This document shows positions 1 through 64,000 of a DNA stretch of 64,000 nt, piece by piece; position 1 is the stretch's first letter; every line of letters begins with the position of its first letter. The DNA lies in NCBI RefSeq assembly GCF_030269665.1, contig NZ_BSTS01000002.1, positions 372,001 through 436,000 of the forward strand. The letters are read 5' to 3'. The position numbers and the translations under genes were made by a program. The notes beneath the pieces are model-generated. The model saw nothing but the letters and a program-made list of their open reading frames with translations, was not told the origin of the DNA and ran no database searches. The DNA comes from Actinomycetospora sp. NBRC 106375. GTDB taxonomy: Bacteria; Actinomycetota; Actinomycetes; Mycobacteriales; Pseudonocardiaceae.

Positions 1-1077
1 CTCGACGTCCAGGATCCGCCCGCCGGTCGGCAGGAAGCCGCGCGCCGGGTCCTCGGCGTAGAGGCGGACCTCGACGGCGTGGCCCTCGATGGTCACGTCG
101 CCCTGGTCGTAGCCCAGCTCCGCACCCGCGGCGACGCGTAGCTGCTCGGCGACGAGGTCGAGGCGCTGCCCGCGGACCCGCACGACCTCCTCGGTCACCG
201 GGTGCTCGACCTGCAGCCGGGTGTTCATCTCGAGGAAGAAGAACTCGCTCGCGTCGGCGTTCGTCACGAACTCGACGGTCCCGGCGCCGACGTAGCCGCA
301 GGCGCGCGCGGCCTCGACCGCCGCCTCCCCCATCGCCCGGCGCTGCGTCGCGTCGAGCACCGCCGACGGCGCCTCCTCGACGACCTTCTGGTGCCGGCGC
401 TGCAGCGAGCACTCGCGCTCGCCGAGGTGCACGACGCCGCCGTGGCGGTCGGCGAGAACCTGGATCTCCACGTGGCGGGGATCGGTGACGTAGCGCTCGA
501 CGAGCAGGGTGTCGTCGCCGAAGCTGCCGCGCGCCTCGCGGCGCGCCGCGGTGATGGCGTCGGCGAGGTCGGCGTCGTGCTCGACGACGTGCATGCCCTT
601 GCCGCCACCCCCGGCGCTCGGCTTGAGCAGCACCGGGAACCCGATCTCGCGTGCAGCCGCGGCGACCTGCTCGTCGTCGAGCCCGGAGCCGTCCGAGCCG
701 GGCACCAGCGGCACGCCGGCCGGGCCGACCGTCGCCTTCGCGCGGATCTTGTCACCCATGGCCTCGATGGCCTCGGGCGGCGGCCCGATCCACGTCATCC
801 CGGCGTCGGCGACCTGCCGGGCGAACGCGGCGTTCTCGGCGAGGAACCCGTAGCCCGGGTGCACCGCGTCGGCGCCGACCGACCGGCCGGCCTCGACGAT
901 CGCGGCACCGTCGAGGTAGTCGGGCACGCGGACCGCGACGTCGGCCGCGCGCACGTGCGGCGCCCCGGCGTCCGGGTCGGTGTACACCGCGACGGCGCGC
1001 AGGCCCCGCGCGTGCAGGGTCCGCGTGATCCGCACGGCGATCTCGCCGCGGTTGGCGATCAGCACGCTGGTGAACAC
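1..1077 (-). CDS. Acyl-CoA carboxylase biotin carboxylase (alpha) subunit, 3' end outside window
   Basis: This is the ATP-dependent biotin carboxylase half of an acyl-CoA carboxylase; it carboxylates biotin for the carboxyltransferase encoded just upstream. Reading from a GTG at 1077 gives [17 protein letters not shown], the family N-terminus, followed by the glycine-rich ATP-grasp loop ([11 protein letters not shown]), [11 protein letters not shown] and the catalytic [18 protein letters not shown] block. About 359 residues are present; the rest, including any C-terminal biotinyl domain, lies beyond position 1. The carboxyltransferase at 1157-2716 looks like the methylcrotonyl-CoA type, so leucine/isovalerate breakdown is the likely pathway (inference). 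A 53-nt palindromic repeat fills the 79-nt gap between the two genes. Unlike the second biotin carboxylase in this window, the segment before the EMNTR motif has normal length. Confidence 0.93.
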
Positions 1078-1097
1078 AGTGGCCTCGTCCTCGCAGT

Positions 1098-1150
1098 GAT
1101 CGAAGTACGGATACGGACGCTGAGTGTCAGTGTCGGCACTTCGCTGACAC
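1098..1150. repeat. Palindromic repeat family A, copy 1 (53 nt)
   Basis: The element runs from GATCGAAGTACGGATACG to GGCACTTCGCTGACAC and pairs CGAAGTAC with a near-complementary GCACTTCG, so it can form a stem-loop. It lies between the carboxyltransferase and biotin carboxylase genes. A second 53-nt copy is at 6364-6416 in the same orientation, and a longer inverted copy is at 19559-19631. The ends are conserved while the middle varies. Confidence 0.8.
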
Positions 1151-1156
1151 CCCCGC

Positions 1157-2716
1157 TCACATCCGGAAGACGCCGAAGTGCGGCGCGTCGAGGGGGGCAT
1201 TGGCGCAGGCGGACAGGGCCAGGCCGAGGACGGTGCGGGTGTCGGCGGGGTCGATGACGCCGTCGTCCCACAGCCGCGCGGTGGAGTAGTACGGGTGGCC
1301 CTGGTGCTCGTACTGCTCGCGCACGCCGTCGGCGTCGCTCGACCCGACCGTGCCCAGCACGGTCGCGGCCTGCTCGGCGCCCATGACGCTGATCCGCGCG
1401 TTCGGCCACATCCACAGGAAGCGCGGCGAGTACGCCCGTCCGCTCATCGCGTAGTTGCCGGCGCCGTAGGAGCCGCCGATGACGACGGTCAGCTTCGGCA
1501 CGCGGGTGGTGGCGACGGCGGTGACCATCTTCGCGCCGTCCTTGGCGATGCCGCCGGCCTCGTACTCGCGGCCGACCATGAACCCGGTGATGTTCTGCAG
1601 GAACACCAGCGGGATGCCGCGCTGGTCGCACAGCTCGACGAAGTGCGCGCCCTTGAGCGCCGACTCGCGGAACAGCACGCCGTTGTTGGCGACGATCCCG
1701 ACGGGGTGGCCGTGCAGGCGGGCGAACCCGGTGACCAGCGTCGTGCCGTAGTCGGGCTTGAACGGGGTGAAGGCGCTCCCGTCGACCAGGCGCGTGATCA
1801 CCTCGTGGACGTCGTAGGCGGTGCGGCCGTCGACGGGGACGACGTCGTAGAGCTCGGTCGGGTCGTGCTCGGGCTCGACGGTGGGGCGGCGCTCCCAGGG
1901 CGGGGCCGGACGGGGACCGAAGGTGTCGACGATGTCGCGCACCATCGACAGCGCGTGGGCGTCGTCCTCGGCGAGGTGGTCGACGACGCCGGACGTGCGC
2001 GCGTGCAGCACGCCGCCGCCGAGCTCCTCGGCCGTGACCTCCTCGCCCGTCGCCGCCTTCACCAGCGGCGGGCCGCCGAGGAAGATCGTGCCCTGGTCGC
2101 GGACGATGATCGCCTCGTCGCTCATGGCCGGGACGTAGGCGCCGCCGGCGGTGCAGGAGCCCAGGACCGCGGCGATCTGCGGGATGCCGAGCCCGGACAT
2201 CGTGGCCTGGTTGTAGAAGATGCGCCCGAAGTGCTCGCGGTCGGGGAAGACCTGGTCCTGCTCGGGCAGGAAGGCGCCGCCGGAGTCGACGAGGTAGATG
2301 CACGGCAGCTTGTTGTGCAGCGCCACCTCCTGGGCGCGCAGGTGCTTCTTCACCGTCATCGGGTAGTAGGTGCCGCCCTTGACGGTGGCGTCGTTGGCGA
2401 CGACGACGCACTCGCGCCCGGCGATGCGCCCGATGCCGGTGATGATCCCGGCACCCGGCGCGGCGTCGCCGTACATGCCGGTGGCGGCGAGCGGCGAGAG
2501 CTCGAGGAAGGGGCTCGACGGGTCGAGCAGCGCGTCGACCCGGTCGCGCGGCAGGAGCTTGCCCCGCTCGACGTGCCGCTGCCGCGACCGCTCGGGGCCG
2601 CCGAGGCGCGCGGTCGCGAGGCGATCGCGCAGGTCGGCGACGAGAGCCTCATGTGAGTGGTTTTCCCGGCTCTGGCCGGGAATTTCGCTCACGTGGTCGG
2701 TGCTGGGCGCGGCCAC
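1157..2716 (-). CDS. Acyl-CoA carboxylase carboxyltransferase (beta) subunit, methylcrotonyl-CoA type
   Basis: It transfers the carboxyl group from carboxybiotin to an acyl-CoA. The 519-residue protein has the two crotonase-like halves of the family: an N-half with [11 protein letters not shown] and GSCTAGGAY, and a C-half with [27 protein letters not shown] and the stretch [17 protein letters not shown], which in my experience marks 3-methylcrotonyl-CoA carboxylases (compare mycobacterial AccD1). The start is set at GTG 2716 because AGGAGG (2723-2728) lies 6 nt before it; an upstream in-frame GTG at 2755 would add 13 residues and has no ribosome site. The 5' coding part contains a 40-nt family-B palindrome (2653-2692). 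A TetR gene is divergent, probably its regulator. The substrate is inferred, not proven. Confidence 0.9.
2653..2692. repeat. 40-nt palindromic repeat family B, copy 1 (inside coding sequence)
   Basis: Outer arms are GTGAG and CTCAC, with an inner stem TCCCGGC / GCCGGGA around TCTG. It has exactly the same 40-nt span as the copies at 14408, 25434 and 43668, but its arms have diverged most. It encodes part of the variable N-terminus of the carboxyltransferase without breaking the frame. Confidence 0.6.
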
Positions 2717-2722
2717 GGGCGG

Positions 2723-2728
2723 CCTCCT
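2723..2728 (-). promoter_or_regulatory. Ribosome binding site of the carboxyltransferase
   Basis: A perfect AGGAGG on the minus strand, 6 nt before GTG 2716. It decides the start in favour of 2716 over the longer GTG at 2755. Confidence 0.75.
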
Positions 2729-2748
2729 CGCCGGCGGGTTAACGATGA

Positions 2749-2763
2749 CTAACACGACGTTAG
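2749..2763. promoter_or_regulatory. Putative TetR operator, CTAAC-5-GTTAG
   Basis: Perfect inverted repeat CTAAC and GTTAG separated by 5 nt, in the divergent spacer between the carboxyltransferase and the TetR gene. A further GTTAAC lies just upstream at 2738-2743. It is AT-rich against its surroundings, as expected of an operator/promoter; assignment to the neighbouring TetR is inference. Confidence 0.5.
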
Positions 2764-2793
2764 CAAGCGTTCACGTCGGCGGCAAGGAAGACG

Positions 2794-2799
2794 TAGGCT
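2794..2799 (+). promoter_or_regulatory. -10 element of a leaderless promoter (TAGGCT)
   Basis: TAGGCT is followed by 7 nt and then GTG 2807, the spacing typical of leaderless actinobacterial transcripts. No Shine-Dalgarno sequence is seen before the GTG. Confidence 0.5.
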
Positions 2800-2806
2800 C
2801 CCGAGG

Positions 2807-3376
2807 GTGCCCGTCACCGTGTCCCGTCGCGAGCAGATCCTCACCGAGGCCGCGCGCCTGTTCGCCGCCCACGGGTTCCACGGCGTGTCCATCGACGGGA
2901 TCGGCGCGGCGGTCGGGGTCAGCGGCCCCGCGCTCTACCGGCACTTCCCGTCCAAGGAGGGGCTGCTCGCGGAGATGCTGGTCGGCATCAGCGAGCACCT
3001 GCTCGCCGGCGGTCAGGAACGGGCGGCCGAGCACGCCGAGCCGGTGGCCCTGCTCGACGCCCTCATCGCGTTCCACACCGACTTCGCGCTGCACCAGCCC
3101 GAGCTGATCACCGTCCAGGACCGCGACCTCGCCAACCTCCCCGACGAGGCACGGCGCCGGGTCCGCGGGCTGCAGCGGGCCTACGTCGAGATCTGGGTCG
3201 ACGCGCTGCAGCGGGCCGGGCTCGCCGCGGGCGGGGAGGCGGCGCGCGTCGGCGCCCACGCCGCGTTCGGCCTGATGAACTCGACGCCGCGCAGCGCCGG
3301 GCACACGCGTCCCGAGGTGGCCGCGCCCGTGCTCGTCGCGATGACCCGCGCTGCGCTGCACGCCCAGCACGCCTGA
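2807..3376 (+). CDS. TetR/AcrR family transcriptional regulator
   Basis: A DNA-binding repressor of 189 residues. The N-terminal helix-turn-helix covers about residues 5-50 (SRREQILTEAARLF, then ALYRHFPSKEGLLAEML), and the rest is the variable all-helical ligand domain. It is divergent from the methylcrotonyl-CoA-type carboxylase genes with a palindrome between them, the standard arrangement for a local repressor; mycobacteria also place a TetR gene beside accD1/accA1 (family knowledge). The effector is probably an acyl-CoA or an intermediate of leucine breakdown (inference). GTG 2807 is supported by the TAGGCT -10 element; GTG 2819 is an alternative. Confidence 0.9.
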   Translation: MPVTVSRREQILTEAARLFAAHGFHGVSIDGIGAAVGVSGPALYRHFPSKEGLLAEMLVGISEHLLAGGQERAAEHAEPVALLDALIAFHTDFALHQPELITVQDRDLANLPDEARRRVRGLQRAYVEIWVDALQRAGLAAGGEAARVGAHAAFGLMNSTPRSAGHTRPEVAAPVLVAMTRAALHAQHA

Positions 3377-3422
3377 CCCGACCGGCCGCGTCGACACGGC
3401 CGACCCGGGGTGTGATCGGCGC

Positions 3423-3428
3423 TACTCT
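3423..3428 (+). promoter_or_regulatory. -10 element of a leaderless promoter (TACTCT)
   Basis: TACTCT with 7 nt to GTG 3436. It supports GTG 3436 over an in-frame ATG at 3412. Confidence 0.5.
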
Positions 3429-3435
3429 CCTGATC

Positions 3436-3852
3436 GTGAACCAGCCTCAGCAGCCGCCCTCGCAGCCCCCGGGTCAGGCCCTCCCCCAGCAGCCGGCGCA
3501 GCAGCCCGGCCAGCAGTACCCGATCCTGCTCTCGACGATGAACGACCTGCCCGGCTACCAGGTCGTGCGCGTGTTCGGCGAGGTCTTCGGGCTCACCGTG
3601 CGCAGCCGCAACATGTTCTCGAACCTCGGCGCCGGCTTCAAGGCCATGGCCGGCGGCGAGCTCAAGGGCCTGTCGAAGCTGCTCTCGGACTCGCGCCACG
3701 AGGCGCTCGGCCGGCTCTCGCAGGAGGCCATGGCCCACGGCGCCAACGCGGTGCTCGCCCTGCGATTCGACTGCAACGAGATCGCCCAGTCGGCCAGCGA
3801 GATCGCGGCCTACGGCACCGCCGTCTACGTCGTGCCGGCCGCCCAGCGGTGA
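3436..3852 (+). CDS. YbjQ/UPF0145-like heavy-metal-binding domain protein
   Basis: 138 residues. After a Gln/Pro-rich, probably disordered N-terminus of about 30 residues comes a YbjQ-type domain: ILLSTMNDLPGYQVVRVFGEVFGLTV, then a central helix (SDSRHEALGRLSQEAMAHGANAVLALRFDC) and the final strand TAVYVVP. This family forms small pentameric barrels once proposed to bind metals; the biochemical role is not established. It follows the TetR gene by 59 nt on the same strand but has its own leaderless promoter signature. There are no membrane segments and no signal peptide. Confidence 0.8.
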   Translation: MNQPQQPPSQPPGQALPQQPAQQPGQQYPILLSTMNDLPGYQVVRVFGEVFGLTVRSRNMFSNLGAGFKAMAGGELKGLSKLLSDSRHEALGRLSQEAMAHGANAVLALRFDCNEIAQSASEIAAYGTAVYVVPAAQR

Positions 3853-3855
3853 CGC

Positions 3856-4305
3856 TCAGCGACCCCAGCCGGTCGTCCCGCCCGCCCGGTCCGCGTTGAG
3901 CTCCTCCTCGTGGGCGACCAGCCGGTTGCGGCGCATCGTGGCCTCCTCGAGCCGCGAGCGGACCGCGCGCTGGCGGGAGAGCAGCTCGCGCACGTAGTCG
4001 AACCGCTCCTCCTGGGTCGCCTCGTGGATCTGGTGACTCAGCTTGGCGTCGAAGCGCTCCAGGACGCCGACCTGCTGGTCGGCGTCGCGGCGGTGCCGTG
4101 CGGCCTCCTCGTACCGCCCCTGGGGCGATGCGGGCGGGAGCGGGCCGGGCGGCGGGCCGTACCCCGCGAGGCCGTGGCCGGGCGCGCCGCGCGGCGCGTC
4201 GTACGGCCGCGGTGCCCCGATCCCCGTGTACTCGGGCGGCGCGGTGTCGGCCGCCCGGTCATCACGGCCCCGTCCGAAGAGCCGACCCAGTCGCGAGGCC
4301 GCCAT
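3856..4305 (-). CDS. Hypothetical protein with Pro/Gly-rich N-terminus and C-terminal coiled coil
   Basis: 149 residues of unrecognised function. The start is ATG 4305 because GAGGAGG lies about 8 nt upstream; a longer reading from 4341 lacks a site. Residues 1-70 are rich in Arg, Pro and Gly (RLGRLFGRGRDDR, then GPPPGPLPPASPQGRYEEAARHRRD) and look disordered. Residues about 75-135 are charged and heptad-like (QQVGVLERFDAKLSHQIHE, REL, RAVRSRLEEATMRRNRLVAHEEE), suggesting a coiled coil. It is convergent with the YbjQ-like gene, 3 nt apart, and lies downstream of the S9 peptidase on the same strand. No catalytic motif is visible. Confidence 0.6.
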   Translation of the reverse strand: MAASRLGRLFGRGRDDRAADTAPPEYTGIGAPRPYDAPRGAPGHGLAGYGPPPGPLPPASPQGRYEEAARHRRDADQQVGVLERFDAKLSHQIHEATQEERFDYVRELLSRQRAVRSRLEEATMRRNRLVAHEEELNADRAGGTTGWGR

Positions 4306-4386
4306 GGCGATCCCCTCCTCACCCGGAGTGACATCGACCACTGTGCACCTCGGAGGGGTCCGGACGGAAGCGGACGGACCCGACGT

Positions 4387-6342
4387 TCACCCCTCGATCG
4401 GCACCGGCGCGATGTCCTCGCCCGGCGGCAGCGCGAAACCGAACATCCGCGCGTAGAAGGCGAGCTCGGCGTCGAGCGCCCGCCGGATGTTCTCCGCGCG
4501 CCGGAACCCGTGCTGCTCGCCCGCGAAGAGCAGGTAGGCCACGGGCACCCCGCGGCGGCGCAGGGCCTCGACGATCGCCTCCGACTGGTTGGGCGGCACG
4601 ATCTCGTCCTCGTCGCCCTGCAGCACGATCAGCGGCGTCGCGAACCGCTCGACGTGCGTGATCGGGGAGCGCTCGACGTAGACGTCGCGGGCCTGCGGGT
4701 ACGGCCCGACGAGCCCGTCGAGGTAGCGCGACTCGAACTTGTGCGTGTCCCGCGCGAGCGCCTCGAGGTCGGCGACACCGAAGTGGTCGGCACCCGCGGC
4801 GAACGGGGTGTCGTCCCGGGCCAGGGCGGCGAGGGTGGTGAACCCGCCCGCCGAGCCCCCGCGGATGGCCATCCGCGCGGGATCGACGCGGCCGGCGTCG
4901 GCGAGCGCCCGCGCCGCGGCGAGGCAGTCGGCGACGTCGACGACGCCCCAGGCGCCCCGGAGCTGCTCGCGGTACGCGCGGCCGTAGCCGGTGGAGCCGC
5001 CGTGGTCGACGTCGACGACGCCGAAGCCCCGGCTCGTCCAGTACTGGGTGGTGATGGCCAGCACCGGCTGCGCGGACCCGGTCGGGCCGCCGTGGATGAC
5101 GACGAGCAGGGGCGGCAGCTCGTCCGCAGGCCCGTCGTCGGCGGGCGGGTAGTACAGTGCATGGGCGTCACGCGGCGCCCCGTCGGCGTCGGTCGAGGTG
5201 AACGTCAGCGGCTCGGGCACCGAGATCGTCGCGGGGTCGAGGCCGAGGTCCCGGGGCGCCCGGAGGGTCGTGATCGTCCCGTCTGTGGTGATCCGGTGGA
5301 CGCCCGGCTCCGCGGTCGGGGAGCCGGCGACGCACACCACGGCGTCGGGGCCGTCCGCGCGCACCGAGCGGATCGCGGTGAACGGCGTGTCCAGTTCGGT
5401 GACGGTGCCGTCGACGTCGCGCACCGCCAGGGCGTCGAAGCCCTGCGAGGACCGCGCGAACACCACCCGCCCGTCGGGCAGCGTCGTGTGCCGGGAGCCC
5501 GCCAGGGCCCACGCGGGGAGGCCGATCTCGGCGTCCACCACCACGAGCGGGCTGACGGTGGCTCCGTCCCAGCGGTAGAGGTTCCACCAGCCGGTGCGGT
5601 CGGACAGGAAGTGCAGCGTGCCGTCGTCCTGCCAGACCGGCTCGCCGACCGACTCGCCCGGCCCGCCGGCGACGACGGTGTCGGCGCCGGTGGCGAGGTC
5701 GCGGACCGTGAGGACGGTGTCGTCCCACGGCATCGACGGGTGGTCCCACGAGACCCACGCGAGCCGCTGCCCGTCGGGTGAGAGGCGCGGGGCGGCGACG
5801 AAGTCGGTCCCGGTGACGACGACCTCCGGCGTGCCGGCTGCCCGGGCGTCGAGGCGCACGATCTCGTTGACCACCTCGGTCGCCGGGGCGCCCTCGCGCG
5901 GGTGGTGCTCGCGCACGCAGACCAGCCACGAGCCGTCCGGGGCGACGTCGCCGTCGGCGAAGCGGTCACCGCGGGGGGTCGCGGGCTCGGGGGTGAGGAC
6001 CGTGACGGACCCGTCCGCCTCGCGACGGCGCAGACGCTGGTCGGACCAGTCGACGTGGAAGACCGCGTCCCCGTGCAGCCACCAGGCGCCGCCGCCGTAC
6101 TCGTGGACCGCGGTGCGGGCGTTGGCGTCGTCGGCGAGCAGGTCGGTGACGGTGCCCCTATCGGCGTGCTCCCCTTCCCCGAGACGGACGAGCTGGGTCC
6201 GCCCGCCCTCGGTCGCGCGCGCCTCGCCCCACACCACGCCGCCGCGCCCGTCGGGGCGGACGCCGTCGAGCCGCACCGCGGCGGCGACCACGAGCTCGGA
6301 CGTGATCGCTGTGGGCCAGGAGCCGAAGGGCAGCGAGGTCAC
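4387..6342 (-). CDS. S9 family (prolyl oligopeptidase-type) serine peptidase
   Basis: Likely a cytoplasmic acylaminoacyl/oligopeptidase. The 651-residue protein has an N-terminal beta-propeller (repeated strands such as RLSPDGQRLAWVSWDHP, about residues 20-390) and a C-terminal alpha/beta-hydrolase domain. The triad is visible: nucleophile Ser in GGSAGG near residue 496, Asp in QGDEDEIVPP near 578, His in GEQHGFR near 610. The start GTG 6342 (VTSLPFGSW) is preferred because TACGGT lies 6 nt before it, a leaderless signature; ATG 6363 would put the start inside a repeat. The propeller contains 20 nt identical to part of the repeat at 19559-19631. No signal peptide is seen. Confidence 0.9.
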   Translation of the reverse strand: MTSLPFGSWPTAITSELVVAAAVRLDGVRPDGRGGVVWGEARATEGGRTQLVRLGEGEHADRGTVTDLLADDANARTAVHEYGGGAWWLHGDAVFHVDWSDQRLRRREADGSVTVLTPEPATPRGDRFADGDVAPDGSWLVCVREHHPREGAPATEVVNEIVRLDARAAGTPEVVVTGTDFVAAPRLSPDGQRLAWVSWDHPSMPWDDTVLTVRDLATGADTVVAGGPGESVGEPVWQDDGTLHFLSDRTGWWNLYRWDGATVSPLVVVDAEIGLPAWALAGSRHTTLPDGRVVFARSSQGFDALAVRDVDGTVTELDTPFTAIRSVRADGPDAVVCVAGSPTAEPGVHRITTDGTITTLRAPRDLGLDPATISVPEPLTFTSTDADGAPRDAHALYYPPADDGPADELPPLLVVIHGGPTGSAQPVLAITTQYWTSRGFGVVDVDHGGSTGYGRAYREQLRGAWGVVDVADCLAAARALADAGRVDPARMAIRGGSAGGFTTLAALARDDTPFAAGADHFGVADLEALARDTHKFESRYLDGLVGPYPQARDVYVERSPITHVERFATPLIVLQGDEDEIVPPNQSEAIVEALRRRGVPVAYLLFAGEQHGFRRAENIRRALDAELAFYARMFGFALPPGEDIAPVPIEG

Positions 6343-6348
6343 GCGGCC

Positions 6349-6354
6349 ACCGTA
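6349..6354 (-). promoter_or_regulatory. -10 element of a leaderless promoter (TACGGT)
   Basis: On the minus strand TACGGT is followed by GGCCGC and GTG 6342. It sits between the palindromic repeat and the peptidase gene. Confidence 0.45.
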
Positions 6355-6363
6355 GGCGCCCAT

Positions 6364-6416
6364 GATCGAAGTACCGATACGGACGCTGAGTGTCTGCGAA
6401 GGCACTTCGCTGACAC
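6364..6416. repeat. Palindromic repeat family A, copy 2 (53 nt)
   Basis: Same length, ends and orientation as the copy at 1098-1150. The main difference is a run of central bases (TGCGAA instead of AGTGTC) plus one G/C change in the left arm. It fills the gap between the acyl-CoA synthetase stop and the peptidase start and can fold as a stem-loop. Confidence 0.8.
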
Positions 6417-6422
6417 GACGCA

Positions 6423-7976
6423 CTACTCCGTCTGCTCGCGGAGCACGTTCTTCTGGATCTTCCCGGTCGACGTCTTGGGCAGGTCCCCGAAGACGATCCG
6501 CTTCGGCGCCTTGAAGCGGGCCAGGTGCGTGCGCACGTGCTCGACGAGCTCGTCGGGGTCGACGTCCTTCGCGACCGTCACGTACGCGACCGGGATCTCG
6601 CCCCACCGCTCGTCCGGCACGCCGACGACGGCGGACTCGATGACCGCGGGGTGGCTGTCGAGCACGCGTTCGACCTCGACCGACGCGATGTTCTCGCCGC
6701 CCGAGATGATCACGTCCTTGCTGCGGTCGCGGATCTCGACGTACCCGTCGGGGTGCACGACGCCGAGGTCGCCCGTGCGGAACCACCCGTCGGCGTCGAC
6801 CTCCGCGGTGGCCTCGGGGTCGCGGTAGTAGCCGAGCATCACGTCGTTGCCGCGCAGCACGAGCTCGCCGAGGGTCTCGCCGTCGGAGGGCACGTCACCG
6901 CCCGAGGAGTCGAGCACCCGCAGCCGCTGGGCCACGACGTTGCCCACGCCCTGGCGCGCCTTGAGCCGGGCCTGCTCGTCGGCGGGCAGGTCGTCCCACT
7001 CCGGGTGCCAGTCGTTGACGCTGGCCGGCCCATACGTCTCGGTGAGCCCGTAGAGGTGGGTCACCGACATCCCCAGCTCGTCCATCCGCGCGAGCAGCGT
7101 CGGCGACGGCGGGGCGCCGCCGGTCGCGACCGTGACGCGCTCGGGCGCCGGGCCGTCCTTCGCGGCGTCGGCGTGCGCGATCATCGTCAGCACCGTCGGC
7201 GCGGCGCAGTAGTGCGTGACGCCCTCGCCGCGGATCAGCCGCCAGATCTCCTCGGCGTCGACGGCGCGCAGGCACACGTGCAGCCCGCCCGCCGCGGTGA
7301 CCGCCCAGGGGAAGCACCAGCCGTCGCAGTGGAACATGGGCAGCGTCCACAGGTAGCGCGACGCCGGCTCCAGGCGCAGGTGGAACGCCATCGCGAGCGC
7401 CTGGAGGTTGGCCCCGCGGTGGTGGTACATCACGCCCTTGGGCCGCCCGGTGGTCCCCGAGGTGTAGTTGATCGCGAGCAGGCTCCGCTCGTCGGCCACC
7501 GGCACAACGCGCTCGTCGGCGTCGTCGACGAGCGACTCGTAGCGCTCCCCCTCCTCGACCAGCTGGACCCCGGTCCGCTCGGCCACGGCCCGCGCGTTCT
7601 CCACCAGCTCCCGGGTCGCGATCAGCAGGCGCGCGCCGGAGTGCTCGACGATGTGGACGATCTCGTCGACCGACAGGCGCGTGTTCAGCGGGACGAGCAC
7701 CGCACCCGCGTAGGGCACGCCGTGGTGGCACTCGAGCATGACGTGGCTGTTGGTCGCGAGCGCCGCGACGCGGTCGCCGGGCTCGATGCCCATCGCGTGC
7801 AGGGCGCCGGCCAGCCGACGGGACCGGGCGCCGAACTCGGCGTAGGTGAAGCGGCGGTCGCCGTCGACGATCGCGTCGCGGGTGGCGAACGCGTGGGCCG
7901 AGCGGTCCAGGAACGCCGTCGGCGTCAGCTCGGCGAAGCTGAACGCGGCCGGGGTGACGGGTGCGGCGTGGGACAT
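6423..7976 (-). CDS. Class I adenylate-forming acyl-CoA synthetase (FadD-like)
   Basis: Activates a carboxylic acid with ATP and joins it to CoA. 517 residues, the usual length. The P-loop NYTSGTTGRPKG is near residue 170, the aromatic/substrate motif HLYGLTETYGPASVND follows, the hinge DGWFRTGDLG is near 394, ISGGENIASVEVE near 420, and the catalytic lysine motif KTSTGKIQKNVL is at the C-terminus. Homologs with this domain set handle medium- to long-chain acids; the substrate cannot be read from sequence. The start ATG 7976 is preceded by TAGGAC with 7 nt spacing, a possible leaderless promoter overlapping the glutamate dehydrogenase stop codon (10 nt between the genes). Confidence 0.9.
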   Translation of the reverse strand: MSHAAPVTPAAFSFAELTPTAFLDRSAHAFATRDAIVDGDRRFTYAEFGARSRRLAGALHAMGIEPGDRVAALATNSHVMLECHHGVPYAGAVLVPLNTRLSVDEIVHIVEHSGARLLIATRELVENARAVAERTGVQLVEEGERYESLVDDADERVVPVADERSLLAINYTSGTTGRPKGVMYHHRGANLQALAMAFHLRLEPASRYLWTLPMFHCDGWCFPWAVTAAGGLHVCLRAVDAEEIWRLIRGEGVTHYCAAPTVLTMIAHADAAKDGPAPERVTVATGGAPPSPTLLARMDELGMSVTHLYGLTETYGPASVNDWHPEWDDLPADEQARLKARQGVGNVVAQRLRVLDSSGGDVPSDGETLGELVLRGNDVMLGYYRDPEATAEVDADGWFRTGDLGVVHPDGYVEIRDRSKDVIISGGENIASVEVERVLDSHPAVIESAVVGVPDERWGEIPVAYVTVAKDVDPDELVEHVRTHLARFKAPKRIVFGDLPKTSTGKIQKNVLREQTE

Positions 7977-7986
7977 GGTCCGAGTC

Positions 7987-9336
7987 CTACACCACGCCCA
8001 GGCTGGTCATCGCCTCCGCGACCCGCAGGAAGCCCGCTGCGTTGGCCCCGTTCTCCAGGTCGGACGGGTCGCCGCAGTAGCGCTCGCCCGCGTCGCGCGC
8101 CCGGGCGTGGACGTCGGTCATGATCGCGGCGAGCTGCTCGTCGACGACCTCGGCGCTCCAGCGCTCACGGCCGGCGGCCTGCTGCATCTCCAGCGCCGAC
8201 ACGGCGACGCCGCCGGCGTTGGCGGCCTTGCCCGGCCCGAACGCGACCCCGCCCTTGCGCAGGACGGCGAGGGCCTCCGGGGTCACCGGGCCGTTCGCGC
8301 CCTCGGCGACCGCCCAGCACCCGTTCGCCACGAGCGCGCGCGCCTCGTCCGGGCCGATCTCGTTCTGCGTGGCGCACGGCAGCGCGACGTCGCAGTCGAC
8401 GGTGAACGGCGAGCCGTCGCCCGCGGTGGCGCCGGAGCGCTTCTCGGCGTAGTCCGCGACCGACCCGCCCTGGTCCTTCACCTCGCGCAGCGCGTCGACG
8501 TCGACGCCGTCGGGCTCGGCGACCGCGCCGCGCGAGTCCGAACAGCCGACGACGGTGCCGCCCGAGGCGATCACCTTGTCCATCGCGAAGAGCGCGACGT
8601 TGCCGCTGCCGGAGACGACGACGCGGGCGCCGTCGAGGTCGCGGTCCTGCTCGGCGAGCATCCGCTGCGTGAAGTAGACGGTGCCGTAGCCCGTCGCCTC
8701 GGGGCGCAGTGCCGAGCCGCCGAGCGCGGCCGGCTTGCCGGTGAAGGCGCCGGGCTCGTGGAGGCCGACGACGCGCTGGTACTGCCCGAGGATCCAGCCG
8801 ATCTCCCGCGGCCCGACGCCCATGTCGCCGGCCGGGACGTCGGTCGACGAGCCGACGTGGCCGGCGAGCTCGGTGGCGAACGACTGGCAGAAGCGCATCA
8901 TCTCGCCGGGCGAGAGCTGCTTCGGGTCGACGTCCGCGCCGCCCTTGCCGCCGCCGATGTCCTGGCCGGTCAGCGCGTTCTTGAACACCTGCTCGAAGCC
9001 GAGGAACTTGACGACGTCGAGCGTCACCGACGGCGCGAACCGCAGGCCGCCCTTGTACGGCCCGAGCGCGGAGTTGAACTCGACGCGGAACCCGCGGTTG
9101 ACCTGCACGGTCCCGGCGTCGTCGACCCACGGCACGCGGAACGCGATCACCCGCTCCGGTTCGCAGAGCCGCCCGACGACCTCGGCGTACTCGGGGTGCT
9201 CGACGAGCACGGGCCCGATGCTCTCCAGCACCGCGCGCACGACGCCGTGGAAGAGCTCCTGGTCCGGGTCGCGGCGCAGCACGTCGCGCCACACCTCCCG
9301 GAGCCGACCGAGATCGTCGTCCTGGGCGCGCGCCAT
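7987..9336 (-). CDS. gdhA: NADP-specific glutamate dehydrogenase
   Basis: Interconverts 2-oxoglutarate plus ammonia with glutamate; it acts in the cytoplasm in nitrogen assimilation. The 449-residue length fits the small hexameric (about 450 aa) class. The substrate domain shows NRGFRVEFNSALGPYKGGLRF with the catalytic-region lysines, GGGKGGADVDPK and DVPAGDMGVGPREIG; the Rossmann domain shows VSGSGNVALFAMDKVI. The residue after the second strand (GCSDSRG) is consistent with NADP rather than NAD use, by family pattern. It starts at ATG 9336 with GAGGACC upstream. It is the only nitrogen-assimilation gene here apart from the two glutaminases 35 kb away. Confidence 0.95.
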   Translation of the reverse strand: MARAQDDDLGRLREVWRDVLRRDPDQELFHGVVRAVLESIGPVLVEHPEYAEVVGRLCEPERVIAFRVPWVDDAGTVQVNRGFRVEFNSALGPYKGGLRFAPSVTLDVVKFLGFEQVFKNALTGQDIGGGKGGADVDPKQLSPGEMMRFCQSFATELAGHVGSSTDVPAGDMGVGPREIGWILGQYQRVVGLHEPGAFTGKPAALGGSALRPEATGYGTVYFTQRMLAEQDRDLDGARVVVSGSGNVALFAMDKVIASGGTVVGCSDSRGAVAEPDGVDVDALREVKDQGGSVADYAEKRSGATAGDGSPFTVDCDVALPCATQNEIGPDEARALVANGCWAVAEGANGPVTPEALAVLRKGGVAFGPGKAANAGGVAVSALEMQQAAGRERWSAEVVDEQLAAIMTDVHARARDAGERYCGDPSDLENGANAAGFLRVAEAMTSLGVV

Positions 9337-9402
9337 CGCGGTCCTCCGAAACGTCGTTGTTCCGTACGGTGCGCTGGGCTTGTTACCCGCCGGTCGGCGG
9401 AC

Positions 9403-10242
9403 TCAGTCCGCCTGCTCGGCCGAGCACCACCACGTCGTCCGGCCGCCGACGGTCCCGCGCTCCATCGGCGCGCCGCAGCGCGGGCACGTCTCGTCCTTCG
9501 CGCGGTGCGGGATGATCTCGCCGGTGTGGACGCCGCCGCGCTTGATCGCGTCACGAGTGGCCTTGCGCAGGACGCGGCGCAGGTCGTCGAGCTCGTCGAC
9601 CGACAGTTCCCCCGCGGGGCGTGACGGCGAGAGCTTCGCCTCCCAGAGCGTCTCGTCGGCCAGCAGGTTGCCGACGCCGGCGAGCACCGACTGGTCGAGC
9701 AGCTTCGCCTTGATCGCGACGATCCCCTTGCCGACCCTGGCCCGGAAGTCGTCGCGGGTGATCTCGGCGGCGTCGGGGCCGAGCGCGTCGACGTCGGGCT
9801 CGAGGTGCACGCGCCCGAGGCGGCGCTTGTCGAACAGCCGCAGCGCCCCGCCGTCGTCGAAGGTGATCGTGACGCGATCCCACTCCGGCTTGTCCGGCCG
9901 CTCCCCCGGCTTCTTCGGCATGCCGCCGACGTGGGGGTCGCCGCCGGCGTAGAGGCTCGACGCGTCCCCCTGCGGCCCGGTCACGAAGATGCGCCCGCCC
10001 ATGCCGAGGTGGATGCCGAGGTGCGGGCCCTCGGCGCCGTCGGCGGTCACGGTGTCGCACCACATCGTCTTGCCGCGGCGGTGCGCGGCGACGAGACGAC
10101 CGCCCTTGAGCGCCTGGTCGATCTCGCCGGGGTGGTGCGGGCGGCACACGTAGGAGTCGGTGTCGTCGACGTGTGCGATCACCCGGTCCAGGGCCTTCTC
10201 GACGACCTGGCGCGCGTTCTCGACCTCGGGCAGCTCGGGCAC
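9403..10242 (-). CDS. Fpg/Nei family DNA glycosylase-AP lyase
   Basis: Base-excision repair of oxidised bases. The start GTG 10242 yields VPELPEVEN, so Pro2 (the catalytic N-terminal proline after Met removal) and Glu3 are in place. The beta-sandwich, the lysine in RRGKTMW and the helix-two-turn-helix (KLLDQSVLAGVGNLLADETL) are all present in 279 residues. The C-terminal zinc finger begins CPRCGAP and has GGRTTWWC, but the last CxxC of the family is CSAEQAD, so the fourth zinc ligand cysteine appears to be missing. The longer in-frame ATG at 10287 would put residues before the catalytic proline and is rejected. It is divergent from the cytosine deaminase operon. Confidence 0.9.
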   Translation of the reverse strand: MPELPEVENARQVVEKALDRVIAHVDDTDSYVCRPHHPGEIDQALKGGRLVAAHRRGKTMWCDTVTADGAEGPHLGIHLGMGGRIFVTGPQGDASSLYAGGDPHVGGMPKKPGERPDKPEWDRVTITFDDGGALRLFDKRRLGRVHLEPDVDALGPDAAEITRDDFRARVGKGIVAIKAKLLDQSVLAGVGNLLADETLWEAKLSPSRPAGELSVDELDDLRRVLRKATRDAIKRGGVHTGEIIPHRAKDETCPRCGAPMERGTVGGRTTWWCSAEQAD

Positions 10243-10313
10243 GGCACCAGCATGCCCGGTCGTGCACGACCGACACTTAACAGCCACGACACCTCCGGGC
10301 CCGTGCGCAGGCG

Positions 10314-10319
10314 CAGGGT
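10314..10319 (+). promoter_or_regulatory. Possible -10 element (CAGGGT) of a leaderless promoter
   Basis: CAGGGT with 6 nt to GTG 10326. The first base deviates from TANNNT, so this is weaker than the other sites listed. Confidence 0.3.
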
Positions 10320-10325
10320 GGCAGC

Positions 10326-10784
10326 GTGACGGCCGTGCTCACCCCCACCGCGATGCTCGCCGTCGCGCTCTCGGAGGCCCGGACCGGTGCGGCGGCGGGG
10401 GGCGTGCCGGTCGGCGCCGCCCTCTTCGGCCCCGACGGCAAGGTCCTCGGGCGCGGTCACAACCGCCGTGTCCAGGACGGCGACCCCGCCACGCACGGCG
10501 AGACCGCCGCCTTCCGCGCCGCCGGGCGACGGCCGCACTACCGGGACACGACGATGGTCACGACGCTCTCGCCGTGCTGGTTCTGCGCCGGCCTGATCCG
10601 CCAGTTCCGCATCCCGCGCCTGGTCGTCGGGGAGGCGGAGAACTTCGGCGGCCAGCACGCGTGGCTCGCCGACCTCGGCGTCGAGGTGAGCGTGCTCGAC
10701 GACCCGGAGTGCGCGTCCCTCATGGCGCGCTTCGCCGCCGACCACCCCGAGGCGTGGCTCGAGGACATCGGGGGGCCGGAGTGA
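10326..10784 (+). CDS. Cytosine deaminase-like nucleoside/nucleobase deaminase (Fcy1 type)
   Basis: A zinc-dependent hydrolytic deaminase of 152 residues. It shows the cytidine-deaminase-fold signature: HGETAAF (zinc His and proton-shuttle Glu) and TLSPCWFCAGLI (two zinc Cys). The surrounding text, for example RIPRLVVGEAENFGG, resembles yeast cytosine deaminase Fcy1 more than TadA or Cdd. The next genes, overlapping by 4 nt and then 14 nt away, encode a 2-oxoglutarate-Fe(II) oxygenase and an NCS1 nucleobase permease, supporting import and processing of a pyrimidine or related cyclic amine. A creatinine or guanine deaminase activity cannot be excluded from sequence. Confidence 0.82.
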   Translation: MTAVLTPTAMLAVALSEARTGAAAGGVPVGAALFGPDGKVLGRGHNRRVQDGDPATHGETAAFRAAGRRPHYRDTTMVTTLSPCWFCAGLIRQFRIPRLVVGEAENFGGQHAWLADLGVEVSVLDDPECASLMARFAADHPEAWLEDIGGPE

Positions 10785-11743
10785 CCACTCCCGTCCCCGT
10801 GGTCGACCTCCAGCCGTGGATCCACGGCACCGCCGACGACCGTGCCGCGGTCGCGCACCGGGTCGACGACGCCCTGTGCACCTCGGGCTTCCTGCTCGTC
10901 ACCGGACACGAGGTGCCGGGTGCGGTGCGCGCGGCGGCCCGGTCGGCGGCACGGCAGTTCTTCGCCATGCCCACCGCGGTCAAGGACGCCTACGCGGTGG
11001 GCGTCGGCGGGCGGGGCTGGCTCCCGCCGGGTGCCGAGGCGAACGCCGGCGCCGAGGGGGTGGCGACGCCGCCCGACCTCAAGGAGAGCTGGTCCTGCGG
11101 CGCGGACACGCCCACCGGCGACCCCGAGGTGGACGCCGTCTGGTTCGCCCCGAACGTCTGGCCGCACGAGGTGCCGGCGCTGCGCCCGGCGCTGGAGGAG
11201 CACCTCGCGCACATGCGCACGCTGGCCGACGAGCTGCTGGTGATCGGGGCGCGCGCGCTGGGGCTCGAGGAGGACTTCTTCACCCGGCGCACGCGGCACC
11301 CGTCGTACACGCTCAACGTCAACCGCTACCCGCCGCTGACCGAGACCGGCGAGCCCGCCGACGGCCAGTTCCGCATCGGCGCGCACACCGACTTCGGGAC
11401 GGTGACGGTGCTCGACCGCGAGGTCGGGGCCGGCGGGCTGCAGGTCGACGTGCCCGGCCTCGGGTGGGTCGACGCCCCGCACCACCCGGGCGCCTTCACG
11501 ATCAACATCGGCGACCTGCTCGCGCGGTGGACCGGGGAGCGCTGGCGCTCCACCCGGCACCGCGTGCTCCCGCCGCAGGACGTCGCGCCCGACGAGGACC
11601 TGGTCTCGCTCGTCTACTTCTACGAGCTGGATCCGGACACGACGGTCGAGGCCCTCGGCCCGCCCGTCGGACACGTGGCCGCTGCACCGGTGCGCGCCCG
11701 CGAGTACCTCGCCGCGAAGTTGGCGGCGATCACCGTGCAGTGA
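10781..11743 (+). CDS. 2-oxoglutarate/Fe(II)-dependent oxygenase (isopenicillin N synthase-like)
   Basis: 320 residues with the double-stranded beta-helix of the IPNS/DAOCS-like family: an N-terminal DIOX_N-like region (PVVDLQPW, DALCTSGFLLVTGHEVP) and the catalytic core with iron ligands His and Asp in GAHTDFGTVTVL, and the distal His plus 2OG-binding Arg region in RWRSTRHRVLPP. GTG 10781 overlaps the deaminase stop (GTGA), implying translational coupling. The substrate is unknown; in context of a cytosine deaminase and NCS1 permease, hydroxylation of a pyrimidine-like compound is a reasonable guess, as fungal thymine-7-hydroxylase belongs to the same superfamily. Confidence 0.87.
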   Translation: MTTPVPVVDLQPWIHGTADDRAAVAHRVDDALCTSGFLLVTGHEVPGAVRAAARSAARQFFAMPTAVKDAYAVGVGGRGWLPPGAEANAGAEGVATPPDLKESWSCGADTPTGDPEVDAVWFAPNVWPHEVPALRPALEEHLAHMRTLADELLVIGARALGLEEDFFTRRTRHPSYTLNVNRYPPLTETGEPADGQFRIGAHTDFGTVTVLDREVGAGGLQVDVPGLGWVDAPHHPGAFTINIGDLLARWTGERWRSTRHRVLPPQDVAPDEDLVSLVYFYELDPDTTVEALGPPVGHVAAAPVRAREYLAAKLAAITVQ

Positions 11744-11757
11744 GGGGAGACCCCGCG

Positions 11758-13158
11758 ATGTCGATCGCCCAGGATCCGTCCGACGTCGTCGTCCGCGAGG
11801 GCGTCTACGGCGACAAGGTCGTCGCCGTCGAGCCCGGCGGCGCCGAGTTCATCCCGCTCGCCGAGCGTCACGGGCACCCGCGCCAGCTGTTCTGGACGTG
11901 GTGCTCCCCCAACCTCGAGTTCGCGACGATCTTCGTCGGGGTCCTCGCGATCAGCGCGTTCAGCCTCTCGTTCTGGGGTGCCGTGCTGGGCATCGTCGTC
12001 GGCACCGCCCTGGGGTCGCTGACCCACGGGCTGCTCTCGTCGCGCGGTCCGGCCACCGGTGTGCCGATGATGGTCCTCTCGCGGCTCGGGTTCGGTTTCC
12101 GCGGCAACGCGCTGCCCTCGGGGCTGAACGCGATCGTCGGCGGCATCGGCTGGTTCGCGGTCAACAGCGTGTCCAGCGCGCTGGCGCTCGCGACGCTGAC
12201 CGGGATGCCGGCCTGGCTCGGCCTGCTGATCGTCGCGGCGGTGCAGATCGGGGTCGCCCTGCTCGGGCACAACCTCATCCACGGGTTCGAGAAGGTCGTG
12301 CTGCCGGTGCTCGCGGTGGTCTTCGCGATCACGTCGGTGGTGATCCTCAGCCAGGTCGACCCGTCGTTCGTCCCCACCGACGGCCAGCCCGCCGGGCCGG
12401 TCGCGGGGTTCCTGCTCACGGTCGGCGCCACGTTCGGCTACGCCGCCGGCTGGAACCCGTACGCCACCGACTACACCCGCTACCTCCCGCCGACGACGAG
12501 CCCGCGTGCGACCGGCTGGGCCGCCGGGCTCGGGGTGTTCGTGCCGTGCGTGATCCTCGAGACCGTCGGCGCGGCGTCGGCGACGCTGGTCAGCGACCCG
12601 GACGCGACGCCGACCGGGGCCTTCACGGAGCACCTGCCCGGCTGGCTCGCCGCGCTGACCCTGCTGTGCATCGCCGTCGGCGCCGTCGCCGCGAACGCGA
12701 TCAACATCTACTCCGGCGCGATGTCGTTCGTCGCCATGGGGCTCCGGATGCCCCTGCACCTGCGCCGGGCGCTCGCCGTCGCGGCGTTCGGGGTGCTCGG
12801 GTTCGTCGTGGCGCTGTTCGGCCTCGCCGACGCCGGGCACGCCTACGAGAGCTTTCTACTGATCATCGCCTACTGGATCGGCCCGTGGCTGGCGGTCGTC
12901 TTCGCCGATTGGTGGCTGCGTCGCGGTTCAGAAGCCGAGGGGTTGCTCTTCGACGTGACCCACCGCAACGTCGCCGGTCCGGTCGCGATGCTCGCCGGGA
13001 TCGTGGTGTCGATCGTGCTGTTCGCCAACCAGGTGGCGTTCACCGGTCTGGTCGCCGCGGCCGTGCCCGGCGTCGGCGACATCGCCTTCGAGGTCGGCTT
13101 CCTCGTCAGCGGCGCGGTGTACCTGCTGATGCACCGCGGGAGCCGCGCCGCCGCCTGA
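11758..13158 (+). CDS. NCS1 family nucleobase:cation symporter (cytosine permease-like)
   Basis: A 466-residue membrane transporter importing purines, pyrimidines or related molecules with a cation. About 12 hydrophobic segments are visible between residues 40 and 460, e.g. LEFATIFVGVLAISAFSLSF, then VLPVLAVVFAITSVVIL. The NCS1 signatures RSRLGFGFRG-like (VLSRLGFGFRGNALPS) and the unwound-helix region GYAAGWNPYATDYTRYLPP are present. It begins 14 nt after the oxygenase and ends with a strong terminator at 13177-13209, so it closes the deaminase-oxygenase-permease operon. Cytosine, allantoin or hydantoin transport cannot be told apart by eye. Confidence 0.9.
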   Translation: MSIAQDPSDVVVREGVYGDKVVAVEPGGAEFIPLAERHGHPRQLFWTWCSPNLEFATIFVGVLAISAFSLSFWGAVLGIVVGTALGSLTHGLLSSRGPATGVPMMVLSRLGFGFRGNALPSGLNAIVGGIGWFAVNSVSSALALATLTGMPAWLGLLIVAAVQIGVALLGHNLIHGFEKVVLPVLAVVFAITSVVILSQVDPSFVPTDGQPAGPVAGFLLTVGATFGYAAGWNPYATDYTRYLPPTTSPRATGWAAGLGVFVPCVILETVGAASATLVSDPDATPTGAFTEHLPGWLAALTLLCIAVGAVAANAINIYSGAMSFVAMGLRMPLHLRRALAVAAFGVLGFVVALFGLADAGHAYESFLLIIAYWIGPWLAVVFADWWLRRGSEAEGLLFDVTHRNVAGPVAMLAGIVVSIVLFANQVAFTGLVAAAVPGVGDIAFEVGFLVSGAVYLLMHRGSRAAA

Positions 13159-13176
13159 GCCCCTCCACTCCCCGGC

Positions 13177-13209
13177 CCCGCCCGCACCGGTCCCTCCGGT
13201 GCGGGCGGG
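13177..13209. terminator. Strong stem-loop terminator after the permease
   Basis: Perfect 14-bp arms (CCCGCCCGCACCGG / CCGGTGCGGGCGGG) around a 5-nt loop TCCCT, starting 18 nt after the permease stop. There is no long U-tract, which is common for such high-GC genomes. Confidence 0.8.
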
Positions 13210-13233
13210 TGTGTGTCGGGGTCTTGCGGCCTT

Positions 13234-13270
13234 ACTGTGTCCTATAGATACTGTTTACAGCGGACACAGT
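13234..13270. promoter_or_regulatory. Putative operator/promoter with 9-bp inverted repeat
   Basis: ACTGTGTCC and GGACACAGT are perfect inverted arms 19 nt apart, with TACTGTTTACAG between them. The centre (CCTATAGATACTG) is unusually AT-rich here and may hold a -10 element. It lies about 95 nt before the DUF6069 gene. No regulator gene is adjacent, so the binder is unknown. Confidence 0.5.
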
Positions 13271-13363
13271 CCTGAAGAAATCTCCGGACCCGTGTCGAGG
13301 ACCGTGGCCACCGTTCGACCTGAGGGCAGCACCGCCCGCCAGGCATCCCCACCGGAGGTCACC

Positions 13364-13777
13364 ATGTCCACGATCACCGCTCCCGCCGCCACCGCCGCCA
13401 CCACCGGATCCCGGGTCCGCACCCGCGCGCTGGGCATCGTCGGCGCCGTCGCCGCGGCCCTGGTCGCGTGGGGGATCGGCGCCCTGATCGGCGCGGACTA
13501 CTGGATCACCGACTCGATGGGCTCGGCCCGCGTCGACATCACCGCCACGATCGGCACGACGGTCGTCCTCGGGCTGCTCGGGTGGGGCGTCCTGGCCCTC
13601 GCCGAGAAGGTCTCGCGCCACGGCCGCACCGCCTGGACCGTCCTCGCCGTCGTGGTCACCGCCGCGTCGCTCGTGCCGATCGTGCTCGTCGAGGCGACCA
13701 CGCCGACCCGCGTCGGGCTGACGCTGGTCCACCTCGCCGTCGCCGCCGTCCTCATCCCGGCGTACACGCGGCACTGA
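13364..13777 (+). CDS. Small four-helix membrane protein (DUF6069-like)
   Basis: 137 residues, probably DUF6069. Start ATG 13364 has GGAGG 5 nt upstream; the longer open frame from 13199 crosses the operator region and is rejected. After an Ala/Thr-rich N-terminus there are four hydrophobic segments (ALGIVGAVAAALVAWGIGAL, TIGTTVVLGLLGWGVLAL, WTVLAVVVTAASLVPIVLV, GLTLVHLAVAAVLIPA), with a conserved-looking periplasmic segment between helices 1 and 2. The biochemical role is not known. It is followed 32 nt later by a RibD-C reductase and both may share the promoter at 13234-13270. Confidence 0.75.
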   Translation: MSTITAPAATAATTGSRVRTRALGIVGAVAAALVAWGIGALIGADYWITDSMGSARVDITATIGTTVVLGLLGWGVLALAEKVSRHGRTAWTVLAVVVTAASLVPIVLVEATTPTRVGLTLVHLAVAAVLIPAYTRH

Positions 13778-13809
13778 TCACCCACCCCTCGGTCCGGGAG
13801 GAGAGCACG

Positions 13810-14400
13810 ATGCGCGTCCTCGTCACCCAGTTCATGAGCCTCGACGGCGTCACCCAGGCGCCCGGCGGCCCCGAGGAGGACACCGACGGCGGCTTCGCCC
13901 ACGGCGGCTGGTCGATGCCCTACTTCGACCCCGAGACGATGGGCGCGGCATGGGCCGGCGCGCTCGACGAGGCCGAGGCGATGCTGTTCGGCCGCAAGAC
14001 CTGGCAGGTCTCGGCGAGCGCGTGGCCGCAGCAGGCCGGCGATCCGTTCGCCGACCGGATCAACGGCATCACGAAGTACGTCGCCTCCCGCGCGCTCACC
14101 GACGCGGACATGACGTGGTCGGGCTCGGTGCTCCTGCCGGCCGGCGACGCCGTGGGCGCCGTGCGGGAGCTGCGGGACCGCAACGGCGGCGCGCTGCTCG
14201 TGCAGGGCAGCGCGTCCCTGGCGGCGGCTCTCGCCGAGGCGGACCTCGTCGACGAGTACCGGCTGATGATCGAGCCGATCCTGCTCGGCGGCGGGAAGGG
14301 CGTCTTCCCGACCACCGGCATCGCGCGTCCGCTCGAACTGACGGGGGTCACGCAGGCCACGACCGGCACCCTGATCGCGTCGTACCGCCGGGTGCGCTGA
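13810..14400 (+). CDS. RibD C-terminal/dihydrofolate reductase-like protein
   Basis: 196 residues with the DHFR-like RibD-C fold: MRVLVTQFMSLDGVTQAP at the N-terminus, the central LFGRKTWQ and NGITKYVASRAL, then LLVQGSASLAAALAEADLVDEYRLMIEPILLGGGKGVFP, the family's classic C-half. Such proteins bind NADPH, but most stand-alone actinobacterial copies have no assigned substrate and are unlikely to act in riboflavin synthesis. ATG 13810 is preceded by GGGAGGAG. A 40-nt family-B palindrome starts 7 nt after the stop, probably a terminator shared with the convergent TetR gene. Confidence 0.85.
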   Translation: MRVLVTQFMSLDGVTQAPGGPEEDTDGGFAHGGWSMPYFDPETMGAAWAGALDEAEAMLFGRKTWQVSASAWPQQAGDPFADRINGITKYVASRALTDADMTWSGSVLLPAGDAVGAVRELRDRNGGALLVQGSASLAAALAEADLVDEYRLMIEPILLGGGKGVFPTTGIARPLELTGVTQATTGTLIASYRRVR

Positions 14401-14407
14401 CGCGCAG

Positions 14408-14447
14408 GTGAGCAGTTCGGACGGCGATAGCCGGCCATACTGTTCAC
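14408..14447. repeat. 40-nt palindromic repeat family B, copy 2
   Basis: GTGAGCAGTT at one end and ACTGTTCAC at the other with a partly self-complementary centre. It lies between the convergent RibD-C and TetR genes and supplies the TGA stop of the TetR gene (minus strand 14446-14444). Probable bidirectional terminator. Confidence 0.75.
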
Positions 14448-15127
14448 GAGCGCGGAGCGCACACCTCGGCGACGCAGCGGGCGACGGGGCCGTCGGGGTC
14501 GGCGGCCGCGGCGAGGGTCGGCTCGTCGACGCCGAGACCCCGCAGCAGCGTGCGGCAGAACTCGGCGGCCACGTCGGCGGCGGAGCGCCGGCCCCGCGGG
14601 TCGAACCACGTCCACATCCAGTGCAGCGACCCGAACATCTGCAGGGAGCGCAGCCGTGCGTCGCCGGGCACGAACACCCCGGCCGCCTCCCCGTCGTGCA
14701 GAACCGCGACGACCAGGTCCCGGTACGCGTCGCGCTGGGCGCGCGCGGTCTCCATCCCGGGCTCGTCGGTGAGCCGGACGACCTCGCGCTGGAACGCGAC
14801 GGTGGTCGCGGGCTCGTCGACCGAGTAGCGCACGCCGGCGTGCACGAACGCCGCGATCCGCTCCGCCGGCGCCGCGAGCCGGGCCAGGAACCCGTGGGCC
14901 TCGTCGAGGCGGCGGCGCATGTAGCGCTCCTGCACCTCGGCGAGCATCCGGTCCTTCGTCCCGAAGTGGTGGACGATCGTGCCCTTGCTCATCCCGAGCT
15001 CGGCGGCGACGTCGCCGAAGTTGGCGCGGTCGTAGCCGCGCTCGGCGACGTGGCGGGTGAACGTCGCGAGGATCTCGTCGCGCCGCCCGCCGCGCGGGCG
15101 TCCGGGGGCCACGGCCGGCTCGCTCAT
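14444..15127 (-). CDS. TetR/AcrR family transcriptional regulator
   Basis: 227 residues. The helix-turn-helix is at about residues 15-60 (DEILATFTRHVAERGYDRANF, then MSKGTIVHHFGTKDRMLAEV), followed by a helical ligand domain with SLHWMWTWFDPRG near residue 170, typical of KstR2/fatty-acid-type regulators. It is divergent from the acyl-CoA ligase that opens the seven-gene plus-strand operon and is the probable repressor of it. The 74-nt spacer contains CCGCACGTACGG (15148-15159), a near palindrome that could be its operator. The inducer is probably an acyl-CoA made by the operon (inference). Confidence 0.9.
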   Translation of the reverse strand: MSEPAVAPGRPRGGRRDEILATFTRHVAERGYDRANFGDVAAELGMSKGTIVHHFGTKDRMLAEVQERYMRRRLDEAHGFLARLAAPAERIAAFVHAGVRYSVDEPATTVAFQREVVRLTDEPGMETARAQRDAYRDLVVAVLHDGEAAGVFVPGDARLRSLQMFGSLHWMWTWFDPRGRRSAADVAAEFCRTLLRGLGVDEPTLAAAADPDGPVARCVAEVCAPRS

Positions 15128-15147
15128 GGCACTCCCTTGTGGACTGA

Positions 15148-15159
15148 CCGCACGTACGG
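15148..15159. promoter_or_regulatory. Putative TetR operator core (CCGCACGTACGG)
   Basis: A 12-bp near palindrome in the divergent spacer between the TetR gene and the acyl-CoA ligase. It resembles the CGxACGTxCG cores seen at many actinobacterial TetR sites. Assignment is inference. Confidence 0.4.
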
Positions 15160-15201
15160 GCAGAGTAGCCGAGGTCGCGCCGAGGCGGGAGGAGAGCGGT
15201 C

Positions 15202-16698
15202 GTGGACGGTGGGATCGCCGACTGGGTCGCCCGGCGCGCGCAGCGCCGTCCCGACGCGACGGCGCTCGTGGACGTCGCGACGGGCGCCCGCCACACCTAC
15301 GCCGCGTTCGACCGCCGCGTCGGCGCCCGCGCCGCGGCGCTCGCCGCGCTGGGTGTCGAGGCCGGGATGCGGGTGGCGCTGCTGGGCGAGAACTCGGCGG
15401 CGTACCTCGAATGGCTCTTCGGCGCGGCCCGGCTCGGCGCGGTGACGGTGCCGGTGAACCACCGGCTCGCGCCCGCCGAGGTCGCGCACGTGCTCGCCGA
15501 CTCCGGGGCGACGGTGCTGGTGCGCTCGACGGCGTTCACGACCCTGGCCGGGGCGGCGGTCGACGAGCAGCCGGTCGCGTCGGTCGTCGAGCTGGGATCG
15601 GAGCCGGGTGTCGAGGAGGTCGCGCCGGCCGCGGTATCCGGCGACGACCCGTGCGTGATCATGTACACCTCGGGCACCACCGGCGTCCCGAAGGGCGCGG
15701 TGCTCACCCACGACAACATGCTGTGGAACGCGATCAACATGGTCACCGCGGGCCCCGGCATCGGCGGCACCGAGGTGACGATCGCGGCTGCGCCCCTGTT
15801 CCACATCGGCGCGTTGGGCCTCTCCGCGCTCCCCTTGATCTACGCCGGCGGGACCGTCGTCGTCGTGCCGTCGTTCGACCCCGCGGCGTTCGTCGACCTC
15901 ATGGCCCGCGAGGGCGTCACCACGCAGTTCCTCGTCCCGGCGATGTGGGCGGCGCTGAGCCGGTTGCCGTCCCTGCCGCCGCTGCCCGGGCTGCGCTGGG
16001 CGATCTCGGGCGGCGCACCGTGCCCGGTCACCGTCATCGAGCACTTCACCGGCCTCGGCTGGACGTTCACCGAGGGCTTCGGGATGACCGAGCTCTCGCC
16101 CGCCGCGCTCTTCCTCGACGCCGCCGACGTGCTCACCCACGCCGGGTCGGTGGGCCGGCCGTTCATGCACGTCGACGCGCGGCTGGTGGACGAGGGCGGG
16201 GAGGACGTCGGGGTCGGCGAGGTCGGGGAGCTGGTGCTGCGCGGACCGACGGTGTTCGCGGGCTACTGGAACCGCCCGGAGGCGACCGCCGAGGTCATGC
16301 GCGACGGCTGGTTCCACTCCGGCGACCTCGGGGTCCGTGACGCCGAGGGGTTCGTGACGCTGGTCGACCGCAAGAAGGACATGATCATCACGGGCGGTGA
16401 GAACGTCTATCCGATCGAGGTCGAGCAGGTGCTGCACCGCCATCCCGGGATCACCGACGTCGCGGTCGTCGGCGTCGGCGACGCGCAGTGGGGCGAGACG
16501 GTGCTGGCGGTGGTGGTCGCCTCCGGGTCGCTGGACCCGGACGAGGTGATCGCCTACGCCCGCGAGCGCATCGCGCGCTTCAAGGCGCCGCGGCGCGTCG
16601 AGATCGTCGACGAGCTGCCCCGCAACGCGACCGGGAAGCTGCTCAAGCGGGTCCTGCGCGAGCAGTTCGCCGGGCAGGCCGAGGCGGTCCGCCGGTGA
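15202..16698 (+). CDS. Class I adenylate-forming acyl-CoA synthetase
   Basis: 498 residues starting at GTG 15202, with GGGAGGAG 10 nt before it. The motifs are complete: MYTSGTTGVPKGA near residue 154, EGFGMTELSPAALF, the hinge DGWFHSGDLGV, ITGGENVYPIEVE near 397, and NATGKLLKRVL with the catalytic lysine near 480. It is the first gene of an operon that continues with an acyl-CoA dehydrogenase (4-nt overlap), carboxyltransferase, biotin carboxylase, LLM oxidoreductase, a second ligase and a second dehydrogenase. The likely job is to activate a branched or terpenoid acid entering that pathway; the substrate is unknown. Confidence 0.92.
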   Translation: MDGGIADWVARRAQRRPDATALVDVATGARHTYAAFDRRVGARAAALAALGVEAGMRVALLGENSAAYLEWLFGAARLGAVTVPVNHRLAPAEVAHVLADSGATVLVRSTAFTTLAGAAVDEQPVASVVELGSEPGVEEVAPAAVSGDDPCVIMYTSGTTGVPKGAVLTHDNMLWNAINMVTAGPGIGGTEVTIAAAPLFHIGALGLSALPLIYAGGTVVVVPSFDPAAFVDLMAREGVTTQFLVPAMWAALSRLPSLPPLPGLRWAISGGAPCPVTVIEHFTGLGWTFTEGFGMTELSPAALFLDAADVLTHAGSVGRPFMHVDARLVDEGGEDVGVGEVGELVLRGPTVFAGYWNRPEATAEVMRDGWFHSGDLGVRDAEGFVTLVDRKKDMIITGGENVYPIEVEQVLHRHPGITDVAVVGVGDAQWGETVLAVVVASGSLDPDEVIAYARERIARFKAPRRVEIVDELPRNATGKLLKRVLREQFAGQAEAVRR

Positions 16699-17921
16699 CG
16701 GGGTCGGCGAGTGCGAGGAGCGAAGGACGCCCTGGGTGCGTGGGAGGCAGCGAGGGTCACCCTCGCTCCACCGGCTCGGCGCACGACGCGTGGGCGACGC
16801 CGGAGCGGCGGGCGCTGCGCGAGCTGGTCGCCGACTTCACGGCGCGCGAGATCGTGCCCCACCTCGCGGCGTGGGAGGACGAGGGCGCCCTGCCACGGAC
16901 GCTGCACGAGCGGGCCGGGTCCCTCGGGCTGCTCGAGCTGGGGTTCCCCGAGACCGCGGGCGGCGTCGGCGAGCACCTCGACGCGTGTCTGGTCGCCGAG
17001 CAGCTGATCCTCTCCGGCGGGTCGAGCGGGGTCTGCGCGGGCCTGTTCACCCACGGTATCGGTGTCCCGCACATCGCCAACGCCGGCGACCCCGAGCAGA
17101 TCGAGCGCTTCGTGAAGCCCGCCCTCGCCGGGCAGGTGATCACCTCGCTGGGCATCACCGAGCCCGAGGCGGGCTCCGACGTCGCGGCGATCAGCACCCG
17201 CGCGCGCCGCGAGGGCGACGAGTTCGTCGTCGACGGCGCGAAGACGTTCATCACCTCCGGGACGCGGGCCGACATCGTCACCACCGCCGTGCGCACCGGC
17301 GGGCCCGGGCACCGCGGCATCTCCCTGCTGGTGATCGAGACCGACCGGCCCGGGGTGTCGCGCTCGCGGCTGCGCAAGATGGGGTGGCACTGCAGCGACA
17401 CCGCCGAGCTGCGCTTCGACGGGGTGCGCGTGCCGGCCGCGAACCTCGTCGGCGCCGAGGGCACCGGCTTCCGCCAGATCATGGTCAACTTCGGGGCCGA
17501 GCGGATGTCGATGGCCGTGCAGGCCTACGCGACGGCCCAGCGCTGCGTCGACCTGACGATCGACTGGGCGCGGTCGCGGCGCACGTTCGGCGAGCCGCTG
17601 GCCCGGCGCCAGGTCGTGCGCCACCAGATCGCCGAGATGGCGCGGGAGGCGACGGTGGCGCGGACCTACGTCCGGGACGTCCTCGCTCGCTGGCAGGCGG
17701 GCGCCGACGTCGTCACCGAGCTCGCGATGGCCAAGAACACCGCGGTCGCGGCGTGCGACGCCGTCGTCGACCGGGCCGTCCAGCTGCACGGGGGCATGGG
17801 CTACATGCACGGCGTGGAGGTCGAGCGCCACTACCGCGACGCGCGCATCCTCGGCATCGGCGGCGGGGCGAACGAGATCATGACCGAGGTCGTCGCGGGC
17901 CGGCTGGGGCTGGAGTCGTGA
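16695..17921 (+). CDS. Acyl-CoA dehydrogenase
   Basis: An FAD flavoenzyme introducing a double bond into an acyl-CoA. From GTG 16695 (GTGA overlap with the ligase stop) it has 408 residues. The catalytic domain is normal: GITEPEAGSDVAAISTRA, DGAKTFITSG, RKMGWHCSDTAELRFDGVRVP, NFGAERMSMAVQAY, and the C-terminal QLHGGMGYMHGVEVERHYRDARI with the catalytic-region Glu. Residues 1-30 are odd: a Gly/Ser/Arg-rich stretch (VTGSASARSEGRPG onward) encoded by DNA containing a GCGAGGGT/ACCCTCGC hairpin (16750-16766). GTG 16740 is another possible start. Catalysis would need an acyl-CoA from the preceding ligase. Confidence 0.9.
   Translation: MTGSASARSEGRPGCVGGSEGHPRSTGSAHDAWATPERRALRELVADFTAREIVPHLAAWEDEGALPRTLHERAGSLGLLELGFPETAGGVGEHLDACLVAEQLILSGGSSGVCAGLFTHGIGVPHIANAGDPEQIERFVKPALAGQVITSLGITEPEAGSDVAAISTRARREGDEFVVDGAKTFITSGTRADIVTTAVRTGGPGHRGISLLVIETDRPGVSRSRLRKMGWHCSDTAELRFDGVRVPAANLVGAEGTGFRQIMVNFGAERMSMAVQAYATAQRCVDLTIDWARSRRTFGEPLARRQVVRHQIAEMAREATVARTYVRDVLARWQAGADVVTELAMAKNTAVAACDAVVDRAVQLHGGMGYMHGVEVERHYRDARILGIGGGANEIMTEVVAGRLGLES
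16750..16766. repeat. Hairpin in the 5' end of the acyl-CoA dehydrogenase gene
   Basis: GCGAGGGT and ACCCTCGC separated by one base, just after the alternative GTG start at 16740. It could limit translation or mark an intercistronic element read through as protein. Confidence 0.5.
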
Positions 17922-19543
17922 GCGCACCCGACGTCTCGCCGCCGGCGGTGCTCGGGTCGCGGCTCGACCCGTCGACCCCGGAGTTCGCCGCCGACCGCGC
18001 CGCGATGCTCGACGCGATCGCGGGGGTCGACGAGGTGGCCGCGACGGTGCTCGCCGCCGGTGGGGCGAAGTACGTCGACCGCCACCACGACCGCGGCCGG
18101 CTGACCGCGCGCGAGCGCGTCGACCTGCTGCTCGACCCCGACGCCGCGTTCCTCGAGATCGGCGCCCTGGCCGGGGCCCACGAGCCGGACCTCACGACGC
18201 CCGGCGCGGGCCTCGTCGTCGGGATCGGGGCGGTCAGCGGCGTCGAGTGCATGGTCATCGCCAACGAGCCGACAGTGAAGGGCGGCTCGATCACCCCGAT
18301 CGGCGTCACCAAGCAGCTGCGGGCGCTCGAGATCGCCGAGCGCAACCGGCTGCCCGTCGTCGCGCTCGTCGAGTCCGGCGGCGCCGACCTGCCCCGCCAG
18401 GCCGACCTGTTCGTCCCCGGCGGGCGCACGTTCCGCGAGATGACCCGGCTCTCGGCGGCCGGTATCCCGACGATCGCGGTGGTCTTCGGTTCGTCCACCG
18501 CCGGCGGGGCCTACATGCCGGGGATGAGCGAGTACACGGTGTTCGTCCGGGGCCAGGCGACCGTGTACCTCGGCGGGCCGCCGCTGGTGAAGATGGCGAT
18601 CAACGAGGACGTCGACGACGAGACGCTCGGCGGGGCGGAGATGCACGCCCGCGAGTCCGGGCTCGCCGACCACCTCGCCGCCGACGAGCGCGACGCCCTG
18701 CGCATCGGGCGGCGGATCGTCGCCGACCTGGGGTGGCGGAAGGCGGGGCCCGGGCCGTCGCTGCCGGCCGATCCCCCGTGTCTCCCGGCCGACGAGCTCC
18801 TGGCGTGCGCGGCATCCGACGCGAAGAGGAGCGTCGAGGTGCGCGACGTGCTCGCCCGCGTGCTCGACGGCTCGCGCTTCGACGAGCACAAGCCGCTCTA
18901 CGGCACGACGCTCGTCTGCGGCTGGGGCTCGATCGGCGGCTTCCCGGTCGGGGTGCTCGCGAACAACGGCATCCTGTTCAGCGAGGAGTCGCAGAAGGGC
19001 GCGCAGTTCGTCCAGCTCGCCAACGCGCGGTCGATCCCGCTGCTGTTCATCCAGAACATCACGGGGTTCATGGTCGGCTCCGCCTACGAGCGCGGCGGGA
19101 TCATCAAGGACGGCGCCAAGCTGATCAACGCGGTGTCGAACTCCGAGGTCCCGCACCTGACGCTCATGGTCGGCGCGTCCTACGGCGCCGGGAACTACGG
19201 CATGTCCGGGCGCGCCTACGACCCGCGCTTCGTCTTCACCTGGCCCAACCACCGCATCGCGGTCATGGGCGGCACCCAGCTCGCCGGCGTGATGTCGATG
19301 GTGCAGCGCCGGTCGGCGGAGCGGGCGGGTCGCGAGTACTCGGACGAGGCCGACCGCGCCACGCGGAAGGCGATCGAGGACGGCGTCGAGGCGCAGTCCA
19401 ACGCGATCTACGCCTCGGGGCGGATGTGGGACGACGGCGTCATCGACCCGCGCGACACGAGGACCGTGCTGGCGCTCGCGCTCTCGGCCGTCCACTCGGC
19501 CCCCGTCACCGGCGCGACCCGCTTCGCGCCGTTCAGGATGTGA
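17918..19543 (+). CDS. Acyl-CoA carboxylase carboxyltransferase (beta) subunit, AccD2-like
   Basis: 541 residues starting at GTG 17918, which overlaps the dehydrogenase stop by 4 nt. Both crotonase-fold halves are present: LVESGGADLPRQADLF, GSSTAGGAYMPGMSEY, then [39 protein letters not shown] and VMGGTQLAGVMSMVQRRSA. The sequence around DPRFVFTWPNHRIAVMGGTQLAGV differs from the methylcrotonyl type at 1157-2716 and resembles mycobacterial AccD2 or geranyl-CoA carboxylase-like proteins from memory, whose substrates are less certain. Its partner biotin carboxylase follows 102 nt later, after a family-A repeat. Confidence 0.9.
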   Translation: MSAPDVSPPAVLGSRLDPSTPEFAADRAAMLDAIAGVDEVAATVLAAGGAKYVDRHHDRGRLTARERVDLLLDPDAAFLEIGALAGAHEPDLTTPGAGLVVGIGAVSGVECMVIANEPTVKGGSITPIGVTKQLRALEIAERNRLPVVALVESGGADLPRQADLFVPGGRTFREMTRLSAAGIPTIAVVFGSSTAGGAYMPGMSEYTVFVRGQATVYLGGPPLVKMAINEDVDDETLGGAEMHARESGLADHLAADERDALRIGRRIVADLGWRKAGPGPSLPADPPCLPADELLACAASDAKRSVEVRDVLARVLDGSRFDEHKPLYGTTLVCGWGSIGGFPVGVLANNGILFSEESQKGAQFVQLANARSIPLLFIQNITGFMVGSAYERGGIIKDGAKLINAVSNSEVPHLTLMVGASYGAGNYGMSGRAYDPRFVFTWPNHRIAVMGGTQLAGVMSMVQRRSAERAGREYSDEADRATRKAIEDGVEAQSNAIYASGRMWDDGVIDPRDTRTVLALALSAVHSAPVTGATRFAPFRM

Positions 19544-19558
19544 GCGGGGTGCTCGGGT

Positions 19559-19631
19559 GTGTCAGCGAAGTGCCCCTATCGGCGTGCTCAGCTGGATGCA
19601 GACACTGAGCGTCCGTATCGGTACTTCGATC
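19559..19631. repeat. Palindromic repeat family A, copy 3 (73 nt, inverted, with 20-nt central expansion)
   Basis: GTGTCAGCGAAGTGCC at the left and CAGACACTGAGCGTCCGTAT...CTTCGATC at the right match the reverse complement of copies 1 and 2, but the centre is 20 nt longer. Positions 19570-19589 are identical to 6152-6171 inside the S9 peptidase gene. It lies between the carboxyltransferase and biotin carboxylase genes, the same context as copy 1. Confidence 0.8.
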
Positions 19632-19645
19632 ACAGGGGAGCGCCG

Positions 19646-21685
19646 GTGATCAGCACGCTGCTCGTCGCCAACCGCGGGGAGATCGCGCGACGGGTCGTCC
19701 GCGGCGCGCGCACGCTCGGCATCCGCACGGTCGCGATCTACTCCGAGCCCGACGCCGACGCCCCGCACGTCGCCGAGGCCGATCGCGCCGTGGCGCTGCA
19801 CGGCTCGACGAGCGCCGAGACGTACCTCGACGTCGAGCAGGTCCTCGCCGCCGCACGCGCGACCGGCGCCGACGCGGTGCACCCGGGGTACGGCTTCCTG
19901 TCGGAGAACGCGTCGTTCGCCCGGGCGTGCGCCGAGGCGGGCCTCGTCTGGGTCGGCCCGGACCCGGCGTCGATCGAGGCGATGGGCGTCAAGCACACCG
20001 CCAAGGCTCTCGCCCGCGATGCCGGGGTCCCGACGCTGCCCGACGCGCTGCTGGAGACCGACGACCCCGGCGACTGGACCCGCGCCGCCGAGCAGGTCGG
20101 CTTCCCGCTCCTGGTCAAGGCCAGCGCGGGCGGCGGGGGCAGCGGGATGCGGGAGGTCCGGTCGCCCGACGCGCTCGCCGACGCCGTCCGCTCCGCCCGC
20201 GCCGAGGCCGCGCGCAGTTTCGGCGACGACACCGTCTTCCTCGAGCGCCTCCTCGACGCTCCGCGGCACGTCGAGATCCAGGTCGTCGGCGACGCGCAGG
20301 GGCACGTCGTCCACCTCGGGGAGCGTGAGTGCTCGATCCAGCGCCGGCACCAGAAGGTCGTGGAGGAGGCGCCGTCGCCCGTGGTGTCGGCCGAGCTGCG
20401 GGCCGAGATGGGCGCGACGGCCGTGGCGCTGGCCGAGAAGCTCGGCTACGTCGGGGTCGGCACCGTGGAGTTCCTGGTCGAGGATGCGGATTTCCTGACG
20501 TCCGACGACGGTGTTGACGCCTCCGGCGCGGCAGCTCCGCAGGGCTTCGTGCCGCAGGTGGACGCCAAGCTGACACCGGCGAGCTACTACTTCCTCGAGA
20601 TGAACACCCGGCTGCAGGTCGAGCACCCGGTCACCGAAGAGGTGTACGGCGTCGATCTCGTCGCCCTCCAGCTCGCGATCGCCGACGGGGAGCCGCTGCC
20701 GTTCCGGCAGGACGACGTCACGCCGCGCGGGCACGCCGTCGAGGTGCGGCTCTACGCCGAGGACCCGGCCGCCGGCGACCGTCCGGGCCCGGGGACGCTG
20801 CACCGCTACCGCCACGGCGCCGAGCTCCGCTGGGAGGACGCGCTCGGGGCGACGGGCGAGGTCAGCGCCTTCTACGACCCCATGATCGCCAAGGTGATCG
20901 CGCACGCCCCGACCCGCGCGGCCGCGGCGCGACGGCTCGCCGCCGGGCTGGCGCAGGCCGAGATCCACGGCCCGACGACCAACCGCGACCTGCTCGTCGC
21001 CGTGCTGCGCGACCCCGACTTCCTGGCGGGACGGACCCGCACCGACTTCCTCGACCGGCGCCCCGACCTGCGCACCCCGGAGGCCGCGACCCCGCGACTC
21101 GTGCACCTCGCCGCAGCCGTGGCGTGCACGTCCGCCACCCGGCGGGAGCACGACCCCCTCGCCGCGCTGGCCCCGCCCGGCTGGCGTCCCCTGCGCGGCG
21201 CCCCCCGCCCGACCGTCACCTGGGCCGGTCCCGACGGCGAGGTCGCGGTCACCGCACACCGCACCGCGGACGGCATCGACCTCGACGGCCGCCGTCTCGG
21301 GCTGCGCGACCTGTCGCCTGGGAGCGTCCGCGTCACCCTCGACGGCGTCGAGTACCGCTGCCGCGTCGCCCAGCACGACGGCACCGCCCACGTCGACGAC
21401 GGCGAGGGCCACAGCGCCTGGCGGGAGGTGCCGCGCCTGCCCGCGCCCGACGCCGCGGCCGGCGGCGCGGGCCCGGTCAGCGAGGTGCCGGGCACCGTCG
21501 TCGAGGTGCTCGTCCGCGAGGGCGACCGGGTCGTCGCCGGGCAGAAGCTCGTGGTCCTCGAGGCCATGAAGATGGAGCACCCGGCGCTCGCGGCCACCGA
21601 CGGCGTCGTCGAGACCGTGCACGTCGCGGTCGGCCAGTACGTCGAGGCGCACGCGACACTCGTGACCCTGGACGTCGCCGAGTGA
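19646..21685 (+). CDS. Acyl-CoA carboxylase alpha subunit (biotin carboxylase plus biotinyl domain) with an internal insertion
   Basis: 679 residues from GTG 19646 (AGGGGAG upstream): VISTLLVANRGEIARRVV, ATP-grasp loop [48 protein letters not shown], and a C-terminal biotinyl domain with the biotin-attachment lysine in EAMKMEHPAL near residue 640. It supplies carboxybiotin for the carboxyltransferase upstream. Residues about 280-313 (DADFLTSDDGVDASG...TPAS) are an extra segment of roughly 30 residues directly before YYFLEMNTR, where most biotin carboxylases have only 3-5 residues. The frame is intact and all catalytic motifs remain, so the enzyme is probably active with an unusual loop near its active site. 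Confidence 0.9.
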   Translation: MISTLLVANRGEIARRVVRGARTLGIRTVAIYSEPDADAPHVAEADRAVALHGSTSAETYLDVEQVLAAARATGADAVHPGYGFLSENASFARACAEAGLVWVGPDPASIEAMGVKHTAKALARDAGVPTLPDALLETDDPGDWTRAAEQVGFPLLVKASAGGGGSGMREVRSPDALADAVRSARAEAARSFGDDTVFLERLLDAPRHVEIQVVGDAQGHVVHLGERECSIQRRHQKVVEEAPSPVVSAELRAEMGATAVALAEKLGYVGVGTVEFLVEDADFLTSDDGVDASGAAAPQGFVPQVDAKLTPASYYFLEMNTRLQVEHPVTEEVYGVDLVALQLAIADGEPLPFRQDDVTPRGHAVEVRLYAEDPAAGDRPGPGTLHRYRHGAELRWEDALGATGEVSAFYDPMIAKVIAHAPTRAAAARRLAAGLAQAEIHGPTTNRDLLVAVLRDPDFLAGRTRTDFLDRRPDLRTPEAATPRLVHLAAAVACTSATRREHDPLAALAPPGWRPLRGAPRPTVTWAGPDGEVAVTAHRTADGIDLDGRRLGLRDLSPGSVRVTLDGVEYRCRVAQHDGTAHVDDGEGHSAWREVPRLPAPDAAAGGAGPVSEVPGTVVEVLVREGDRVVAGQKLVVLEAMKMEHPALAATDGVVETVHVAVGQYVEAHATLVTLDVAE

Positions 21686-21727
21686 GCGACCGTGCCGGGC
21701 GCGAACGGGGAGTTCGTGCGCAGAGAA

Positions 21728-21750
21728 GCAGCGAACAGCGCGTTCGCTGC
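21728..21750. repeat. Stem-loop between biotin carboxylase and LLM oxidoreductase genes
   Basis: Perfect 9-bp arms GCAGCGAAC / GTTCGCTGC with a 5-nt loop, in the 91-nt intercistronic gap. The same gap holds GCGCGAACGGGGAGT (21697-21711), a 15-nt string also present at 57209-57223 upstream of the chaperonin. It may be an attenuator or RNA-processing site inside the operon. Confidence 0.5.
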
Positions 21751-21776
21751 GGGATCGTCCCGGAGGAGCTGCTGCG

Positions 21777-22796
21777 ATGAAGGTCGACGCCACCGTGGTC
21801 ACGGGTGGGCTGGACGCGTTCGCCGACGACGCGGTCACGGCGGAGAAGGCCGGCTACGACGCCGTCTGGGCCTCGGAGACCCAGCACGACCCCGCCGTCC
21901 AGATCACCCTGGCCGCCACCCGCACCCAGACGATCACGCTCGGCACCGCGATCACCGTGGCGTTCGCCCGCACCCCGATGACGACCGCGATGACCGCCAA
22001 CGACCTGCACCAGGTCACCGGCGGGCGCTACATCCTGGGCCTCGGCACCCAGATCAAGCCGCACGTCACCAAGCGCTTCTCGATGCCGTGGTCGCGGCCC
22101 GCCGACCGGATGCACGAGTACATCCGCGCCGTCCGCGCGATCTGGGACGCGTGGAACACCGGCGAGCGGCTGGACTTCCGCGGCGAGTTCTACACGCACA
22201 CGCTGATGACGCCGTTCTTCTCGCCCGACCCGAACCCGTACGGCACCCCGCCGATCCACCTCGCCGGGGTCGGTCCGCGGATGACGGCGGTCGCCGGTGA
22301 GGTCGCCGACGGCTTCATGGCGCACGCGTTCTCCACCGAGCGCTACCTGCACGAGGTGACGCTGCCGGCGCTGCGCCAGGGCTTCGAGCGCGGCGGGAAG
22401 GACGGCAGCGACTTCGAGTTCTCGGCGACGGCACTGATCGCCACCGGCAACACCGAGGAGGAGTTCGCCGAGTCGATCCGCGACGTCCGCCGCCAGGTCG
22501 CCTTCTACGGCTCGACCCCGGCGTACCACCCGGTGCTCGAGCTGCACGGCTGGGGCGACCTCGCCCGCGAGCTCAACACGCTCTCCAAGAGAGGCGAGTG
22601 GGGGGCGATGGGCGAGGCCGTCGAGGACGAGGTCCTGCACACCATCGCGATCGTCGCCGAGCCCGACCAGGTCGGCCCCGCCCTCGAGCGTCGCTTCGGC
22701 GGCGTCGCGCAGCGCATCCCGCTGTACGCACCCACCGGCTCCCAGACCGACCGCTGGGGTCCGGCGCTGCGCCACCTCCAGGCGCTGCCGACGTGA
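21777..22796 (+). CDS. LLM-class F420-dependent oxidoreductase
   Basis: 339 residues with the luciferase-like TIM barrel: MKVDATVVTGGLDAFADDAVTAEKAGYDAVWASETQHDP, TITLGTAITVAFARTPM, the helix QVTGGRYILGLGTQIKPHV, PPIHLAGVGPRMTAVAGEVADGFMAHAF. Actinobacterial members of this subfamily (TIGR03617-like) normally use coenzyme F420, consistent with the host. It has GGAGGAG before ATG 21777. In this operon it could oxidise or reduce a pathway intermediate; the reaction is unknown. Its stop overlaps the next ligase's GTG by 4 nt. Confidence 0.88.
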   Translation: MKVDATVVTGGLDAFADDAVTAEKAGYDAVWASETQHDPAVQITLAATRTQTITLGTAITVAFARTPMTTAMTANDLHQVTGGRYILGLGTQIKPHVTKRFSMPWSRPADRMHEYIRAVRAIWDAWNTGERLDFRGEFYTHTLMTPFFSPDPNPYGTPPIHLAGVGPRMTAVAGEVADGFMAHAFSTERYLHEVTLPALRQGFERGGKDGSDFEFSATALIATGNTEEEFAESIRDVRRQVAFYGSTPAYHPVLELHGWGDLARELNTLSKRGEWGAMGEAVEDEVLHTIAIVAEPDQVGPALERRFGGVAQRIPLYAPTGSQTDRWGPALRHLQALPT

Positions 22797-24294
22797 GCAT
22801 CCCCGGCGTCCTGCGCGCCGCCGCCCGCGAGCGCCCCGGCGCGGTGTTCCTGCGGGAGGCGCCCGGCGCGGTCACCCTCCGCGAGCTCGACGAGCACGTC
22901 GACCGCCTGGCCGCGGGTCTCGCCGCCCACGGGGTCGGTGCCGGGGATCGCGTGGGCGTCGCCCTGCCCAACGGCGCCGCCTGGATCGGCCTGCTCGTCG
23001 CGACGACGCGGCTGGGCGCCGTGCTCGTCACGCTCAACGTCCGCTACCGGGGCAGCGAGCTCGAGCACATGCTCGCCGACTCGGGTGCCCGGCTGGTCGT
23101 CACGGTGCCCGAGTCCGGCGGCACCGACCTCGTCGCGCTCTACGACGAGCTGCGTCCGCGGCTGCCCGACCTCGAGCACGTCGTCACCGACGTCGACACG
23201 CTCGTCGGCGACGCGCCCGTCCCGGAGCACGAGCGCGGCGAGGACGACCCCGCGGTCATCCTCTACACGTCCGGCACCACGGGGACGCCGAAGGGCGCCG
23301 TCCTGACCCACGGCAGCCTGCTCGCCTCGGCCCGCGCCGAGGCGGGGCACCTCGGTCTGACCCCGAGCGACCGCTTCCTCGCCACGATGCCGTTCACGCA
23401 CGTCGGCGGGCTGACGTGCACGCTGCTGACGGCGCTGGTCGCGGGCAGCGAGGTCGTCCTGACGCCGGGCTTCTCCCCGGCCGGGGCGCTGCGCGACATC
23501 ACCACCCACGGCGTCACGGTCTTCGCCGGGGTCCCGACGATGTGGACGCTGCTGCTCGCCGAGATGGCGCGTGCCGGCGTCGGCACCCTCGAGACGGTGC
23601 GCTACGCCGTCGCCGGCGGCTCGAACGTCGAGCCGGCCCTGTGCGCGGCGATCACCACCGCGGCGCCGCACGCGCGCGTCGTCAACCTCTACGGCCTGTC
23701 CGAGACCTCGGGCGCCGCGGTGATGTCGGCGCTCGACGACGACGCCGCCACCGTCGCGACGACGCTGGGGGTGCCGCTCGCCGGCGTCGAGGCTCGGATC
23801 GTCGACCCCGTCGAGGGGACCGACGCCGACGAGGGCGAGCTGTGGCTGCGCGGCCCGTCGGTCGCGGCGGGCTACCGCAACGTCCCCGACGTCGCGACCT
23901 TCCGGCCCGACGGCTGGCTGGCGACCGGCGACGTGGTCGCCCGCGTACGGGGCGACCACCTCGCGCTGCGCGGCCGGCTCAAGGAGATGTTCATCTCCGG
24001 GGGCTACAACGTCTATCCCGTCGAGGTCGAGAACGTCCTCGGCGCCCACTCGGGCGTCGCGATGGTCGCGGGTGTCGGCGCCCCGGACGACACCCACGGC
24101 GAGGTGGGCCACTACTTCGTCGTCCGCACCCCGGACGGCGACGTCACCGCCGACGAGCTCGTGGCGCTCGCCGCCGACCGGCTGGCGAACTACAAGGTCC
24201 CGCGCGTCGTCGAGTTCGTCGACGAGCTGCCGCTGACACCGGCCGGGAAGATCCAGAAAGCCGTCCTCCGACAGCGTGTGCAGAAAGGCTCGTG

Positions 24295-24295
<1 letters not shown>
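22793..24295 (+). CDS. Class I adenylate-forming acyl-CoA synthetase (second in operon)
   Basis: 500 residues from GTG 22793 (GTGA overlap). Motifs: LYTSGTTGTPKGA near residue 157, NLYGLSETSGAAV, DGWLATGDVV, ISGGYNVYPVEVENV near 402, and TPAGKIQKAVL with the catalytic lysine near 484. In the first beta-strand region it lacks the longer N-terminal helix of many FadD proteins. Two different ligases in one operon suggest either two entry substrates or sequential activation after side-chain removal. The start of the following dehydrogenase overlaps its stop (GTGATG), so it is translationally coupled. Confidence 0.92.
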
Positions 24296-25433
<1,138 letters not shown>

Positions 25434-25437
<4 letters not shown>

Positions 25438-25473
25438 GCAGTTGCGGCCCCTATGAGGGGGTTAACTGCTCAC
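25434..25473. repeat. 40-nt palindromic repeat family B, copy 3
   Basis: GTGAGCAGTT and AACTGCTCAC are perfect inverted 10-nt arms; the centre has GGCCCCTATGAGGGGG, a second short stem. The left arm contains the stop codon of the acyl-CoA dehydrogenase. Confidence 0.85.
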
Positions 25474-25956
25474 ATGGGAGTGCGGGTCGTGCCGCTGCCG
25501 CCGGAGCAGGCGGTGACGCTGCTGACGGAGCCGGAGGCGTTCACCGAACGCTTCGGGCTCACGCTCGTGGACGGCTACCTCGCCTTCCCCGAGGCCCTCG
25601 AGCCCACCGTGAGCGCGCTCGAGGGCGGGGTCGACCCGTCGTGGTTCGCGCACCTGCTCGTCGAGGGCAGCGAGGTCGTCGGGCTCGGCGGGTTCACCGG
25701 CCCGCCGACCGACGGCGAGGTCGAGATCGGCTACTCGGTGGCGCCGGCGCGCCAGGGCCGGGGCATCGCGACGGCGGCGGTCGGGCAGTGGCTCGAGCGC
25801 GCACGGGCCGGCGGGGTGCGGCGGGTCCGGGCACACACGCGCGCGGAGGAGAACGCCTCGGTGCGTGTCCTGCGCCGGCACGGCTTCACCTACGACGGCG
25901 AGGCCCACGATCCCGACGAGGGCACGGTGTGGTGCTGGGTGCGCGACCTCGATTGA
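25474..25956 (+). CDS. GNAT family N-acetyltransferase
   Basis: 160 residues. An acetyl-CoA-dependent acyl transfer domain with HLLVEGSEVVGLGGFTGPP, VEIGYSVAPARQGRGIATAAVGQW (motif A, the QGRGIA pyrophosphate loop) and ENASVRVLRRHGF (motif B). It resembles RimJ/RimL-type or small-molecule acetyltransferases; the substrate is unknown. The start is uncertain: ATG 25474 directly follows the family-B repeat, GTG 25480 is close behind, and an ATG-like start at 25453 would lie inside the repeat. Confidence 0.85.
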   Translation: MGVRVVPLPPEQAVTLLTEPEAFTERFGLTLVDGYLAFPEALEPTVSALEGGVDPSWFAHLLVEGSEVVGLGGFTGPPTDGEVEIGYSVAPARQGRGIATAAVGQWLERARAGGVRRVRAHTRAEENASVRVLRRHGFTYDGEAHDPDEGTVWCWVRDLD

Positions 25957-25989
25957 GCCGAACGGCCCCGCGAGTTGCCCTCGATGATC

Positions 25990-25995
25990 TACCGT
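25990..25995 (+). promoter_or_regulatory. -10 element of a leaderless promoter (TACCGT)
   Basis: TACCGT, 6 nt, then GTG 26002. It supports the shorter start of the membrane protein. Confidence 0.5.
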
Positions 25996-26001
25996 GCCGC
26001 C

Positions 26002-26430
26002 GTGACCACGCCCCGCGAAGCCCCACCCGCCCCGGTGCAGCGCTCGTTCGTGCTCTGGATCGCCGCCGTGGTCGTCGGGCTCGTCGGCAGCGTCATCGGC
26101 CTCGTCACCGCCCCGCCGATCCCCGATCTGCCCGGGGCGACGGCCGGCGCCGTCACCGGCCTCGGCGTCGGCGTGGTCTTCCTCGTGCTGTTCGTGATCG
26201 GCGCGGTCAAGATGCGGCAGGGGAGGCACTGGGCACGGCTGACGCTCGCGATCGTCGGCGGCATCTCGGTGGTGTTCACGGTGCTGGGCCTGCTGCTCTC
26301 GGCCGGCATCGGCGTGCGCGCGCCCCTCGTGCCGACGATCGCGAACCTCGTGCAGGCGGCGCTGATCGTCGCGGCGATCATCTTGTCCTACCAGGCCGCG
26401 GCCAACCCGTACTTCCGCACCCGCGCATGA
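26002..26430 (+). CDS. Small four-helix membrane protein
   Basis: 142 residues from GTG 26002. Four hydrophobic segments: SFVLWIAAVVVGLVGSVIGLV, GVGVVFLVLFVIGAV, LTLAIVGGISVVFTVLGLLL, NLVQAALIVAAIILSY. After the first helix a loop of about 25 residues faces outward. The pattern VQRSFVLWIAA and the segment RQGRHWARLTLAIV recur as VQRAFLLWIGI and RGRAQWARIVLTVL in the next gene, so the two are paralogs. Function unknown. Confidence 0.75.
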   Translation: MTTPREAPPAPVQRSFVLWIAAVVVGLVGSVIGLVTAPPIPDLPGATAGAVTGLGVGVVFLVLFVIGAVKMRQGRHWARLTLAIVGGISVVFTVLGLLLSAGIGVRAPLVPTIANLVQAALIVAAIILSYQAAANPYFRTRA

Positions 26431-26468
26431 GTAATCGGTGGCGCCGGTCACTCAGATTTTGAGTAATC
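26428..26468 (+). repeat. Direct repeat TGAGTAATC, two copies
   Basis: TGAGTAATC at 26428-26436 (containing the stop of the membrane protein) and at 26460-26468, 32 bp apart, about three helical turns, with TCACTCAGA between them. Possibly tandem regulator sites upstream of the proline-rich protein promoter. Confidence 0.45.
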
Positions 26469-26499
26469 ACTTCGTCTGTCCGGGTCATGACGGGCGCCC

Positions 26500-26505
26500 T
26501 ACGTT
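26500..26505 (+). promoter_or_regulatory. -10 element of a leaderless promoter (TACGTT)
   Basis: TACGTT, 6 nt, then ATG 26512. Confidence 0.5.
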
Positions 26506-26511
26506 CTCGCC

Positions 26512-27315
26512 ATGAGCGCCCCGAACCCGCCCTACGGCCAGCAGCCCCCCGCCGGCGGACCGCCGTACGGCCCGCCCCCGCAGTACGGTCCGCCCCCGTC
26601 CGGCCCGCCCCCGCAATACGGGCCGCCCCAGTCCGGCCCGCCCCCGTACGGCCCGCCGACCGGCGGCGGCCAGCAGTACGGCCCGCCGACCGGCGGCCAG
26701 CAGTACGGCCCGCCGACCGGCGGCCAGCAGCAGTTCGGCCAGCAACGGTTCGGCCAGCAGTACGGCCAGCAGTACGGCCAGCAGCCCGGGCCGCCGTCCG
26801 GTCAGCAGCCGTTCGGCCAGCCGCCGCCGTTCGGCCAGCAGCGGCCTTCCGGTCCCTCGAGCCCCGGCGCCAACGCGCTCATCCCTCCGGGCTTCGGCGG
26901 GGTCCCGCTGCCGGTCGACATCCCCCCGACCGTGCAGCGCGCGTTCCTGCTCTGGATCGGGATCATCGCCGTGAACGTCGTCGGCACGGTCCTGTCGACC
27001 ATCGGGGTCGGCGACGTGTTCTCCGGCGTCGGGATCGTGTTCGCGCTGCTCGGCGGCGCCATCGGCGTGTTCCTCGCCCTGCACTTCCGCGGCCGGGCGC
27101 AGTGGGCGCGCATCGTGCTCACGGTCCTGACCGGCCTCGCGATGCTGTCGAGCGTCTTCTCGTTCTTCGGCGCGTTCGTGCTCCTGGCCTTCATGCCCGT
27201 CTACGGGATCGTCGCGCTCGCCACGAGCGCGGTCGTGCTCGCCGGCGGCACCCTCGCGCTGATCAACGCCTGGAACGCCGCGTCGACCGCCTGGTTCGGA
27301 AAGCTCGGGTTCTGA
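26512..27315 (+). CDS. Pro/Gly/Gln-rich membrane protein
   Basis: 267 residues. Residues 1-115 are a low-complexity cytoplasmic-type tail of repeated units (QYGPP, PYGPP, GGQQYGPPT, FGQQ), encoded by imperfect tandem DNA repeats at about 26530-26830. The C-terminal half has four hydrophobic segments (AFLLWIGIIAVNVVGTVLS, IVFALLGGAIGVFLAL, IVLTVLTGLAMLSSVFSFFGAFVLLAF, IVALATSAVVLAGGTLALI). The membrane half is paralogous to the preceding protein. Such Pro-rich DUF4870-like architectures are common in actinobacteria, with no proven function. Confidence 0.8.
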   Translation: MSAPNPPYGQQPPAGGPPYGPPPQYGPPPSGPPPQYGPPQSGPPPYGPPTGGGQQYGPPTGGQQYGPPTGGQQQFGQQRFGQQYGQQYGQQPGPPSGQQPFGQPPPFGQQRPSGPSSPGANALIPPGFGGVPLPVDIPPTVQRAFLLWIGIIAVNVVGTVLSTIGVGDVFSGVGIVFALLGGAIGVFLALHFRGRAQWARIVLTVLTGLAMLSSVFSFFGAFVLLAFMPVYGIVALATSAVVLAGGTLALINAWNAASTAWFGKLGF

Positions 27316-27341
27316 GCGGCGCCGACCTCGCCCGCGTGCGG

Positions 27342-27347
27342 TAGAAC
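27342..27347 (+). promoter_or_regulatory. -10-like element (TAGAAC) of a leaderless promoter
   Basis: TAGAAC, 6 nt, then GTG 27354; the last base deviates from TANNNT. Confidence 0.4.
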
Positions 27348-27353
27348 GGCGGG

Positions 27354-28688
27354 GTGGCAGGACAGGACCGACCCTGGGGCTTCCGGACGCGCGCCGTGCA
27401 CGCCGGCGCGGTGCCCGACGCGTCGACCGGCGCGCGCGCCGTCCCGATCTACCAGACGACGAGCTTCGTCTTCGACGACACCGCGGACGCCGCGAACCTC
27501 TTCGCGCTCCAGAAGTACGGCAACATCTACAGCCGGATCGCCAACCCGACGCTGGCGGCGTTCGAGGAGCGGATGGCGAGCCTCGAGGGGGCGCTCGGGG
27601 CGGTGGCGACGAGCTCCGGGCAGGCCGCGGAGTTCCTTACCTTCGCCACCCTCGCGGGCGCCGGCGACCACATCGTCGCGTCCGCCGCCCTCTACGGCGG
27701 CACGGTCACGCAGCTCGACGTGACCCTGCGCCGCTTCGGGGTCGACACCACGTTCGTCGCCGGCGACGACCCCGACGCGTTCCGCGCCGCGATCACCGAG
27801 CGGACGCGGTTCGTGTTCGCCGAGATCGTCGCGAACCCCTCGGGCGATGTCACCGACGTGGCCTCGCTCGCGGAAGTCGCCCACGAGCGCGGCCTGCCGC
27901 TGATCATCGACGCGACGATGGCGACGCCGTACCTGTGCCGCCCGATGGAGCACGGCGCCGACATCGTGATCCACTCGGCCACGAAGTTCCTGGGCGGGCA
28001 CGGCACCACGATCGGCGGGGTGATCCTCGAGTCCGGCCGGTTCGACTGGGGCAACGGCAACTTCCCGCAGATGACCGAGCCGATCCCGTCGTACGGCGGG
28101 CTGACGTGGTGGGGCAACTTCCAGGAGTACGGCTTCCTCACCAAGGTCCGCTCCGAGCAGCTGCGCGACATCGGCGCGACCCTGTCCGCCCACTCGGCGT
28201 TCCTGCTGCTCCAGGGCCTCGAGACGCTGCCGCAGCGCATGGACGACCACGTCGCCAACGCCCAGCGGGTCGCGGAGTGGCTGGACGCCGACGAGCGGGT
28301 CGCGTGGGTCAGCTACGCCGGGCTGCCGGGCCACCCCCACCACGCGCGGGCCCAGCACTACCTGCCGAAGGGACCGGGCGCGGTGTTCAGCTTCGGGGTC
28401 CGGGGCGCCTCCGACGGCTCCGATGACGACGAGGACGCCGCCCGCGCCGCCGGCCGGCGCTTCATCGAGTCGGTGCAGATGTGCAGCCACCTCGCGAACA
28501 TCGGCGACGCCCGCACGCTCGTGCTGCACCCGGCGTCGACCACCCACCAGCAGCTGACCGCCGAGCAGCTGCGCGAGGGCGGCGTGCGGCCCGACCTCAT
28601 CCGCATCAGCGTCGGCATCGAGGACCCCGAGGACATCCTCTGGGACCTCGACCAGGCGCTCACCGAAGCCACCAAGGAGAGCGCGTGA
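27354..28688 (+). CDS. metY: O-acetylhomoserine sulfhydrylase (MetY-type PLP enzyme)
   Basis: Condenses O-acetylhomoserine with sulfide to give homocysteine in methionine synthesis. 444 residues of the Cys/Met metabolism PLP family: FRTRAVHAGAVPDASTGARAVPIYQTTSFVF at the N-terminus, the PLP-stacking region ASSGQAAEFLTF / ALYGGT, the PLP lysine in HSATKFLGGHGTTIGG near residue 210, and the C-terminal RISVGIEDPEDILWDLDQAL. The long loop GNFPQMTEPIPSYGGLTWW is typical of the sulfhydrylase group rather than cystathionine gamma-synthase. The following CoA-binding protein overlaps by 4 nt, a frequent pairing. Confidence 0.92.
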   Translation: MAGQDRPWGFRTRAVHAGAVPDASTGARAVPIYQTTSFVFDDTADAANLFALQKYGNIYSRIANPTLAAFEERMASLEGALGAVATSSGQAAEFLTFATLAGAGDHIVASAALYGGTVTQLDVTLRRFGVDTTFVAGDDPDAFRAAITERTRFVFAEIVANPSGDVTDVASLAEVAHERGLPLIIDATMATPYLCRPMEHGADIVIHSATKFLGGHGTTIGGVILESGRFDWGNGNFPQMTEPIPSYGGLTWWGNFQEYGFLTKVRSEQLRDIGATLSAHSAFLLLQGLETLPQRMDDHVANAQRVAEWLDADERVAWVSYAGLPGHPHHARAQHYLPKGPGAVFSFGVRGASDGSDDDEDAARAAGRRFIESVQMCSHLANIGDARTLVLHPASTTHQQLTAEQLREGGVRPDLIRISVGIEDPEDILWDLDQALTEATKESA

Positions 28689-29152
28689 CCTGGACCCCGC
28701 CGAGCGCGCAGGAGCGCCAGGCCATCCTGCGCAAGACGCACACTGTCGCGATGGTCGGCGCCTCGCCGAATCCGGCGCGGGCGTCGAACTTCGTCGCCAC
28801 CTACCTGCTCTCGACCGATCTCGACCTCTACTTCGTCAACCCGAACGCCAGCGAGATCCTCGGTCACCCGGTCTACCCGTCGCTCGACGCGCTGCCAGTG
28901 ACGCCCGACCTCGTCGACGTCTTCCGCCGCCAGGAGGACCTGCCCGAGGTGCTCGACGCCACGATCGCGTCGGGGGCCTCGACCTTCTGGACCCAGTTCG
29001 GGCTCTACGACGAGGCGCTCGCGGAGCGCGGCGAGGCAGCCGGGCTCGCCGTCGTGATGAACCGCTGCCTCAAGGTCGAGCACGCCCGCTTCCACGGCGG
29101 CCTGCATCTCGCGGGCTTCGACACCGGCGTGATCAGCTCACGCAAGCGCTGA
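28685..29152 (+). CDS. CoA-binding domain protein (YccU-like)
   Basis: 155 residues with a Rossmann-type CoA-binding fold: HTVAMVGASPNPARASNFVATYLL, DLYFVNPNASEILGHPVYPSLDALP, PDLVDVFRRQEDLPEVL, and FWTQFGLYDEALAERGEAAGLAVVMNRCLKVEHARF, where the Cys and Glu are typical of the family. It overlaps metY (GTGA) and is regularly found beside it. The role may be CoA-dependent regulation or sulfur carrier chemistry, but this is not established. Confidence 0.87.
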   Translation: MTWTPPSAQERQAILRKTHTVAMVGASPNPARASNFVATYLLSTDLDLYFVNPNASEILGHPVYPSLDALPVTPDLVDVFRRQEDLPEVLDATIASGASTFWTQFGLYDEALAERGEAAGLAVVMNRCLKVEHARFHGGLHLAGFDTGVISSRKR

Positions 29153-29167
29153 CCGCGCCCTCCGGGC

Positions 29168-29740
29168 TCAGCCCAGCGCCGCCGCGGCCGCCCGCAGCGC
29201 CGCGAGCTCCTCGCGGGCGAGCTCGGGGTACGTCGGCCCGGCGGGCAGGTCGCACCACCGCTCGAAGGCGCGGTAGAAGGCGTCGACACCGAGGCCGGCG
29301 GCCAGGCCCGCGCCCGGGTCGCCGACCCCGCGGGCGCGCAGCGCGTCCGCGATCGCCGCGCGCAACGACGCCCGCTTGAACGCGGCCCGCTCGGCGAGCT
29401 CGCCGTTCTCGGCGATGACGGCGTGCAGGCGCGGGCCGTACTCCCGCTGCTCGGCGGTGAACACCGCGGTGGCGGCGTCGAGGGCCGCGGCGACCGCCGC
29501 CAGCGGCGTCGCGTCGGCGGGCGCCCCGGCGATGCCGTCGGCGAGGAGCCGCCCGAGGACCTCCTGGCCGGCGAAGAGCACCTCGCGCTTGTCGGCGAAG
29601 TGCCGGAAGAAGGTGGTCCGCGTCAGCCCGGCCCGTTCCGCGATCTGCGCGACGGTCGTGGCGGCGTAGCCCTGCTCGCCGATGAGGTCGAGCGCGGCGC
29701 GCACCAGCCGCGGACCGGCGTCCGGTTCCCATCGGGCCAC
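29168..29740 (-). CDS. TetR/AcrR family transcriptional regulator
   Basis: 190 residues. HTH at about residues 8-52 (RLVRAALDLIGEQGYAATTVAQIAERAGLTRTTFFRHFADKREVLFAG), then a helical ligand domain. The start GTG 29740 is preceded by TAGTCT with 6 nt spacing (minus strand 29752-29747), so the transcript is probably leaderless. It is divergent from an NAD(P)-dependent oxidoreductase. A perfect 23-bp palindrome (29785-29807) and an additional half site lie between them, so it very probably represses that gene and itself. Confidence 0.92.
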   Translation of the reverse strand: MARWEPDAGPRLVRAALDLIGEQGYAATTVAQIAERAGLTRTTFFRHFADKREVLFAGQEVLGRLLADGIAGAPADATPLAAVAAALDAATAVFTAEQREYGPRLHAVIAENGELAERAAFKRASLRAAIADALRARGVGDPGAGLAAGLGVDAFYRAFERWCDLPAGPTYPELAREELAALRAAAAALG

Positions 29741-29760
29741 CGGACCAGACTAGTGATGCG

Positions 29761-29807
29761 ACTCAGTACCGTCACGGTGCTACGGTGACGGTACTCAGTA
29801 CCGTCAC
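29761..29807. promoter_or_regulatory. TetR operator: perfect 23-bp palindrome plus upstream half site
   Basis: At 29785-29807, GTGACGGTACT and AGTACCGTCAC are perfect 11-nt arms around one C. The string ACTCAGTACCGTCACG also occurs at 29761-29776 and again at 29793-29808, 32 bp apart, giving a second partial site. Both lie between the divergent TetR and oxidoreductase starts and would cover both promoters. Confidence 0.75.
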
Positions 29808-29823
29808 GTCCACGGAGGGCATC

Positions 29824-30708
29824 ATGCGCGTTCTCGTCACCGGCGCCGCCGGCCACATCGGCTCGGCCGTCGTCCCCGAGCTGCTCCGGGCGGGCCACGA
29901 CGTCGTCGGCCTCGCACGCTCCGAGACCTCGGCGGTCACCGTGAAGGAGCTCGGCGCCGAGGCGCGCCGCGGCGACGTCGCCGACCTCGACGGCCTGCGC
30001 GCGGCCGCGGCCGACGTGGACGCCGTCGTGCACCTCGCCTACGACCACGACGCCGTGCACCGCGGCGACCTCGCGGACGCCGCGGCGGCGGACATCGCCG
30101 TGGTCCGGGCGCTGGGTGAGGCGCTGGCGCCAAACGGCGGCACGCTGATGGGGGTCGGCATGACCCGCACCGGCGACGCGGACCTGGACCGCGTGATCGA
30201 CGCGAACCCCCGTTCGGCCGTCACGGGCGAGCTCACGGCGCTCGCCGACCGCGGTGTGCGGACCCTGCTCGTCGCGATCCCGCCGCTCGTCCACAGCGAC
30301 CGGGACCGCGGCGGGTGGCTCCCGACACTCATCGGGATCGCCCGGCGCGCCGGGGTGTCCGGCTACGTCGGCGACGGCGCCCAGCACTGGCCCGCGGCCC
30401 ACACCCTGGACCTCGCGGCGCTCTACCGACTGGGCCTGGAGCAGGCCCCGTCCGGCACGACGCTGCGCGGCGCCACCGAGCCGGGTGTCACCGTCCGCGC
30501 GATCGCCGAGCGCATCGGGCGCCACCTCGACGTGCCCGCCGTCAGCGTCCCCGCCGAGCGGGCCACGGAGCACTTCGGCCCGTTCGGCGCCTTCATGGCC
30601 TTCGACTTCAGGATGGACAACGCGGAGACCCGCGCCCTGGTGGGCTGGGAGCCGGCGCATCCCGGTGTCCTCGCCGACCTCGACGCGGGCCACTACTTCC
30701 GCGGGTGA
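29824..30708 (+). CDS. NAD-dependent epimerase/dehydratase family oxidoreductase
   Basis: 294 residues, extended-SDR type. Nucleotide-binding motif VTGAAGHIGSAVVPELL at residues 4-20, LARSETSAVTVKELGAEARRGDVADLDGL, then a downstream domain with SGYVGDGAQHWPAAHTLDLAALYRL. The usual YxxxK pair is not obvious (MTRTGDADLD in that area), so it may be an atypical member of the SDR5 type that binds NAD(P) for a reductase or isomerase step. Under divergent TetR control through the palindrome at 29785-29807. ATG 29824 follows GGAGGGC. Confidence 0.88.
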   Translation: MRVLVTGAAGHIGSAVVPELLRAGHDVVGLARSETSAVTVKELGAEARRGDVADLDGLRAAAADVDAVVHLAYDHDAVHRGDLADAAAADIAVVRALGEALAPNGGTLMGVGMTRTGDADLDRVIDANPRSAVTGELTALADRGVRTLLVAIPPLVHSDRDRGGWLPTLIGIARRAGVSGYVGDGAQHWPAAHTLDLAALYRLGLEQAPSGTTLRGATEPGVTVRAIAERIGRHLDVPAVSVPAERATEHFGPFGAFMAFDFRMDNAETRALVGWEPAHPGVLADLDAGHYFRG

Positions 30709-30752
30709 TCACCGGCCGAGGTGCGCAGCGCGGCCGGGAGGGACCTGCGGTG

Positions 30753-31688
30753 ATGATCGGCAGCGGCGGGTTCTGCGACCTCGCCGGACTGCCCCGGGCC
30801 ACGTTCGACGCGGTGTTCTCCCGGCCCGACGTGATCGTGGCGGGCGTCTTCGCCCCGGCCGGATCGGTCGCGCCCGCGCCGGGCGGCTACCGGGTCCGCG
30901 GCCGCTGGGGCTTCGCCAGCGGCTGCGAGCACGCCGACGTGCTGTACGGCAACGGCGTCGAGGTCGGCGAGGACGGCGACGGCGCGGAGGGCGCGGAGGG
31001 CGCGGAGGGCGCCGGCGTGCACCGGCTCCGGATGGCGCTGTTCACCCGCGACGAGGTGCAGATCGAGGACACCTGGACCGCCGCCGGACTGTGCGGGACC
31101 GGCAGCCACCACATCCGCGCCGACGACGTCGTGGTCCCGGCGGAGCGCACGTTCGACGTCATGACCGCCGCCGACTGCCTCGACGCCCCGATCCTGCGCG
31201 TGCCGCGGCCCGCTCTGTTCGCGGTGCAGATCGCGGCGGTGGCGCTCGGCGTCGCGCGCGGCGCCCTGGACGACCTCCGCGCGCTGGCCGCCGGCAAGGT
31301 CCCGATGTTCGACGGCGAGGCGCTCGCCGCGAACCCCCTGTTCCGGTTCGACCTCGCGGGCGCCGAGAGCGGCCTGCACGCCGCCCGCGCCCTGCTGGAC
31401 GACCTCGCGACGTCGGCCTGGCGGCGGGCGGTCCGGGACGACCCGGTGACGCTCGAGCAGCGGGCCCGGCTGCGGGCCGCGGCCGCGTGGGCGACGGCGC
31501 AGGCCGTGGACGTCGTGACCACCGCCCACCGGGCCGCCGGCAGCGGCGCGGTCCACGCCGACAGCACGCTCGCGCGGCGCCTGCGCGACATCGGGGTCCT
31601 GCGCCAGCACTTCCTGGTCAAGCGCGACGTGCTGACCACGGCGGGCGCGGTCCTGTCCGGCGGCGAGCCGGCGGTCCCGGTCTTCTAG
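30753..31688 (+). CDS. Acyl-CoA dehydrogenase-like flavoprotein lacking the N-terminal domain
   Basis: 311 residues. The text MIGSGGFCDLAGLPRATFDAVFSRPDVIVAGVFAPAGSVAPAPGGYRVRGRWGFASGCEHA matches the middle and C-terminal domains of the HsaA/DszC-like acyl-CoA dehydrogenase-type monooxygenases, but their first ~90 residues (helical domain) are absent. A GGGAGGG site upstream of GTG 30750/ATG 30753 suggests translation really starts here. Either this is a 5'-truncated, decaying gene or an unusual short form. An internal Glu-Gly-Ala run (30985-31014) is encoded by a 9-bp tandem repeat. The C-terminus is convergent with the Hsp70-like gene. Confidence 0.7.
   Translation: MIGSGGFCDLAGLPRATFDAVFSRPDVIVAGVFAPAGSVAPAPGGYRVRGRWGFASGCEHADVLYGNGVEVGEDGDGAEGAEGAEGAGVHRLRMALFTRDEVQIEDTWTAAGLCGTGSHHIRADDVVVPAERTFDVMTAADCLDAPILRVPRPALFAVQIAAVALGVARGALDDLRALAAGKVPMFDGEALAANPLFRFDLAGAESGLHAARALLDDLATSAWRRAVRDDPVTLEQRARLRAAAAWATAQAVDVVTTAHRAAGSGAVHADSTLARRLRDIGVLRQHFLVKRDVLTTAGAVLSGGEPAVPVF
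30990..31014 (+). repeat. 9-bp tandem repeat GGCGCGGAG
   Basis: About two and a half to three copies of GGCGCGGAG in the coding sequence of the acyl-CoA dehydrogenase-like gene, giving a Gly-Ala-Glu run. It may vary by slippage; it sits in a predicted surface loop. Confidence 0.6.
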
Positions 31689-31700
31689 GACGCCGACCGG

Positions 31701-33266
31701 TCACAGTGCCTGCACACGCTCCACCACGGCGTCGAGGCGCGTGAGGCACGGGCCCAGCGTCTCCAGCTCGCCGCGGCCCTCGCGCAGCACCTGCAGCGCG
31801 ATGTGCGGCGGGAGCCCGGGGAACGGGGTGTGGCGCGTGCCGATCGCGGTCCCGACGCCGTCCGCGGCCGCGGCCAGGTTCGCCCGGACCTCGGGCGGAC
31901 CCCCCGCCCGCACGGTCGGCGCGACGGTCCCGACGAGGTCGGTGACGCCGGCGGCCTCCGCGATCGCGGCGATCTCGCGGGCGATCTCCCCGGTGACGTC
32001 CCGGTCGGGCGGCGCGGCGTGACGGGCGGCGGGGGCCCGCCGGACCGTCTCCGTCTCGTCCGCGGAGGGCGCCGTCGGCACCTCGAACCCGGCGGGCGTC
32101 AGCGGCGGCGTCGGGTCGGCGGGCGGACCGGACGGGCGGCGCGGCCGCGCTGGGATCCGGACGTGCTGGGTGGCGCTGACCGAGCCGGGCACCGTGGACA
32201 ACGCCCCGAGCACGACGACCGCCTTGGGGTCGTCACGCATCCCCGGCACGTGGCCGAGGACGTCGGCGAGCAGCGTGCTGATCCGCGGGGTCCGGCTGGT
32301 GCTGCCGGTGAGGTAGACGTCGACGAGCCCGTCGGGCGTGGTGCCGGCCCGCGCGACGGTGTCGCGCAGCTCGGTGACGCTGCGCGCCAGCAGCGGCTCG
32401 ACGGCCTTCTCGTACTCGCGGCGCGTCACCCGGATCTCGTCGTCGTACCCGGGGACCCAGAGGTTCACCGCGGGCCGGCGCGAGAGCGTCTCCTTGGCCT
32501 GGGTGACGTCGCGGCGCAGCAGCGTGCGGTGGCGTTCCGCGGTGCGCCCCTCGGCCTCCCACAGCGTGTTCCACCGGTCGACGTCGAGCGCCTCGGCGTG
32601 CTCGGCGAGGATCTCCATGAACGCGGCGTCGAGGTCCTCGCCGCCCAGCGCCACGTCCCCGCCCGGCGACCCGGCGAGCTCGAACCCGTCACCGCGGCGG
32701 CGCAGCACCGCGGTGTCGAAGGTGCCGCCGCCGAAGTCGTAGACGCCGATCATGCCGCCGTCCGGGACCGTGTCGCCGCTGCGCACGTAGTGGTGCGCCG
32801 CGGCCACCGGCTCCGCGACGAGGTCGGGCTCGCCGAGCCCGGCGCGCTCGGCGGCCTCGGCGAGACGGCGCAGCTCGAGGCCTCCGGCCTGCCAGCGCGC
32901 GGGGTGGGTCAGCACTACCCGCGACGGCGGGCGCCCCGAGAACCGGCGGACCGCCTCGCCCGCCACGCGGGCGAGCACGGCCGCGACGAGGTCGACCGTG
33001 GCGATCGTGCGGTCGCCGAGCAGCACCTGCTCCGAGGCGACCAGGGCCCGCTTCGGCACCCGCTCGGTGCGGTCCGGAGCCATCGCCGCCTCGGTGAGCG
33101 CGTCCCGTCCCACGAGGATCGCGCCGTCGTCGTCGAGACACACCAGCGACGGGACGTACTTCGAGCCGTCGATCTCCAGCACCTCGACCCGGCCGCCCGC
33201 GAGCGTCGCCGTCGTGGTGAACGACGTGCCGAAGTCGATCGCGAGGTCCCAGCCGGGAGTGGTCAC
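31701..33266 (-). CDS. Hsp70/DnaK-like ATPase
   Basis: 521 residues starting at GTG 33266, which overlaps the stop of the acidic protein by 4 nt. An actin-like ATPase domain covers about residues 1-375: phosphate-1 LAIDFGTSFTTTATL, connect-1 VVLTHPARWQ, phosphate-2 IGVYDFGGGTFDTAVL, adenosine motif VYLTGSTSRTPRI. The normal substrate-binding beta-sandwich is not visible; residues 380-521 are a Pro-rich linker and a helical tail (TGEIAREIAAIAEAAG, LREGRGELETLGPCLTRLDAVVERV). It is therefore an Hsp70-family ATPase of non-DnaK architecture. It is the last gene of an operon with a GrpE-like protein, which could act as its nucleotide exchange factor, and a dynamin-like GTPase. Confidence 0.9.
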   Translation of the reverse strand: MTTPGWDLAIDFGTSFTTTATLAGGRVEVLEIDGSKYVPSLVCLDDDGAILVGRDALTEAAMAPDRTERVPKRALVASEQVLLGDRTIATVDLVAAVLARVAGEAVRRFSGRPPSRVVLTHPARWQAGGLELRRLAEAAERAGLGEPDLVAEPVAAAHHYVRSGDTVPDGGMIGVYDFGGGTFDTAVLRRRGDGFELAGSPGGDVALGGEDLDAAFMEILAEHAEALDVDRWNTLWEAEGRTAERHRTLLRRDVTQAKETLSRRPAVNLWVPGYDDEIRVTRREYEKAVEPLLARSVTELRDTVARAGTTPDGLVDVYLTGSTSRTPRISTLLADVLGHVPGMRDDPKAVVVLGALSTVPGSVSATQHVRIPARPRRPSGPPADPTPPLTPAGFEVPTAPSADETETVRRAPAARHAAPPDRDVTGEIAREIAAIAEAAGVTDLVGTVAPTVRAGGPPEVRANLAAAADGVGTAIGTRHTPFPGLPPHIALQVLREGRGELETLGPCLTRLDAVVERVQAL

Positions 33267-33655
33267 ACCCAGCCGCCGTCGTGGTGCCCGTCGTCGTGCG
33301 CGTCGGTGCCGGGGTCGACCGCGTCGTGTCCCCCGGGGTCGTGGTCGTCGGAGAGTCCGAACGCGCGCGCCAGGTCCTCGGACCAGGCATCGTCGACGGC
33401 GGGGTCGTCGTCGCCCGCGGCGGCGTCCGGGTCGGCACCGTCGGTCGCGTCGTCGTCCGCGGGGTCGCCGGCGACCACCGCGAGCATGTGCTCCCACACC
33501 GAGTCCGGCAGCGCGGCGTCGTCGACCGCGAGCGACGAGCTGAGCAGCTCGTGCTGGTCGGGGCTCAGCACGGTGTCCGGGTCCGTGTCGGGGTAGCGGG
33601 ACATGTCCAGCCAGGTGGCCGATCCGGCTCCCCCGGCCTCCTGCGGCGCGGTCAC
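33263..33655 (-). CDS. Acidic Asp-rich protein linking the dynamin and Hsp70 genes
   Basis: 130 residues, not recognised. It starts at GTG 33655 inside the dynamin stop (GTGA) and stops inside the Hsp70 GTG (GTGA), so it is translationally coupled on both sides and is very likely a real protein. Residues 18-65 (TWLDMSRYPDTDPDTVLSPD, then ELLSSSLAVDDAALPDSVWEHMLAVV) look like a short helical domain; the C-terminal half is strongly acidic and His-rich at the end (DDDATDGADPDAAAGDDDP, HDDGHHDGGWV). It might be a client, an adaptor, or a metal-binding tail protein; all of this is inference. Confidence 0.7.
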   Translation of the reverse strand: MTAPQEAGGAGSATWLDMSRYPDTDPDTVLSPDQHELLSSSLAVDDAALPDSVWEHMLAVVAGDPADDDATDGADPDAAAGDDDPAVDDAWSEDLARAFGLSDDHDPGGHDAVDPGTDAHDDGHHDGGWV

Positions 33656-35535
33656 GACGACTCCCCTCCGGCGCGGGCCGGCAGCTTGTGGGCCAGCTGC
33701 TCGGCGTTCTCCCGCATCTGGTTGCGCTTCTTGAGCCGGGCCTCGACCTCGGCCTTGCGGCGGGCCAGCCCACTCTTCTCGCCGGCCAGGTTCTTCTCGT
33801 GCTCGGCGAGGCTCGCCGTCAGGCGGTCCTTCTCGGTGGTCAGGGCCGTGGTGATCCGCTGCGAGAGCACCTCGCGGGCGCCGGCCACGGCCTGGCTCAC
33901 GACGGGCGGGATCTCGTTGCCCAGCCGCGCGGTGACGTCCTGCAGGTAGCGGCGCGCGTCCTCGCGGCTGCGCGCCCCGCGCTCCTTCGCCCAGCGCCGC
34001 CAGGTGAAGAACCCGACGACGCCGACGCCCGCGGCGACCGCGCCGACCACCGCGAACGGTCCGAGCACCGCGGGGATGACGAGGTAGGCCATGTGCCCCA
34101 TGCCCATGCCCAGGCTCGCGGACATCACGCCCTGCTCGGCGAAGCTCGTGCTGCCCTGGCCGCGGGCGGCCTCGGGCAGCTGGGCGAGCCGCTCGGGGGT
34201 CTCCGGGACGACGCCGCCGAGGTCGGCCTCGACCCCCTGGAGGTCGGCGAGCAGGGCCGCCGCGAGCTCGGTCAGCTCGCGGCGCAGCATCGTGTCGAGG
34301 TCGATCCAGATCGCCTGCGCGCGGGGCGGCAGGTCGGTCGCGACCTCGTCGAAGACCTTGTGGTCGCCGGCGGCGATCCGGTCGCCGACCTCCTTGCGCA
34401 CATCCTCGAGGCGCCGGGCGAGCTCGGTGCGCATGCGCTGCTCGAGACGCACGGCCCGGTCGGAGAGCGTCTGGCGCCAGGTCGCGTTCTGGCCCTGCAG
34501 CGCGCTCAGCGCGTCCTTCTCGCGCTTGACCGACGCGGCGAACTCCGGGCTCAGCGACAGCGAGAGGGCCCGCCGGACCTGCAGCGCCGACAGACGTTGA
34601 GCCAGCCCCTGCGTCTGGTGCAGCAGGTTCGCCAGCCGCAGGCCGTCGGCGCCCTCGGCGAGCCCGGCGAGCTGGTCGGCGAGCGGGTCGATCCCGCTCG
34701 CCGCGCGCTCCTCGGCCGCCTCCTCCGGCTCCCCGTCGGCCTCGGCGGCCAGGGCGTCGGCCACGGCCCGGCTCGACACCCCGAACCACGGCGCGTCGGC
34801 GTAGCGCGGGGCGTGCCGGGCGATGAGCTCGACGTCCCGGGCGCGCACGGCCTCCCACGCCGGGAACTGGTCGATCTTGGTGAGGGCGAAGACGACGGTC
34901 GCGACCCGCTCGGTGGCGCGCTCGAGGAACGCGAGCTCGGAGGCGGTGATCTCGCTCGACCCGTCGAGGACGAACACGAGGGCGTCGGCGCGCTCCAGCG
35001 TCGCGAGCGTCAGGGCGGCGTGCCCGGCTACGAGACCGCCGACGCCGGGGGTGTCGACGAGCTCCAGCCCGCCGGCCAGCAGCGGCGCGGGCACCCGCAC
35101 CTGGACCTGGCTGACGTCCTCGTGCTCGGGCGCGCGGGCGCCGGGGTCGAGGGCGGCGTACTCCGCGACACCCTCGAGGGGGACGTCGCGTCCCTCGGTC
35201 CCACCGCCGAACACCACCGAGGCGCCGTCGGGGCCGTAGCTGACGACGATGTGGGTGCAGGTGGCGACGTCGGCGTCGACGGGCAGCAGGCCCGTGCGCC
35301 CGACGAGCGCGTTGATCAGCGAGCTCTTGCCGCGCTTCTTCTCCCCGACGACCACGACCGCCGCGCTGCCGCGGGCGACCCGGGCGACGTCGGCGTCGAG
35401 CGCCGCCGCGGCCTCGGTCTCGCCGTCCTCCTCGGCCGCGGCGCGCACCTCCGCGACGAGCCGCAGGACGTCGTCGGCCATCGGGTGGGGGCGGCGCCCC
35501 GTCCCGGCCGGTGTCGTGCGCGAGTCGGTGGTCAT
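33652..35535 (-). CDS. Dynamin-family GTPase, IniA-like
   Basis: 627 residues, close to mycobacterial IniA in length. The GTPase domain shows G1 GEKKRGKSSL (residues 64-73), the G2 threonine region DVATCTHI (89-96), G3 VDTPGVGG near 162 and G4 LTKIDQFP near 225. Long helical stalk segments follow, with a hydrophobic hairpin AYLVIPAVLGPFAVVGAVAA onward at about 481-510 that probably inserts into the membrane, then a coiled coil (VEARLKKRNQMRENAEQLAHKL). Bacterial dynamins of this kind fuse or protect membranes under stress. ATG 35535 overlaps the GrpE-like stop by 4 nt. Confidence 0.9.
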   Translation of the reverse strand: MTTDSRTTPAGTGRRPHPMADDVLRLVAEVRAAAEEDGETEAAAALDADVARVARGSAAVVVVGEKKRGKSSLINALVGRTGLLPVDADVATCTHIVVSYGPDGASVVFGGGTEGRDVPLEGVAEYAALDPGARAPEHEDVSQVQVRVPAPLLAGGLELVDTPGVGGLVAGHAALTLATLERADALVFVLDGSSEITASELAFLERATERVATVVFALTKIDQFPAWEAVRARDVELIARHAPRYADAPWFGVSSRAVADALAAEADGEPEEAAEERAASGIDPLADQLAGLAEGADGLRLANLLHQTQGLAQRLSALQVRRALSLSLSPEFAASVKREKDALSALQGQNATWRQTLSDRAVRLEQRMRTELARRLEDVRKEVGDRIAAGDHKVFDEVATDLPPRAQAIWIDLDTMLRRELTELAAALLADLQGVEADLGGVVPETPERLAQLPEAARGQGSTSFAEQGVMSASLGMGMGHMAYLVIPAVLGPFAVVGAVAAGVGVVGFFTWRRWAKERGARSREDARRYLQDVTARLGNEIPPVVSQAVAGAREVLSQRITTALTTEKDRLTASLAEHEKNLAGEKSGLARRKAEVEARLKKRNQMRENAEQLAHKLPARAGGESS

Positions 35536-35852
35536 CGGCTCTCCAGGGCGTACACGACGACCTCGGGCCGGCGCAGGACGCGGCCGTGGTCGAGGTATCC
35601 GGTGCGTTCGGTGCTCGCGACCGTGCGGTCGCGGGCGGGGTCGGCGGTGGGCTCGCGGTCGACGGCGTCGTGCTCGGCGCGGTCGAACGGCCGCCCGTCC
35701 GGCTCGATCGGGAGCACCCCCACCTCGGCGAGCCCGCGGTGCAGCCGGGCCCGCAGGCCGGGCCCGGTGTCGCGCAGGCGGTCGGCGAGGTCGATGCAGA
35801 GATCGACGAGGACCGTCCGATCGGTCGCCGGGGTCGCGGAGGTGGCCGTCAT
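35532..35852 (-). CDS. Miniature GrpE-like nucleotide exchange factor
   Basis: 106 residues. The C-terminal half matches the GrpE beta-wing domain: VGVLPIEPDGRPFDRAEHDAV, then ERTGYLDHGRVLRRPEVVVY, equivalent to GVEVI...G..FDP..HEAV and GY..NGRVIRPA.V.V in GrpE. The N-terminal half is only about 40 residues (VDLCIDLADRLRDTGPGLRARLHRGL), so the long dimerising coiled coil of GrpE (about 80-100 residues) is absent. As the Hsp70-like gene is two genes downstream in the same operon, it could serve that ATPase. Its stop overlaps the dynamin ATG. Confidence 0.8.
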   Translation of the reverse strand: MTATSATPATDRTVLVDLCIDLADRLRDTGPGLRARLHRGLAEVGVLPIEPDGRPFDRAEHDAVDREPTADPARDRTVASTERTGYLDHGRVLRRPEVVVYALESR

Positions 35853-35868
35853 GTCGTGGTCCTCGGGC

Positions 35869-36207
35869 TCAGAACCCGGCCGGGTCGTACGCGGTCGTGT
35901 CGGCGGTGCCGTCGTGGTCGGCGTCGACCGCGGCGGTGTCGTAGTCGCCGTCGCCGTCGGTGTCCATGATCATGGTGTCGTAGTAGCCGTCGCCGTCGGT
36001 GTCCACCACACCGGTCTCGAAGGTCCCGTCGTGGTCGGTGTCGGAGATCGACGTGTCGAGGCGGCCGTCGCCGTCGGTGTCGGTGGTGACGAGGTCGACC
36101 CGCCCGGACGCGTCGGTCTCGTAGGTGCCGATCATGGTGCCCGTGGCGTCGTAGACCCCGCCGTCGGCGCTGAAGTACACGTCGCCGGTGCCGGTGGTGC
36201 CGCTCAT
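35869..36207 (-). CDS. Asp-rich DxDxDG repeat protein (putative calcium-binding)
   Basis: 112 residues. After a short N-terminus (GTGDVYFSADGGVYDATGTMIGTYETD) the protein is built of about five repeats of 12-18 residues around DTDGDGxxDT (TDGDGRLDTSISD, TDHDGTFETGVVD, TDGDGYYDTMIMD, TDGDGDYDTAAVD, ADHDGTADTTAYD). Such DxDxDG loops bind calcium in thrombospondin type-3 and dockerin-like proteins. There is no signal peptide, so calcium or a surface-charge role inside the cell is open. It is the first gene of the lower operon, with the position of iniB in mycobacterial iniBAC; similarity to IniB is not claimed. GTC-rich DNA makes this stretch repetitive. Confidence 0.75.
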   Translation of the reverse strand: MSGTTGTGDVYFSADGGVYDATGTMIGTYETDASGRVDLVTTDTDGDGRLDTSISDTDHDGTFETGVVDTDGDGYYDTMIMDTDGDGDYDTAAVDADHDGTADTTAYDPAGF

Positions 36208-36245
36208 CGCGTCCCGTCCTCGTCGCGGGGCCCGTCGCCGTCGGC

Positions 36246-36312
36246 GGACCGTTCACGTCTCTGACGGTCCGGGCACGCCCGGATGTTCCGGCGTCCGCCG
36301 AGATTTCTCGGC
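36246..36312. terminator. Cluster of three short stem-loops between the two operon halves
   Basis: Palindromes: GCCGAGA-TT-TCTCGGC at 36297-36312, CCGGGC-AC-GCCCGG at 36269-36282, and GGACCGT / ACGGTCC with 11-nt spacing at 36246-36270. They lie 74 nt after the kinase-like stop and before the DxDxDG gene, in a 178-nt gap. They could end the sigma-GTPase-kinase transcript or regulate the lower operon. No clear ECF-type -35 (GGAAC) was seen in the gap by eye. Confidence 0.5.
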
Positions 36313-36385
36313 CAAGGCGCGGGAACGGCGCGGGTGCGCGACGAAGGAGCGCTGTCGAGCCGTCTCCTCGTCGCCGGGACAGACC

Positions 36386-37240
36386 CTAGAGCGCCGCGCG
36401 GGCGGCGGCGGCCAGGGTGCCGACGGTGGCGGTGCGCTCGGCGGGGGTCTTGGCCAGGGCGCCGGCGATCACGGCGTCGAAGGCGGCCGGCACGCCGGGG
36501 CGGTGCTCCGAGGGCTTCGGCACCGGGCTCTCGAGGTGCCCGCGCATCCGTTCGGGCAGGCTGCGGCCGGGGTAGGGGCGCGCGCCGGTGAGGCAGGTGA
36601 AGAGCACGCAGCCCAGCGCGTAGACGTCCTCGCGGTGATCGGTCGGCCCGCCGCGGAAGCGCTCGGGCGCGGTGTGGTCCAGCGACAGGCCGTTGCGGGA
36701 GACGAGGCCGAAGTCGCCGACGCGGACCTCGGTGGCATGCGCGTCGGCGAAGAGCACGTTGGACGGCTTGACGTTGCGGTGGGCGAGACCCCGGGCGTGC
36801 GCGGCGGCCAGGGCGCCCGCGACCTGCTCGACGACGGCGACCGCCCGCGCCGGGTCGAGCACCTCGTCGCGGCCGAGGACCGTGCGCAGGTCCGGACCGG
36901 CGAGCAGCGGGGTCGCGACGAACAGGCGGCCCGCGAGCTCGCCGTGGTCGAGCACCGGCAGGACGTGGGGCTCGTGCAGCGTGCGGGCGACGGCGCAGGC
37001 GCGCTCGAAGCGGGTGCGGAACTCCCGGTCGGCTCCGTCGGGGGCGAGCATCTTGAGGGCGACGACGCGGTCGTGCGCCTGGTCGTGGGCGCGCACGACC
37101 TCGCCCGAGCGCCCGCGGTGGAGGACGTCGGACACCACGTAGGGCCCGAGGGCCGGCGGACCGGCCCGGGGTGGCACCCCCACCGCGGCCTCCTCCCCGC
37201 CCATCGGCTCCCGCTGCGCGCCGTGTCGCGCGACGATCAC
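36386..37240 (-). CDS. Protein-kinase-fold protein with altered HRD motif (probable pseudokinase)
   Basis: 284 residues of the Hanks-type Ser/Thr kinase fold with no transmembrane or PASTA part. GTG 37240 overlaps the GTPase stop (GTGA); ATG 37204 is an alternative. The lysine of VVALKML is at residue 63 and the metal-binding DFG at 176-178, and the APE-like motif is TAPERF. However the catalytic loop reads HRNVKPSN (Asn156, codon 36775-36773), so the catalytic aspartate of HRD is replaced, and the glycine loop LHRGRSGEV is degenerate. ATP binding may persist but phosphotransfer is doubtful. It probably serves as a regulator of the IniC-like GTPase or the sigma factor it is encoded with. Confidence 0.85.
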   Translation of the reverse strand: MIVARHGAQREPMGGEEAAVGVPPRAGPPALGPYVVSDVLHRGRSGEVVRAHDQAHDRVVALKMLAPDGADREFRTRFERACAVARTLHEPHVLPVLDHGELAGRLFVATPLLAGPDLRTVLGRDEVLDPARAVAVVEQVAGALAAAHARGLAHRNVKPSNVLFADAHATEVRVGDFGLVSRNGLSLDHTAPERFRGGPTDHREDVYALGCVLFTCLTGARPYPGRSLPERMRGHLESPVPKPSEHRPGVPAAFDAVIAGALAKTPAERTATVGTLAAAARAAL

Positions 37241-38790
37241 GGACTCGACGTCCGAGCCTGCCAGCTCGGCGAGGTCGGCGCCGCCGGATCGGCGGGCTCG
37301 CCGGGCTCGTCGGGTTCGTCGGGTGCGGAGAAGAGGATGTGCTCGCAGAGCTCGCGGGCGGTGCGCACGTGGCGCTGCAGCACGCGCGACGGCCGGGCCT
37401 CCAGGCGACGCCACTGCGGGATCTGAGCCGTCGCGGCGGCGGCGATCTCGTCGCGCCCCGCTCCGGCGGCGAGGCCGAGGCGGCGCGCGTCGTCGACGCC
37501 GGTGGCGAGGTCGCGCAGGCGGGCGACGTCGTCGTCGCCGAGGCGCATCCGCCCGGCTTCGAGGTCGACGAGCGCCGCCGCGAGGTCCACCTGGCGCAGC
37601 GCGGGCTCGAGGCGCAGCCGGTCGAGGTCGGACTGCAGCGTGAGCAGGACGCGGCGGTCGAGCTCGTCGGGGGCATCCCACCCGAGGTGCTCGAGGGCGG
37701 CGATGCCGGCGCTCGCCCGCAGCCGGTCGGCGCCCGCGACGAACACCGTGTCGATGCGCTCGAGCACCGTGTCGATCCCGGAGCGCGCGGCGAAGCCCTC
37801 CAGCAGCGCGGGCGTCGAGCGACGGCCCTCGTCGAGCAGCGCGAGACCCACCCGGATGCCGTGCAGGCCGAGCAGCTCGAGGAGCCGCTCGCGGTCCTCG
37901 GCCGGGACCGGTCCGTCCTCCCACCCGCGGAAGCGCTGCACGGTGCGCAGCTTGCGGGTGGTCGTCCCCCGGTCGGCCTCGGCGAGGGCCCGGAGCGCCC
38001 GGGCGTCGGGCTCGCCGAAGTCCGGGCCGCGCGCGGTCTCGGCGAGCAGCCCGGCGACGGGCACGACGTCGGAGAGCACCGCGCGCAGCTCGCGGGCGTA
38101 GCGGTCGGCGACGCGGCGGGCGTCGGGCCACGGGTCGTCCTCGCCGGAGAGCGTGTCGATGCGGGACAGGACGCCGATCATGTTCGCGGCGCCGAGCCGG
38201 AGGTCGCCGGTCCAGGACCGGACCGCGTCGATGGCCTCGATGTCGTGTTCGCCGGGGTGGGGCATGAGGTAGACGACGGCGTCGGCGTCGCCGAGGGCGG
38301 CGAGGGAGTCCGGATCGAGCTTCGACAGCGAGTCCATGCCGGGGGTGTCGATGAGCGTGTGGCGGCTCAGGGCGTCGTTGGGGGTCTCAACGGTGAGGTG
38401 GCCGATCTCGCCGGGGTCCGCGTCCGTCATCGACGCCCCGACCCCGCCGGTCGCCGCCAGGGGCACGACGCGCTCGGTGCCGTCGCGGCGGTGCACGCGC
38501 AGGCGGGCCTGGTGGCCGTGGCAGAACCAGGTGACCAGCCGCGTCGTCTCGGTGGCCCCGGTGGCCGCGAGGCGTTCCTGGAGCATCGCGTTGGCGAGCG
38601 TGGACTTCCCGGCGTTCATCCGTCCGCCGACCGCCACGCGAATCCGGGGCTCGGACAGCCGCGTCACCAGGCCGTCGAGCCGGTCGCGCAGCTCGGGGGT
38701 GCGCAACCGGTCGCGGGTCTGCGCGCACAGCGCGACGAGGCGGGACGTCACGGGCCCGACGGGCCCCTCCGGCGCCGGCACGCGGGACAT
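37237..38790 (-). CDS. Dynamin-family GTPase, IniC-like
   Basis: 517 residues, similar in length to mycobacterial IniC. G1 is GGRMNAGKSTL (55-65), the switch region is TETTRLVTW (83-91), G3 is IDTPGMDS near residue 148 and G4 LSRIDTLSG near 208. Helical stalk segments follow; no clear transmembrane hairpin is seen, in contrast to the IniA-like protein. It starts 4 nt after the ECF sigma factor stop and its own stop overlaps the kinase-like GTG. IniA and IniC-like pairs probably work together, but here they are split by a kinase-like gene and a DxDxDG gene. Confidence 0.88.
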   Translation of the reverse strand: MSRVPAPEGPVGPVTSRLVALCAQTRDRLRTPELRDRLDGLVTRLSEPRIRVAVGGRMNAGKSTLANAMLQERLAATGATETTRLVTWFCHGHQARLRVHRRDGTERVVPLAATGGVGASMTDADPGEIGHLTVETPNDALSRHTLIDTPGMDSLSKLDPDSLAALGDADAVVYLMPHPGEHDIEAIDAVRSWTGDLRLGAANMIGVLSRIDTLSGEDDPWPDARRVADRYARELRAVLSDVVPVAGLLAETARGPDFGEPDARALRALAEADRGTTTRKLRTVQRFRGWEDGPVPAEDRERLLELLGLHGIRVGLALLDEGRRSTPALLEGFAARSGIDTVLERIDTVFVAGADRLRASAGIAALEHLGWDAPDELDRRVLLTLQSDLDRLRLEPALRQVDLAAALVDLEAGRMRLGDDDVARLRDLATGVDDARRLGLAAGAGRDEIAAAATAQIPQWRRLEARPSRVLQRHVRTARELCEHILFSAPDEPDEPGEPADPAAPTSPSWQARTSSP

Positions 38791-38794
38791 GCGG

Positions 38795-39358
38795 TCAGGC
38801 GGTCGCGGTGGCGGGGCGGTCGCTCAGCAGCTCAACGAGGGCCTGCCGCCCGCGGGAGAGCTGGGACTTGACGGTGTCGATGGGGATGTCGCGCAGTTCG
38901 GCGATCTCGGCGTACGTCAGGTCGCAGAGCTCGCGCAGCACCACGACGGCACGGTACTGCGGAGGGAGCTGTGCGAGCGCGCGGTCGACGTCCATCCGGG
39001 CGACGACCCCGCGGTCGGCGCCGCGGCTCGGCGTCGGCTCGGGCATCGACTCGGCGTCGGTGGGCTCGGGCGCGCGCTTGCGGCGGCGGACCTCGTCGAT
39101 CGCGGCGTTCGTCGCCACGCGGTAGAGCCACGTGCCCACTGCCGACCGGCCGTCGAACTCCCCGAGCCGCTTCCAGGCGATGATCATCGTCTCCTGGAGC
39201 GCCTCCTGGGCGTCCTGGTCGTTGGTGGTGATCCGCCGGCAGACCGCATACAGACGGGGCCGGTGCCGGGTCATGAGCTGGGCGAACGCCGGCTGGTCGC
39301 CGCCCGCGGCGAGCACGGCCAGCTCGGTGTCCAGCCGCTCGTCCGCCCCTACCGCCAC
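38795..39358 (-). CDS. ECF (extracytoplasmic function) RNA polymerase sigma factor
   Basis: 187 residues. Region 2 (about 20-95): QPAFAQLMTRHRPRLYAVC, DAQEALQETMIIAWKRLGEFDGRSAVGTWLYRVATNAAIDEVRRRKR, with the -10 recognition helix. Region 4 (about 125-180): LAQLPPQYRAVVVLRELCDLTYAEIAELRDIPIDTVKSQLSRGRQAL, with the HTH. There is no zinc-finger anti-sigma gene next to it; the downstream gene is a GTPase. GTG 39358 has GGAGGGG upstream. Its targets may include its own operon. A perfect palindrome (39388-39402) lies 30 nt upstream. Confidence 0.93.
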   Translation of the reverse strand: MAVGADERLDTELAVLAAGGDQPAFAQLMTRHRPRLYAVCRRITTNDQDAQEALQETMIIAWKRLGEFDGRSAVGTWLYRVATNAAIDEVRRRKRAPEPTDAESMPEPTPSRGADRGVVARMDVDRALAQLPPQYRAVVVLRELCDLTYAEIAELRDIPIDTVKSQLSRGRQALVELLSDRPATATA

Positions 39359-39387
39359 GACCCCTCCGCCGTCTCGCGCTCCGTGGC

Positions 39388-39402
39388 GTCACCCGGGGTG
39401 AC
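39388..39402. promoter_or_regulatory. Palindrome GTCACCC-G-GGGTGAC upstream of the ECF sigma gene
   Basis: Perfect 7-nt arms around a single G, in the 275-nt divergent region between the sigma factor and the hrpA helicase gene. A possible repressor site; the binder is unknown. The remainder of the 275 nt shows no gene. Confidence 0.4.
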
Positions 39403-39633
39403 CGGAACGCCCTGACCCAGGGCCAGACGTTACGTTCTGTCGACCACGACAGCCACCGGACTCACTCTGATGGCCTAGTATTGGTTTCGTTGCGTGACCA
39501 GAACGGCCGGGAACAGCGCAGGTCGCGCCGACGCTGACAATGGAGTCGAGGCCGCCGGTCCGCACCCGCAGACTGTCGAGGCCACCACACCATCGCCATC
39601 CCACCCGCCATCCCGCCAGGAGGAGACCGCCCG

Positions 39634-42600
39634 GTGCCCGCTGCGACCGATCGCGCGACCGCCGTCGAGGCGGACCTGGGTGCCCGCGTCGGCGCCCTGG
39701 GGCCCGCGGACGCGCACCGGCTGCGGCGGCGCCTCGGCGGCGCGGAGCGGATCGACGACGCGGCGAAGCGCGCCGGCACCCTGGAGAAGATCGCGGGCGA
39801 CGTCACCGCCGCCGAGGCGCGCCTCGAGCGACGTCGGGCGTCGGTCCCGTCCGTCACCTACCCCGCGGACCTGCCGATCACCGAGCGCGTCGGTGACATC
39901 CGCGCCGCGCTCGAGCAGCACCAGGTGGTCGTCGTCGCCGGGGAGACCGGCTCGGGCAAGACCACCCAGCTGCCCAAGATCGCCCTCGAGCTCGGGCGCG
40001 GCGTGCTCGGCACGATCGGGCACACCCAGCCCCGCCGGATCGCGGCCCGCACCGTGGCCGAGCGGGTCGCCGAGGAGCTGGGCACCACCGGCACTGACAC
40101 CATCGGCTACCAGGTGCGCTTCACCAGCCGCGCGAGCGAGGACACGCTGGTCAAGCTCATGACCGACGGCATCCTGCTCGCCGAGATCCAGCAGGACCGG
40201 CTGCTGCGCCGCTACGACACGCTGATCATCGACGAGGCGCACGAGCGCAGCCTGAACATCGACTTCCTGCTCGGCTACCTCGCCCAGCTGCTGCCCCGCC
40301 GGCCCGACCTCAAGGTGATCATCACCTCGGCGACGATCGACCCCGAGCGCTTCAGCAGGCACTTCGGCGACGCCCCGATCGTCGAGGTCTCCGGCCGGAC
40401 CTACCCCGTCGAGATCCGCTACCGGCCGCTCGTCGACGACGAGGGCGACGGGCGCGACCAGGTCGACGGCATCGTCGACGCCGTCGACGAGCTCCGCCGC
40501 GAGGGGCCGGAGGGCGACGTCCTCGTGTTCCTCTCCGGCGAGCGGGAGATCCGCGACGCCGCCGACGCCTTGCGCGAGCACGCCGGGCAGGCGCACGTCG
40601 AGGACCTCGACGTGCTCCCCCTCTACGCCCGGCTCTCCGCGGCCGAGCAGCACCGTGTCTTCGAGCCGTCGCGGGGCGGGCGGCGGCGGGTCGTGCTCGC
40701 CACCAACGTGGCCGAGACCTCGCTGACCGTCCCCGGCATCCGCTACGTCGTGGACCCGGGGCTCGCCCGCATCTCGCGCTACTCGCGGCGGACCAAGGTC
40801 CAGCGGCTGCCGATCGAGCCGATCTCGCAGGCCTCGGCCACCCAGCGCGCCGGGCGCTGCGGGCGCGTCGCGGACGGCATCTGCATCCGGCTCTACGCCG
40901 AGTCGGACGTCGACGCCCGTCCCGAGTTCACCGATCCGGAGATCCAGCGCACCAACCTCGCCTCGGTGATCCTGCAGATGGCGGGCGCCAAGCTCGGTCC
41001 GGTCGAGGACTTCCCGTTCGTCGACCCGCCCGACCGGCTCGCCGTGCGCGACGGGGTCCGCCTGCTCACGGAGCTGGGCGCGCTGGTCAACGGCGACGCG
41101 ACGCGGCTCTCGGACATCGGGCGGCGGCTCGCGCGCCTGCCCGTCGACCCCCGCATCGCGCGCATGGTGCTCGCGGCCGACGAGCTGGGGTGCCTGCACG
41201 AGGTCACGGTGATCGCGGCGGGGCTGTCCGCGCAGGATCCCCGGGAGCGGCCGGCGGAGAAGACCGACGAGGCGGACGCCGCGCACGCCCGCTTCACCGA
41301 CCCGCGCTCGGACTTCCTGTCGTGGGTGCATCTCTGGGAGCACGTGCGCTCGGGGCGCCGCGAGCTCTCCTCGAACCAGTTCCGCAAGCGCTGCCAGGCC
41401 GAGTTCCTCAACTTCCTGCGCATCCGCGAGTGGCAGGACCTCGCCGCCCAGCTGCGCCAGCTCGGCGACGAGCTCGGGCTCACCCGCAACGAGCCGTCGC
41501 CGGAGATCACCAAGGATCTCGCGCAGCGGGTCCACCAGGCGCTGCTCACCGGGCTGCTGTCCCAGATCGGCCTGGCCCAGGAGCCGCCGAAGGACCCTCG
41601 CACCGGGAAGCCGAGGAAGCGCGCCCTGATCGAGTACGAGGGCTCGCGGGGCGCCCGGTTCGCGATCTGGCCCGGCTCGACCGTCGCGAAGCGGCCGCCG
41701 ACGATGGTGATGGCCGCCGAGCTGGTCGAGACCTCCCGGCTGTGGGCCCGCACGGTCGCGGGCGTCGACCCGGCGTGGGTCGAGGAGGCGGCGGGCGACC
41801 TCGTCACCCGCACCCACTCCGAGCCGCGCTGGTCGAAGCGACGCGGCACCGCCGTCGCCACCGAGCGGGTGTCCCTGTTCGGCGTGCCGCTCGCGATGGA
41901 CCGCACCGTCGACTACGCGCGGATCGACCGCGAGGTCGCGCGTGACCTGTTCATCCGCCACGCCCTCGTCGCGGGCGAGTGGAACACCCGCCACGCGTTC
42001 GTCACCCGCAACCGCGAGCGCCTCGAGCAGGTCGAGGAGATGGAGCGACGGGCGCGCCGCGAGCTCGTCGTCGACGAGGAGACGATCGTCGCGTTCTACG
42101 ACGCGCGCGTGCCCGCCGACGTCGCGTCGGTGCGCCACTTCGACCGGTGGTGGCAGAAGGCGTCGCGGCGCGACCCGCACCTCCTGGACCTCGACCTGGA
42201 GGCGCTGCTCGCCGGTGAGGCGCCGACCGCCGAGCAGTACCCGGACACGTGGACCTCGGGCGGGCTGACGCTCCCGCTGTCGTACGCCTTCTCCCCCGGC
42301 GCCGTGAGCGACGGCGTGACGGTGACCGTGCCGCTGGCGGTGCTCGGGCAGGTGCGGGCCGAGGACCTCGCGTGGCAGGTCCCGGGCCTGCGCGAGGAGA
42401 TGCTCACCGCGCTCGTCCGCTCGCTGCCCAAGAACCTGCGCCGCTCGCTGGTGCCCGCGCCGGACTCCGCGCGCGCCCTGATGGCGCGCCTGGCCCACGA
42501 CGGGAGGCCGAAGGCGGAGGAGCCGTTGCTGCCGGCGCTGTCGGACGCCGTGCGCCGGCTCTCGGGACTCGACGTCCCCGTCGACGCGTGGAACGTCGCC

Positions 42601-43671
42601 GGCCTGCCCTCGCACCTGCGGCTGACGTTCCGGGTGACCGACGACGACGGCGGCACCGTGGCGGAGGGCCCCGATCTGGGCGCCCTGCGGCGGCGGCACG
42701 CCGCGGCCACGCGGGCGGCCGTGGCGGCGGTCGCCGACGGCGCCGAGCGGCGCGGGCTGACGTCGTTCGCCGAGATCGGCGAGCTGCCCCGCACCCGCGA
42801 GCAGCGCCGCGCGGGCGGCATCGTGACGGCGCACCTCGCGCTGGTCGACACCGGGCGAGCGGTCGACGTCCGCGTGTTCGACTCGGCGCTCGAGGCCCGC
42901 GACGCGATGCGCGCCGGGACCCGGCGGCTGCTGCGTCTCGCGCTGTCCTCGCCCGCCCGCTCGCTGGTCCGCTCGCTCGACAACCGCGCGGTGCTGCGGC
43001 TGCGCGGCGCGATGACCACTTCGGACACGGAGCGCAGCGGAGCTGGACCATCGACGCGCTACCGCGACGTCGACGCGCTCGCCGAGGACTGCGTGGACGC
43101 CGCGATCGACGCGCTCGTCGCCACCGGCGGCGGGCCGGCGTGGGACCCGACCGCGTTCGAGACCCTGCGCGCCCACGTCGCCGCGCGCCTGCCCGCCGCG
43201 GCCGCCGAGGTGCTCTCGCGCGCCGAGTCCGTGCTCGGCGAGGCCGGGCGGGTGGAGCTCGCGCTCCAGGAGCTCGCCCAGCGCCCGGGCGGCGCGCTGG
43301 GCGCGGCGCTCGATGACGTCCGCGAGCAGCTGCGCACCCTGGTCGGCGACCGCTTCGTCGCGCGCACCCCGGTCGCGCGCCTGCCCGACGTCGCCCGCTA
43401 CCTGCGCGCGGCGCAGAAGCGGCTGGAGAAGCTCCCGACCGCCCCGCGCCGCGACGCCGAGGCCACCGCGACGGTGCACGGGGTGGAGGGCGCCTACCGC
43501 GCCCAGCGCCACCGCGCCGCCGGCGAGCCGCGCACCTTCGACGCCGACGCCTACGACGCGGTCGGCTGGATGGTCCAGGAGCTCCGCGTGAGCCTGTTCG
43601 CCCAGGAGATCGGCACCTCGGGCCCCGTCTCCCCCCAGCGCATCACGAAGGCCCTCGCCAAGCTCACGTGA
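39634..43671 (+). CDS. hrpA: ATP-dependent RNA helicase HrpA
   Basis: 1345 residues, the full HrpA length. DEAH/RHA helicase: Walker A GETGSGKTTQ near residue 104, DEAH in IIDEAHERSLNIDFL near 199, SATI in IITSATIDPERFSRHF, motif V/VI in ATNVAETSLTVPGIRYVVDPG and QRAGRCGRVADG, then a winged-helix and an OB/DUF3418 C-terminal extension (from about residue 700) found in bacterial HrpA. It is implicated in resolving stalled ribosomes in E. coli. The GTG 39634 start has AGGAGGAG 9 nt upstream. A 16-residue segment at about 1130 (TTSDTERSGAGPSTRY) looks like an insertion. The stop codon is part of the family-B palindrome at 43668. Confidence 0.95.
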   Translation: MPAATDRATAVEADLGARVGALGPADAHRLRRRLGGAERIDDAAKRAGTLEKIAGDVTAAEARLERRRASVPSVTYPADLPITERVGDIRAALEQHQVVVVAGETGSGKTTQLPKIALELGRGVLGTIGHTQPRRIAARTVAERVAEELGTTGTDTIGYQVRFTSRASEDTLVKLMTDGILLAEIQQDRLLRRYDTLIIDEAHERSLNIDFLLGYLAQLLPRRPDLKVIITSATIDPERFSRHFGDAPIVEVSGRTYPVEIRYRPLVDDEGDGRDQVDGIVDAVDELRREGPEGDVLVFLSGEREIRDAADALREHAGQAHVEDLDVLPLYARLSAAEQHRVFEPSRGGRRRVVLATNVAETSLTVPGIRYVVDPGLARISRYSRRTKVQRLPIEPISQASATQRAGRCGRVADGICIRLYAESDVDARPEFTDPEIQRTNLASVILQMAGAKLGPVEDFPFVDPPDRLAVRDGVRLLTELGALVNGDATRLSDIGRRLARLPVDPRIARMVLAADELGCLHEVTVIAAGLSAQDPRERPAEKTDEADAAHARFTDPRSDFLSWVHLWEHVRSGRRELSSNQFRKRCQAEFLNFLRIREWQDLAAQLRQLGDELGLTRNEPSPEITKDLAQRVHQALLTGLLSQIGLAQEPPKDPRTGKPRKRALIEYEGSRGARFAIWPGSTVAKRPPTMVMAAELVETSRLWARTVAGVDPAWVEEAAGDLVTRTHSEPRWSKRRGTAVATERVSLFGVPLAMDRTVDYARIDREVARDLFIRHALVAGEWNTRHAFVTRNRERLEQVEEMERRARRELVVDEETIVAFYDARVPADVASVRHFDRWWQKASRRDPHLLDLDLEALLAGEAPTAEQYPDTWTSGGLTLPLSYAFSPGAVSDGVTVTVPLAVLGQVRAEDLAWQVPGLREEMLTALVRSLPKNLRRSLVPAPDSARALMARLAHDGRPKAEEPLLPALSDAVRRLSGLDVPVDAWNVAGLPSHLRLTFRVTDDDGGTVAEGPDLGALRRRHAAATRAAVAAVADGAERRGLTSFAEIGELPRTREQRRAGGIVTAHLALVDTGRAVDVRVFDSALEARDAMRAGTRRLLRLALSSPARSLVRSLDNRAVLRLRGAMTTSDTERSGAGPSTRYRDVDALAEDCVDAAIDALVATGGGPAWDPTAFETLRAHVAARLPAAAAEVLSRAESVLGEAGRVELALQELAQRPGGALGAALDDVREQLRTLVGDRFVARTPVARLPDVARYLRAAQKRLEKLPTAPRRDAEATATVHGVEGAYRAQRHRAAGEPRTFDADAYDAVGWMVQELRVSLFAQEIGTSGPVSPQRITKALAKLT

Positions 43672-43707
43672 GCAGTTGGCGCCCCGGGAGGGGCGCCAAC
43701 TGCTCAC
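43668..43707. repeat. 40-nt palindromic repeat family B, copy 4 (most perfect)
   Basis: A near-perfect palindrome: GTGAGCAGTTGGCGCCCC paired with GGGGCGCCAACTGCTCAC around GGGA. The left arm supplies the TGA of hrpA. The right side ends 6 nt before the stop of the DUF3040 gene, so it is a convergent, bidirectional terminator. Confidence 0.9.
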
Positions 43708-43712
43708 ATGGG

Positions 43713-44009
43713 TCAGCCGGGGGGCAGGTCGCCCTGGCGGAGGGCCCAGGCGACGAGGACGGCGGGGACGACGACGAGCACGAGGGTCGCGACGGCGGCC
43801 AGGACGAACACGCCCGGCACGAGCAGCAGGGCCACGCCGATGATCGCGAGGCCGGCGACGACGAGCCAGGGCGAGAAGCGGGTCCGACGGCCGCGCAGCC
43901 GGCGGGCGAAGCCGGGGTCCGCGGCGGTCTCGTGGGCCGCGAGGCGGTCGAGCGCCACCCGCTCGCGGTCGGTCAGGGCGGAGGGTCGGGGCTCGGGCAG
44001 GCTTTCCAT
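43713..44009 (-). CDS. DUF3040 family small membrane protein
   Basis: 98 residues. N-terminus MESLPEPRPSALTDRERVALDRLAAHETAADPGFARRL fits the DUF3040 pattern (a short helical segment with D-P-x-F). Two hydrophobic segments follow (SPWLVVAGLAIIGVALLLVPGVFVLAAVATLVLVVVP, about residues 46-87). ATG 44009 is preceded by CGAGG; a longer ORF reading is rejected. DUF3040 proteins are common in actinobacteria without a defined role. Confidence 0.75.
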   Translation of the reverse strand: MESLPEPRPSALTDRERVALDRLAAHETAADPGFARRLRGRRTRFSPWLVVAGLAIIGVALLLVPGVFVLAAVATLVLVVVPAVLVAWALRQGDLPPG

Positions 44010-44116
44010 GGCAGACCTCGGATGCGTCGTCGACGTCGTTGTCGAACCCCGACGAGGATGCCCCGGATCCCCCCGCGGCGCATCCACCAGGTGGGAGGGA
44101 GGCAGGATGCCCGCCC

Positions 44117-45118
44117 GTGGTGAGCGATGCCGAGGAGGCACTGGTCCAGGAGCAGCTCGAGCAGCTGCACGACCACCACGCCGAGGCGCACGAGGACGAC
44201 ATCGTCTCGATCGCCCTGCCCGCCGCGGACGGCGAGGAGGACGTCTTCGGGCTCGCCGGCACGTCGGTCGACGGGACCCAGTGGACCGTCGGCGACTGCG
44301 AGTTCCGCTTCGCGCTGCAGTCGATCTCGAAGGTCGTGACGTACGCGCTCGCCCTCGAGGACAACGGGCGCGAGACGACCCAACGCCACGTCGGCGTCGA
44401 GCCCTCCGGCGACCCGTTCAACTCGATCACGTTCGACGACGAGCACCAGCGCCCCCACAACCCGATGATCAACGCGGGCGCCCTCGTGGCCGCCTACCTG
44501 GTGCACGGTGACACCGCCGAGGAGAAGGTCGCGCGCATCCTCGCGCGCCTGCGGGCGTTCACCGGCGTGCCCGACCTCGAGGTCGACACCGATCTCCTCG
44601 CCGACCAGCTCGCCGCCGCGGACCGCAACCTCGCGATCAGCTACCTCATGCGCTCGCTCGGCATGATCGCCGGCAGCATCGAGGACAACCTGCTCGTCTA
44701 CCTGTCGATGTGCTCGGTGCGGGTCACGACGTGCGAGCTCTCGGCGCTCGGGGCGACCCTCGCGAACGGGGGCCGCAACCCCGTCACCGGCGAGCGCGCG
44801 CTCGACGCGACCCACGTCCGCGACGTCGTCAGCGTGATGATGACCTGCGGCATGTACGACGCGGTCGGCGAGTGGACCACCGACGTCGGCATCCCGGCCA
44901 AGAGCGGCGTCTCCGGCGGGATCGTGGCGGTCATGCCCGGGCGCCTCGGGATCGCGACGTTCTCGCCCGGTCTCGACGCCCACGGCAACTCGGTGCGCGG
45001 GCAGGCGGTGTTCCGGGAGCTCTCCGCCCGGTACGGGCTGCACATGTTCGCCACGCCCGACCAGACGCGCTTCGGCCGCCTCCGGCGCACCGGCGGCCCG
45101 CGACTCACCCGGGCCTGA
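44117..45118 (+). CDS. Glutaminase (first of tandem pair)
   Basis: Hydrolyses glutamine to glutamate and ammonia. 333 residues, serine-dependent beta-lactamase fold: the nucleophile motif SISKV near residue 75, EPSGDPFNSITFD near 95, NPMINAGAL near 115, SYLMRSLGMIAGSIEDNLLVYLSMCSV, and the catalytic tyrosine region CGMYDAVGEWTTDVGIPAKSGVSGGIVAV. The start GTG 44117 (or 44120) is preceded by GGGAGG at some distance. It has no STAS domain. The tandem paralog starts 42 nt downstream. Confidence 0.93.
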   Translation: MVSDAEEALVQEQLEQLHDHHAEAHEDDIVSIALPAADGEEDVFGLAGTSVDGTQWTVGDCEFRFALQSISKVVTYALALEDNGRETTQRHVGVEPSGDPFNSITFDDEHQRPHNPMINAGALVAAYLVHGDTAEEKVARILARLRAFTGVPDLEVDTDLLADQLAAADRNLAISYLMRSLGMIAGSIEDNLLVYLSMCSVRVTTCELSALGATLANGGRNPVTGERALDATHVRDVVSVMMTCGMYDAVGEWTTDVGIPAKSGVSGGIVAVMPGRLGIATFSPGLDAHGNSVRGQAVFRELSARYGLHMFATPDQTRFGRLRRTGGPRLTRA

Positions 45119-45160
45119 CGGGCTCCCCACGCCGGGCCGGTCGCGGCAGAATCCGACGAC

Positions 45161-46171
45161 GTGGCGGCCCCCGGCGAACCCGAGCTGATCCGGACGCAGC
45201 TCGACGAGATCCACGAGCGGTTCCGGACGTACGGCACCGAGGAGGTCGTCAGCTACTACCCGCCCGAGGCGGAGGCCGACGGCGCCCTGTTCGGGGTCGC
45301 CGGCACCAACGTGCGCGGCATGCAGTGGCAGGCCGGCGACTGCTCGGTGCCGTTCCCCCTGCACTCGGTGTCGAAGGTCTTCACCTACGGGCTCGCGCTG
45401 GAGGACAACGGGGCCGCGGCGACCCTGCGCCGGGTCGGCGTCGAGCCCTCCGGCGACCCGTTCAACTCGATCACCTTCGACGAGGTGCACCACCGGCCGT
45501 ACAACCCGATGATCAACGCGGGGGCGCTGGTCGCCGCGGACCTCGTGGCGGGCCGCGACGTCGACGAGAAGGTCGACCGCATCCTCGAGCGCTACCGCTC
45601 CTACGCCGGCAACCCCGACCTCGCCGTCGACCAGCGGATCCTGCGCCAGCAGCTGCGCAGCAACGACCGCAACCTCGGGCTCTGCTACATCATGCGCTCG
45701 CTCGGCATGATCACCGGCGACATCGAGGAGGTCGTCGAGACCTACCTGTCGGCGTGCTCGATCACGGTGACCGCGGCCGACCTCAGCGTCATGGGCGCCA
45801 CCCTGGCGAACGGGGGGACGAACCCGCTGACGGGACACCGGGCCGTTCCGCGCGAGCACGTGCGCGACATCGTCAGCGTGATGATGACCTGCGGCATGTA
45901 CGACGCCGCCGGCCAGTGGGCCACCGACGTCGGCATCCCGGCCAAGAGCGGCGTCTCCGGCGACATCGTCTGCGTGCTGCCCCGGTACTTCGGGTTCGGC
46001 GTGTACTCCCCCGGGCTGGACGTGCACGGCAACTCGGTGCGCGGGGTGGCGCTGTGCCGCGAGCTGTCCGCGACCTTCGGCCTGCACGTGTTCGCCGACC
46101 CCGAGGACGCGCGCTTCGGCCGGCCGTCCGTCCCGCTGTCCCCCCGCGACGCGACGACGGGCACGGGATGA
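45161..46171 (+). CDS. Glutaminase (second of tandem pair)
   Basis: 336 residues, the same fold as the preceding gene: nucleophile SVSKV, EPSGDPFNSITFDEVHHRPYNPMINAGAL, CYIMRSLGMITGDIEEVVETYLSACSI and YDAAGQWATDVGIPAKSGVSGDIVCV. The two copies share the catalytic blocks almost word for word but differ in the N-terminus and in the 'lid' sequence, so they are diverged tandem duplicates. A possible leaderless -10-like sequence CAGAAT (45147-45152) is 8 nt before GTG 45161. One copy may have another substrate or regulation. Confidence 0.93.
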   Translation: MAAPGEPELIRTQLDEIHERFRTYGTEEVVSYYPPEAEADGALFGVAGTNVRGMQWQAGDCSVPFPLHSVSKVFTYGLALEDNGAAATLRRVGVEPSGDPFNSITFDEVHHRPYNPMINAGALVAADLVAGRDVDEKVDRILERYRSYAGNPDLAVDQRILRQQLRSNDRNLGLCYIMRSLGMITGDIEEVVETYLSACSITVTAADLSVMGATLANGGTNPLTGHRAVPREHVRDIVSVMMTCGMYDAAGQWATDVGIPAKSGVSGDIVCVLPRYFGFGVYSPGLDVHGNSVRGVALCRELSATFGLHVFADPEDARFGRPSVPLSPRDATTGTG

Positions 46172-46178
46172 TGGAGCC

Positions 46179-46364
46179 GTGCAGCGCGACGTCCGGGCCT
46201 CCGACGCGGAGCGGGAGCTCACCGTGGAGCGGCTGGCGCGCGCGGTGGGCACCGGGCGGCTGACGGTCGAGGAGTTCGACGAGCGCTCGGCGAAGGCCTA
46301 CGCCGCCCGCACGCGCAGCGAGCTCGCGGCGCTCACCGAGGATCTGCCGGGTCACCTCTGGTAG
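46179..46364 (+). CDS. DUF1707 domain protein (SHOCT-like short regulator)
   Basis: 61 residues, matching the DUF1707 pattern: VRASDAERELTVERLARAVGTGRLTVEEFDERSAKAYAARTRSELAALTEDLP, an aspartate/glutamate-rich helical hairpin usually found at the start of larger envelope proteins. Here it stands alone, starting at GTG 46179. Its last 32 nt overlap, in antiparallel, the 3' end of the SPFH gene. It may act as an accessory to that complex. Confidence 0.8.
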   Translation: MQRDVRASDAERELTVERLARAVGTGRLTVEEFDERSAKAYAARTRSELAALTEDLPGHLW

Positions 46365-47187
46365 CCGGGTCCTCGTCGTCGCCGGCCTCGATCTCCGGGA
46401 CCTCGGGGGGCGGCGGCGGTGCCGGAGCCGACGCCGGAGCGTTCTCGAAGAACCGCAGCAGCTCCACCGGCAGCGGCATGACCAGCGTCGAGTTCTTGTC
46501 CGACGCGACGTCGGTGACGGTCTGCAGCAGGCGCAGCTGCAGCGCCCCGGGCGCGGCGCTCATCCGCTCGGAGGCCTGCGTGAGCTTCTCCGACGCCTCC
46601 AGCTCGGCCTCCGCCGAGATCACGCGGGCCCGGCGGTCGCGCTCGGCCTCGGCCTGCCGGGACATCGAGCGGCGCATCCCCTCGGGCAGCGCGATGTCCT
46701 TGATCTCGACGCGGTCGATGGCAACGCCCCAGTCCTCGGTCGGCGCGTCGATGACCGCCTTGAGCTCCGAGTTGATGGCCTCTCGGTCGGAGAGCAGCGT
46801 GTCGAGGTCGGCGCGGCCGATGACCGAGCGCAGCGAGGTCTGGGCCACCTGCGACGTCGCCCGCAGGTAGTCGTCGACGTTGACCACCGCACGCACGGGG
46901 TCGTTGACGCGGAAGTAGACGACGGCGTCGACCCCGATCGTCACGTTGTCGCGCGTGATGGCGTTCTGCGACGGCACGTCGAGCACCGTCGTCTGGACCG
47001 GCACCTTCCGCATGCGGTCCGCGAACGGGACGATCACCCGCAGACCGGGCTGGCGGACGGCCGGCAGCAGCCGGCCGAACCGCAGCACGACCCCGCGCTG
47101 GTACTGCTGCACGGCCTGCACCGACGCGCTCACCGTGACCAGGGCGAGCACCACGACCACGATCAGCGCGACGAGCAACGCTTCCAT
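46333..47187 (-). CDS. SPFH/Band 7 domain protein (slipin/stomatin-like)
   Basis: 284 residues. One N-terminal membrane segment (ALLVALIVVVVLALVTVSA, residues 3-21) and a Band 7 domain from QQYQRGVVLRFGRLLPAVRQPGLRVIVPFADRM through VVEIKDIALPEGM, then a helical flotillin-like stretch (RDRRARVISAEAELEASEKLTQAS) and a Pro/acid tail (PAPPPPPEVPEIEAGDDEDP). SPFH proteins organise membrane microdomains and often associate with proteases. It is followed downstream in transcription by nothing (convergent DUF1707). PspC lies just upstream on the same strand, suggesting a joint membrane-stress function. Confidence 0.9.
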   Translation of the reverse strand: MEALLVALIVVVVLALVTVSASVQAVQQYQRGVVLRFGRLLPAVRQPGLRVIVPFADRMRKVPVQTTVLDVPSQNAITRDNVTIGVDAVVYFRVNDPVRAVVNVDDYLRATSQVAQTSLRSVIGRADLDTLLSDREAINSELKAVIDAPTEDWGVAIDRVEIKDIALPEGMRRSMSRQAEAERDRRARVISAEAELEASEKLTQASERMSAAPGALQLRLLQTVTDVASDKNSTLVMPLPVELLRFFENAPASAPAPPPPPEVPEIEAGDDEDPATRGDPADPR

Positions 47188-47197
47188 CCCGGACTCC

Positions 47198-47377
47198 CTA
47201 CTGCTTGGGCATGACGACCCACAGGGCCAGGTAGATGACGAACTGCGGCCCCGGCAGCAGGCACGAGAGCACGAACAGCACCCGCACCAGGTTCGCCGAG
47301 ACACCGAAGCGCTGCGCGAGCCCCGCGCACACCCCGGCGATGACCGCATTGTTCCTCGGCCTGGTCAGCGTGGCCAT
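47198..47377 (-). CDS. PspC domain membrane protein
   Basis: 59 residues: RPRNNAVIAGVCAGLAQRFGVSANLVRVLFVLSCLLPGPQFVIYLALWVVMP, the classic PspC signature with the conserved Arg and the two short hydrophobic segments. ATG 47377 has GGAGGC upstream; longer readings are rejected. It starts the pspC-SPFH pair (11 nt gap). The PspC of the phage-shock response senses membrane stress; stand-alone forms are frequent in actinobacteria. Confidence 0.88.
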   Translation of the reverse strand: MATLTRPRNNAVIAGVCAGLAQRFGVSANLVRVLFVLSCLLPGPQFVIYLALWVVMPKQ

Positions 47378-47589
47378 GACGCCTCCGATCTCCTCGCCCC
47401 CGGGCCCGTCCCGGGTTCCCCGGGACCGACACTCCTCCAACGTGCGGGGCCCCGCCTGCGTGCCCGACCCGGACATTCGCCGGGGAAACCCCGATCGCGG
47501 GGGTCCGGGCCGGGCCCGGAGATCGCCCACACGGGGGTCGACGCCCGAGGTCGTCCCACATTGAGACAGGCATCACGACGCCATGGCCC

Positions 47590-47595
47590 TAGGTT
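47590..47595 (+). promoter_or_regulatory. -10 element of a leaderless promoter (TAGGTT)
   Basis: TAGGTT, 7 nt, then GTG 47603. It selects GTG 47603 over TTG 47594. The rest of the 225-nt gap up to pspC (47378-47602) shows no other clear signal. Confidence 0.5.
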
Positions 47596-47602
47596 GAGCC
47601 TC

Positions 47603-48532
47603 GTGGACGACGACGGAGTGCCCGCGGGAGGTGGCGCGCGGTCCCTGAAGACCGCGGCGACGGTCCTGCGCGCGCTGCGCCTGCTCGGTGACCACCCGGC
47701 GGGCCTGTGCGCGACGGAGCTCGCCGCGTGCCTGGGCAAGAGCGCCGCGACCGCCCGCTACATGATCAACACCTTGTGCGACGCCGGCTACGCCGAGCGC
47801 GACGGCTCCGGCCGCTGCCGCCTCACCGAGGCGCCGCCGTGGGGCTCGTGGGGCGCCGACCCCAAGACCCTGAGCCCCGTGCCCGGCGACCCCGATCCCG
47901 GCGCCGTGCTCGCCGAGGCCACCACCGAGCTCTACCGCCGCACGCGGCAGCGCTCCTATCTCGTCCGCCGCACAGGGACCCTGGTGGCCGCGGTGACCGA
48001 CTCCCGCGGCCACCAGGGTCTCGCCAAGCTGCCCGGCCTCGGCACCCACGTGCCGCCGCACCAGGCCCACGCACTGGCCATGACGAAGGTGCTGCTCGCC
48101 GTGTCGCCCTCCTACCGCGAGGCGATCGAGGCCGAGCCCCTGCAGGCCCTGACCCCGGCGACGCTGACCGACCTGGACGACCTGCGCGCCGACCTCGCCG
48201 ACATCGGGGAGGCCGGTGTCGCGCTCGACCGCGAGGAGTACGCCGAGGGTTTCTGCACCGTCGCCGCCCCGGTGGTGTCGCCGTCCGGGTCGTCGACGGT
48301 CGCCGTCGGCCTCTCGTGCTCCGCGCGCCGCCTCGCCCTCGACGAGGACGAGCTGGTCGACGCCGTCCGCGAGGTGGCGCGGCGGGCCAGCGCGCAGTGG
48401 GCCGGCGAGAACCGCGCCCGTCCCGTGCCGGCCGTCCCGACGGTGCGCGACGCCGTCGAGACGTCGGGCCGTCCCGTGTCGACGCCCGACGGCGAGTCCC
48501 TGGTCGGCGGGCTCAGCGGCCCACGTCGGTGA
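47603..48532 (+). CDS. IclR-like transcriptional regulator (paralog of the prm-adjacent regulator)
   Basis: 309 residues. An N-terminal winged HTH (GARSLKTAATVLRALRLLGDHPAGLCATELAACLGKSAATARYMINTLCDAGYAERD, residues 10-65) and a C-terminal effector domain (YRRTRQRSYLVRRTGTLVAAVTDSRGHQGLAKLPGLGTHVPPHQAHALAMTKVLL, ending at DREEYAEGFCTVAAPVVSPSG). These blocks recur in the regulator at 61812-62678, so the two are close paralogs. This gene faces the AcoR-type regulator, overlapping it by 20 nt at the 3' ends. It may control the prm locus (inference). Confidence 0.85.
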   Translation: MDDDGVPAGGGARSLKTAATVLRALRLLGDHPAGLCATELAACLGKSAATARYMINTLCDAGYAERDGSGRCRLTEAPPWGSWGADPKTLSPVPGDPDPGAVLAEATTELYRRTRQRSYLVRRTGTLVAAVTDSRGHQGLAKLPGLGTHVPPHQAHALAMTKVLLAVSPSYREAIEAEPLQALTPATLTDLDDLRADLADIGEAGVALDREEYAEGFCTVAAPVVSPSGSSTVAVGLSCSARRLALDEDELVDAVREVARRASAQWAGENRARPVPAVPTVRDAVETSGRPVSTPDGESLVGGLSGPRR

Positions 48533-50387
48533 TGCCGAAGGCGCGCAGGCGCCGGTAGAGCGTCGCCCGCCCGATCCCGAGGGCGGCCGCGGCCTGCGAG
48601 CGGTTGCCGCCCGCTTCCACGAGCGCGGACACGATCAGGTCGCGCTCGGCGGTCTCGAGCGGCGTCAGCCGCCGGCGCGTGCCCGTCACCGCGAACTCGG
48701 CCGGCAGGTCGGCGGGTTCGACGTCCCCGGCGGGGCGGGCGGCGAGCGCCCGGCGCAGGACGTCCGCGAGCTGCGTGACGTTGCCCGGCCACCGGGCGCC
48801 GGCGAGCAGCGCCGCGGTCTCCGTGGTGCAGGAGGCGCGCCGCGACGGCGCGAGACGCGTGAGCAGCGCGGCGGCGATGAACGGGACGTCGTCCGGGCGC
48901 CGGCGCAGCGGCTCGATGAGCACCGAGGTCGCGAACCCCGCGAGGACGTCGCCGACCGCGCCCTGCTCGGGCGCCCGGTCCGCGGTCACGAGCCCGACGA
49001 CCCACCACGTGGGCGGGACCTCGCCGAGCAGCGCGGTGAGCGCGCCGGCCCCGGCCGCGTCGAGGGCCTCGGTGTGCCGCACGGCGACGGTGACCGGCCC
49101 GGCGTGGGGCTCGGAGGCCTCGGCCGCGTACCCGCCGAGGGTGACGGCGGCCTCCGGGTCGGAGCCGTCGACGGTGACCCACCGGGCGTGGGGGCGCAGC
49201 TCGCCGTGCACGGCCCGGACCGCGGCGGCCTTGCCGACGCCCGGCTCCCCGAGCACGACGGTGCTACGCGCGGAGCCCGCGGCGAGGCGCAGGGAGGCGG
49301 CCGCGGACCGCCAGGGCCGGGAGTTGCCCGCGAGCCCGGGCAGCGGCCGGTCCGCCGCGGGCGGGGGCGCCGGCATCTCGGCGCCGCGCGACTCGGTGCC
49401 GCGCACGGAGGCGGAGGTGGCCGCGGGCAGCATGACCGGCGGCGGGTCGTCGGCGTGCGCCAGGCGCAGGTTGCTCCGGCTGGGGACGACCTCGACGACC
49501 ACGCCGGCCGGGCGCTCCGAGGGCACCGGCGTGATGAGCAGCCGGGCCGGGCCGTCGGCGAGCAGCACGCGGTCCTGGTGGGCCCGCGCGCCGTAGCCCA
49601 GCTCGAGGGCCCGCATCGTGATGCGGTCCTGGTCGGCGGCCGAGAGCAGGCGGGCCGGCCGGTTGGCCATCACGAGGTCGTCGGTGAGCGCGAGCACCGG
49701 CCCGCGCGCCCGCGCGCAGGTGGCGCGGAACGCCGCCATCACGCGCCGGATGCCGGCGCCGCCGCGCTCGCGCAGCACGTCCTCGATGTCCGTCGCGGCC
49801 TGCTGGGCGAGGAACCGCATGAGGTCGTTGGCCTCGGCGCGCAGGCAGGTGACGTCGAGGATCCCGGCCAGGCCGCCGTCCGGGCCGCGCACGGGCGCGC
49901 CGGCGCACGCGAAGGCCTGCAGGCGCTCGCTGAAGTGCTCGGCGCCCACGACCAGGGCCGGCATCGCGCCCTCGAGCGACGTGCCGACGCCGTTGGTGCC
50001 GGCGAACTCCTCGGCGTACGAGAAGCCCGGGGCCAGCGAGATCGCGTCGAGGCGGCGCTGCAGCTCGCCCTCACCGACCCGCCGCTCGAGCACCCGCCCG
50101 TCGGCGTCGGTGAGGACGACGGCCACCGACATGCCCGAGAGCCGCTCGGCGAGGTCGTCGAGCACCGGCCGGGCGCAGTTCGCGAGGCTGCCGTCGAAGT
50201 CGAGGTCCGGCTCGTAGGGCAGCGCGAGGTGGGTGGCGTCGACGCCAGCGCGCCGCGAGCGCTCCCAGGAGTCGACGATCTCGGGCCGGACGACACCGCG
50301 GGCGCTCACCGAGCCCTCGTCGACGAAGTGTTCGCGCGCGCGACCGAGGGCGCTCTGGGCGCGTCGGTCCATGGGCCACCTCGCCAT
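48513..50387 (-). CDS. AcoR/MimR-type (GAF-AAA-Fis) transcriptional activator
   Basis: 624 residues. A GAF-like sensory domain (about 75-200: VLTDADGRVLERRVGEGELQRRLDAISLAPGFSYAEEFAGTNGVGTSLEGAMPALVVGAEHFSERLQAFACAGAPVRGPDGGLAGILDVT), a degenerate AAA domain with Walker A GEPGVGKAAAVRA near 380, and a C-terminal Fis-type HTH (GGNRSQAAAALGIGRATLYRRLRAF). The sigma-54 GAFTGA loop is absent and no Walker B DExx is visible, consistent with actinobacteria lacking sigma-54. The mycobacterial MimR that switches on the mimABCD monooxygenase operon has this type of architecture (family knowledge), so it is a good candidate for the prm activator. Confidence 0.88.
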   Translation of the reverse strand: MARWPMDRRAQSALGRAREHFVDEGSVSARGVVRPEIVDSWERSRRAGVDATHLALPYEPDLDFDGSLANCARPVLDDLAERLSGMSVAVVLTDADGRVLERRVGEGELQRRLDAISLAPGFSYAEEFAGTNGVGTSLEGAMPALVVGAEHFSERLQAFACAGAPVRGPDGGLAGILDVTCLRAEANDLMRFLAQQAATDIEDVLRERGGAGIRRVMAAFRATCARARGPVLALTDDLVMANRPARLLSAADQDRITMRALELGYGARAHQDRVLLADGPARLLITPVPSERPAGVVVEVVPSRSNLRLAHADDPPPVMLPAATSASVRGTESRGAEMPAPPPAADRPLPGLAGNSRPWRSAAASLRLAAGSARSTVVLGEPGVGKAAAVRAVHGELRPHARWVTVDGSDPEAAVTLGGYAAEASEPHAGPVTVAVRHTEALDAAGAGALTALLGEVPPTWWVVGLVTADRAPEQGAVGDVLAGFATSVLIEPLRRRPDDVPFIAAALLTRLAPSRRASCTTETAALLAGARWPGNVTQLADVLRRALAARPAGDVEPADLPAEFAVTGTRRRLTPLETAERDLIVSALVEAGGNRSQAAAALGIGRATLYRRLRAFGITDVGR

Positions 50388-50541
50388 CTCCCATCACGCC
50401 GAAGTGATGGTTAACACGGCATCGTACGGCCCGAACGGGCTCCGCAGGGACCTGCGACTGTCTCGGATCGAGACGACCGGCGAAGCGACGTCGCAGGTCA
50501 GGGCCGGTCGGGCACCCGGCCGGCCGGGGCTCAGCCGGGAC

Positions 50542-51087
50542 TCACCCGGGACTCCTGCCCGGATCTCGGCCCTCACCACCGTCCGGCGGCCGGGCGAAGT
50601 CCTGCGCCGTGGCCTCCTCGAGGAACTCCCGCATCTGCTCCACCTGCTCCGCGGCCTCGCGGGCGGGCTCCGGGCGGTCGCCCCCGAGCTCGGAGAACGA
50701 CTGGCCCACCGCGTCGAGGACCGCGTCGGCCACCTCGATGCGCAGCGCCTCCCGCACGGCCACGGCGAGCACGTCGCTCGGGCGCCCCGGCAGGCGGGTA
50801 CCGTCGTCGAGCACCAGCTCGGCCTTGAAGCGGTCGTCGACGAGGTCGACGATCTCGCCGCGGTCCAGCCGGCGCCCGAGGAGACCGGCCAGGTCCGCGA
50901 GCAGGTCCTGGGTCATCCGGTCGTCGTCGCTCGGCTCCGCCGCGCGGGGCCCGCGGTCGATCACCTCGGCCTGGGGCGCGCGCACCGACACGACCAGGCA
51001 CCGGTCGGCGTCCTCCTCGACCAGCAGCGCGAGCGGCTCGCGGGTCATCCGGTGCACCACGAGCCGCGCGAAGCGCATCGCGACCAC
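50542..51087 (-). CDS. Bifunctional nuclease (BFN/DUF151) family protein
   Basis: 181 residues. The BFN pattern is visible: VVHRMTREPLALLVEEDADRCLVVSVRAPQAEVIDRG, DRMTQDLLADLAGLLGRRLDRGEIVDLVDDRFKAELVLDDG, RLPGRPSDVLAVAVREALRIEVADAVLDAV, where H/R and RPSD are family hallmarks. Plant and bacterial BFN proteins have been linked to DNase/RNase activity, but the bacterial role is unclear. A C-terminal Glu-rich tail follows. The start is uncertain: GTG 51087 or ATG 51078. It is the last gene of the minus-strand run below prm, 4 nt after the preceding stop. Confidence 0.75.
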   Translation of the reverse strand: MVAMRFARLVVHRMTREPLALLVEEDADRCLVVSVRAPQAEVIDRGPRAAEPSDDDRMTQDLLADLAGLLGRRLDRGEIVDLVDDRFKAELVLDDGTRLPGRPSDVLAVAVREALRIEVADAVLDAVGQSFSELGGDRPEPAREAAEQVEQMREFLEEATAQDFARPPDGGEGRDPGRSPG

Positions 51088-51090
51088 GTC

Positions 51091-51333
51091 TCAGCTCCGC
51101 GACTCGTCGGACTCGAAGGCGGCCCGCAGCTTGGCGAGGTCGTCCTTCACGCGCACCGCGTCCTGCCCCTCGCCCCACGAGGGGTCGCCGGGCTCGATGC
51201 CCAGCGAGCGCAGCAGTTCGGACGCCGCCTGCGAGGGGTCGCCGGACTCGCCCAGCACGGGGTGCAGGCCCTTCTCCGCGAGGTGGGAGAAGACGAGGTT
51301 GACCACGGTCCAGGGGTTGTACTTCTCGATCAC
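51091..51333 (-). CDS. Conserved-looking small protein of unknown function
   Basis: 80 residues, compact N-terminal domain (MIEKYNPWTVVNLVFSHLAEKGLHPVLGESGDPSQAASELLRSLGIEP) with an aromatic WTVVNLVF helix, and a charged C-terminus (RVKDDLAKLRAAFESDESRS). There is no recognised motif. It starts 7 nt after the preceding gene's stop (51341) and is followed 3 nt later by the BFN gene. The tight operon spacing makes it a real protein. Confidence 0.6.
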   Translation of the reverse strand: MIEKYNPWTVVNLVFSHLAEKGLHPVLGESGDPSQAASELLRSLGIEPGDPSWGEGQDAVRVKDDLAKLRAAFESDESRS

Positions 51334-51340
51334 TCGCCCA

Positions 51341-51946
51341 TCACTCCCCGTCGCCCGGCACGTCGGTGAGCTCCACCTCGTCCAGCGTCTCGAGCTCCGC
51401 CGGGCTGAGGCTGCGCACGCCCTCCAGGACGGTCCCCTGGTGCTCGGCGATCCGCCGGTCGACGAGCTGGGAGAGCTGGTAGGCGATCGCCCCGGTCTGG
51501 TGCACCGAGATCGTGTCGGGCAGGTCCTGGCGGGTGGAGGTGATGGCCACGCCCTGCGGGGTGCCGTCGACGACCGCGACCCCGACCTCGAACGACTCGC
51601 GCGGGTTGACCGCGGGGTCGGCGTAGTGCTTCTTGAGCTGGCGCAGCATCTTGTGCCAGCCGAGCACCTCGCCCTCGAGCTCGAGGCCCTGGACGTCGTC
51701 CTCCGTGAGCCCCATGCCCCGTCCGCCCGGCGCGAAGCAGCGGGCGTACGACAGGAGCGCGGTGGTCCACAACGACTCGACGACGACCGGGTCCGGCTCC
51801 GGGACGTTGAGCTGCGGGACGAGCCGCTCGCAGCACAGGAGCACGGTCTGGAGGTCGTCGAAGATCGCGGCGAGGTCGGCGAGCGCCGACGCGGCCGGCG
51901 ATCCGACCCTCCGGACGGTGCGCGGGGTCTCGCTGGGCGCGGTCAT
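51341..51946 (-). CDS. Hypothetical protein, alpha-helical
   Basis: 201 residues from ATG 51946, which overlaps the preceding stop (ATGA). An all-helical first half (SALADLAAIFDDLQTVLLCCERLVPQLNV, ALLSYARCFAPGGRGMGLTEDDVQGLELEGEVLGWHKMLRQLKKHY) is followed by a beta-rich tail (ESFEVGVAVVDGTPQGVAITS). The pattern WTTALLSYARCF...WHKMLRQLKKHYADP resembles HEPN-type helical bundles with a His at the dimer interface, but this is only an impression. Function unknown. Confidence 0.6.
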   Translation of the reverse strand: MTAPSETPRTVRRVGSPAASALADLAAIFDDLQTVLLCCERLVPQLNVPEPDPVVVESLWTTALLSYARCFAPGGRGMGLTEDDVQGLELEGEVLGWHKMLRQLKKHYADPAVNPRESFEVGVAVVDGTPQGVAITSTRQDLPDTISVHQTGAIAYQLSQLVDRRIAEHQGTVLEGVRSLSPAELETLDEVELTDVPGDGE

Positions 51947-52596
51947 GCGCACAGCTCCTCTCTGCCGGTCCGCGGCGCGGGGATGCCGCGCCGGGTGCCG
52001 GTGTCGGGGACGGGCTCGGCGGCGTCCTCGTCGGGCACCTCGTCGAGGACGAGGTCGAGGACGCTGTCGAGCAGGGCGACGAGCGCGATGTCGCGCTCGG
52101 GGGACTGCGGGGGACCGGACACGGTCAGCAGGGCGTGCAGCGCCGCGACGAGCTCGTCGAGCGCGGCGAGGCCGCACCCGACCACGGCCCAGCGCGGGAG
52201 CCCGCGGGCCAGCCGACGGGGGACGAGCACGCCCCACACCCGCCGGGACCGACGGGCGCGGGCGAGGCGCCGGGTCGCGACCGGGTCGCCCGGACGCAGC
52301 GCCAGCACCGCTTCGGCACCGAGCGCCACGAGGCGCCAGGTCAGCGCCGGGTCGTCGCTGTCGGCGCGGGCCAGCGCCTCGGCCCGGCGTGCCAGCGTCG
52401 CCCGCCCCGCCGGCGAGCAGCGGTCGTTGACCTGGGTGGCCAGCGCCGCGACGGCGGGGTGGGTGCACCGGGGCCACGCCCGGAACGGCTCGCCCGCGAG
52501 CACCGAGACGTGCTCCATGAGGCACCTGCCGGTGCCGGGGCCGTCGTGGTTGCCGGCGTCGAGCCGCACGGGACCCCCCACCGGGTCACACGGCAT
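51943..52596 (-). CDS. Hypothetical protein, Arg/Ala-rich helical
   Basis: 217 residues from ATG 52596, with GAGGGGAG 9 nt upstream; ATG 52518 (MEHVSVLAGEPF) is an alternative. Contains EHVSVLAGEPFRAWPRCTHPAVAALATQVND, helical segments around ALTWRLVALGAEAVLAL and RWAVVGCGLAALDELVAALHALL. A set of Cys and His (CTHP) is seen near residue 45, no known motif. It begins 21 nt after the DUF59 stop, so it continues the prm operon. Confidence 0.55.
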   Translation of the reverse strand: MPCDPVGGPVRLDAGNHDGPGTGRCLMEHVSVLAGEPFRAWPRCTHPAVAALATQVNDRCSPAGRATLARRAEALARADSDDPALTWRLVALGAEAVLALRPGDPVATRRLARARRSRRVWGVLVPRRLARGLPRWAVVGCGLAALDELVAALHALLTVSGPPQSPERDIALVALLDSVLDLVLDEVPDEDAAEPVPDTGTRRGIPAPRTGREELCA

Positions 52597-52617
52597 GGCG
52601 GGCGCTCCCCTCTCGCG

Positions 52618-53364
52618 CTAGTCCTCGGGCGCCGCGACCGGGCTCGCGAGCCCGTAGCGGGCCGCGAGCTGGCCACGGCAGATGCTGGTGTTGGCGTCGA
52701 CCCCGACCTGGTACGAGCGCGCCTTGCGCAGGTGCAGGGGCAGGGCTTCGAGCCCGACCGTCCGCCCGACGGGGTCGACCACGAGCGGGGCGTCGTCGTC
52801 GGCGGCGATGCCGAGCTCGCGCCGCCGCGCACGCAGCCGCGTCAGGTCCCCACTCTCCGGGGCGTCGCCGATGGTCATCGCCGCGACGTCCTCGGGCGTC
52901 GCGCCGGCGCGCATCAGCGGCCGGACGACGAGGTCGGTGCCGGCGAGCATCGCGCGCTCGGTAAAGCTGCGCCGCAGGTCGTGCAGCTCCTCGACCGCCT
53001 CGCCGACCTCGGTGCCGGCCATCGAGTGCACGAAGCCCGCCCGTGCGGCGACACCGGCGTTGATGGCGTCGGAGGCGAAGTGGTCGATGAGCGTGACGTC
53101 GACGTCGGCGAGCCCCGGGACCTGCGACACCGCGTCCCACGCATCGGCGACCATGAGGAAGGCGAAGTTCGGGGCACAGAAGTAGGTGGGCAGGCGCAGG
53201 CGCACGTGGGCGACGGGGCCGGTCTCCTCGTCGGAGATCCGGCATTCGGCGACGAAGTCGAGCGAGACGACGTCGGCATCGAGCTCGGGGTCGCGCACGG
53301 TGCGCAGCGCCTCCCACACCCCGCTGGCCAGGGTGGCCGGCGGGGTGTCGGAGGTGAGCGTCAT
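52618..53364 (-). CDS. DUF59/MIP18-type iron-sulfur (metal-cluster) assembly factor
   Basis: 248 residues. The N-terminal DUF59 domain covers about residues 10-105 (WEALRTVRDPELDADVVSLDFVAECRISDEE, VRLRLPTYFCAPNFAFLMVADAWDAVSQVP), with the Cys in a TYFCAPN segment where the family has a TxxxCP-like motif. The C-terminal ~130 residues are specific. Homologs accompany mim/prm monooxygenase operons, so it may help insert metal centres into the di-iron hydroxylase or the reductase's 2Fe-2S cluster. ATG 53364 overlaps the amidohydrolase stop by 4 nt. Confidence 0.82.
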   Translation of the reverse strand: MTLTSDTPPATLASGVWEALRTVRDPELDADVVSLDFVAECRISDEETGPVAHVRLRLPTYFCAPNFAFLMVADAWDAVSQVPGLADVDVTLIDHFASDAINAGVAARAGFVHSMAGTEVGEAVEELHDLRRSFTERAMLAGTDLVVRPLMRAGATPEDVAAMTIGDAPESGDLTRLRARRRELGIAADDDAPLVVDPVGRTVGLEALPLHLRKARSYQVGVDANTSICRGQLAARYGLASPVAAPED

Positions 53365-54407
53365 GCCTGGGCCACCTCGCGCTCGTCGACGAGCTGGGCG
53401 CCCTCACCCTCGGTGATCCGGCACTCGGCCGGGACCTCGATGTCGTAGAGCTTCGCGGCATTGAGGCCGAGGATCTTCTTCTTGCCGTTCGTGTCGAGCC
53501 GCGGGTAGTCGGCGAACTGGTCGTCGTCGGGCATCGACCAGTCGACGAGGCCCTCGATCTGCCACTTCGGCGTCCAGATGTTGTAGTCGGAACCGAAGGT
53601 CATCTTGTCCTCGCCGACCCAGAACAGCAGCTCGCCCATGACCTTGGCGAAGAACTTGGGACGGGCGTGCATGAGGCCGCCGACGACCACCGAGAGCCCG
53701 GCGTACACGTTGGGCTCCTGCGTCGCCATGAAGCAGAAGTCCTCGATGCGCGGCAGACCCACGTGCTCGACGATGAAGTTCAGGCCCTGGAAGTCGGTGG
53801 CCGCGTGGTCGACGTCCGAGACGTCGAAAGCGTCCTTGTCCAGCGGCCAGATCGTCGGGCCCTTGTGCACGTGGATGTTCTTGACGCCGAGCTCCTCGGC
53901 GCGCTGCAGGAAGCGGTACGCCTCCGGGTCGGTGAGCTTGTAGCCGCGCGAGTCACCGTTCCACTCGGCGGTGTAGAGCTTCGCGCCCTTGCAGCCGAAC
54001 TTCCGCACGTTCTCCTCGAACTCGCGCATGCCGGCGTCGCCGTCGCGCGGGTCGAAGCGGGTGTTCAGGATGAACTTGCCCGGGTACTTCTCGGCGAGGT
54101 AGCCGTTGCGCTCGGTGGTGTTGAAGCCGTCCTTGTACCACTCGCGCAGGTACGTCGACTGGAAGATCGCGACGTCGACGTGCCCCTCCTCGAACTCCTC
54201 GCGCATCAGCTGGTCCTCGGAGACCTTCTGGAACTCCTCGAGCGGCTGGTGCGTGTCGGCGGGGCCGAGTCCCTGGTAGGCGTGGAAGCACTCGATCCAG
54301 CCCTTGGCGTACTGCTCCGCCCCCTGCACCCAGTTCTCGGGTGAGGCGTCCCAGTAGTGCATGTGGGAATCGACGATGAAGTACTTCTCGCCGTCCTTCT
54401 CGTACAT
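53361..54407 (-). CDS. Amidohydrolase family metal-dependent hydrolase (prm-associated)
   Basis: 348 residues from ATG 54407 with AGGAAGG upstream. TIM-barrel amidohydrolase-2 type: DSHMHYWD (HxH metal ligands, residues 13-20), NIHVHKGPTIWPL, FIVEHVGLPRI and FGSDYNIWTP (the catalytic Asp). It resembles the ACMSD/iso-orotate-type hydrolases and decarboxylases. Genes of this kind lie in actinobacterial propane/acetone monooxygenase operons; a proposed role is handling an oxidised product or protein-cofactor, but none is proven. It lies between the alcohol dehydrogenase (29 nt) and DUF59 (4-nt overlap). Confidence 0.87.
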   Translation of the reverse strand: MYEKDGEKYFIVDSHMHYWDASPENWVQGAEQYAKGWIECFHAYQGLGPADTHQPLEEFQKVSEDQLMREEFEEGHVDVAIFQSTYLREWYKDGFNTTERNGYLAEKYPGKFILNTRFDPRDGDAGMREFEENVRKFGCKGAKLYTAEWNGDSRGYKLTDPEAYRFLQRAEELGVKNIHVHKGPTIWPLDKDAFDVSDVDHAATDFQGLNFIVEHVGLPRIEDFCFMATQEPNVYAGLSVVVGGLMHARPKFFAKVMGELLFWVGEDKMTFGSDYNIWTPKWQIEGLVDWSMPDDDQFADYPRLDTNGKKKILGLNAAKLYDIEVPAECRITEGEGAQLVDEREVAQA

Positions 54408-54436
54408 GTGGTGGTGTCCTTCCTGTACTCCGCCGT

Positions 54437-55465
54437 CTACGGGACGAGGATCGCCCGGCCGCGGACCTTCCCCGCGTCCAGGTCGTGCAGGGCGTCCAGC
54501 GCCTGGTCGAGCCGGTACTGCACGGTGTGCAGCGTGACCTTGCCCGCCTGGGCCAGGACCATCAGTTCGGCGAGGTCGTTGTACGTCCCGACGATGTTGC
54601 CGATGATGTTCTTCTCGCCGGCGACGAAATCGAGCGTCGGAGCCCGGAACTCGCCGCCGTAGCCGAGGTTGAACTGGTAGCCGGCCGGCCCGGTCATCTG
54701 CCAGGCGTCGAGCTCCGCGCCCTGCTCGGCGACGTAGTCGAAGACGACGGTGGCGCCGCCCCCGGTCAGGTCCTGCACCGCGGCGACCTGGTTGCCGTCC
54801 GCCACCACGGTCTCGTCCGCGCCGATCTGCTTCGCCAGCTCCAGGGCGGCGGGGTTCTTGTCGACGACGATGATCTTCGTGGCGGTCAGGGCGGCGAGCG
54901 CCTGGATGCCGATGTGGCCGAGCCCGCCCGCGCCCTGCACGACCGCGGTGGTGCCGGGGTACAGGTAGGGGACCGCCTTGCGCACGGCGTGGTACGCCGT
55001 GAGCCCCGCGTCGGCCAGTGCGGCCACGTCGGCCGGCTGGGTGTCCGGGTTCAGCTTCACGCAGGCCCGGGCGGTCGTGCGCATGTACTCGGCCATGCCG
55101 CCGTCGTTGTTCGACAGGCCCGGGAAGAACGCGTCCCCCGTGCACTGCATGTCGCGACCGGCGCGGCAGGCCAGGCACAGCCCGCAGGAGGGCTGCGGGT
55201 GCAGGATCACCGTGTCGCCGACCTTGACGTTGGTGACCGCGTCGCCGACCTCGTGCACCCAGCCAGCGTTCTCGTGGCCGATGACGTAGGGCAGGTCGGG
55301 GTTCTGGATCTCCGCCCAGTCGCCGTCGACGATGTGCAGGTCGGTGCGGCACACCCCCGCGGCGCCGATCTTGACGATGACGTCGAGCGGTCCCTGGAGC
55401 TTGGGCTCCGGGATGTCGTCGATGCTCGGGTCCTGCTTGTACCCATGCACCCGCACGGCCTTCAC
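54437..55465 (-). CDS. Zinc-dependent alcohol dehydrogenase (NAD(P)-linked)
   Basis: 342 residues of the medium-chain family. Catalytic zinc ligands: Cys in GVCRTDLH near residue 38 and His/Glu in GHENAGWV; structural zinc lobe CGLCLACRAGRDMQC; nucleotide motif GAGGLGHIG near 176. It probably oxidises 2-propanol to acetone (or 1-propanol) produced by the monooxygenase, as Adh1 does beside prmABCD in Gordonia (established there). ATG 55465 is 28 nt after the chaperonin stop, so it is transcribed with it. Confidence 0.93.
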   Translation of the reverse strand: MKAVRVHGYKQDPSIDDIPEPKLQGPLDVIVKIGAAGVCRTDLHIVDGDWAEIQNPDLPYVIGHENAGWVHEVGDAVTNVKVGDTVILHPQPSCGLCLACRAGRDMQCTGDAFFPGLSNNDGGMAEYMRTTARACVKLNPDTQPADVAALADAGLTAYHAVRKAVPYLYPGTTAVVQGAGGLGHIGIQALAALTATKIIVVDKNPAALELAKQIGADETVVADGNQVAAVQDLTGGGATVVFDYVAEQGAELDAWQMTGPAGYQFNLGYGGEFRAPTLDFVAGEKNIIGNIVGTYNDLAELMVLAQAGKVTLHTVQYRLDQALDALHDLDAGKVRGRAILVP

Positions 55466-55493
55466 GATGAGCTCCTCTCGGTGGTCACGGTGG

Positions 55494-57221
<1,728 letters not shown>

Positions 57222-57246
57222 TCAACGGTTCTGTCACGAACGGCAC

Positions 57247-57289
57247 CGGGTCGTCGCACGTCCGCCCCGTGCGGACGTGCGACGACCCG
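57247..57289. terminator. 19-bp perfect stem-loop between prmD and the chaperonin gene
   Basis: Left arm 57247-57265 and right arm 57271-57289 are perfect complements around the loop CCCGT; weaker outer pairing (CACCGG/CCGGTG) extends it. It begins 13 nt beyond the prmD stop on the minus strand. There is no U-tract, so it may be a partial terminator, a processing site or an attenuator that lowers chaperonin/ADH expression relative to prmABCD. Confidence 0.7.
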
Positions 57290-57301
57290 AGAGCCGGTGT
57301 C

Positions 57302-57682
57302 CTACTTGTTCACCACGGGGGGCAGCATGTCGCCGATGAACTCGGCGGCCTCCTCGAGATTCCCGAACATGATCGTCCGGTCATCCATGTGGATCATCTT
57401 CCCGTAGTGGGTCGACATGTTCTCCTCGAACTCGGCGGCGTTGTAGAAGTCGGGCTCCTCGCCGAGCGCCTCGGAGATCTCCGAGTACACGAAGTCCATG
57501 CGGCCCTGGCAGTCCACGCGGATCATGGACGGCAGGTGCTTGACCGTCACGTTCTCCTGGCGGTCCATCACCTCCGCGACGACCACGCCGACCTGGTTGT
57601 TCATCAGGGTCACGCCGGCCATGCCGGACTCGGTGTTGTCCTGCTTGAACGGGCTCTCGGCCGTCTTGAAGCTCCTGGTCAC
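57302..57682 (-). CDS. prmD: Propane monooxygenase coupling (effector) protein
   Basis: 126 residues, the usual size of the MmoB/DmpM-type effector of soluble di-iron monooxygenases. Shows NTESGMAGVTLMNNQVGVVVAEVMDRQENVTVKHLPSMIRVDCQGRMDFVYSEISEALG, the core fold that docks on the hydroxylase. It lacks metal ligands, as expected. Start GTG 57682 is inside the PrmC stop (GTGA). It tunes substrate access and electron transfer to the di-iron site. Confidence 0.9.
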   Translation of the reverse strand: MTRSFKTAESPFKQDNTESGMAGVTLMNNQVGVVVAEVMDRQENVTVKHLPSMIRVDCQGRMDFVYSEISEALGEEPDFYNAAEFEENMSTHYGKMIHMDDRTIMFGNLEEAAEFIGDMLPPVVNK

Positions 57683-58869
57683 TGGTTCAGCTCCTTCGGG
57701 GGCTCGAGTCCGAGGTCGGAGAGGATGCCGGCGAAGCGGCTCTTGGCGCGGTCGAGGCTGTCCTCGAAGCGAGGGGGCTTGGCGTCCGGCTGCGACCACA
57801 GCGGCTGCATCGTGCGGGCCGCCTCGAGGCACTTCGGCACCCACTTGGCCGTCCAGCTGTCGAACAGCTGCTTGTTGTGATCCGCGAACTCGCGGTCCTG
57901 GGTGAGCGGGGCGAAGGCGGCGACGGTCCAGCGCAGGTCACGCTGGGCGAAGTCGTACTCGCCGGCGCCCATCACAGTGGGCGTCACGTAGTCGCCGTTG
58001 CCGGCGGCCGACTGCATGACCAGGTTCGAGCGGAAGAGCTCGCCGAGCAGGGGCTCGAAGACGATGTTGGTGGCGAAGATCATCTCGCCCCAGTCGTCCT
58101 CGATCGCGGTGATCTCCTCGACGACCTTGCGGACGCCCTGCCACTCGGCGTCGGAGTTCCAGGCCGCCGTGTGCGCGGAGCCGTCGAAACCCTCGATCTC
58201 CTCGCTGAGGGTGAGGTTGTACAGCGCCAGGTCCTGCGCGAAGCGGATCTTGTGCTCGCTGTTCACCACCATCGCCGTGTTGTGCATGTTCGTCGGGCCC
58301 GAGCGGTTGCAGCCGGCGAACACGTAGAGCCCGAGGACGTGCTCGATGTGCATCCAGGCGCCGACGTTGCGCTCGACGAAGCGGACCCAGTTCTGCGTCC
58401 ACTGCTCGAAGGCCTTCGCGTTGCGGGCGTTCTCGACGTTCTGGGTGACCTGCCGGACAACGTTGGCGTTGTTCCGGTACATCGTGAGTTCCCACTCCTC
58501 GTTGGGATCACGGAACTCGTGCCACCCGTGGGCGGGCCAGTTCTCGATCGGCTTGCCGCCGGAGCCGGGGCCGCGCTCGGGCTCGGGGTCGTCGACGCCC
58601 CACGCCTTGAGCTTGGTCCAGGTCAGCGGGTAGCCGCGGGAGCCGTCGGCGAAGCCGTAGATCCAGCCCTGGGTGAGGTAGTGGCGGGGATCCGGCTGGA
58701 CCTCGACCGTCACGTCCTCGTAGTGGGTCTGCTTGCGCTTCGCCGGCTTGAAGTAGTTGTAACGCCGGGCGCCGGGCCCGGAGTCGGGGAACTCCTTGGC
58801 GCCCGCTTCCGCGTCGGTGAAGACGGGCTTCGGAACGCTCCGCTCGGGACGTTCTTCGGTGCTTGTCAT
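57679..58869 (-). CDS. prmC: Propane monooxygenase hydroxylase small (beta) subunit
   Basis: 396 residues. Four-helix-bundle ferritin-like subunit without the di-iron ligands: typical segments YEDVTVEVQPDPRHYLTQGW, RDPNEEWELTMYRNNANVVRQVTQNVENARN, HIEHVLGLYVFAGCNRSGPTNMHNTAMVVNSEHKIRFAQDLALYNL, TVAAFAPLTQDREFADHNKQLFDSWTAKWVP. It pairs with the large subunit in an (alpha-beta)2 hydroxylase. ATG 58869 lies 2 nt after the reductase stop. Confidence 0.92.
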   Translation of the reverse strand: MTSTEERPERSVPKPVFTDAEAGAKEFPDSGPGARRYNYFKPAKRKQTHYEDVTVEVQPDPRHYLTQGWIYGFADGSRGYPLTWTKLKAWGVDDPEPERGPGSGGKPIENWPAHGWHEFRDPNEEWELTMYRNNANVVRQVTQNVENARNAKAFEQWTQNWVRFVERNVGAWMHIEHVLGLYVFAGCNRSGPTNMHNTAMVVNSEHKIRFAQDLALYNLTLSEEIEGFDGSAHTAAWNSDAEWQGVRKVVEEITAIEDDWGEMIFATNIVFEPLLGELFRSNLVMQSAAGNGDYVTPTVMGAGEYDFAQRDLRWTVAAFAPLTQDREFADHNKQLFDSWTAKWVPKCLEAARTMQPLWSQPDAKPPRFEDSLDRAKSRFAGILSDLGLEPPKELNQ

Positions 58870-58871
58870 GG

Positions 58872-59924
58872 TCAGCCCTCGTCCTCCGGCTCTCCGGTGG
58901 TGGTGAACTTGTCGTAGTAGATGTGCTGCTCGTCCATTCCGCGCTGGGTCAGCAGGGCGATTGCCGCATCCACCATCGGCGGCGGCCCGCACACATACGC
59001 ATCCATCCCTTCCAGCCCCGGCTCGTTCGCCCGGACGACCTCGGTGATGAGGCCGGTCGCGCCGTCCCAGTCGTCGCCGTCGTGCTCGGAGAGCGCGGGG
59101 ACGTACTGGAAACCGGGGATCTTCTCCTCGAGGGCGCGCAGTTCGTCCTCGAAGCACAGGTCGGCCTTCGTGCGGGCGCCGTAGTACAGGCGCGCCTTGC
59201 GCTCGCCGTCCTTCTCCGCGAGGGCCCGCAGGAGACCGAGCAACGGGGCCATGCCCGCGCCGCCACCGATGAAGACGATGTCCGAGGTCCGGTTCTCGCG
59301 GAGGGTGCAGGTCCCGAAGGGCGCCTCCACCTCGATGCGGTCGCCGACCGCCACCTTGTTCTCGAGGAACTGGGAGAACGCGCCGTCCGGGTAGATCTTG
59401 ATGACGAACTCGAACACGCCTTCGCGGTTCGGGAGGTTGGCCATCGAGAACGACCGGACCTCGCCGGTGTCGGGCACCGTCAGGTCCATGTACTGACCGG
59501 GGAAGAACTTGATGTCCTCGCCGGCCACCTGCTTCACCACGAGGTGGCGCATGTCCTTGGTGACCGGCTCGTTGGACACCACCTCGACGGTGCCCTTCCG
59601 CAGCGGGAGGCCACTCCGGATGATCTCCTCGTCGTAGTTGAGGAGCTCGATCACGAGATCGTCGTAGGCGTGGGCGCGGCAGAGGAGCGTCTGGCCCTCC
59701 TCGCGCTCCATGTCCGGCAGCGCGAAGGTCGAGTACCTGTCGAGGTCGATGTCGTCGACATCGCCCTCGAGGACGAACGATTTGCAGGCGGCGCACTGGC
59801 CTTCCTTGCAGCCGTGCATCAGCTGCAGACCCTGCTCCGAGGCGGCTCGCAGGATCGTCTGGTCCTCGTCGACCTCGATCTCGATGCCCACCGGTTCGAA
59901 ACGGACCCGGTGCTTGTCACCCAT
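58872..59924 (-). CDS. prmB: Propane monooxygenase reductase (2Fe-2S/FAD)
   Basis: 350 residues. N-terminal plant-type ferredoxin: Cys39, Cys44, Cys47 and Cys82 (GCKEGQCAACKSF, TLLCRAH) bind a 2Fe-2S centre. FAD domain RSFSMANLP near residue 155, and the NAD(P)H domain with GGGAGMAPLLGLL near 217 and YVCGPPPMVDAA near 310. It passes electrons from NADH to the di-iron hydroxylase. It follows prmA after a 149-nt spacer containing two hairpins, whereas the other subunit genes are coupled more tightly. Confidence 0.94.
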   Translation of the reverse strand: MGDKHRVRFEPVGIEIEVDEDQTILRAASEQGLQLMHGCKEGQCAACKSFVLEGDVDDIDLDRYSTFALPDMEREEGQTLLCRAHAYDDLVIELLNYDEEIIRSGLPLRKGTVEVVSNEPVTKDMRHLVVKQVAGEDIKFFPGQYMDLTVPDTGEVRSFSMANLPNREGVFEFVIKIYPDGAFSQFLENKVAVGDRIEVEAPFGTCTLRENRTSDIVFIGGGAGMAPLLGLLRALAEKDGERKARLYYGARTKADLCFEDELRALEEKIPGFQYVPALSEHDGDDWDGATGLITEVVRANEPGLEGMDAYVCGPPPMVDAAIALLTQRGMDEQHIYYDKFTTTGEPEDEG

Positions 59925-59959
59925 CGATGGCTTCTCCGTTCGGGAGCTGGATGCCGAAA

Positions 59960-59988
59960 TCCGGGCAAATCGGTCAGAATTGCCCGGA
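59960..59988. terminator. Stem-loop 1 in the prmA-prmB spacer
   Basis: Perfect 9-bp arms TCCGGGCAA / TTGCCCGGA around 11 nt. It lies 36 nt upstream of the prmB start on the minus strand. Possibly a processing or stability element. Confidence 0.6.
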
Positions 59989-60005
59989 CGAGGGCGTGAG
60001 GGATC

Positions 60006-60035
60006 GAGGGGGGCCGGTGTGACCCGGCCCCCCTC
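60006..60035. terminator. Stem-loop 2 in the prmA-prmB spacer
   Basis: Perfect 12-bp arms GAGGGGGGCCGG / CCGGCCCCCCTC around TGTGAC, 38 nt after the prmA stop on the minus strand. Together with stem-loop 1 it could reduce readthrough and make the large-subunit mRNA more abundant than the rest. Confidence 0.65.
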
Positions 60036-60073
60036 TCACCTCACCGTGCTGGTCTGGACCAGCCGGCCAACTG

Positions 60074-61726
60074 CTAGCTGGTCGCGTCGGCCGGACGCCC
60101 GGCCGGGCCCTGGCGGTTGTAGTCCGCCACGAAGGCCTCGCGGTCCGCGTCGCTCATCTCGTTGAGGATGACGTTGGGGCTGGCCACGTGCGGCATGCGC
60201 CGCAGGTGGTCGAGCGTCCACATCTTCTTCGGGTCGAGATCGAGGTGCGGCTGCGCCGTCATGGTCTTGCCGTCGTCACGGACGAAGCCCATGTCGGAGA
60301 CCACGTCGGCCCAGTTCCAGCCGTGGTACAGCGTCTCCCACTCGCGGTGCCCGACGAGCTTGCCCATGTTCGGGGTCTCGCGGCCCTGGTAGGTCGGGCG
60401 GAACGCCTCGGCGTCCGTCCAGCGGCAGGCCTCGTGGCAGTACGTGCGCCACTGGCCGTCCACCTTGTCGACGACCATGTCCTCGCGCACCAGGCAGGGG
60501 ACCATGCAGGTCCAGCAGCGGTGCGGGTACACGTAGTCGACGTCCTCGGCGACGATCGGGTGGTGACCGTTCGGCTTCGCCAGACGGTTGTAGTTCTCCC
60601 ACCACTTGCCGTACTTGTCGTACCAACCCGGGTACTTGTACTCGAACCACTCGAAGTCTTCGTCGGTCATGCCGTCGATGCGCCAGTAGTTCGCGAGCCA
60701 CCCGGTGGCGAAGAACTGCGCGACCTCGTGGACGTAGCCCTTGTTCCAGATCTGGTTCCAGGACTCCTCGACCAGGTCGTGCGGGATCACGAGGCCGTAC
60801 TTCTCGAGCGGCAGCAGGTACGCCCGGTAGTAGTCGTCGTAGATCCAGCGGCGCCACATCTCGGCGTAGGACTCACGGTCCTTGCGCCGGTCCTTGGTGC
60901 CGTACTCGATGAACGTGCCGATGGCGGCGTCCACCACGCGGTGGTTGTTCCACCACGCGTAGCGCAGGTCGCGCTCGAGGAGCTGGCGGTTGTCCTCGTC
61001 CGACAGCGCCATGAGCAGCGTGGCGTAGCCGTTCGAGATGTGCCGCGACTCGTCGGACTGGACCGAGTGGAACACCGTGGGCAGCAGGTAGTCACCGTTC
61101 GCCGCGGCCTCGGCCGGCATGGCCACGAACAGGGTGTTCGTGAACGCCGTCTCGGCGACGATCGTCAGGTAGATGCTGGCCGCGGTGATCGCGTCACCGG
61201 TGATGAAGCCCTCGGCGAACTGACGGCCGATGGTGCCGCAGTAGTCCGAGTGGAAGTTCCGGAGGGTGTTGTTGAAGCCCGCCGGGTCGATGTAGTTGTT
61301 CATGTACAGCCGCTTGAGGTTCTGCTGGATCGTGCTGTGCCGAACCTCGTCGATCATCTGGATCGCCTGGCCGTTGTGCAGCTCCGGGTTCGGAACCGCC
61401 TGGAACAGCATCGGCATCGACCGTGCGGCCGAGATCTCCGGCAGCGGGATGATCGAGAGGAACAGCTTCTGCCACTCCAGCCAACGCTCCTGGACCTGGC
61501 GGAACATGTTCCCGCGGATCGCCCCGTCGGAGGCGCCGTACACGCGGTTGTCCTTCTCCTCCTGCATGGGGAAGTAGGACCGGAGGACCTGCTTGAGCGG
61601 GTCCTTCTTGGCCGCCTTACGGAACGTGTAGTCCGTCCCGTACTTCATGTACGGCTCGTGGTACTGCGGCTCCCAGGAAAGTTCCTGGATCTTCTGGTGA
61701 GCCTTCGCCAAACTCTGACGGCTCAT
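60074..61726 (-). CDS. prmA: Propane monooxygenase hydroxylase large (alpha) subunit, di-iron
   Basis: Catalyses O2-dependent hydroxylation at a carboxylate-bridged di-iron centre. 550 residues. The six iron ligands can be placed: Glu97 (IPLPEISAA), Glu127 and His130 (MIDEVRHST), Glu192 (VAETAFTN), Glu226 and His229 (SDESRHIS). Their spacings (30, 3, 62, 34, 3) equal those of methane monooxygenase MmoX. The text closely matches what I recall of Gordonia PrmA and Mycobacterium MimA. ThmA of THF degraders is also similar, so propane, acetone, phenol or cyclic ethers are possible substrates. ATG 61726 has AGGAG upstream. It lies 85 nt after the IclR regulator in the same direction. Confidence 0.95.
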   Translation of the reverse strand: MSRQSLAKAHQKIQELSWEPQYHEPYMKYGTDYTFRKAAKKDPLKQVLRSYFPMQEEKDNRVYGASDGAIRGNMFRQVQERWLEWQKLFLSIIPLPEISAARSMPMLFQAVPNPELHNGQAIQMIDEVRHSTIQQNLKRLYMNNYIDPAGFNNTLRNFHSDYCGTIGRQFAEGFITGDAITAASIYLTIVAETAFTNTLFVAMPAEAAANGDYLLPTVFHSVQSDESRHISNGYATLLMALSDEDNRQLLERDLRYAWWNNHRVVDAAIGTFIEYGTKDRRKDRESYAEMWRRWIYDDYYRAYLLPLEKYGLVIPHDLVEESWNQIWNKGYVHEVAQFFATGWLANYWRIDGMTDEDFEWFEYKYPGWYDKYGKWWENYNRLAKPNGHHPIVAEDVDYVYPHRCWTCMVPCLVREDMVVDKVDGQWRTYCHEACRWTDAEAFRPTYQGRETPNMGKLVGHREWETLYHGWNWADVVSDMGFVRDDGKTMTAQPHLDLDPKKMWTLDHLRRMPHVASPNVILNEMSDADREAFVADYNRQGPAGRPADATS

Positions 61727-61811
61727 CTTCTTCTCCTTGTGGAGTTCCAGCTCGGCGTACGGGGTTCCGCAGCCGTGGTTCGTGGTGGTGTGGCCGGGCG
61801 TCCCGGGGGTG

Positions 61812-62678
61812 TCAGTTCCCCCGGGGGACGGGATCGGCCGGCAGCGGCGGCGGGAGGTCCCGGTCGGACTCCTGCCAGCCGCGTGTCGCGGTGCTGGCGA
61901 CGTCGCGGACGGCGCTGGTGAGCTCGTCGGCGTCGGTCGCGAACTTCCGCGCCGGCGTCGAGATCGCGATGCTGGCCGCGACCTGGCCGTCCGGCGCGAA
62001 GATCGGCGCCCCGATGCAGCAGAAGCCCTCGGCGTACTCCTCGCGGTCCACCGCGTAGCCGCGCTTGCGGACCCGCGCGAGCTCGAGCTCGATCGCCGGG
62101 GTGCTCGTGATCGTCGTGCCCGTGAACGCGGCGAGGTCACCGCGCGTCGTCATGAGCGCGGTGCGCGTGCCGGACGACGCGATGAGGGCCTTCGTCACGG
62201 CGAGCGCGTGGGCGGAGGCGAGCGGGATCCGCTCGGCGAGGTCGGGGATGCGCGCCAGGCCCTGGTGGCCGCGCGCGTCCACGATCACCGTCGCGTCGTC
62301 GTCCTCCCACCGCGCGAGGTAGGTGCGCTGGCGGGTGCGCCAGTAGAGCTCGGTCACCGCGTCCGAGAGGCGCTCCGGGAGCTCGTAGCGGGAGTACTCG
62401 TCGTGCGCCTCGGACTCGCCCCAGGACTCACCCCAGGGCGGGGCCTCCTGCAGCCGGAACGTGCCGCCCTGCCGGTCGCGGACCGCGAAGCCCTCCTGGC
62501 AGAGCGTGTTGAGGAGGTAGCGCGCGGTCGCGGTGCTCTTGCCGAGCTCCGCGGCGAGCGCCTCGGCGGTGACACCGCCGTCGGCGGCGCCCAGGAAACG
62601 CAGCGCCGCCAGCGCCTCGGCTGCGGTCTTCAGGGAGCGGCCCCCGCCGACACCGCGGCCGTGGCGCGGTTCGATCAT
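61812..62678 (-). CDS. IclR-like transcriptional regulator upstream of prmA
   Basis: 288 residues. Winged HTH (GGRSLKTAAEALAALRFLG, AEELGKSTATARYLLNTLCQEGFAVRD, residues 12-65) and effector domain (YWRTRQRTYLARWEDDDATVIVDARGHQGLARIPDLAERIPLASAHALAVTKALI, ending at DREEYAEGFCCIGAPIFAPDG). It is a close paralog of the regulator at 47603-48532. It precedes prmA on the same strand by 85 nt and is likely co-transcribed or transcribed towards it, so it is a strong candidate regulator of the operon. ATG 62678 has GAGGAGGC upstream. Confidence 0.85.
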   Translation of the reverse strand: MIEPRHGRGVGGGRSLKTAAEALAALRFLGAADGGVTAEALAAELGKSTATARYLLNTLCQEGFAVRDRQGGTFRLQEAPPWGESWGESEAHDEYSRYELPERLSDAVTELYWRTRQRTYLARWEDDDATVIVDARGHQGLARIPDLAERIPLASAHALAVTKALIASSGTRTALMTTRGDLAAFTGTTITSTPAIELELARVRKRGYAVDREEYAEGFCCIGAPIFAPDGQVAASIAISTPARKFATDADELTSAVRDVASTATRGWQESDRDLPPPLPADPVPRGN

Positions 62679-63039
62679 GGTGCCTCCTCCCCGTCGTCGG
62701 CCCCGTCATCGGGTGGTCCGTGCTGCTCCGACCGGCCGCTCGCTCGCCGTCGTGCGGAGGTCACTGAACGCGGCAGCGACCCTTGTGGTCAACATCACGG
62801 TTTTCGCGTGCAGATGCTGCACCCGCCGCTGGCCGCAGCGCTGCGACCGCTGCCCGTGCCGTGTTCGCAGGTCACGGCGGCGAACGGCCGACGAGCGGTC
62901 GCCGCACGGCGGCCCCGAGAGCCCTCCACGGACCAAGATCTCGTGCGGATCCGCCGGTTCCCTCGGTCACAGGACGCGCGCCCGACGCGGTGTCCGCGCG
63001 CCCTGAACCGGCGGCCGGTCGGCACTAGGCTCGGCGCGC
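62679..63039. other. 361-nt divergent intergenic region upstream of the prm regulator
   Basis: The only stretch over 300 nt without a gene. It holds palindromes GTGCAG-ATG-CTGCAC (62808-62822) and CGCAGCGCTGCG (62834-62845), and a relatively AT-rich segment GTGGTCAACATCACGGTTTT at about 62785-62804 that may be a promoter/operator for the minus-strand regulator and prm operon. Next to 63040 is the TAGGCT element of the DUF2505 gene. No coding ORF of good codon use was found. Confidence 0.6.
63026..63031 (+). promoter_or_regulatory. -10 element of a leaderless promoter (TAGGCT)
   Basis: TAGGCT, 8 nt, then GTG 63040. Confidence 0.45.
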
Positions 63040-63567
63040 GTGAGCACCCGGCTGGCGCTGAGCCGCGACTACCCGCACGGCGTCCCCGCCTTCGCGGCCG
63101 CGCTCGCCGACCCGGAGTTCCACCGCGTGAAGCTCGACGTCGACGGCTCCGGCCGGATCGAGGTGGCCGCCTTCGCGCGCGACGACGACCCCGGCGGGCG
63201 GCAGCGGATCCGGGTCGTGCTGCGGCAGCCCGTCCCCCCGGGGCAGGTCCCGGCGGTCGTCGAACGCCTGCTCGCGGGCGTCCTCGTCATCGAGCGCACC
63301 GAGGAGTGGCGTCTGGGACCCGACCGCTGCGACGGCCGCGCCCAGGTCGCCGTGCCGGGCACGCCGATCAGCGCCGCGGGCACCATGTCCGTGACCGCCG
63401 GGGCGCCGGACCACAGCCGCCTCAGCGTGGACCTCGCGATCACGGCCGCGGTGCCGCTGCTGGGCGGGGGCATCGAGCGTGCGGTGGTCACCGGCATCCG
63501 CGGGCTCACGGGCACCGAGCACGACCGGATCTCGCGCTGGCTCGCCGGCGCCGAGCGGGCGGGCTGA
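63040..63567 (+). CDS. DUF2505 domain protein
   Basis: 175 residues. The family pattern is seen: RLALSRDYPHGVPAFAAALADPEFHRVKLDVDG, RIRVVLRQPVPPGQVPAVVERLLAGVLVIERTEEW, VPGTPISAAGTMSVTAG, LGGGIERAVVTGIRGLTGTEHDRISRWL. DUF2505 proteins have a START/SRPBCC-like fold that may bind a hydrophobic ligand; the role is unknown. The stop overlaps the next ATG (ATGA). Confidence 0.82.
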   Translation: MSTRLALSRDYPHGVPAFAAALADPEFHRVKLDVDGSGRIEVAAFARDDDPGGRQRIRVVLRQPVPPGQVPAVVERLLAGVLVIERTEEWRLGPDRCDGRAQVAVPGTPISAAGTMSVTAGAPDHSRLSVDLAITAAVPLLGGGIERAVVTGIRGLTGTEHDRISRWLAGAERAG

Positions 63568-64000
63568 TGCCCGCACGCCGCCGTCGCCGGCCCGGGTCGG
63601 ACCGGCTCTACGTCACGTCGTCCGACGGCCTGCCCCTCGGTCACCTCGACCTCGTCACCCGCGTCGCGCACGACGTGCCCGCCGGCTACCGGGAGCGGTT
63701 CGTCCAGGAGGCCAACGCGTGGCTGTGGCAGAACGGCCTGCCGCCGATGGGCGGCCCCGCGGAGGTCGCCGAGCCCGCGGCCCTCGGCGCGGGCGCCGAA
63801 CCCCCGGCCGGCGGGTGGGATCCGGCGTGGGACGACCTCGCCCTGCACCGTCCCGGCCACGGGCTGCTCGAGGAGGCGGCGGAGGCGCGGGCCGCCCAGG
63901 GCACCGGGGCCGACCGGCCCTACCGGCTGCGCGCCGACGGTCAGCACGCGGTGGCCGAGGCGCTGGGCAAGCTGACCCGCCCGCCGACGCTGCGACGCGG
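63567..64000 (+). CDS. Uncharacterised protein, 3' end outside window
   Basis: 144 residues are present from ATG 63567 (4-nt overlap with the DUF2505 gene). Basic N-terminus (MPARRRRRPGSDRLYVTSSDGLPLGHLDLVTRV), an AERF-like helix (YRERFVQEANAWLWQNGLPP), an acidic/Pro linker and a C-terminal RADGQHAVAEALGKLTRPPTLRR. From the layout of similar actinobacterial proteins I suspect a NERD (nuclease-related) domain begins after the window edge, but that cannot be checked here. Confidence 0.5.
   Translation, partial: MPARRRRRPGSDRLYVTSSDGLPLGHLDLVTRVAHDVPAGYRERFVQEANAWLWQNGLPPMGGPAEVAEPAALGAGAEPPAGGWDPAWDDLALHRPGHGLLEEAAEARAAQGTGADRPYRLRADGQHAVAEALGKLTRPPTLRR

What the first reader, a model, noticed from the sequence alone, without database searches (positions are those of the whole stretch)
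31701..39358. An ECF sigma / two dynamins / pseudokinase / GrpE / Hsp70 stress module
Eight consecutive minus-strand genes link an ECF sigma factor, an IniC-like GTPase, a kinase-fold protein with a mutated catalytic Asp, a DxDxDG repeat protein, a miniature GrpE, an IniA-like GTPase, an acidic protein and an Hsp70-like ATPase. Five of the seven junctions are 4-nt stop-start overlaps or gaps of at most 4 nt. Mycobacterial iniBAC supplies precedent for the paired dynamins, but I know of no description of a dynamin pair with its own Hsp70 plus mini-GrpE and a pseudokinase. A plausible model is a membrane-remodelling machine whose assembly is driven by an Hsp70 cycle and gated by the kinase-like protein.
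Basis: partly seen in the sequence, partly recalled or inferred. Interest (0 to 1): 0.82.

Follow-up and report, generated by a model that had tools for sequence, protein, structure and literature searches.

The report
Dynamin pair with stripped-down Hsp70 switch
Eight neighbouring genes of an Actinomycetospora bacterium encode two dynamin-family GTPases, a cut-down Hsp70 predicted to lack its substrate-gripping part, a GrpE predicted to lack its stalk, a kinase-fold protein that lacks key catalytic residues, a sigma factor and two small proteins, and they are predicted to work together as one stress-induced machine that reshapes the cell membrane.

Summary
Eight minus-strand genes (31701-39358) encode an ECF sigma factor, IniC-like dynamin, pseudokinase, DxDxDG-repeat protein, stalkless GrpE, IniA-like dynamin, acidic protein and Hsp70-like ATPase; five of seven junctions are 4-nt overlaps or a 4-nt gap. 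Seven of 8 congener loci read in full have all eight in the same order; the eighth lacks only GrpE. Six congeners keep the flanking genes without the block, so it behaves as one unit.

The linkage goes beyond the genus. An Hsp70-like gene lies within 5 kb of an IniA-type dynamin in 19 of 40 sampled actinobacterial loci (0.30 expected; one of the 19 is canonical DnaK). The GrpE head sits directly upstream of iniA in 15 of 15 related genomes that have one (18 searched).

Corrections: the Hsp70 has no recognisable substrate-binding domain, and the kinase is a decayed receptor kinase, intact in a diverged sister locus.

Best reading: a dynamin-pair membrane remodeller controlled by an Hsp70-derived nucleotide switch. 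Components are shown; coupling is inferred. Against it, GrpE heads and Hsp70s are not coupled across loci, and one congener locus has lost GrpE. A DnaK-domain gene beside a dynamin is already described in cyanobacteria (Jilly 2018): new variant, not new kind.

The parts
38795..39358 (-). ECF sigma factor (187 aa, GTG start); no anti-sigma family was hit among the eight proteins
   Evidence: Sigma70_r2 1.9e-20, Sigma70_r4_2 4.7e-19; present in 8 of 8 congener loci read in full
37237..38790 (-). IniC-like dynamin-family GTPase (517 aa)
   Evidence: Dynamin_N 1.1e-10; P-loop and DTPG seen in the sequence; iniC-type gene within 5 kb of iniA in 39 of 40 class-sampled loci
36386..37240 (-). Pseudokinase (284 aa): HRD Asp replaced by Asn, alphaC Glu lost, DFG and VAxK Lys kept; no membrane segment
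   Evidence: Pkinase 5.5e-28; catalytic Asp absent in 10 of 10 crown loci (window, L043, L056-L063), intact in L064; KD19 maximum 1.18
35869..36207 (-). DxDxDG-repeat protein (112 aa), no leader seen, calcium-loop-like repeats (function inferred)
   Evidence: sequence; related repeat proteins within 5 kb of iniA in 5 of 40 class-sampled loci
35532..35852 (-). Stalkless GrpE: two short helices and the beta-wing only (106 aa)
   Evidence: PF01025 2.5e-11, profile 100-163/165; AF2 mean pLDDT 93.8; Foldseek top 12 all GrpE; in 7 of 8 congener loci
33652..35535 (-). IniA-like dynamin-family GTPase (627 aa) with a hydrophobic stretch near residues 489-507 (membrane paddle, inferred)
   Evidence: Dynamin_N 1.8e-17; IniA 6j72 4e-24; KD19 maximum 2.20 at 489
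33263..33655 (-). Acidic protein (130 aa) with conserved WLDMSRYPDTDPD and LPDxVWEHMLAVV motifs and a D-rich tail
   Evidence: sequence; in all ten congener loci (L043, L056-L064), not found outside the genus in the loci searched
31701..33266 (-). Hsp70-like ATPase (521 aa): intact NBD (1 to about 370), disordered linker, four-helix C-terminal part; no substrate-binding domain recognised
   Evidence: HSP70 2.1e-28; AF2 mean pLDDT 88.2, NBD plus helices 424-520; D11, K72, E152, D177 invariant in 33 aligned proteins
39359..39633 (.). Intergenic control region between the operon and the divergent helicase gene; conserved blocks CCATTGTCAGCG, TTCCCG..TGGTCAC and GAACGTAACGTC-like, candidate promoters (untested)
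   Evidence: alignment of upstream regions of nine loci plus the diverged L064

Best explanation
The operon encodes a paired dynamin-family membrane machine (IniA-like and IniC-like GTPases) that is likely controlled by an Hsp70-derived nucleotide switch, namely an Hsp70 ATPase domain without a recognisable substrate-binding domain and a stalkless GrpE predicted to be its exchange factor. Proposed working: envelope stress switches the operon on through its own ECF sigma factor (inferred). IniA-like and IniC-like GTPases co-assemble on the inner membrane and tether, cut or seal it (inferred from IniA and from the Campylobacter dynamin pair). The Hsp70 NBD cycles between ATP and ADP states and, through its helical C-terminal part, drives release or re-assembly of the dynamin lattice; this would be a disassembly or licensing job without client folding (inferred). 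The GrpE head resets the NBD by opening it (inferred from the fold). The pseudokinase, descended from an active membrane receptor kinase, and the acidic and DxDxDG proteins act as scaffold or sensor parts (inferred). Shown: the composition, conserved order, presence or absence of the block at one site, invariant Hsp70 ATPase residues, GrpE head fold (model), kinase decay, and the recurrent linkage of dynamins with Hsp70-like and GrpE-head genes across actinobacterial families.
For: All eight genes in the same order in 7 of 8 congener loci read in full, beside the same divergent helicase gene in 8 of 8. Six of 6 informative congeners without the block at this site have the two flanking genes 1.2-2.8 kb apart against 10.5 kb in the window (a seventh, L161, ended at the contig edge). 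Hsp70-like gene within 5 kb of an IniA-type dynamin in 19 of 40 class-sampled loci against 0.30 expected (one of the 19, G164, is canonical DnaK); with an iterated profile 27 of 40, in 10 of 12 families sampled. Head-only GrpE directly upstream of iniA, same strand, in 15 of 15 same-family genomes that have one, 18 searched. Hsp70 NBD fused to a dynamin-type G domain in P0192 (Dynamin_N 5.8e-06, 26.9 bits, cut-off 27) and, more weakly, P0190 (1.6e-04, 22.2 bits). None of 65 dynamin-linked Hsp70-like proteins matches a DnaK substrate-domain profile that finds the 4 canonical DnaKs it was built from. GrpE fold by AF2 and Foldseek. Hydrophobic segment upstream of the GrpE head in the same open frame in 10 of 23 loci outside the crown group, which points to the membrane.
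Against: Within dynamin loci the GrpE head and a local Hsp70 are not coupled: 8 both, 3 GrpE only, 21 Hsp70 only, 8 neither in the 40 class-sampled loci; 0 both, 7 GrpE only, 8 Hsp70 only, 5 neither among the 20 of 31 named loci that passed the score filter. One close congener locus, L059, keeps the other seven genes but has no GrpE. The GrpE head may therefore be dispensable, or act on an unlinked Hsp70 or on the dynamin itself. No J-domain protein is among the eight genes. No interaction, activity or expression data. 13 of 40 sampled dynamin loci show no Hsp70 within 5 kb. The search for the conserved upstream motif gave no clear sigma regulon.
Confidence: 0.47

Rival explanations
1. An anti-phage or conflict system: the dynamin pair seals or wrecks the membrane on infection, with the Hsp70 NBD and pseudokinase as the sensing and threshold part.
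For: PADLOC LeoA matches the IniA-like protein 4e-20 and LeoBC 3e-16, over most of its length. An Hsp70 NBD-TIR fusion exists in the genus (P0185, TIR_2 4.8e-14). Hsp70 plus GrpE occur in the GTPase-centric conflict systems of Kaur 2020 (PMC7159879, passages and section 29 read). The block is present in some congeners and absent in others.
Against: The flanking genes scanned are metabolic or housekeeping; no DO-GTPase, GAP1 or FNIII family among the eight proteins in the Pfam scan; no effector domain recognised; P0185 is listed with a contig of another length than that species' module proteins. Mycobacterial iniBAC is known for wall-stress induction (PMC5760070, passages).
Confidence: 0.2
2. 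The GrpE head partners the dynamin directly (or an unlinked Hsp70), while the Hsp70-like NBD is a separate sensor that happens to be merged into this version of the locus.
For: GrpE head next to iniA in 15 of 15 family genomes that have one; none of the 7 named loci with a GrpE head has an Hsp70 within 8 kb, and the two are uncoupled in the class sample; L059 lacks GrpE but keeps Hsp70; Hsp70 C-termini are swapped freely (WD40, propeller, TPR, TIR, membrane tails).
Against: The GrpE fold is known only as an Hsp70 exchange factor (recalled), and its beta-wing is the part that is conserved; both genes occur together in the window, in 4 of 4 f31 loci and in 4 of 9 f32 loci.
Confidence: 0.2
3. A conventional chaperone set that folds or stabilises the dynamins.
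For: IniC was unstable when purified (PMC6715688, passage read), so a dedicated folding helper is conceivable.
Against: No substrate-binding domain recognised, no J-protein among the eight.
Confidence: 0.06
4. Co-transcribed but functionally separate stress genes under one ECF sigma factor.
For: A 178-nt gap after the kinase gene allows a second promoter.
Against: Overlapping genes, fixed order, repeated linkage in other families and NBD-dynamin fusions.
Confidence: 0.07

Closest known systems
Mycobacterial iniBAC (IniA/IniC dynamin pair)
   Same: Paired dynamin-family GTPases in one operon; IniA 6j72 is the closest solved structure by sequence.
   Different: No Hsp70, GrpE, kinase or sigma gene is named in the iniBAC operon in the passages read (PMC6715688; PMC5760070); IniB not recognised here; iniBAC is driven by IniR (PMC5760070).
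Cyanobacterial dynamin 'chaperone clade' (Jilly 2018, PMC5827413)
   Same: A DnaK-domain gene beside a bacterial dynamin gene; those authors already proposed linked activity (passage read).
   Different: In that passage: DnaK-domain protein downstream; no GrpE head, sigma factor, pseudokinase or actinobacterial IniA/IniC pair mentioned. The rest of the paper was not read.
Nostoc dynamin with a DnaJ-like C-terminal domain (PMC6104087)
   Same: Links dynamin to the Hsp70 system (passage read).
   Different: J-domain inside the dynamin; here no J-domain but an NBD and a GrpE head as separate genes.
GAP1-N2 / DO-GTPase conflict systems with HSP70 and GrpE (Kaur 2020, PMC7159879)
   Same: GTPases with HSP70, GrpE and sometimes an NBD-only HSP70, common in actinobacteria (section 29 read).
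   Different: GTPases are DO-GTPases with GAP1 and FNIII proteins; none of these families was hit here; 'dynamin' occurs 0 times in that paper's main text.
LeoA / LeoBC bacterial dynamins (PADLOC models)
   Same: Two-dynamin arrangement; IniA-like protein matches LeoA 4.2e-20 (residues 155-607 of 627) and LeoBC 2.8e-16 (59-604); IniC-like protein matches LeoA 1.7e-13.
   Different: No Hsp70/GrpE in that system as recalled; the models carry no curated cut-off.

Membership tests
IniA/IniC-type bacterial dynamin pair | Dynamin-type GTPase domain in both proteins | tested here: met
   Dynamin_N 1.8e-17 and 1.1e-10, above cut-off
IniA/IniC-type bacterial dynamin pair | Sequence relation of the larger partner to IniA | tested here: met
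   6j72 IniA E 4.2e-24 over residues 27-379
IniA/IniC-type bacterial dynamin pair | Hydrophobic membrane-insertion stretch | tested here: inconclusive
   KD19 maximum 2.20 at residue 489 of the IniA-like protein; 1.27 in the IniC-like one; membrane insertion itself untested
IniA/IniC-type bacterial dynamin pair | IniB as third gene (iniBAC proper) | tested here: inconclusive
   No hit named IniB in the Pfam and NCBIfam tables shown for the eight proteins, but whether those libraries hold an IniB model was not checked
IniA/IniC-type bacterial dynamin pair | GTP-dependent membrane fission or tethering | not testable with these tools
   needs purified proteins
Hsp70 chaperone (DnaK) | Actin-like ATPase domain with intact catalytic residues | tested here: met
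   AF2 model matches Hsp70 NBDs; D11, K72, E152, D177 invariant in 33 aligned proteins; residue roles recalled from DnaK/Hsc70
Hsp70 chaperone (DnaK) | Substrate-binding domain | tested here: not met
   AF2: linker plus four helices, no beta-sandwich; best Pfam stretch ends at 368/599; 0 of 65 dynamin-linked relatives hit the SBD profile (built from 4 mycobacterial DnaKs, so narrow, and some of the 65 are cut by a locus end)
Hsp70 chaperone (DnaK) | J-domain partner in the locus | tested here: not met
   no DnaJ family among the eight proteins
GrpE | Head: helix pair plus beta-wing | tested here: met
   PF01025 2.5e-11; Foldseek top 12 all GrpE
GrpE | Long paired-helix stalk | tested here: not met
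   model has helices 8-25 and 31-43 only
GrpE | Nucleotide exchange on an Hsp70 | not testable with these tools
   needs biochemistry
Active Ser/Thr protein kinase | HRD catalytic Asp and alphaC Glu | tested here: not met
   Asp absent in 10 of 10 crown loci; alphaC Glu absent in the 9 that cover that region; VAxK Lys replaced by Arg in 2 of 9 (L061, L062)
GAP1-N2 / DO-GTPase HSP70-GrpE systems | DO-GTPase plus GAP1 plus FNIII protein | tested here: not met
   no such family in the Pfam scan of the eight proteins; that Pfam holds those families is recalled
LeoA/LeoBC dynamin defence pair | Match to both models over most of the protein | tested here: inconclusive
   IniA-like protein: LeoA 4.2e-20 (155-607 of 627), LeoBC 2.8e-16 (59-604); IniC-like: LeoA 1.7e-13, LeoBC 4.1e-06; no curated cut-offs, and a general dynamin relation would give the same

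The most novel reading that the evidence does not exclude
Actinobacteria run a dedicated dynamin-control system in which Hsp70 has lost its chaperone half and become a pure nucleotide switch, reset by a stalkless and often membrane-anchored GrpE, to assemble or strip dynamin lattices on the inner membrane; iniBAC of mycobacteria would be a reduced member of the same system, with Hsp70 counterparts still encoded close by as membrane-spanning NBD proteins in mycobacterial-family genomes.
Probability: 0.32. Interest if true: 0.88.

Novelty: new variant of a known kind. Interest (0 to 1): 0.7.

Why it matters
How bacterial dynamins are switched on, off and recycled is open, and the role of the IniA/IniC pair in envelope stress is still unclear. 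If an Hsp70 ATPase domain and a GrpE head control them, this would be a bacterial counterpart of the eukaryotic use of Hsp70 to strip coats from membranes (recalled), with the chaperone domain removed. It supplies small, expressible parts (106-aa GrpE, 521-aa NBD protein, two GTPases) for direct tests, and it extends the dynamin-Hsp70 gene linkage from cyanobacteria to many actinobacterial families.

Tried and rejected
Rejected: that the Hsp70-dynamin linkage is only the ordinary dnaK operon lying nearby. Four canonical DnaKs (L126, L127, L132, L136) and two canonical GrpEs (L126, L136) were recognised (tree, substrate-domain profile, sequence) and set aside (GrpEs also); one search did not set them aside, though each of its 27 loci also has a non-canonical Hsp70 within 5 kb, and includes one canonical DnaK (G164).

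Rejected: classical chaperone reading (no substrate-binding domain recognised). Rejected: membership in the DO-GTPase/GAP1 systems.

Led nowhere: tRNA and Rfam scans of the window (0 hits); the GGAACGTAACGTC search in the own genome (7 one-mismatch hits including the operon's own, 0 in the reversed control, not followed up). The hydrophobicity count for Hsp70 tails (35 of 65 near dynamins, 20 of 21 in loci without a dynamin) is crude and holds at least one false positive (L064), so it is not used as evidence. The upstream segments may in part precede the true start codons. The quick Hsp70 tree has long branches and rows sampled by two routes; it is used only to separate canonical DnaK. The class sample dropped 9 of 49 non-own dynamin places (seven g27 genomes, G056 and G136), so Mycobacteriaceae are under-counted. 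In one search only Hsp70 hits on relevant contigs were pasted for distances, while the expectation used all 122 hits. Searches took 18 of the 19 same-family genomes outside the genus (G028, 74% complete, left out).

Literature: all 10 paper searches used. The one asking for dynamin, GrpE, actinobacteria and Streptomyces together found 0 papers, and none of the 19 papers holds GrpE. No claim is made beyond that open-licence library.
Full report
What is there. The eight minus-strand genes are at the stated coordinates with plausible starts and junctions of +4, -4, +178, +16, -4, -4, -4 nt. Pfam gives ECF sigma regions 2 and 4, two Dynamin_N proteins, a Pkinase, a GrpE match restricted to profile positions 100-163 of 165, and an HSP70 match whose best stretch ends at 368 of 599. 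The DxDxDG and acidic proteins have no family above cut-off. The genome is Actinomycetospora.

Conservation inside the genus. Neighbourhoods of congeners were read with a simple codon-usage gene caller that reproduces the eight genes of the window and checked with tblastn. Seven of 8 full loci (L056-L058, L060-L063) have the order sigma, iniC, kinase, DxDxDG, GrpE, iniA, acidic, Hsp70. L059 has the same order without GrpE: only 88 nt lie between its DxDxDG and iniA genes, tblastn finds no GrpE and the locus has no N. All 8 lie beside the same divergent helicase gene. A ninth (L043) is a short contig with the last six genes. One congener (L064) carries a diverged version at another site, with DxDxDG moved before the kinase and an added 189-aa protein. 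In six congeners the neighbouring CoA-binding and helicase genes are 1.2-2.8 kb apart, against 10.5 kb in the window, with none of the module genes between (L162-L167; a seventh, L161, ended at a contig edge). L164 is the same genome as L064, so its helicase site is empty while a diverged copy lies elsewhere. The block was most simply gained or lost as one unit (inferred).

Linkage beyond the genus. A profile of IniA-like proteins found 52 places in 46 of 296 genomes drawn from the class. I fetched the surroundings of 40 of the 49 that are not in the window's own genome. With profiles grown on these loci, iniC is within 5 kb of iniA in 39 of 40, an Hsp70-like protein in 27, a head-only GrpE in 11, a sigma factor in 9 and a DxDxDG protein in 5. 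The Hsp70 hits come from 10 of the 12 families sampled. With an un-iterated search, an Hsp70-like hit lies within 5 kb in 19 of 40 against 0.30 expected from the number of such genes per genome; one of the 19 is canonical DnaK. Of 18 genomes of the window's family searched, 15 have a head-only GrpE (125-146 bits, clearly apart from the other GrpE hits at 40.4 bits or less), and in 15 of 15 it sits directly upstream of iniA on the same strand. Named genera with the GrpE-iniA arrangement include Amycolatopsis, Prauserella, Actinokineospora and Saccharomonospora; genera with an Hsp70 beside the pair include Pseudonocardia, Saccharopolyspora and Paractinoplanes. Fourteen contig lengths not tied by name to Actinomycetospora appear both in the IniA list and in the Hsp70 list, for example Streptomyces sp. 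NPDC002889; this comparison was made by eye on the 120 proteins listed in each.

The Hsp70-like protein. AF2 (33 sequences, mean pLDDT 88) gives a complete NBD, a disordered stretch and four helices, with no beta-sandwich; the 50 Foldseek matches listed are Hsp70 proteins, aligned over the NBD length. Residues equivalent to the catalytic set are invariant (the mapping onto DnaK is recalled). A substrate-domain profile built from four canonical DnaKs finds those four and 0 of 65 dynamin-linked Hsp70-like proteins (a narrow profile). Relatives carry swapped C-termini: WD40, PQQ propeller, TPR, RDD, TIR or membrane segments with long tails. The family lies far from canonical DnaK in a quick tree.

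The GrpE. AF2 mean pLDDT 93.8: two helices and six strands. All twelve best PDB matches are GrpE (best E 1e-6). The stalk is missing. Outside the crown group, 10 of 23 head-only GrpEs have a hydrophobic segment upstream in the same open frame. In the diverged sister locus L064 both the GrpE frame and the kinase have one; in the window neither has.

The kinase. In 10 of 10 crown loci the HRD aspartate is gone (Asn; HCN in L062); the alphaC glutamate is gone in the 9 loci that cover it, and the VAxK lysine is Arg in two. L064 keeps HRD, Glu and Lys, and has a membrane segment followed by a further domain, probably extracellular. The window protein is thus a decayed receptor kinase kept for a non-catalytic job (inferred).

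How it likely works. See Best explanation. The step from gene linkage to a physical Hsp70-GrpE-dynamin machine is inference. The strongest results against it are that, within dynamin loci, GrpE heads and Hsp70s occur independently (8 both, 3 GrpE only, 21 Hsp70 only, 8 neither in 40; 0, 7, 8, 5 in the 20 of 31 named loci that passed a score filter) and that L059 has lost GrpE. Readings that remain: the GrpE head serves unlinked Hsp70s in those genomes (each of the 18 family genomes has 3 or more Hsp70-family hits at E 1e-20, canonical DnaK included), it acts on the dynamin, or it is an optional accelerator.

Relation to what is known. Bacterial dynamins usually come as operon pairs (PMC6104087, abstract and passages). 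IniA mediates membrane fission, and IniC was too unstable to study (PMC6715688, title and passages). In cyanobacteria a dynamin clade has a DnaK-domain gene downstream and a link was proposed (PMC5827413, passage). A Nostoc dynamin has a DnaJ-like domain (PMC6104087, passage). HSP70 plus GrpE, sometimes with an NBD-only HSP70, occur in GTPase-centred conflict systems in actinobacteria (PMC7159879, section 29), but with other GTPases. The listings showed no paper on actinobacterial dynamins with a GrpE. Hence: new variant of a known kind.

Noticed in passing
L059 (congener G002), 7275-7364: The module lacks its GrpE gene while the other seven genes are kept in order: a natural GrpE loss.
   Followed up: partly
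L054 and L055 (window's own genome): Two further dynamin-pair loci: L054 with a 708-aa Hsp70-like protein that has a membrane segment and tail plus a 714-aa His/Pro-rich protein; L055 with a short DxDxDG-like protein.
   Followed up: partly
L126, L127, L132, L136: In these Mycobacteriaceae genomes the canonical dnaK gene lies about 2.7-5.9 kb from the IniA/IniC pair; in L126, L132 and L136 separate SBD-less Hsp70-like proteins also flank it.
   Followed up: partly
P0185 (Actinomycetospora aeridis): Hsp70 NBD fused to a TIR domain, listed with a different contig length from that species' module proteins; hints at conflict use of this NBD family.
   Followed up: no
window 39359-39633: Conserved non-coding blocks between the operon and the divergent helicase gene in nine loci; promoter role untested.
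   Followed up: partly
window 29168-31688: TetR regulator, epimerase-like and acyl-CoA dehydrogenase-like genes between the CoA-binding gene and the module have no match in the same interval of L059 or of the empty sites.
   Followed up: no
window 55494-61648: A GroEL-family gene in a cluster with a methane/phenol-type diiron hydroxylase gene, probably a dedicated chaperonin for the oxygenase.
   Followed up: no
L119, L121, L122, L123: In one family (f31) the GrpE head is the C-terminal part of a membrane-anchored protein with a lipoprotein-like N-terminus, near sigma and DxDxDG genes.
   Followed up: partly
L083: A contig labelled Acidobacteria carries the actinobacterial-type dynamin pair and Hsp70; possible binning error or transfer.
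   Followed up: no
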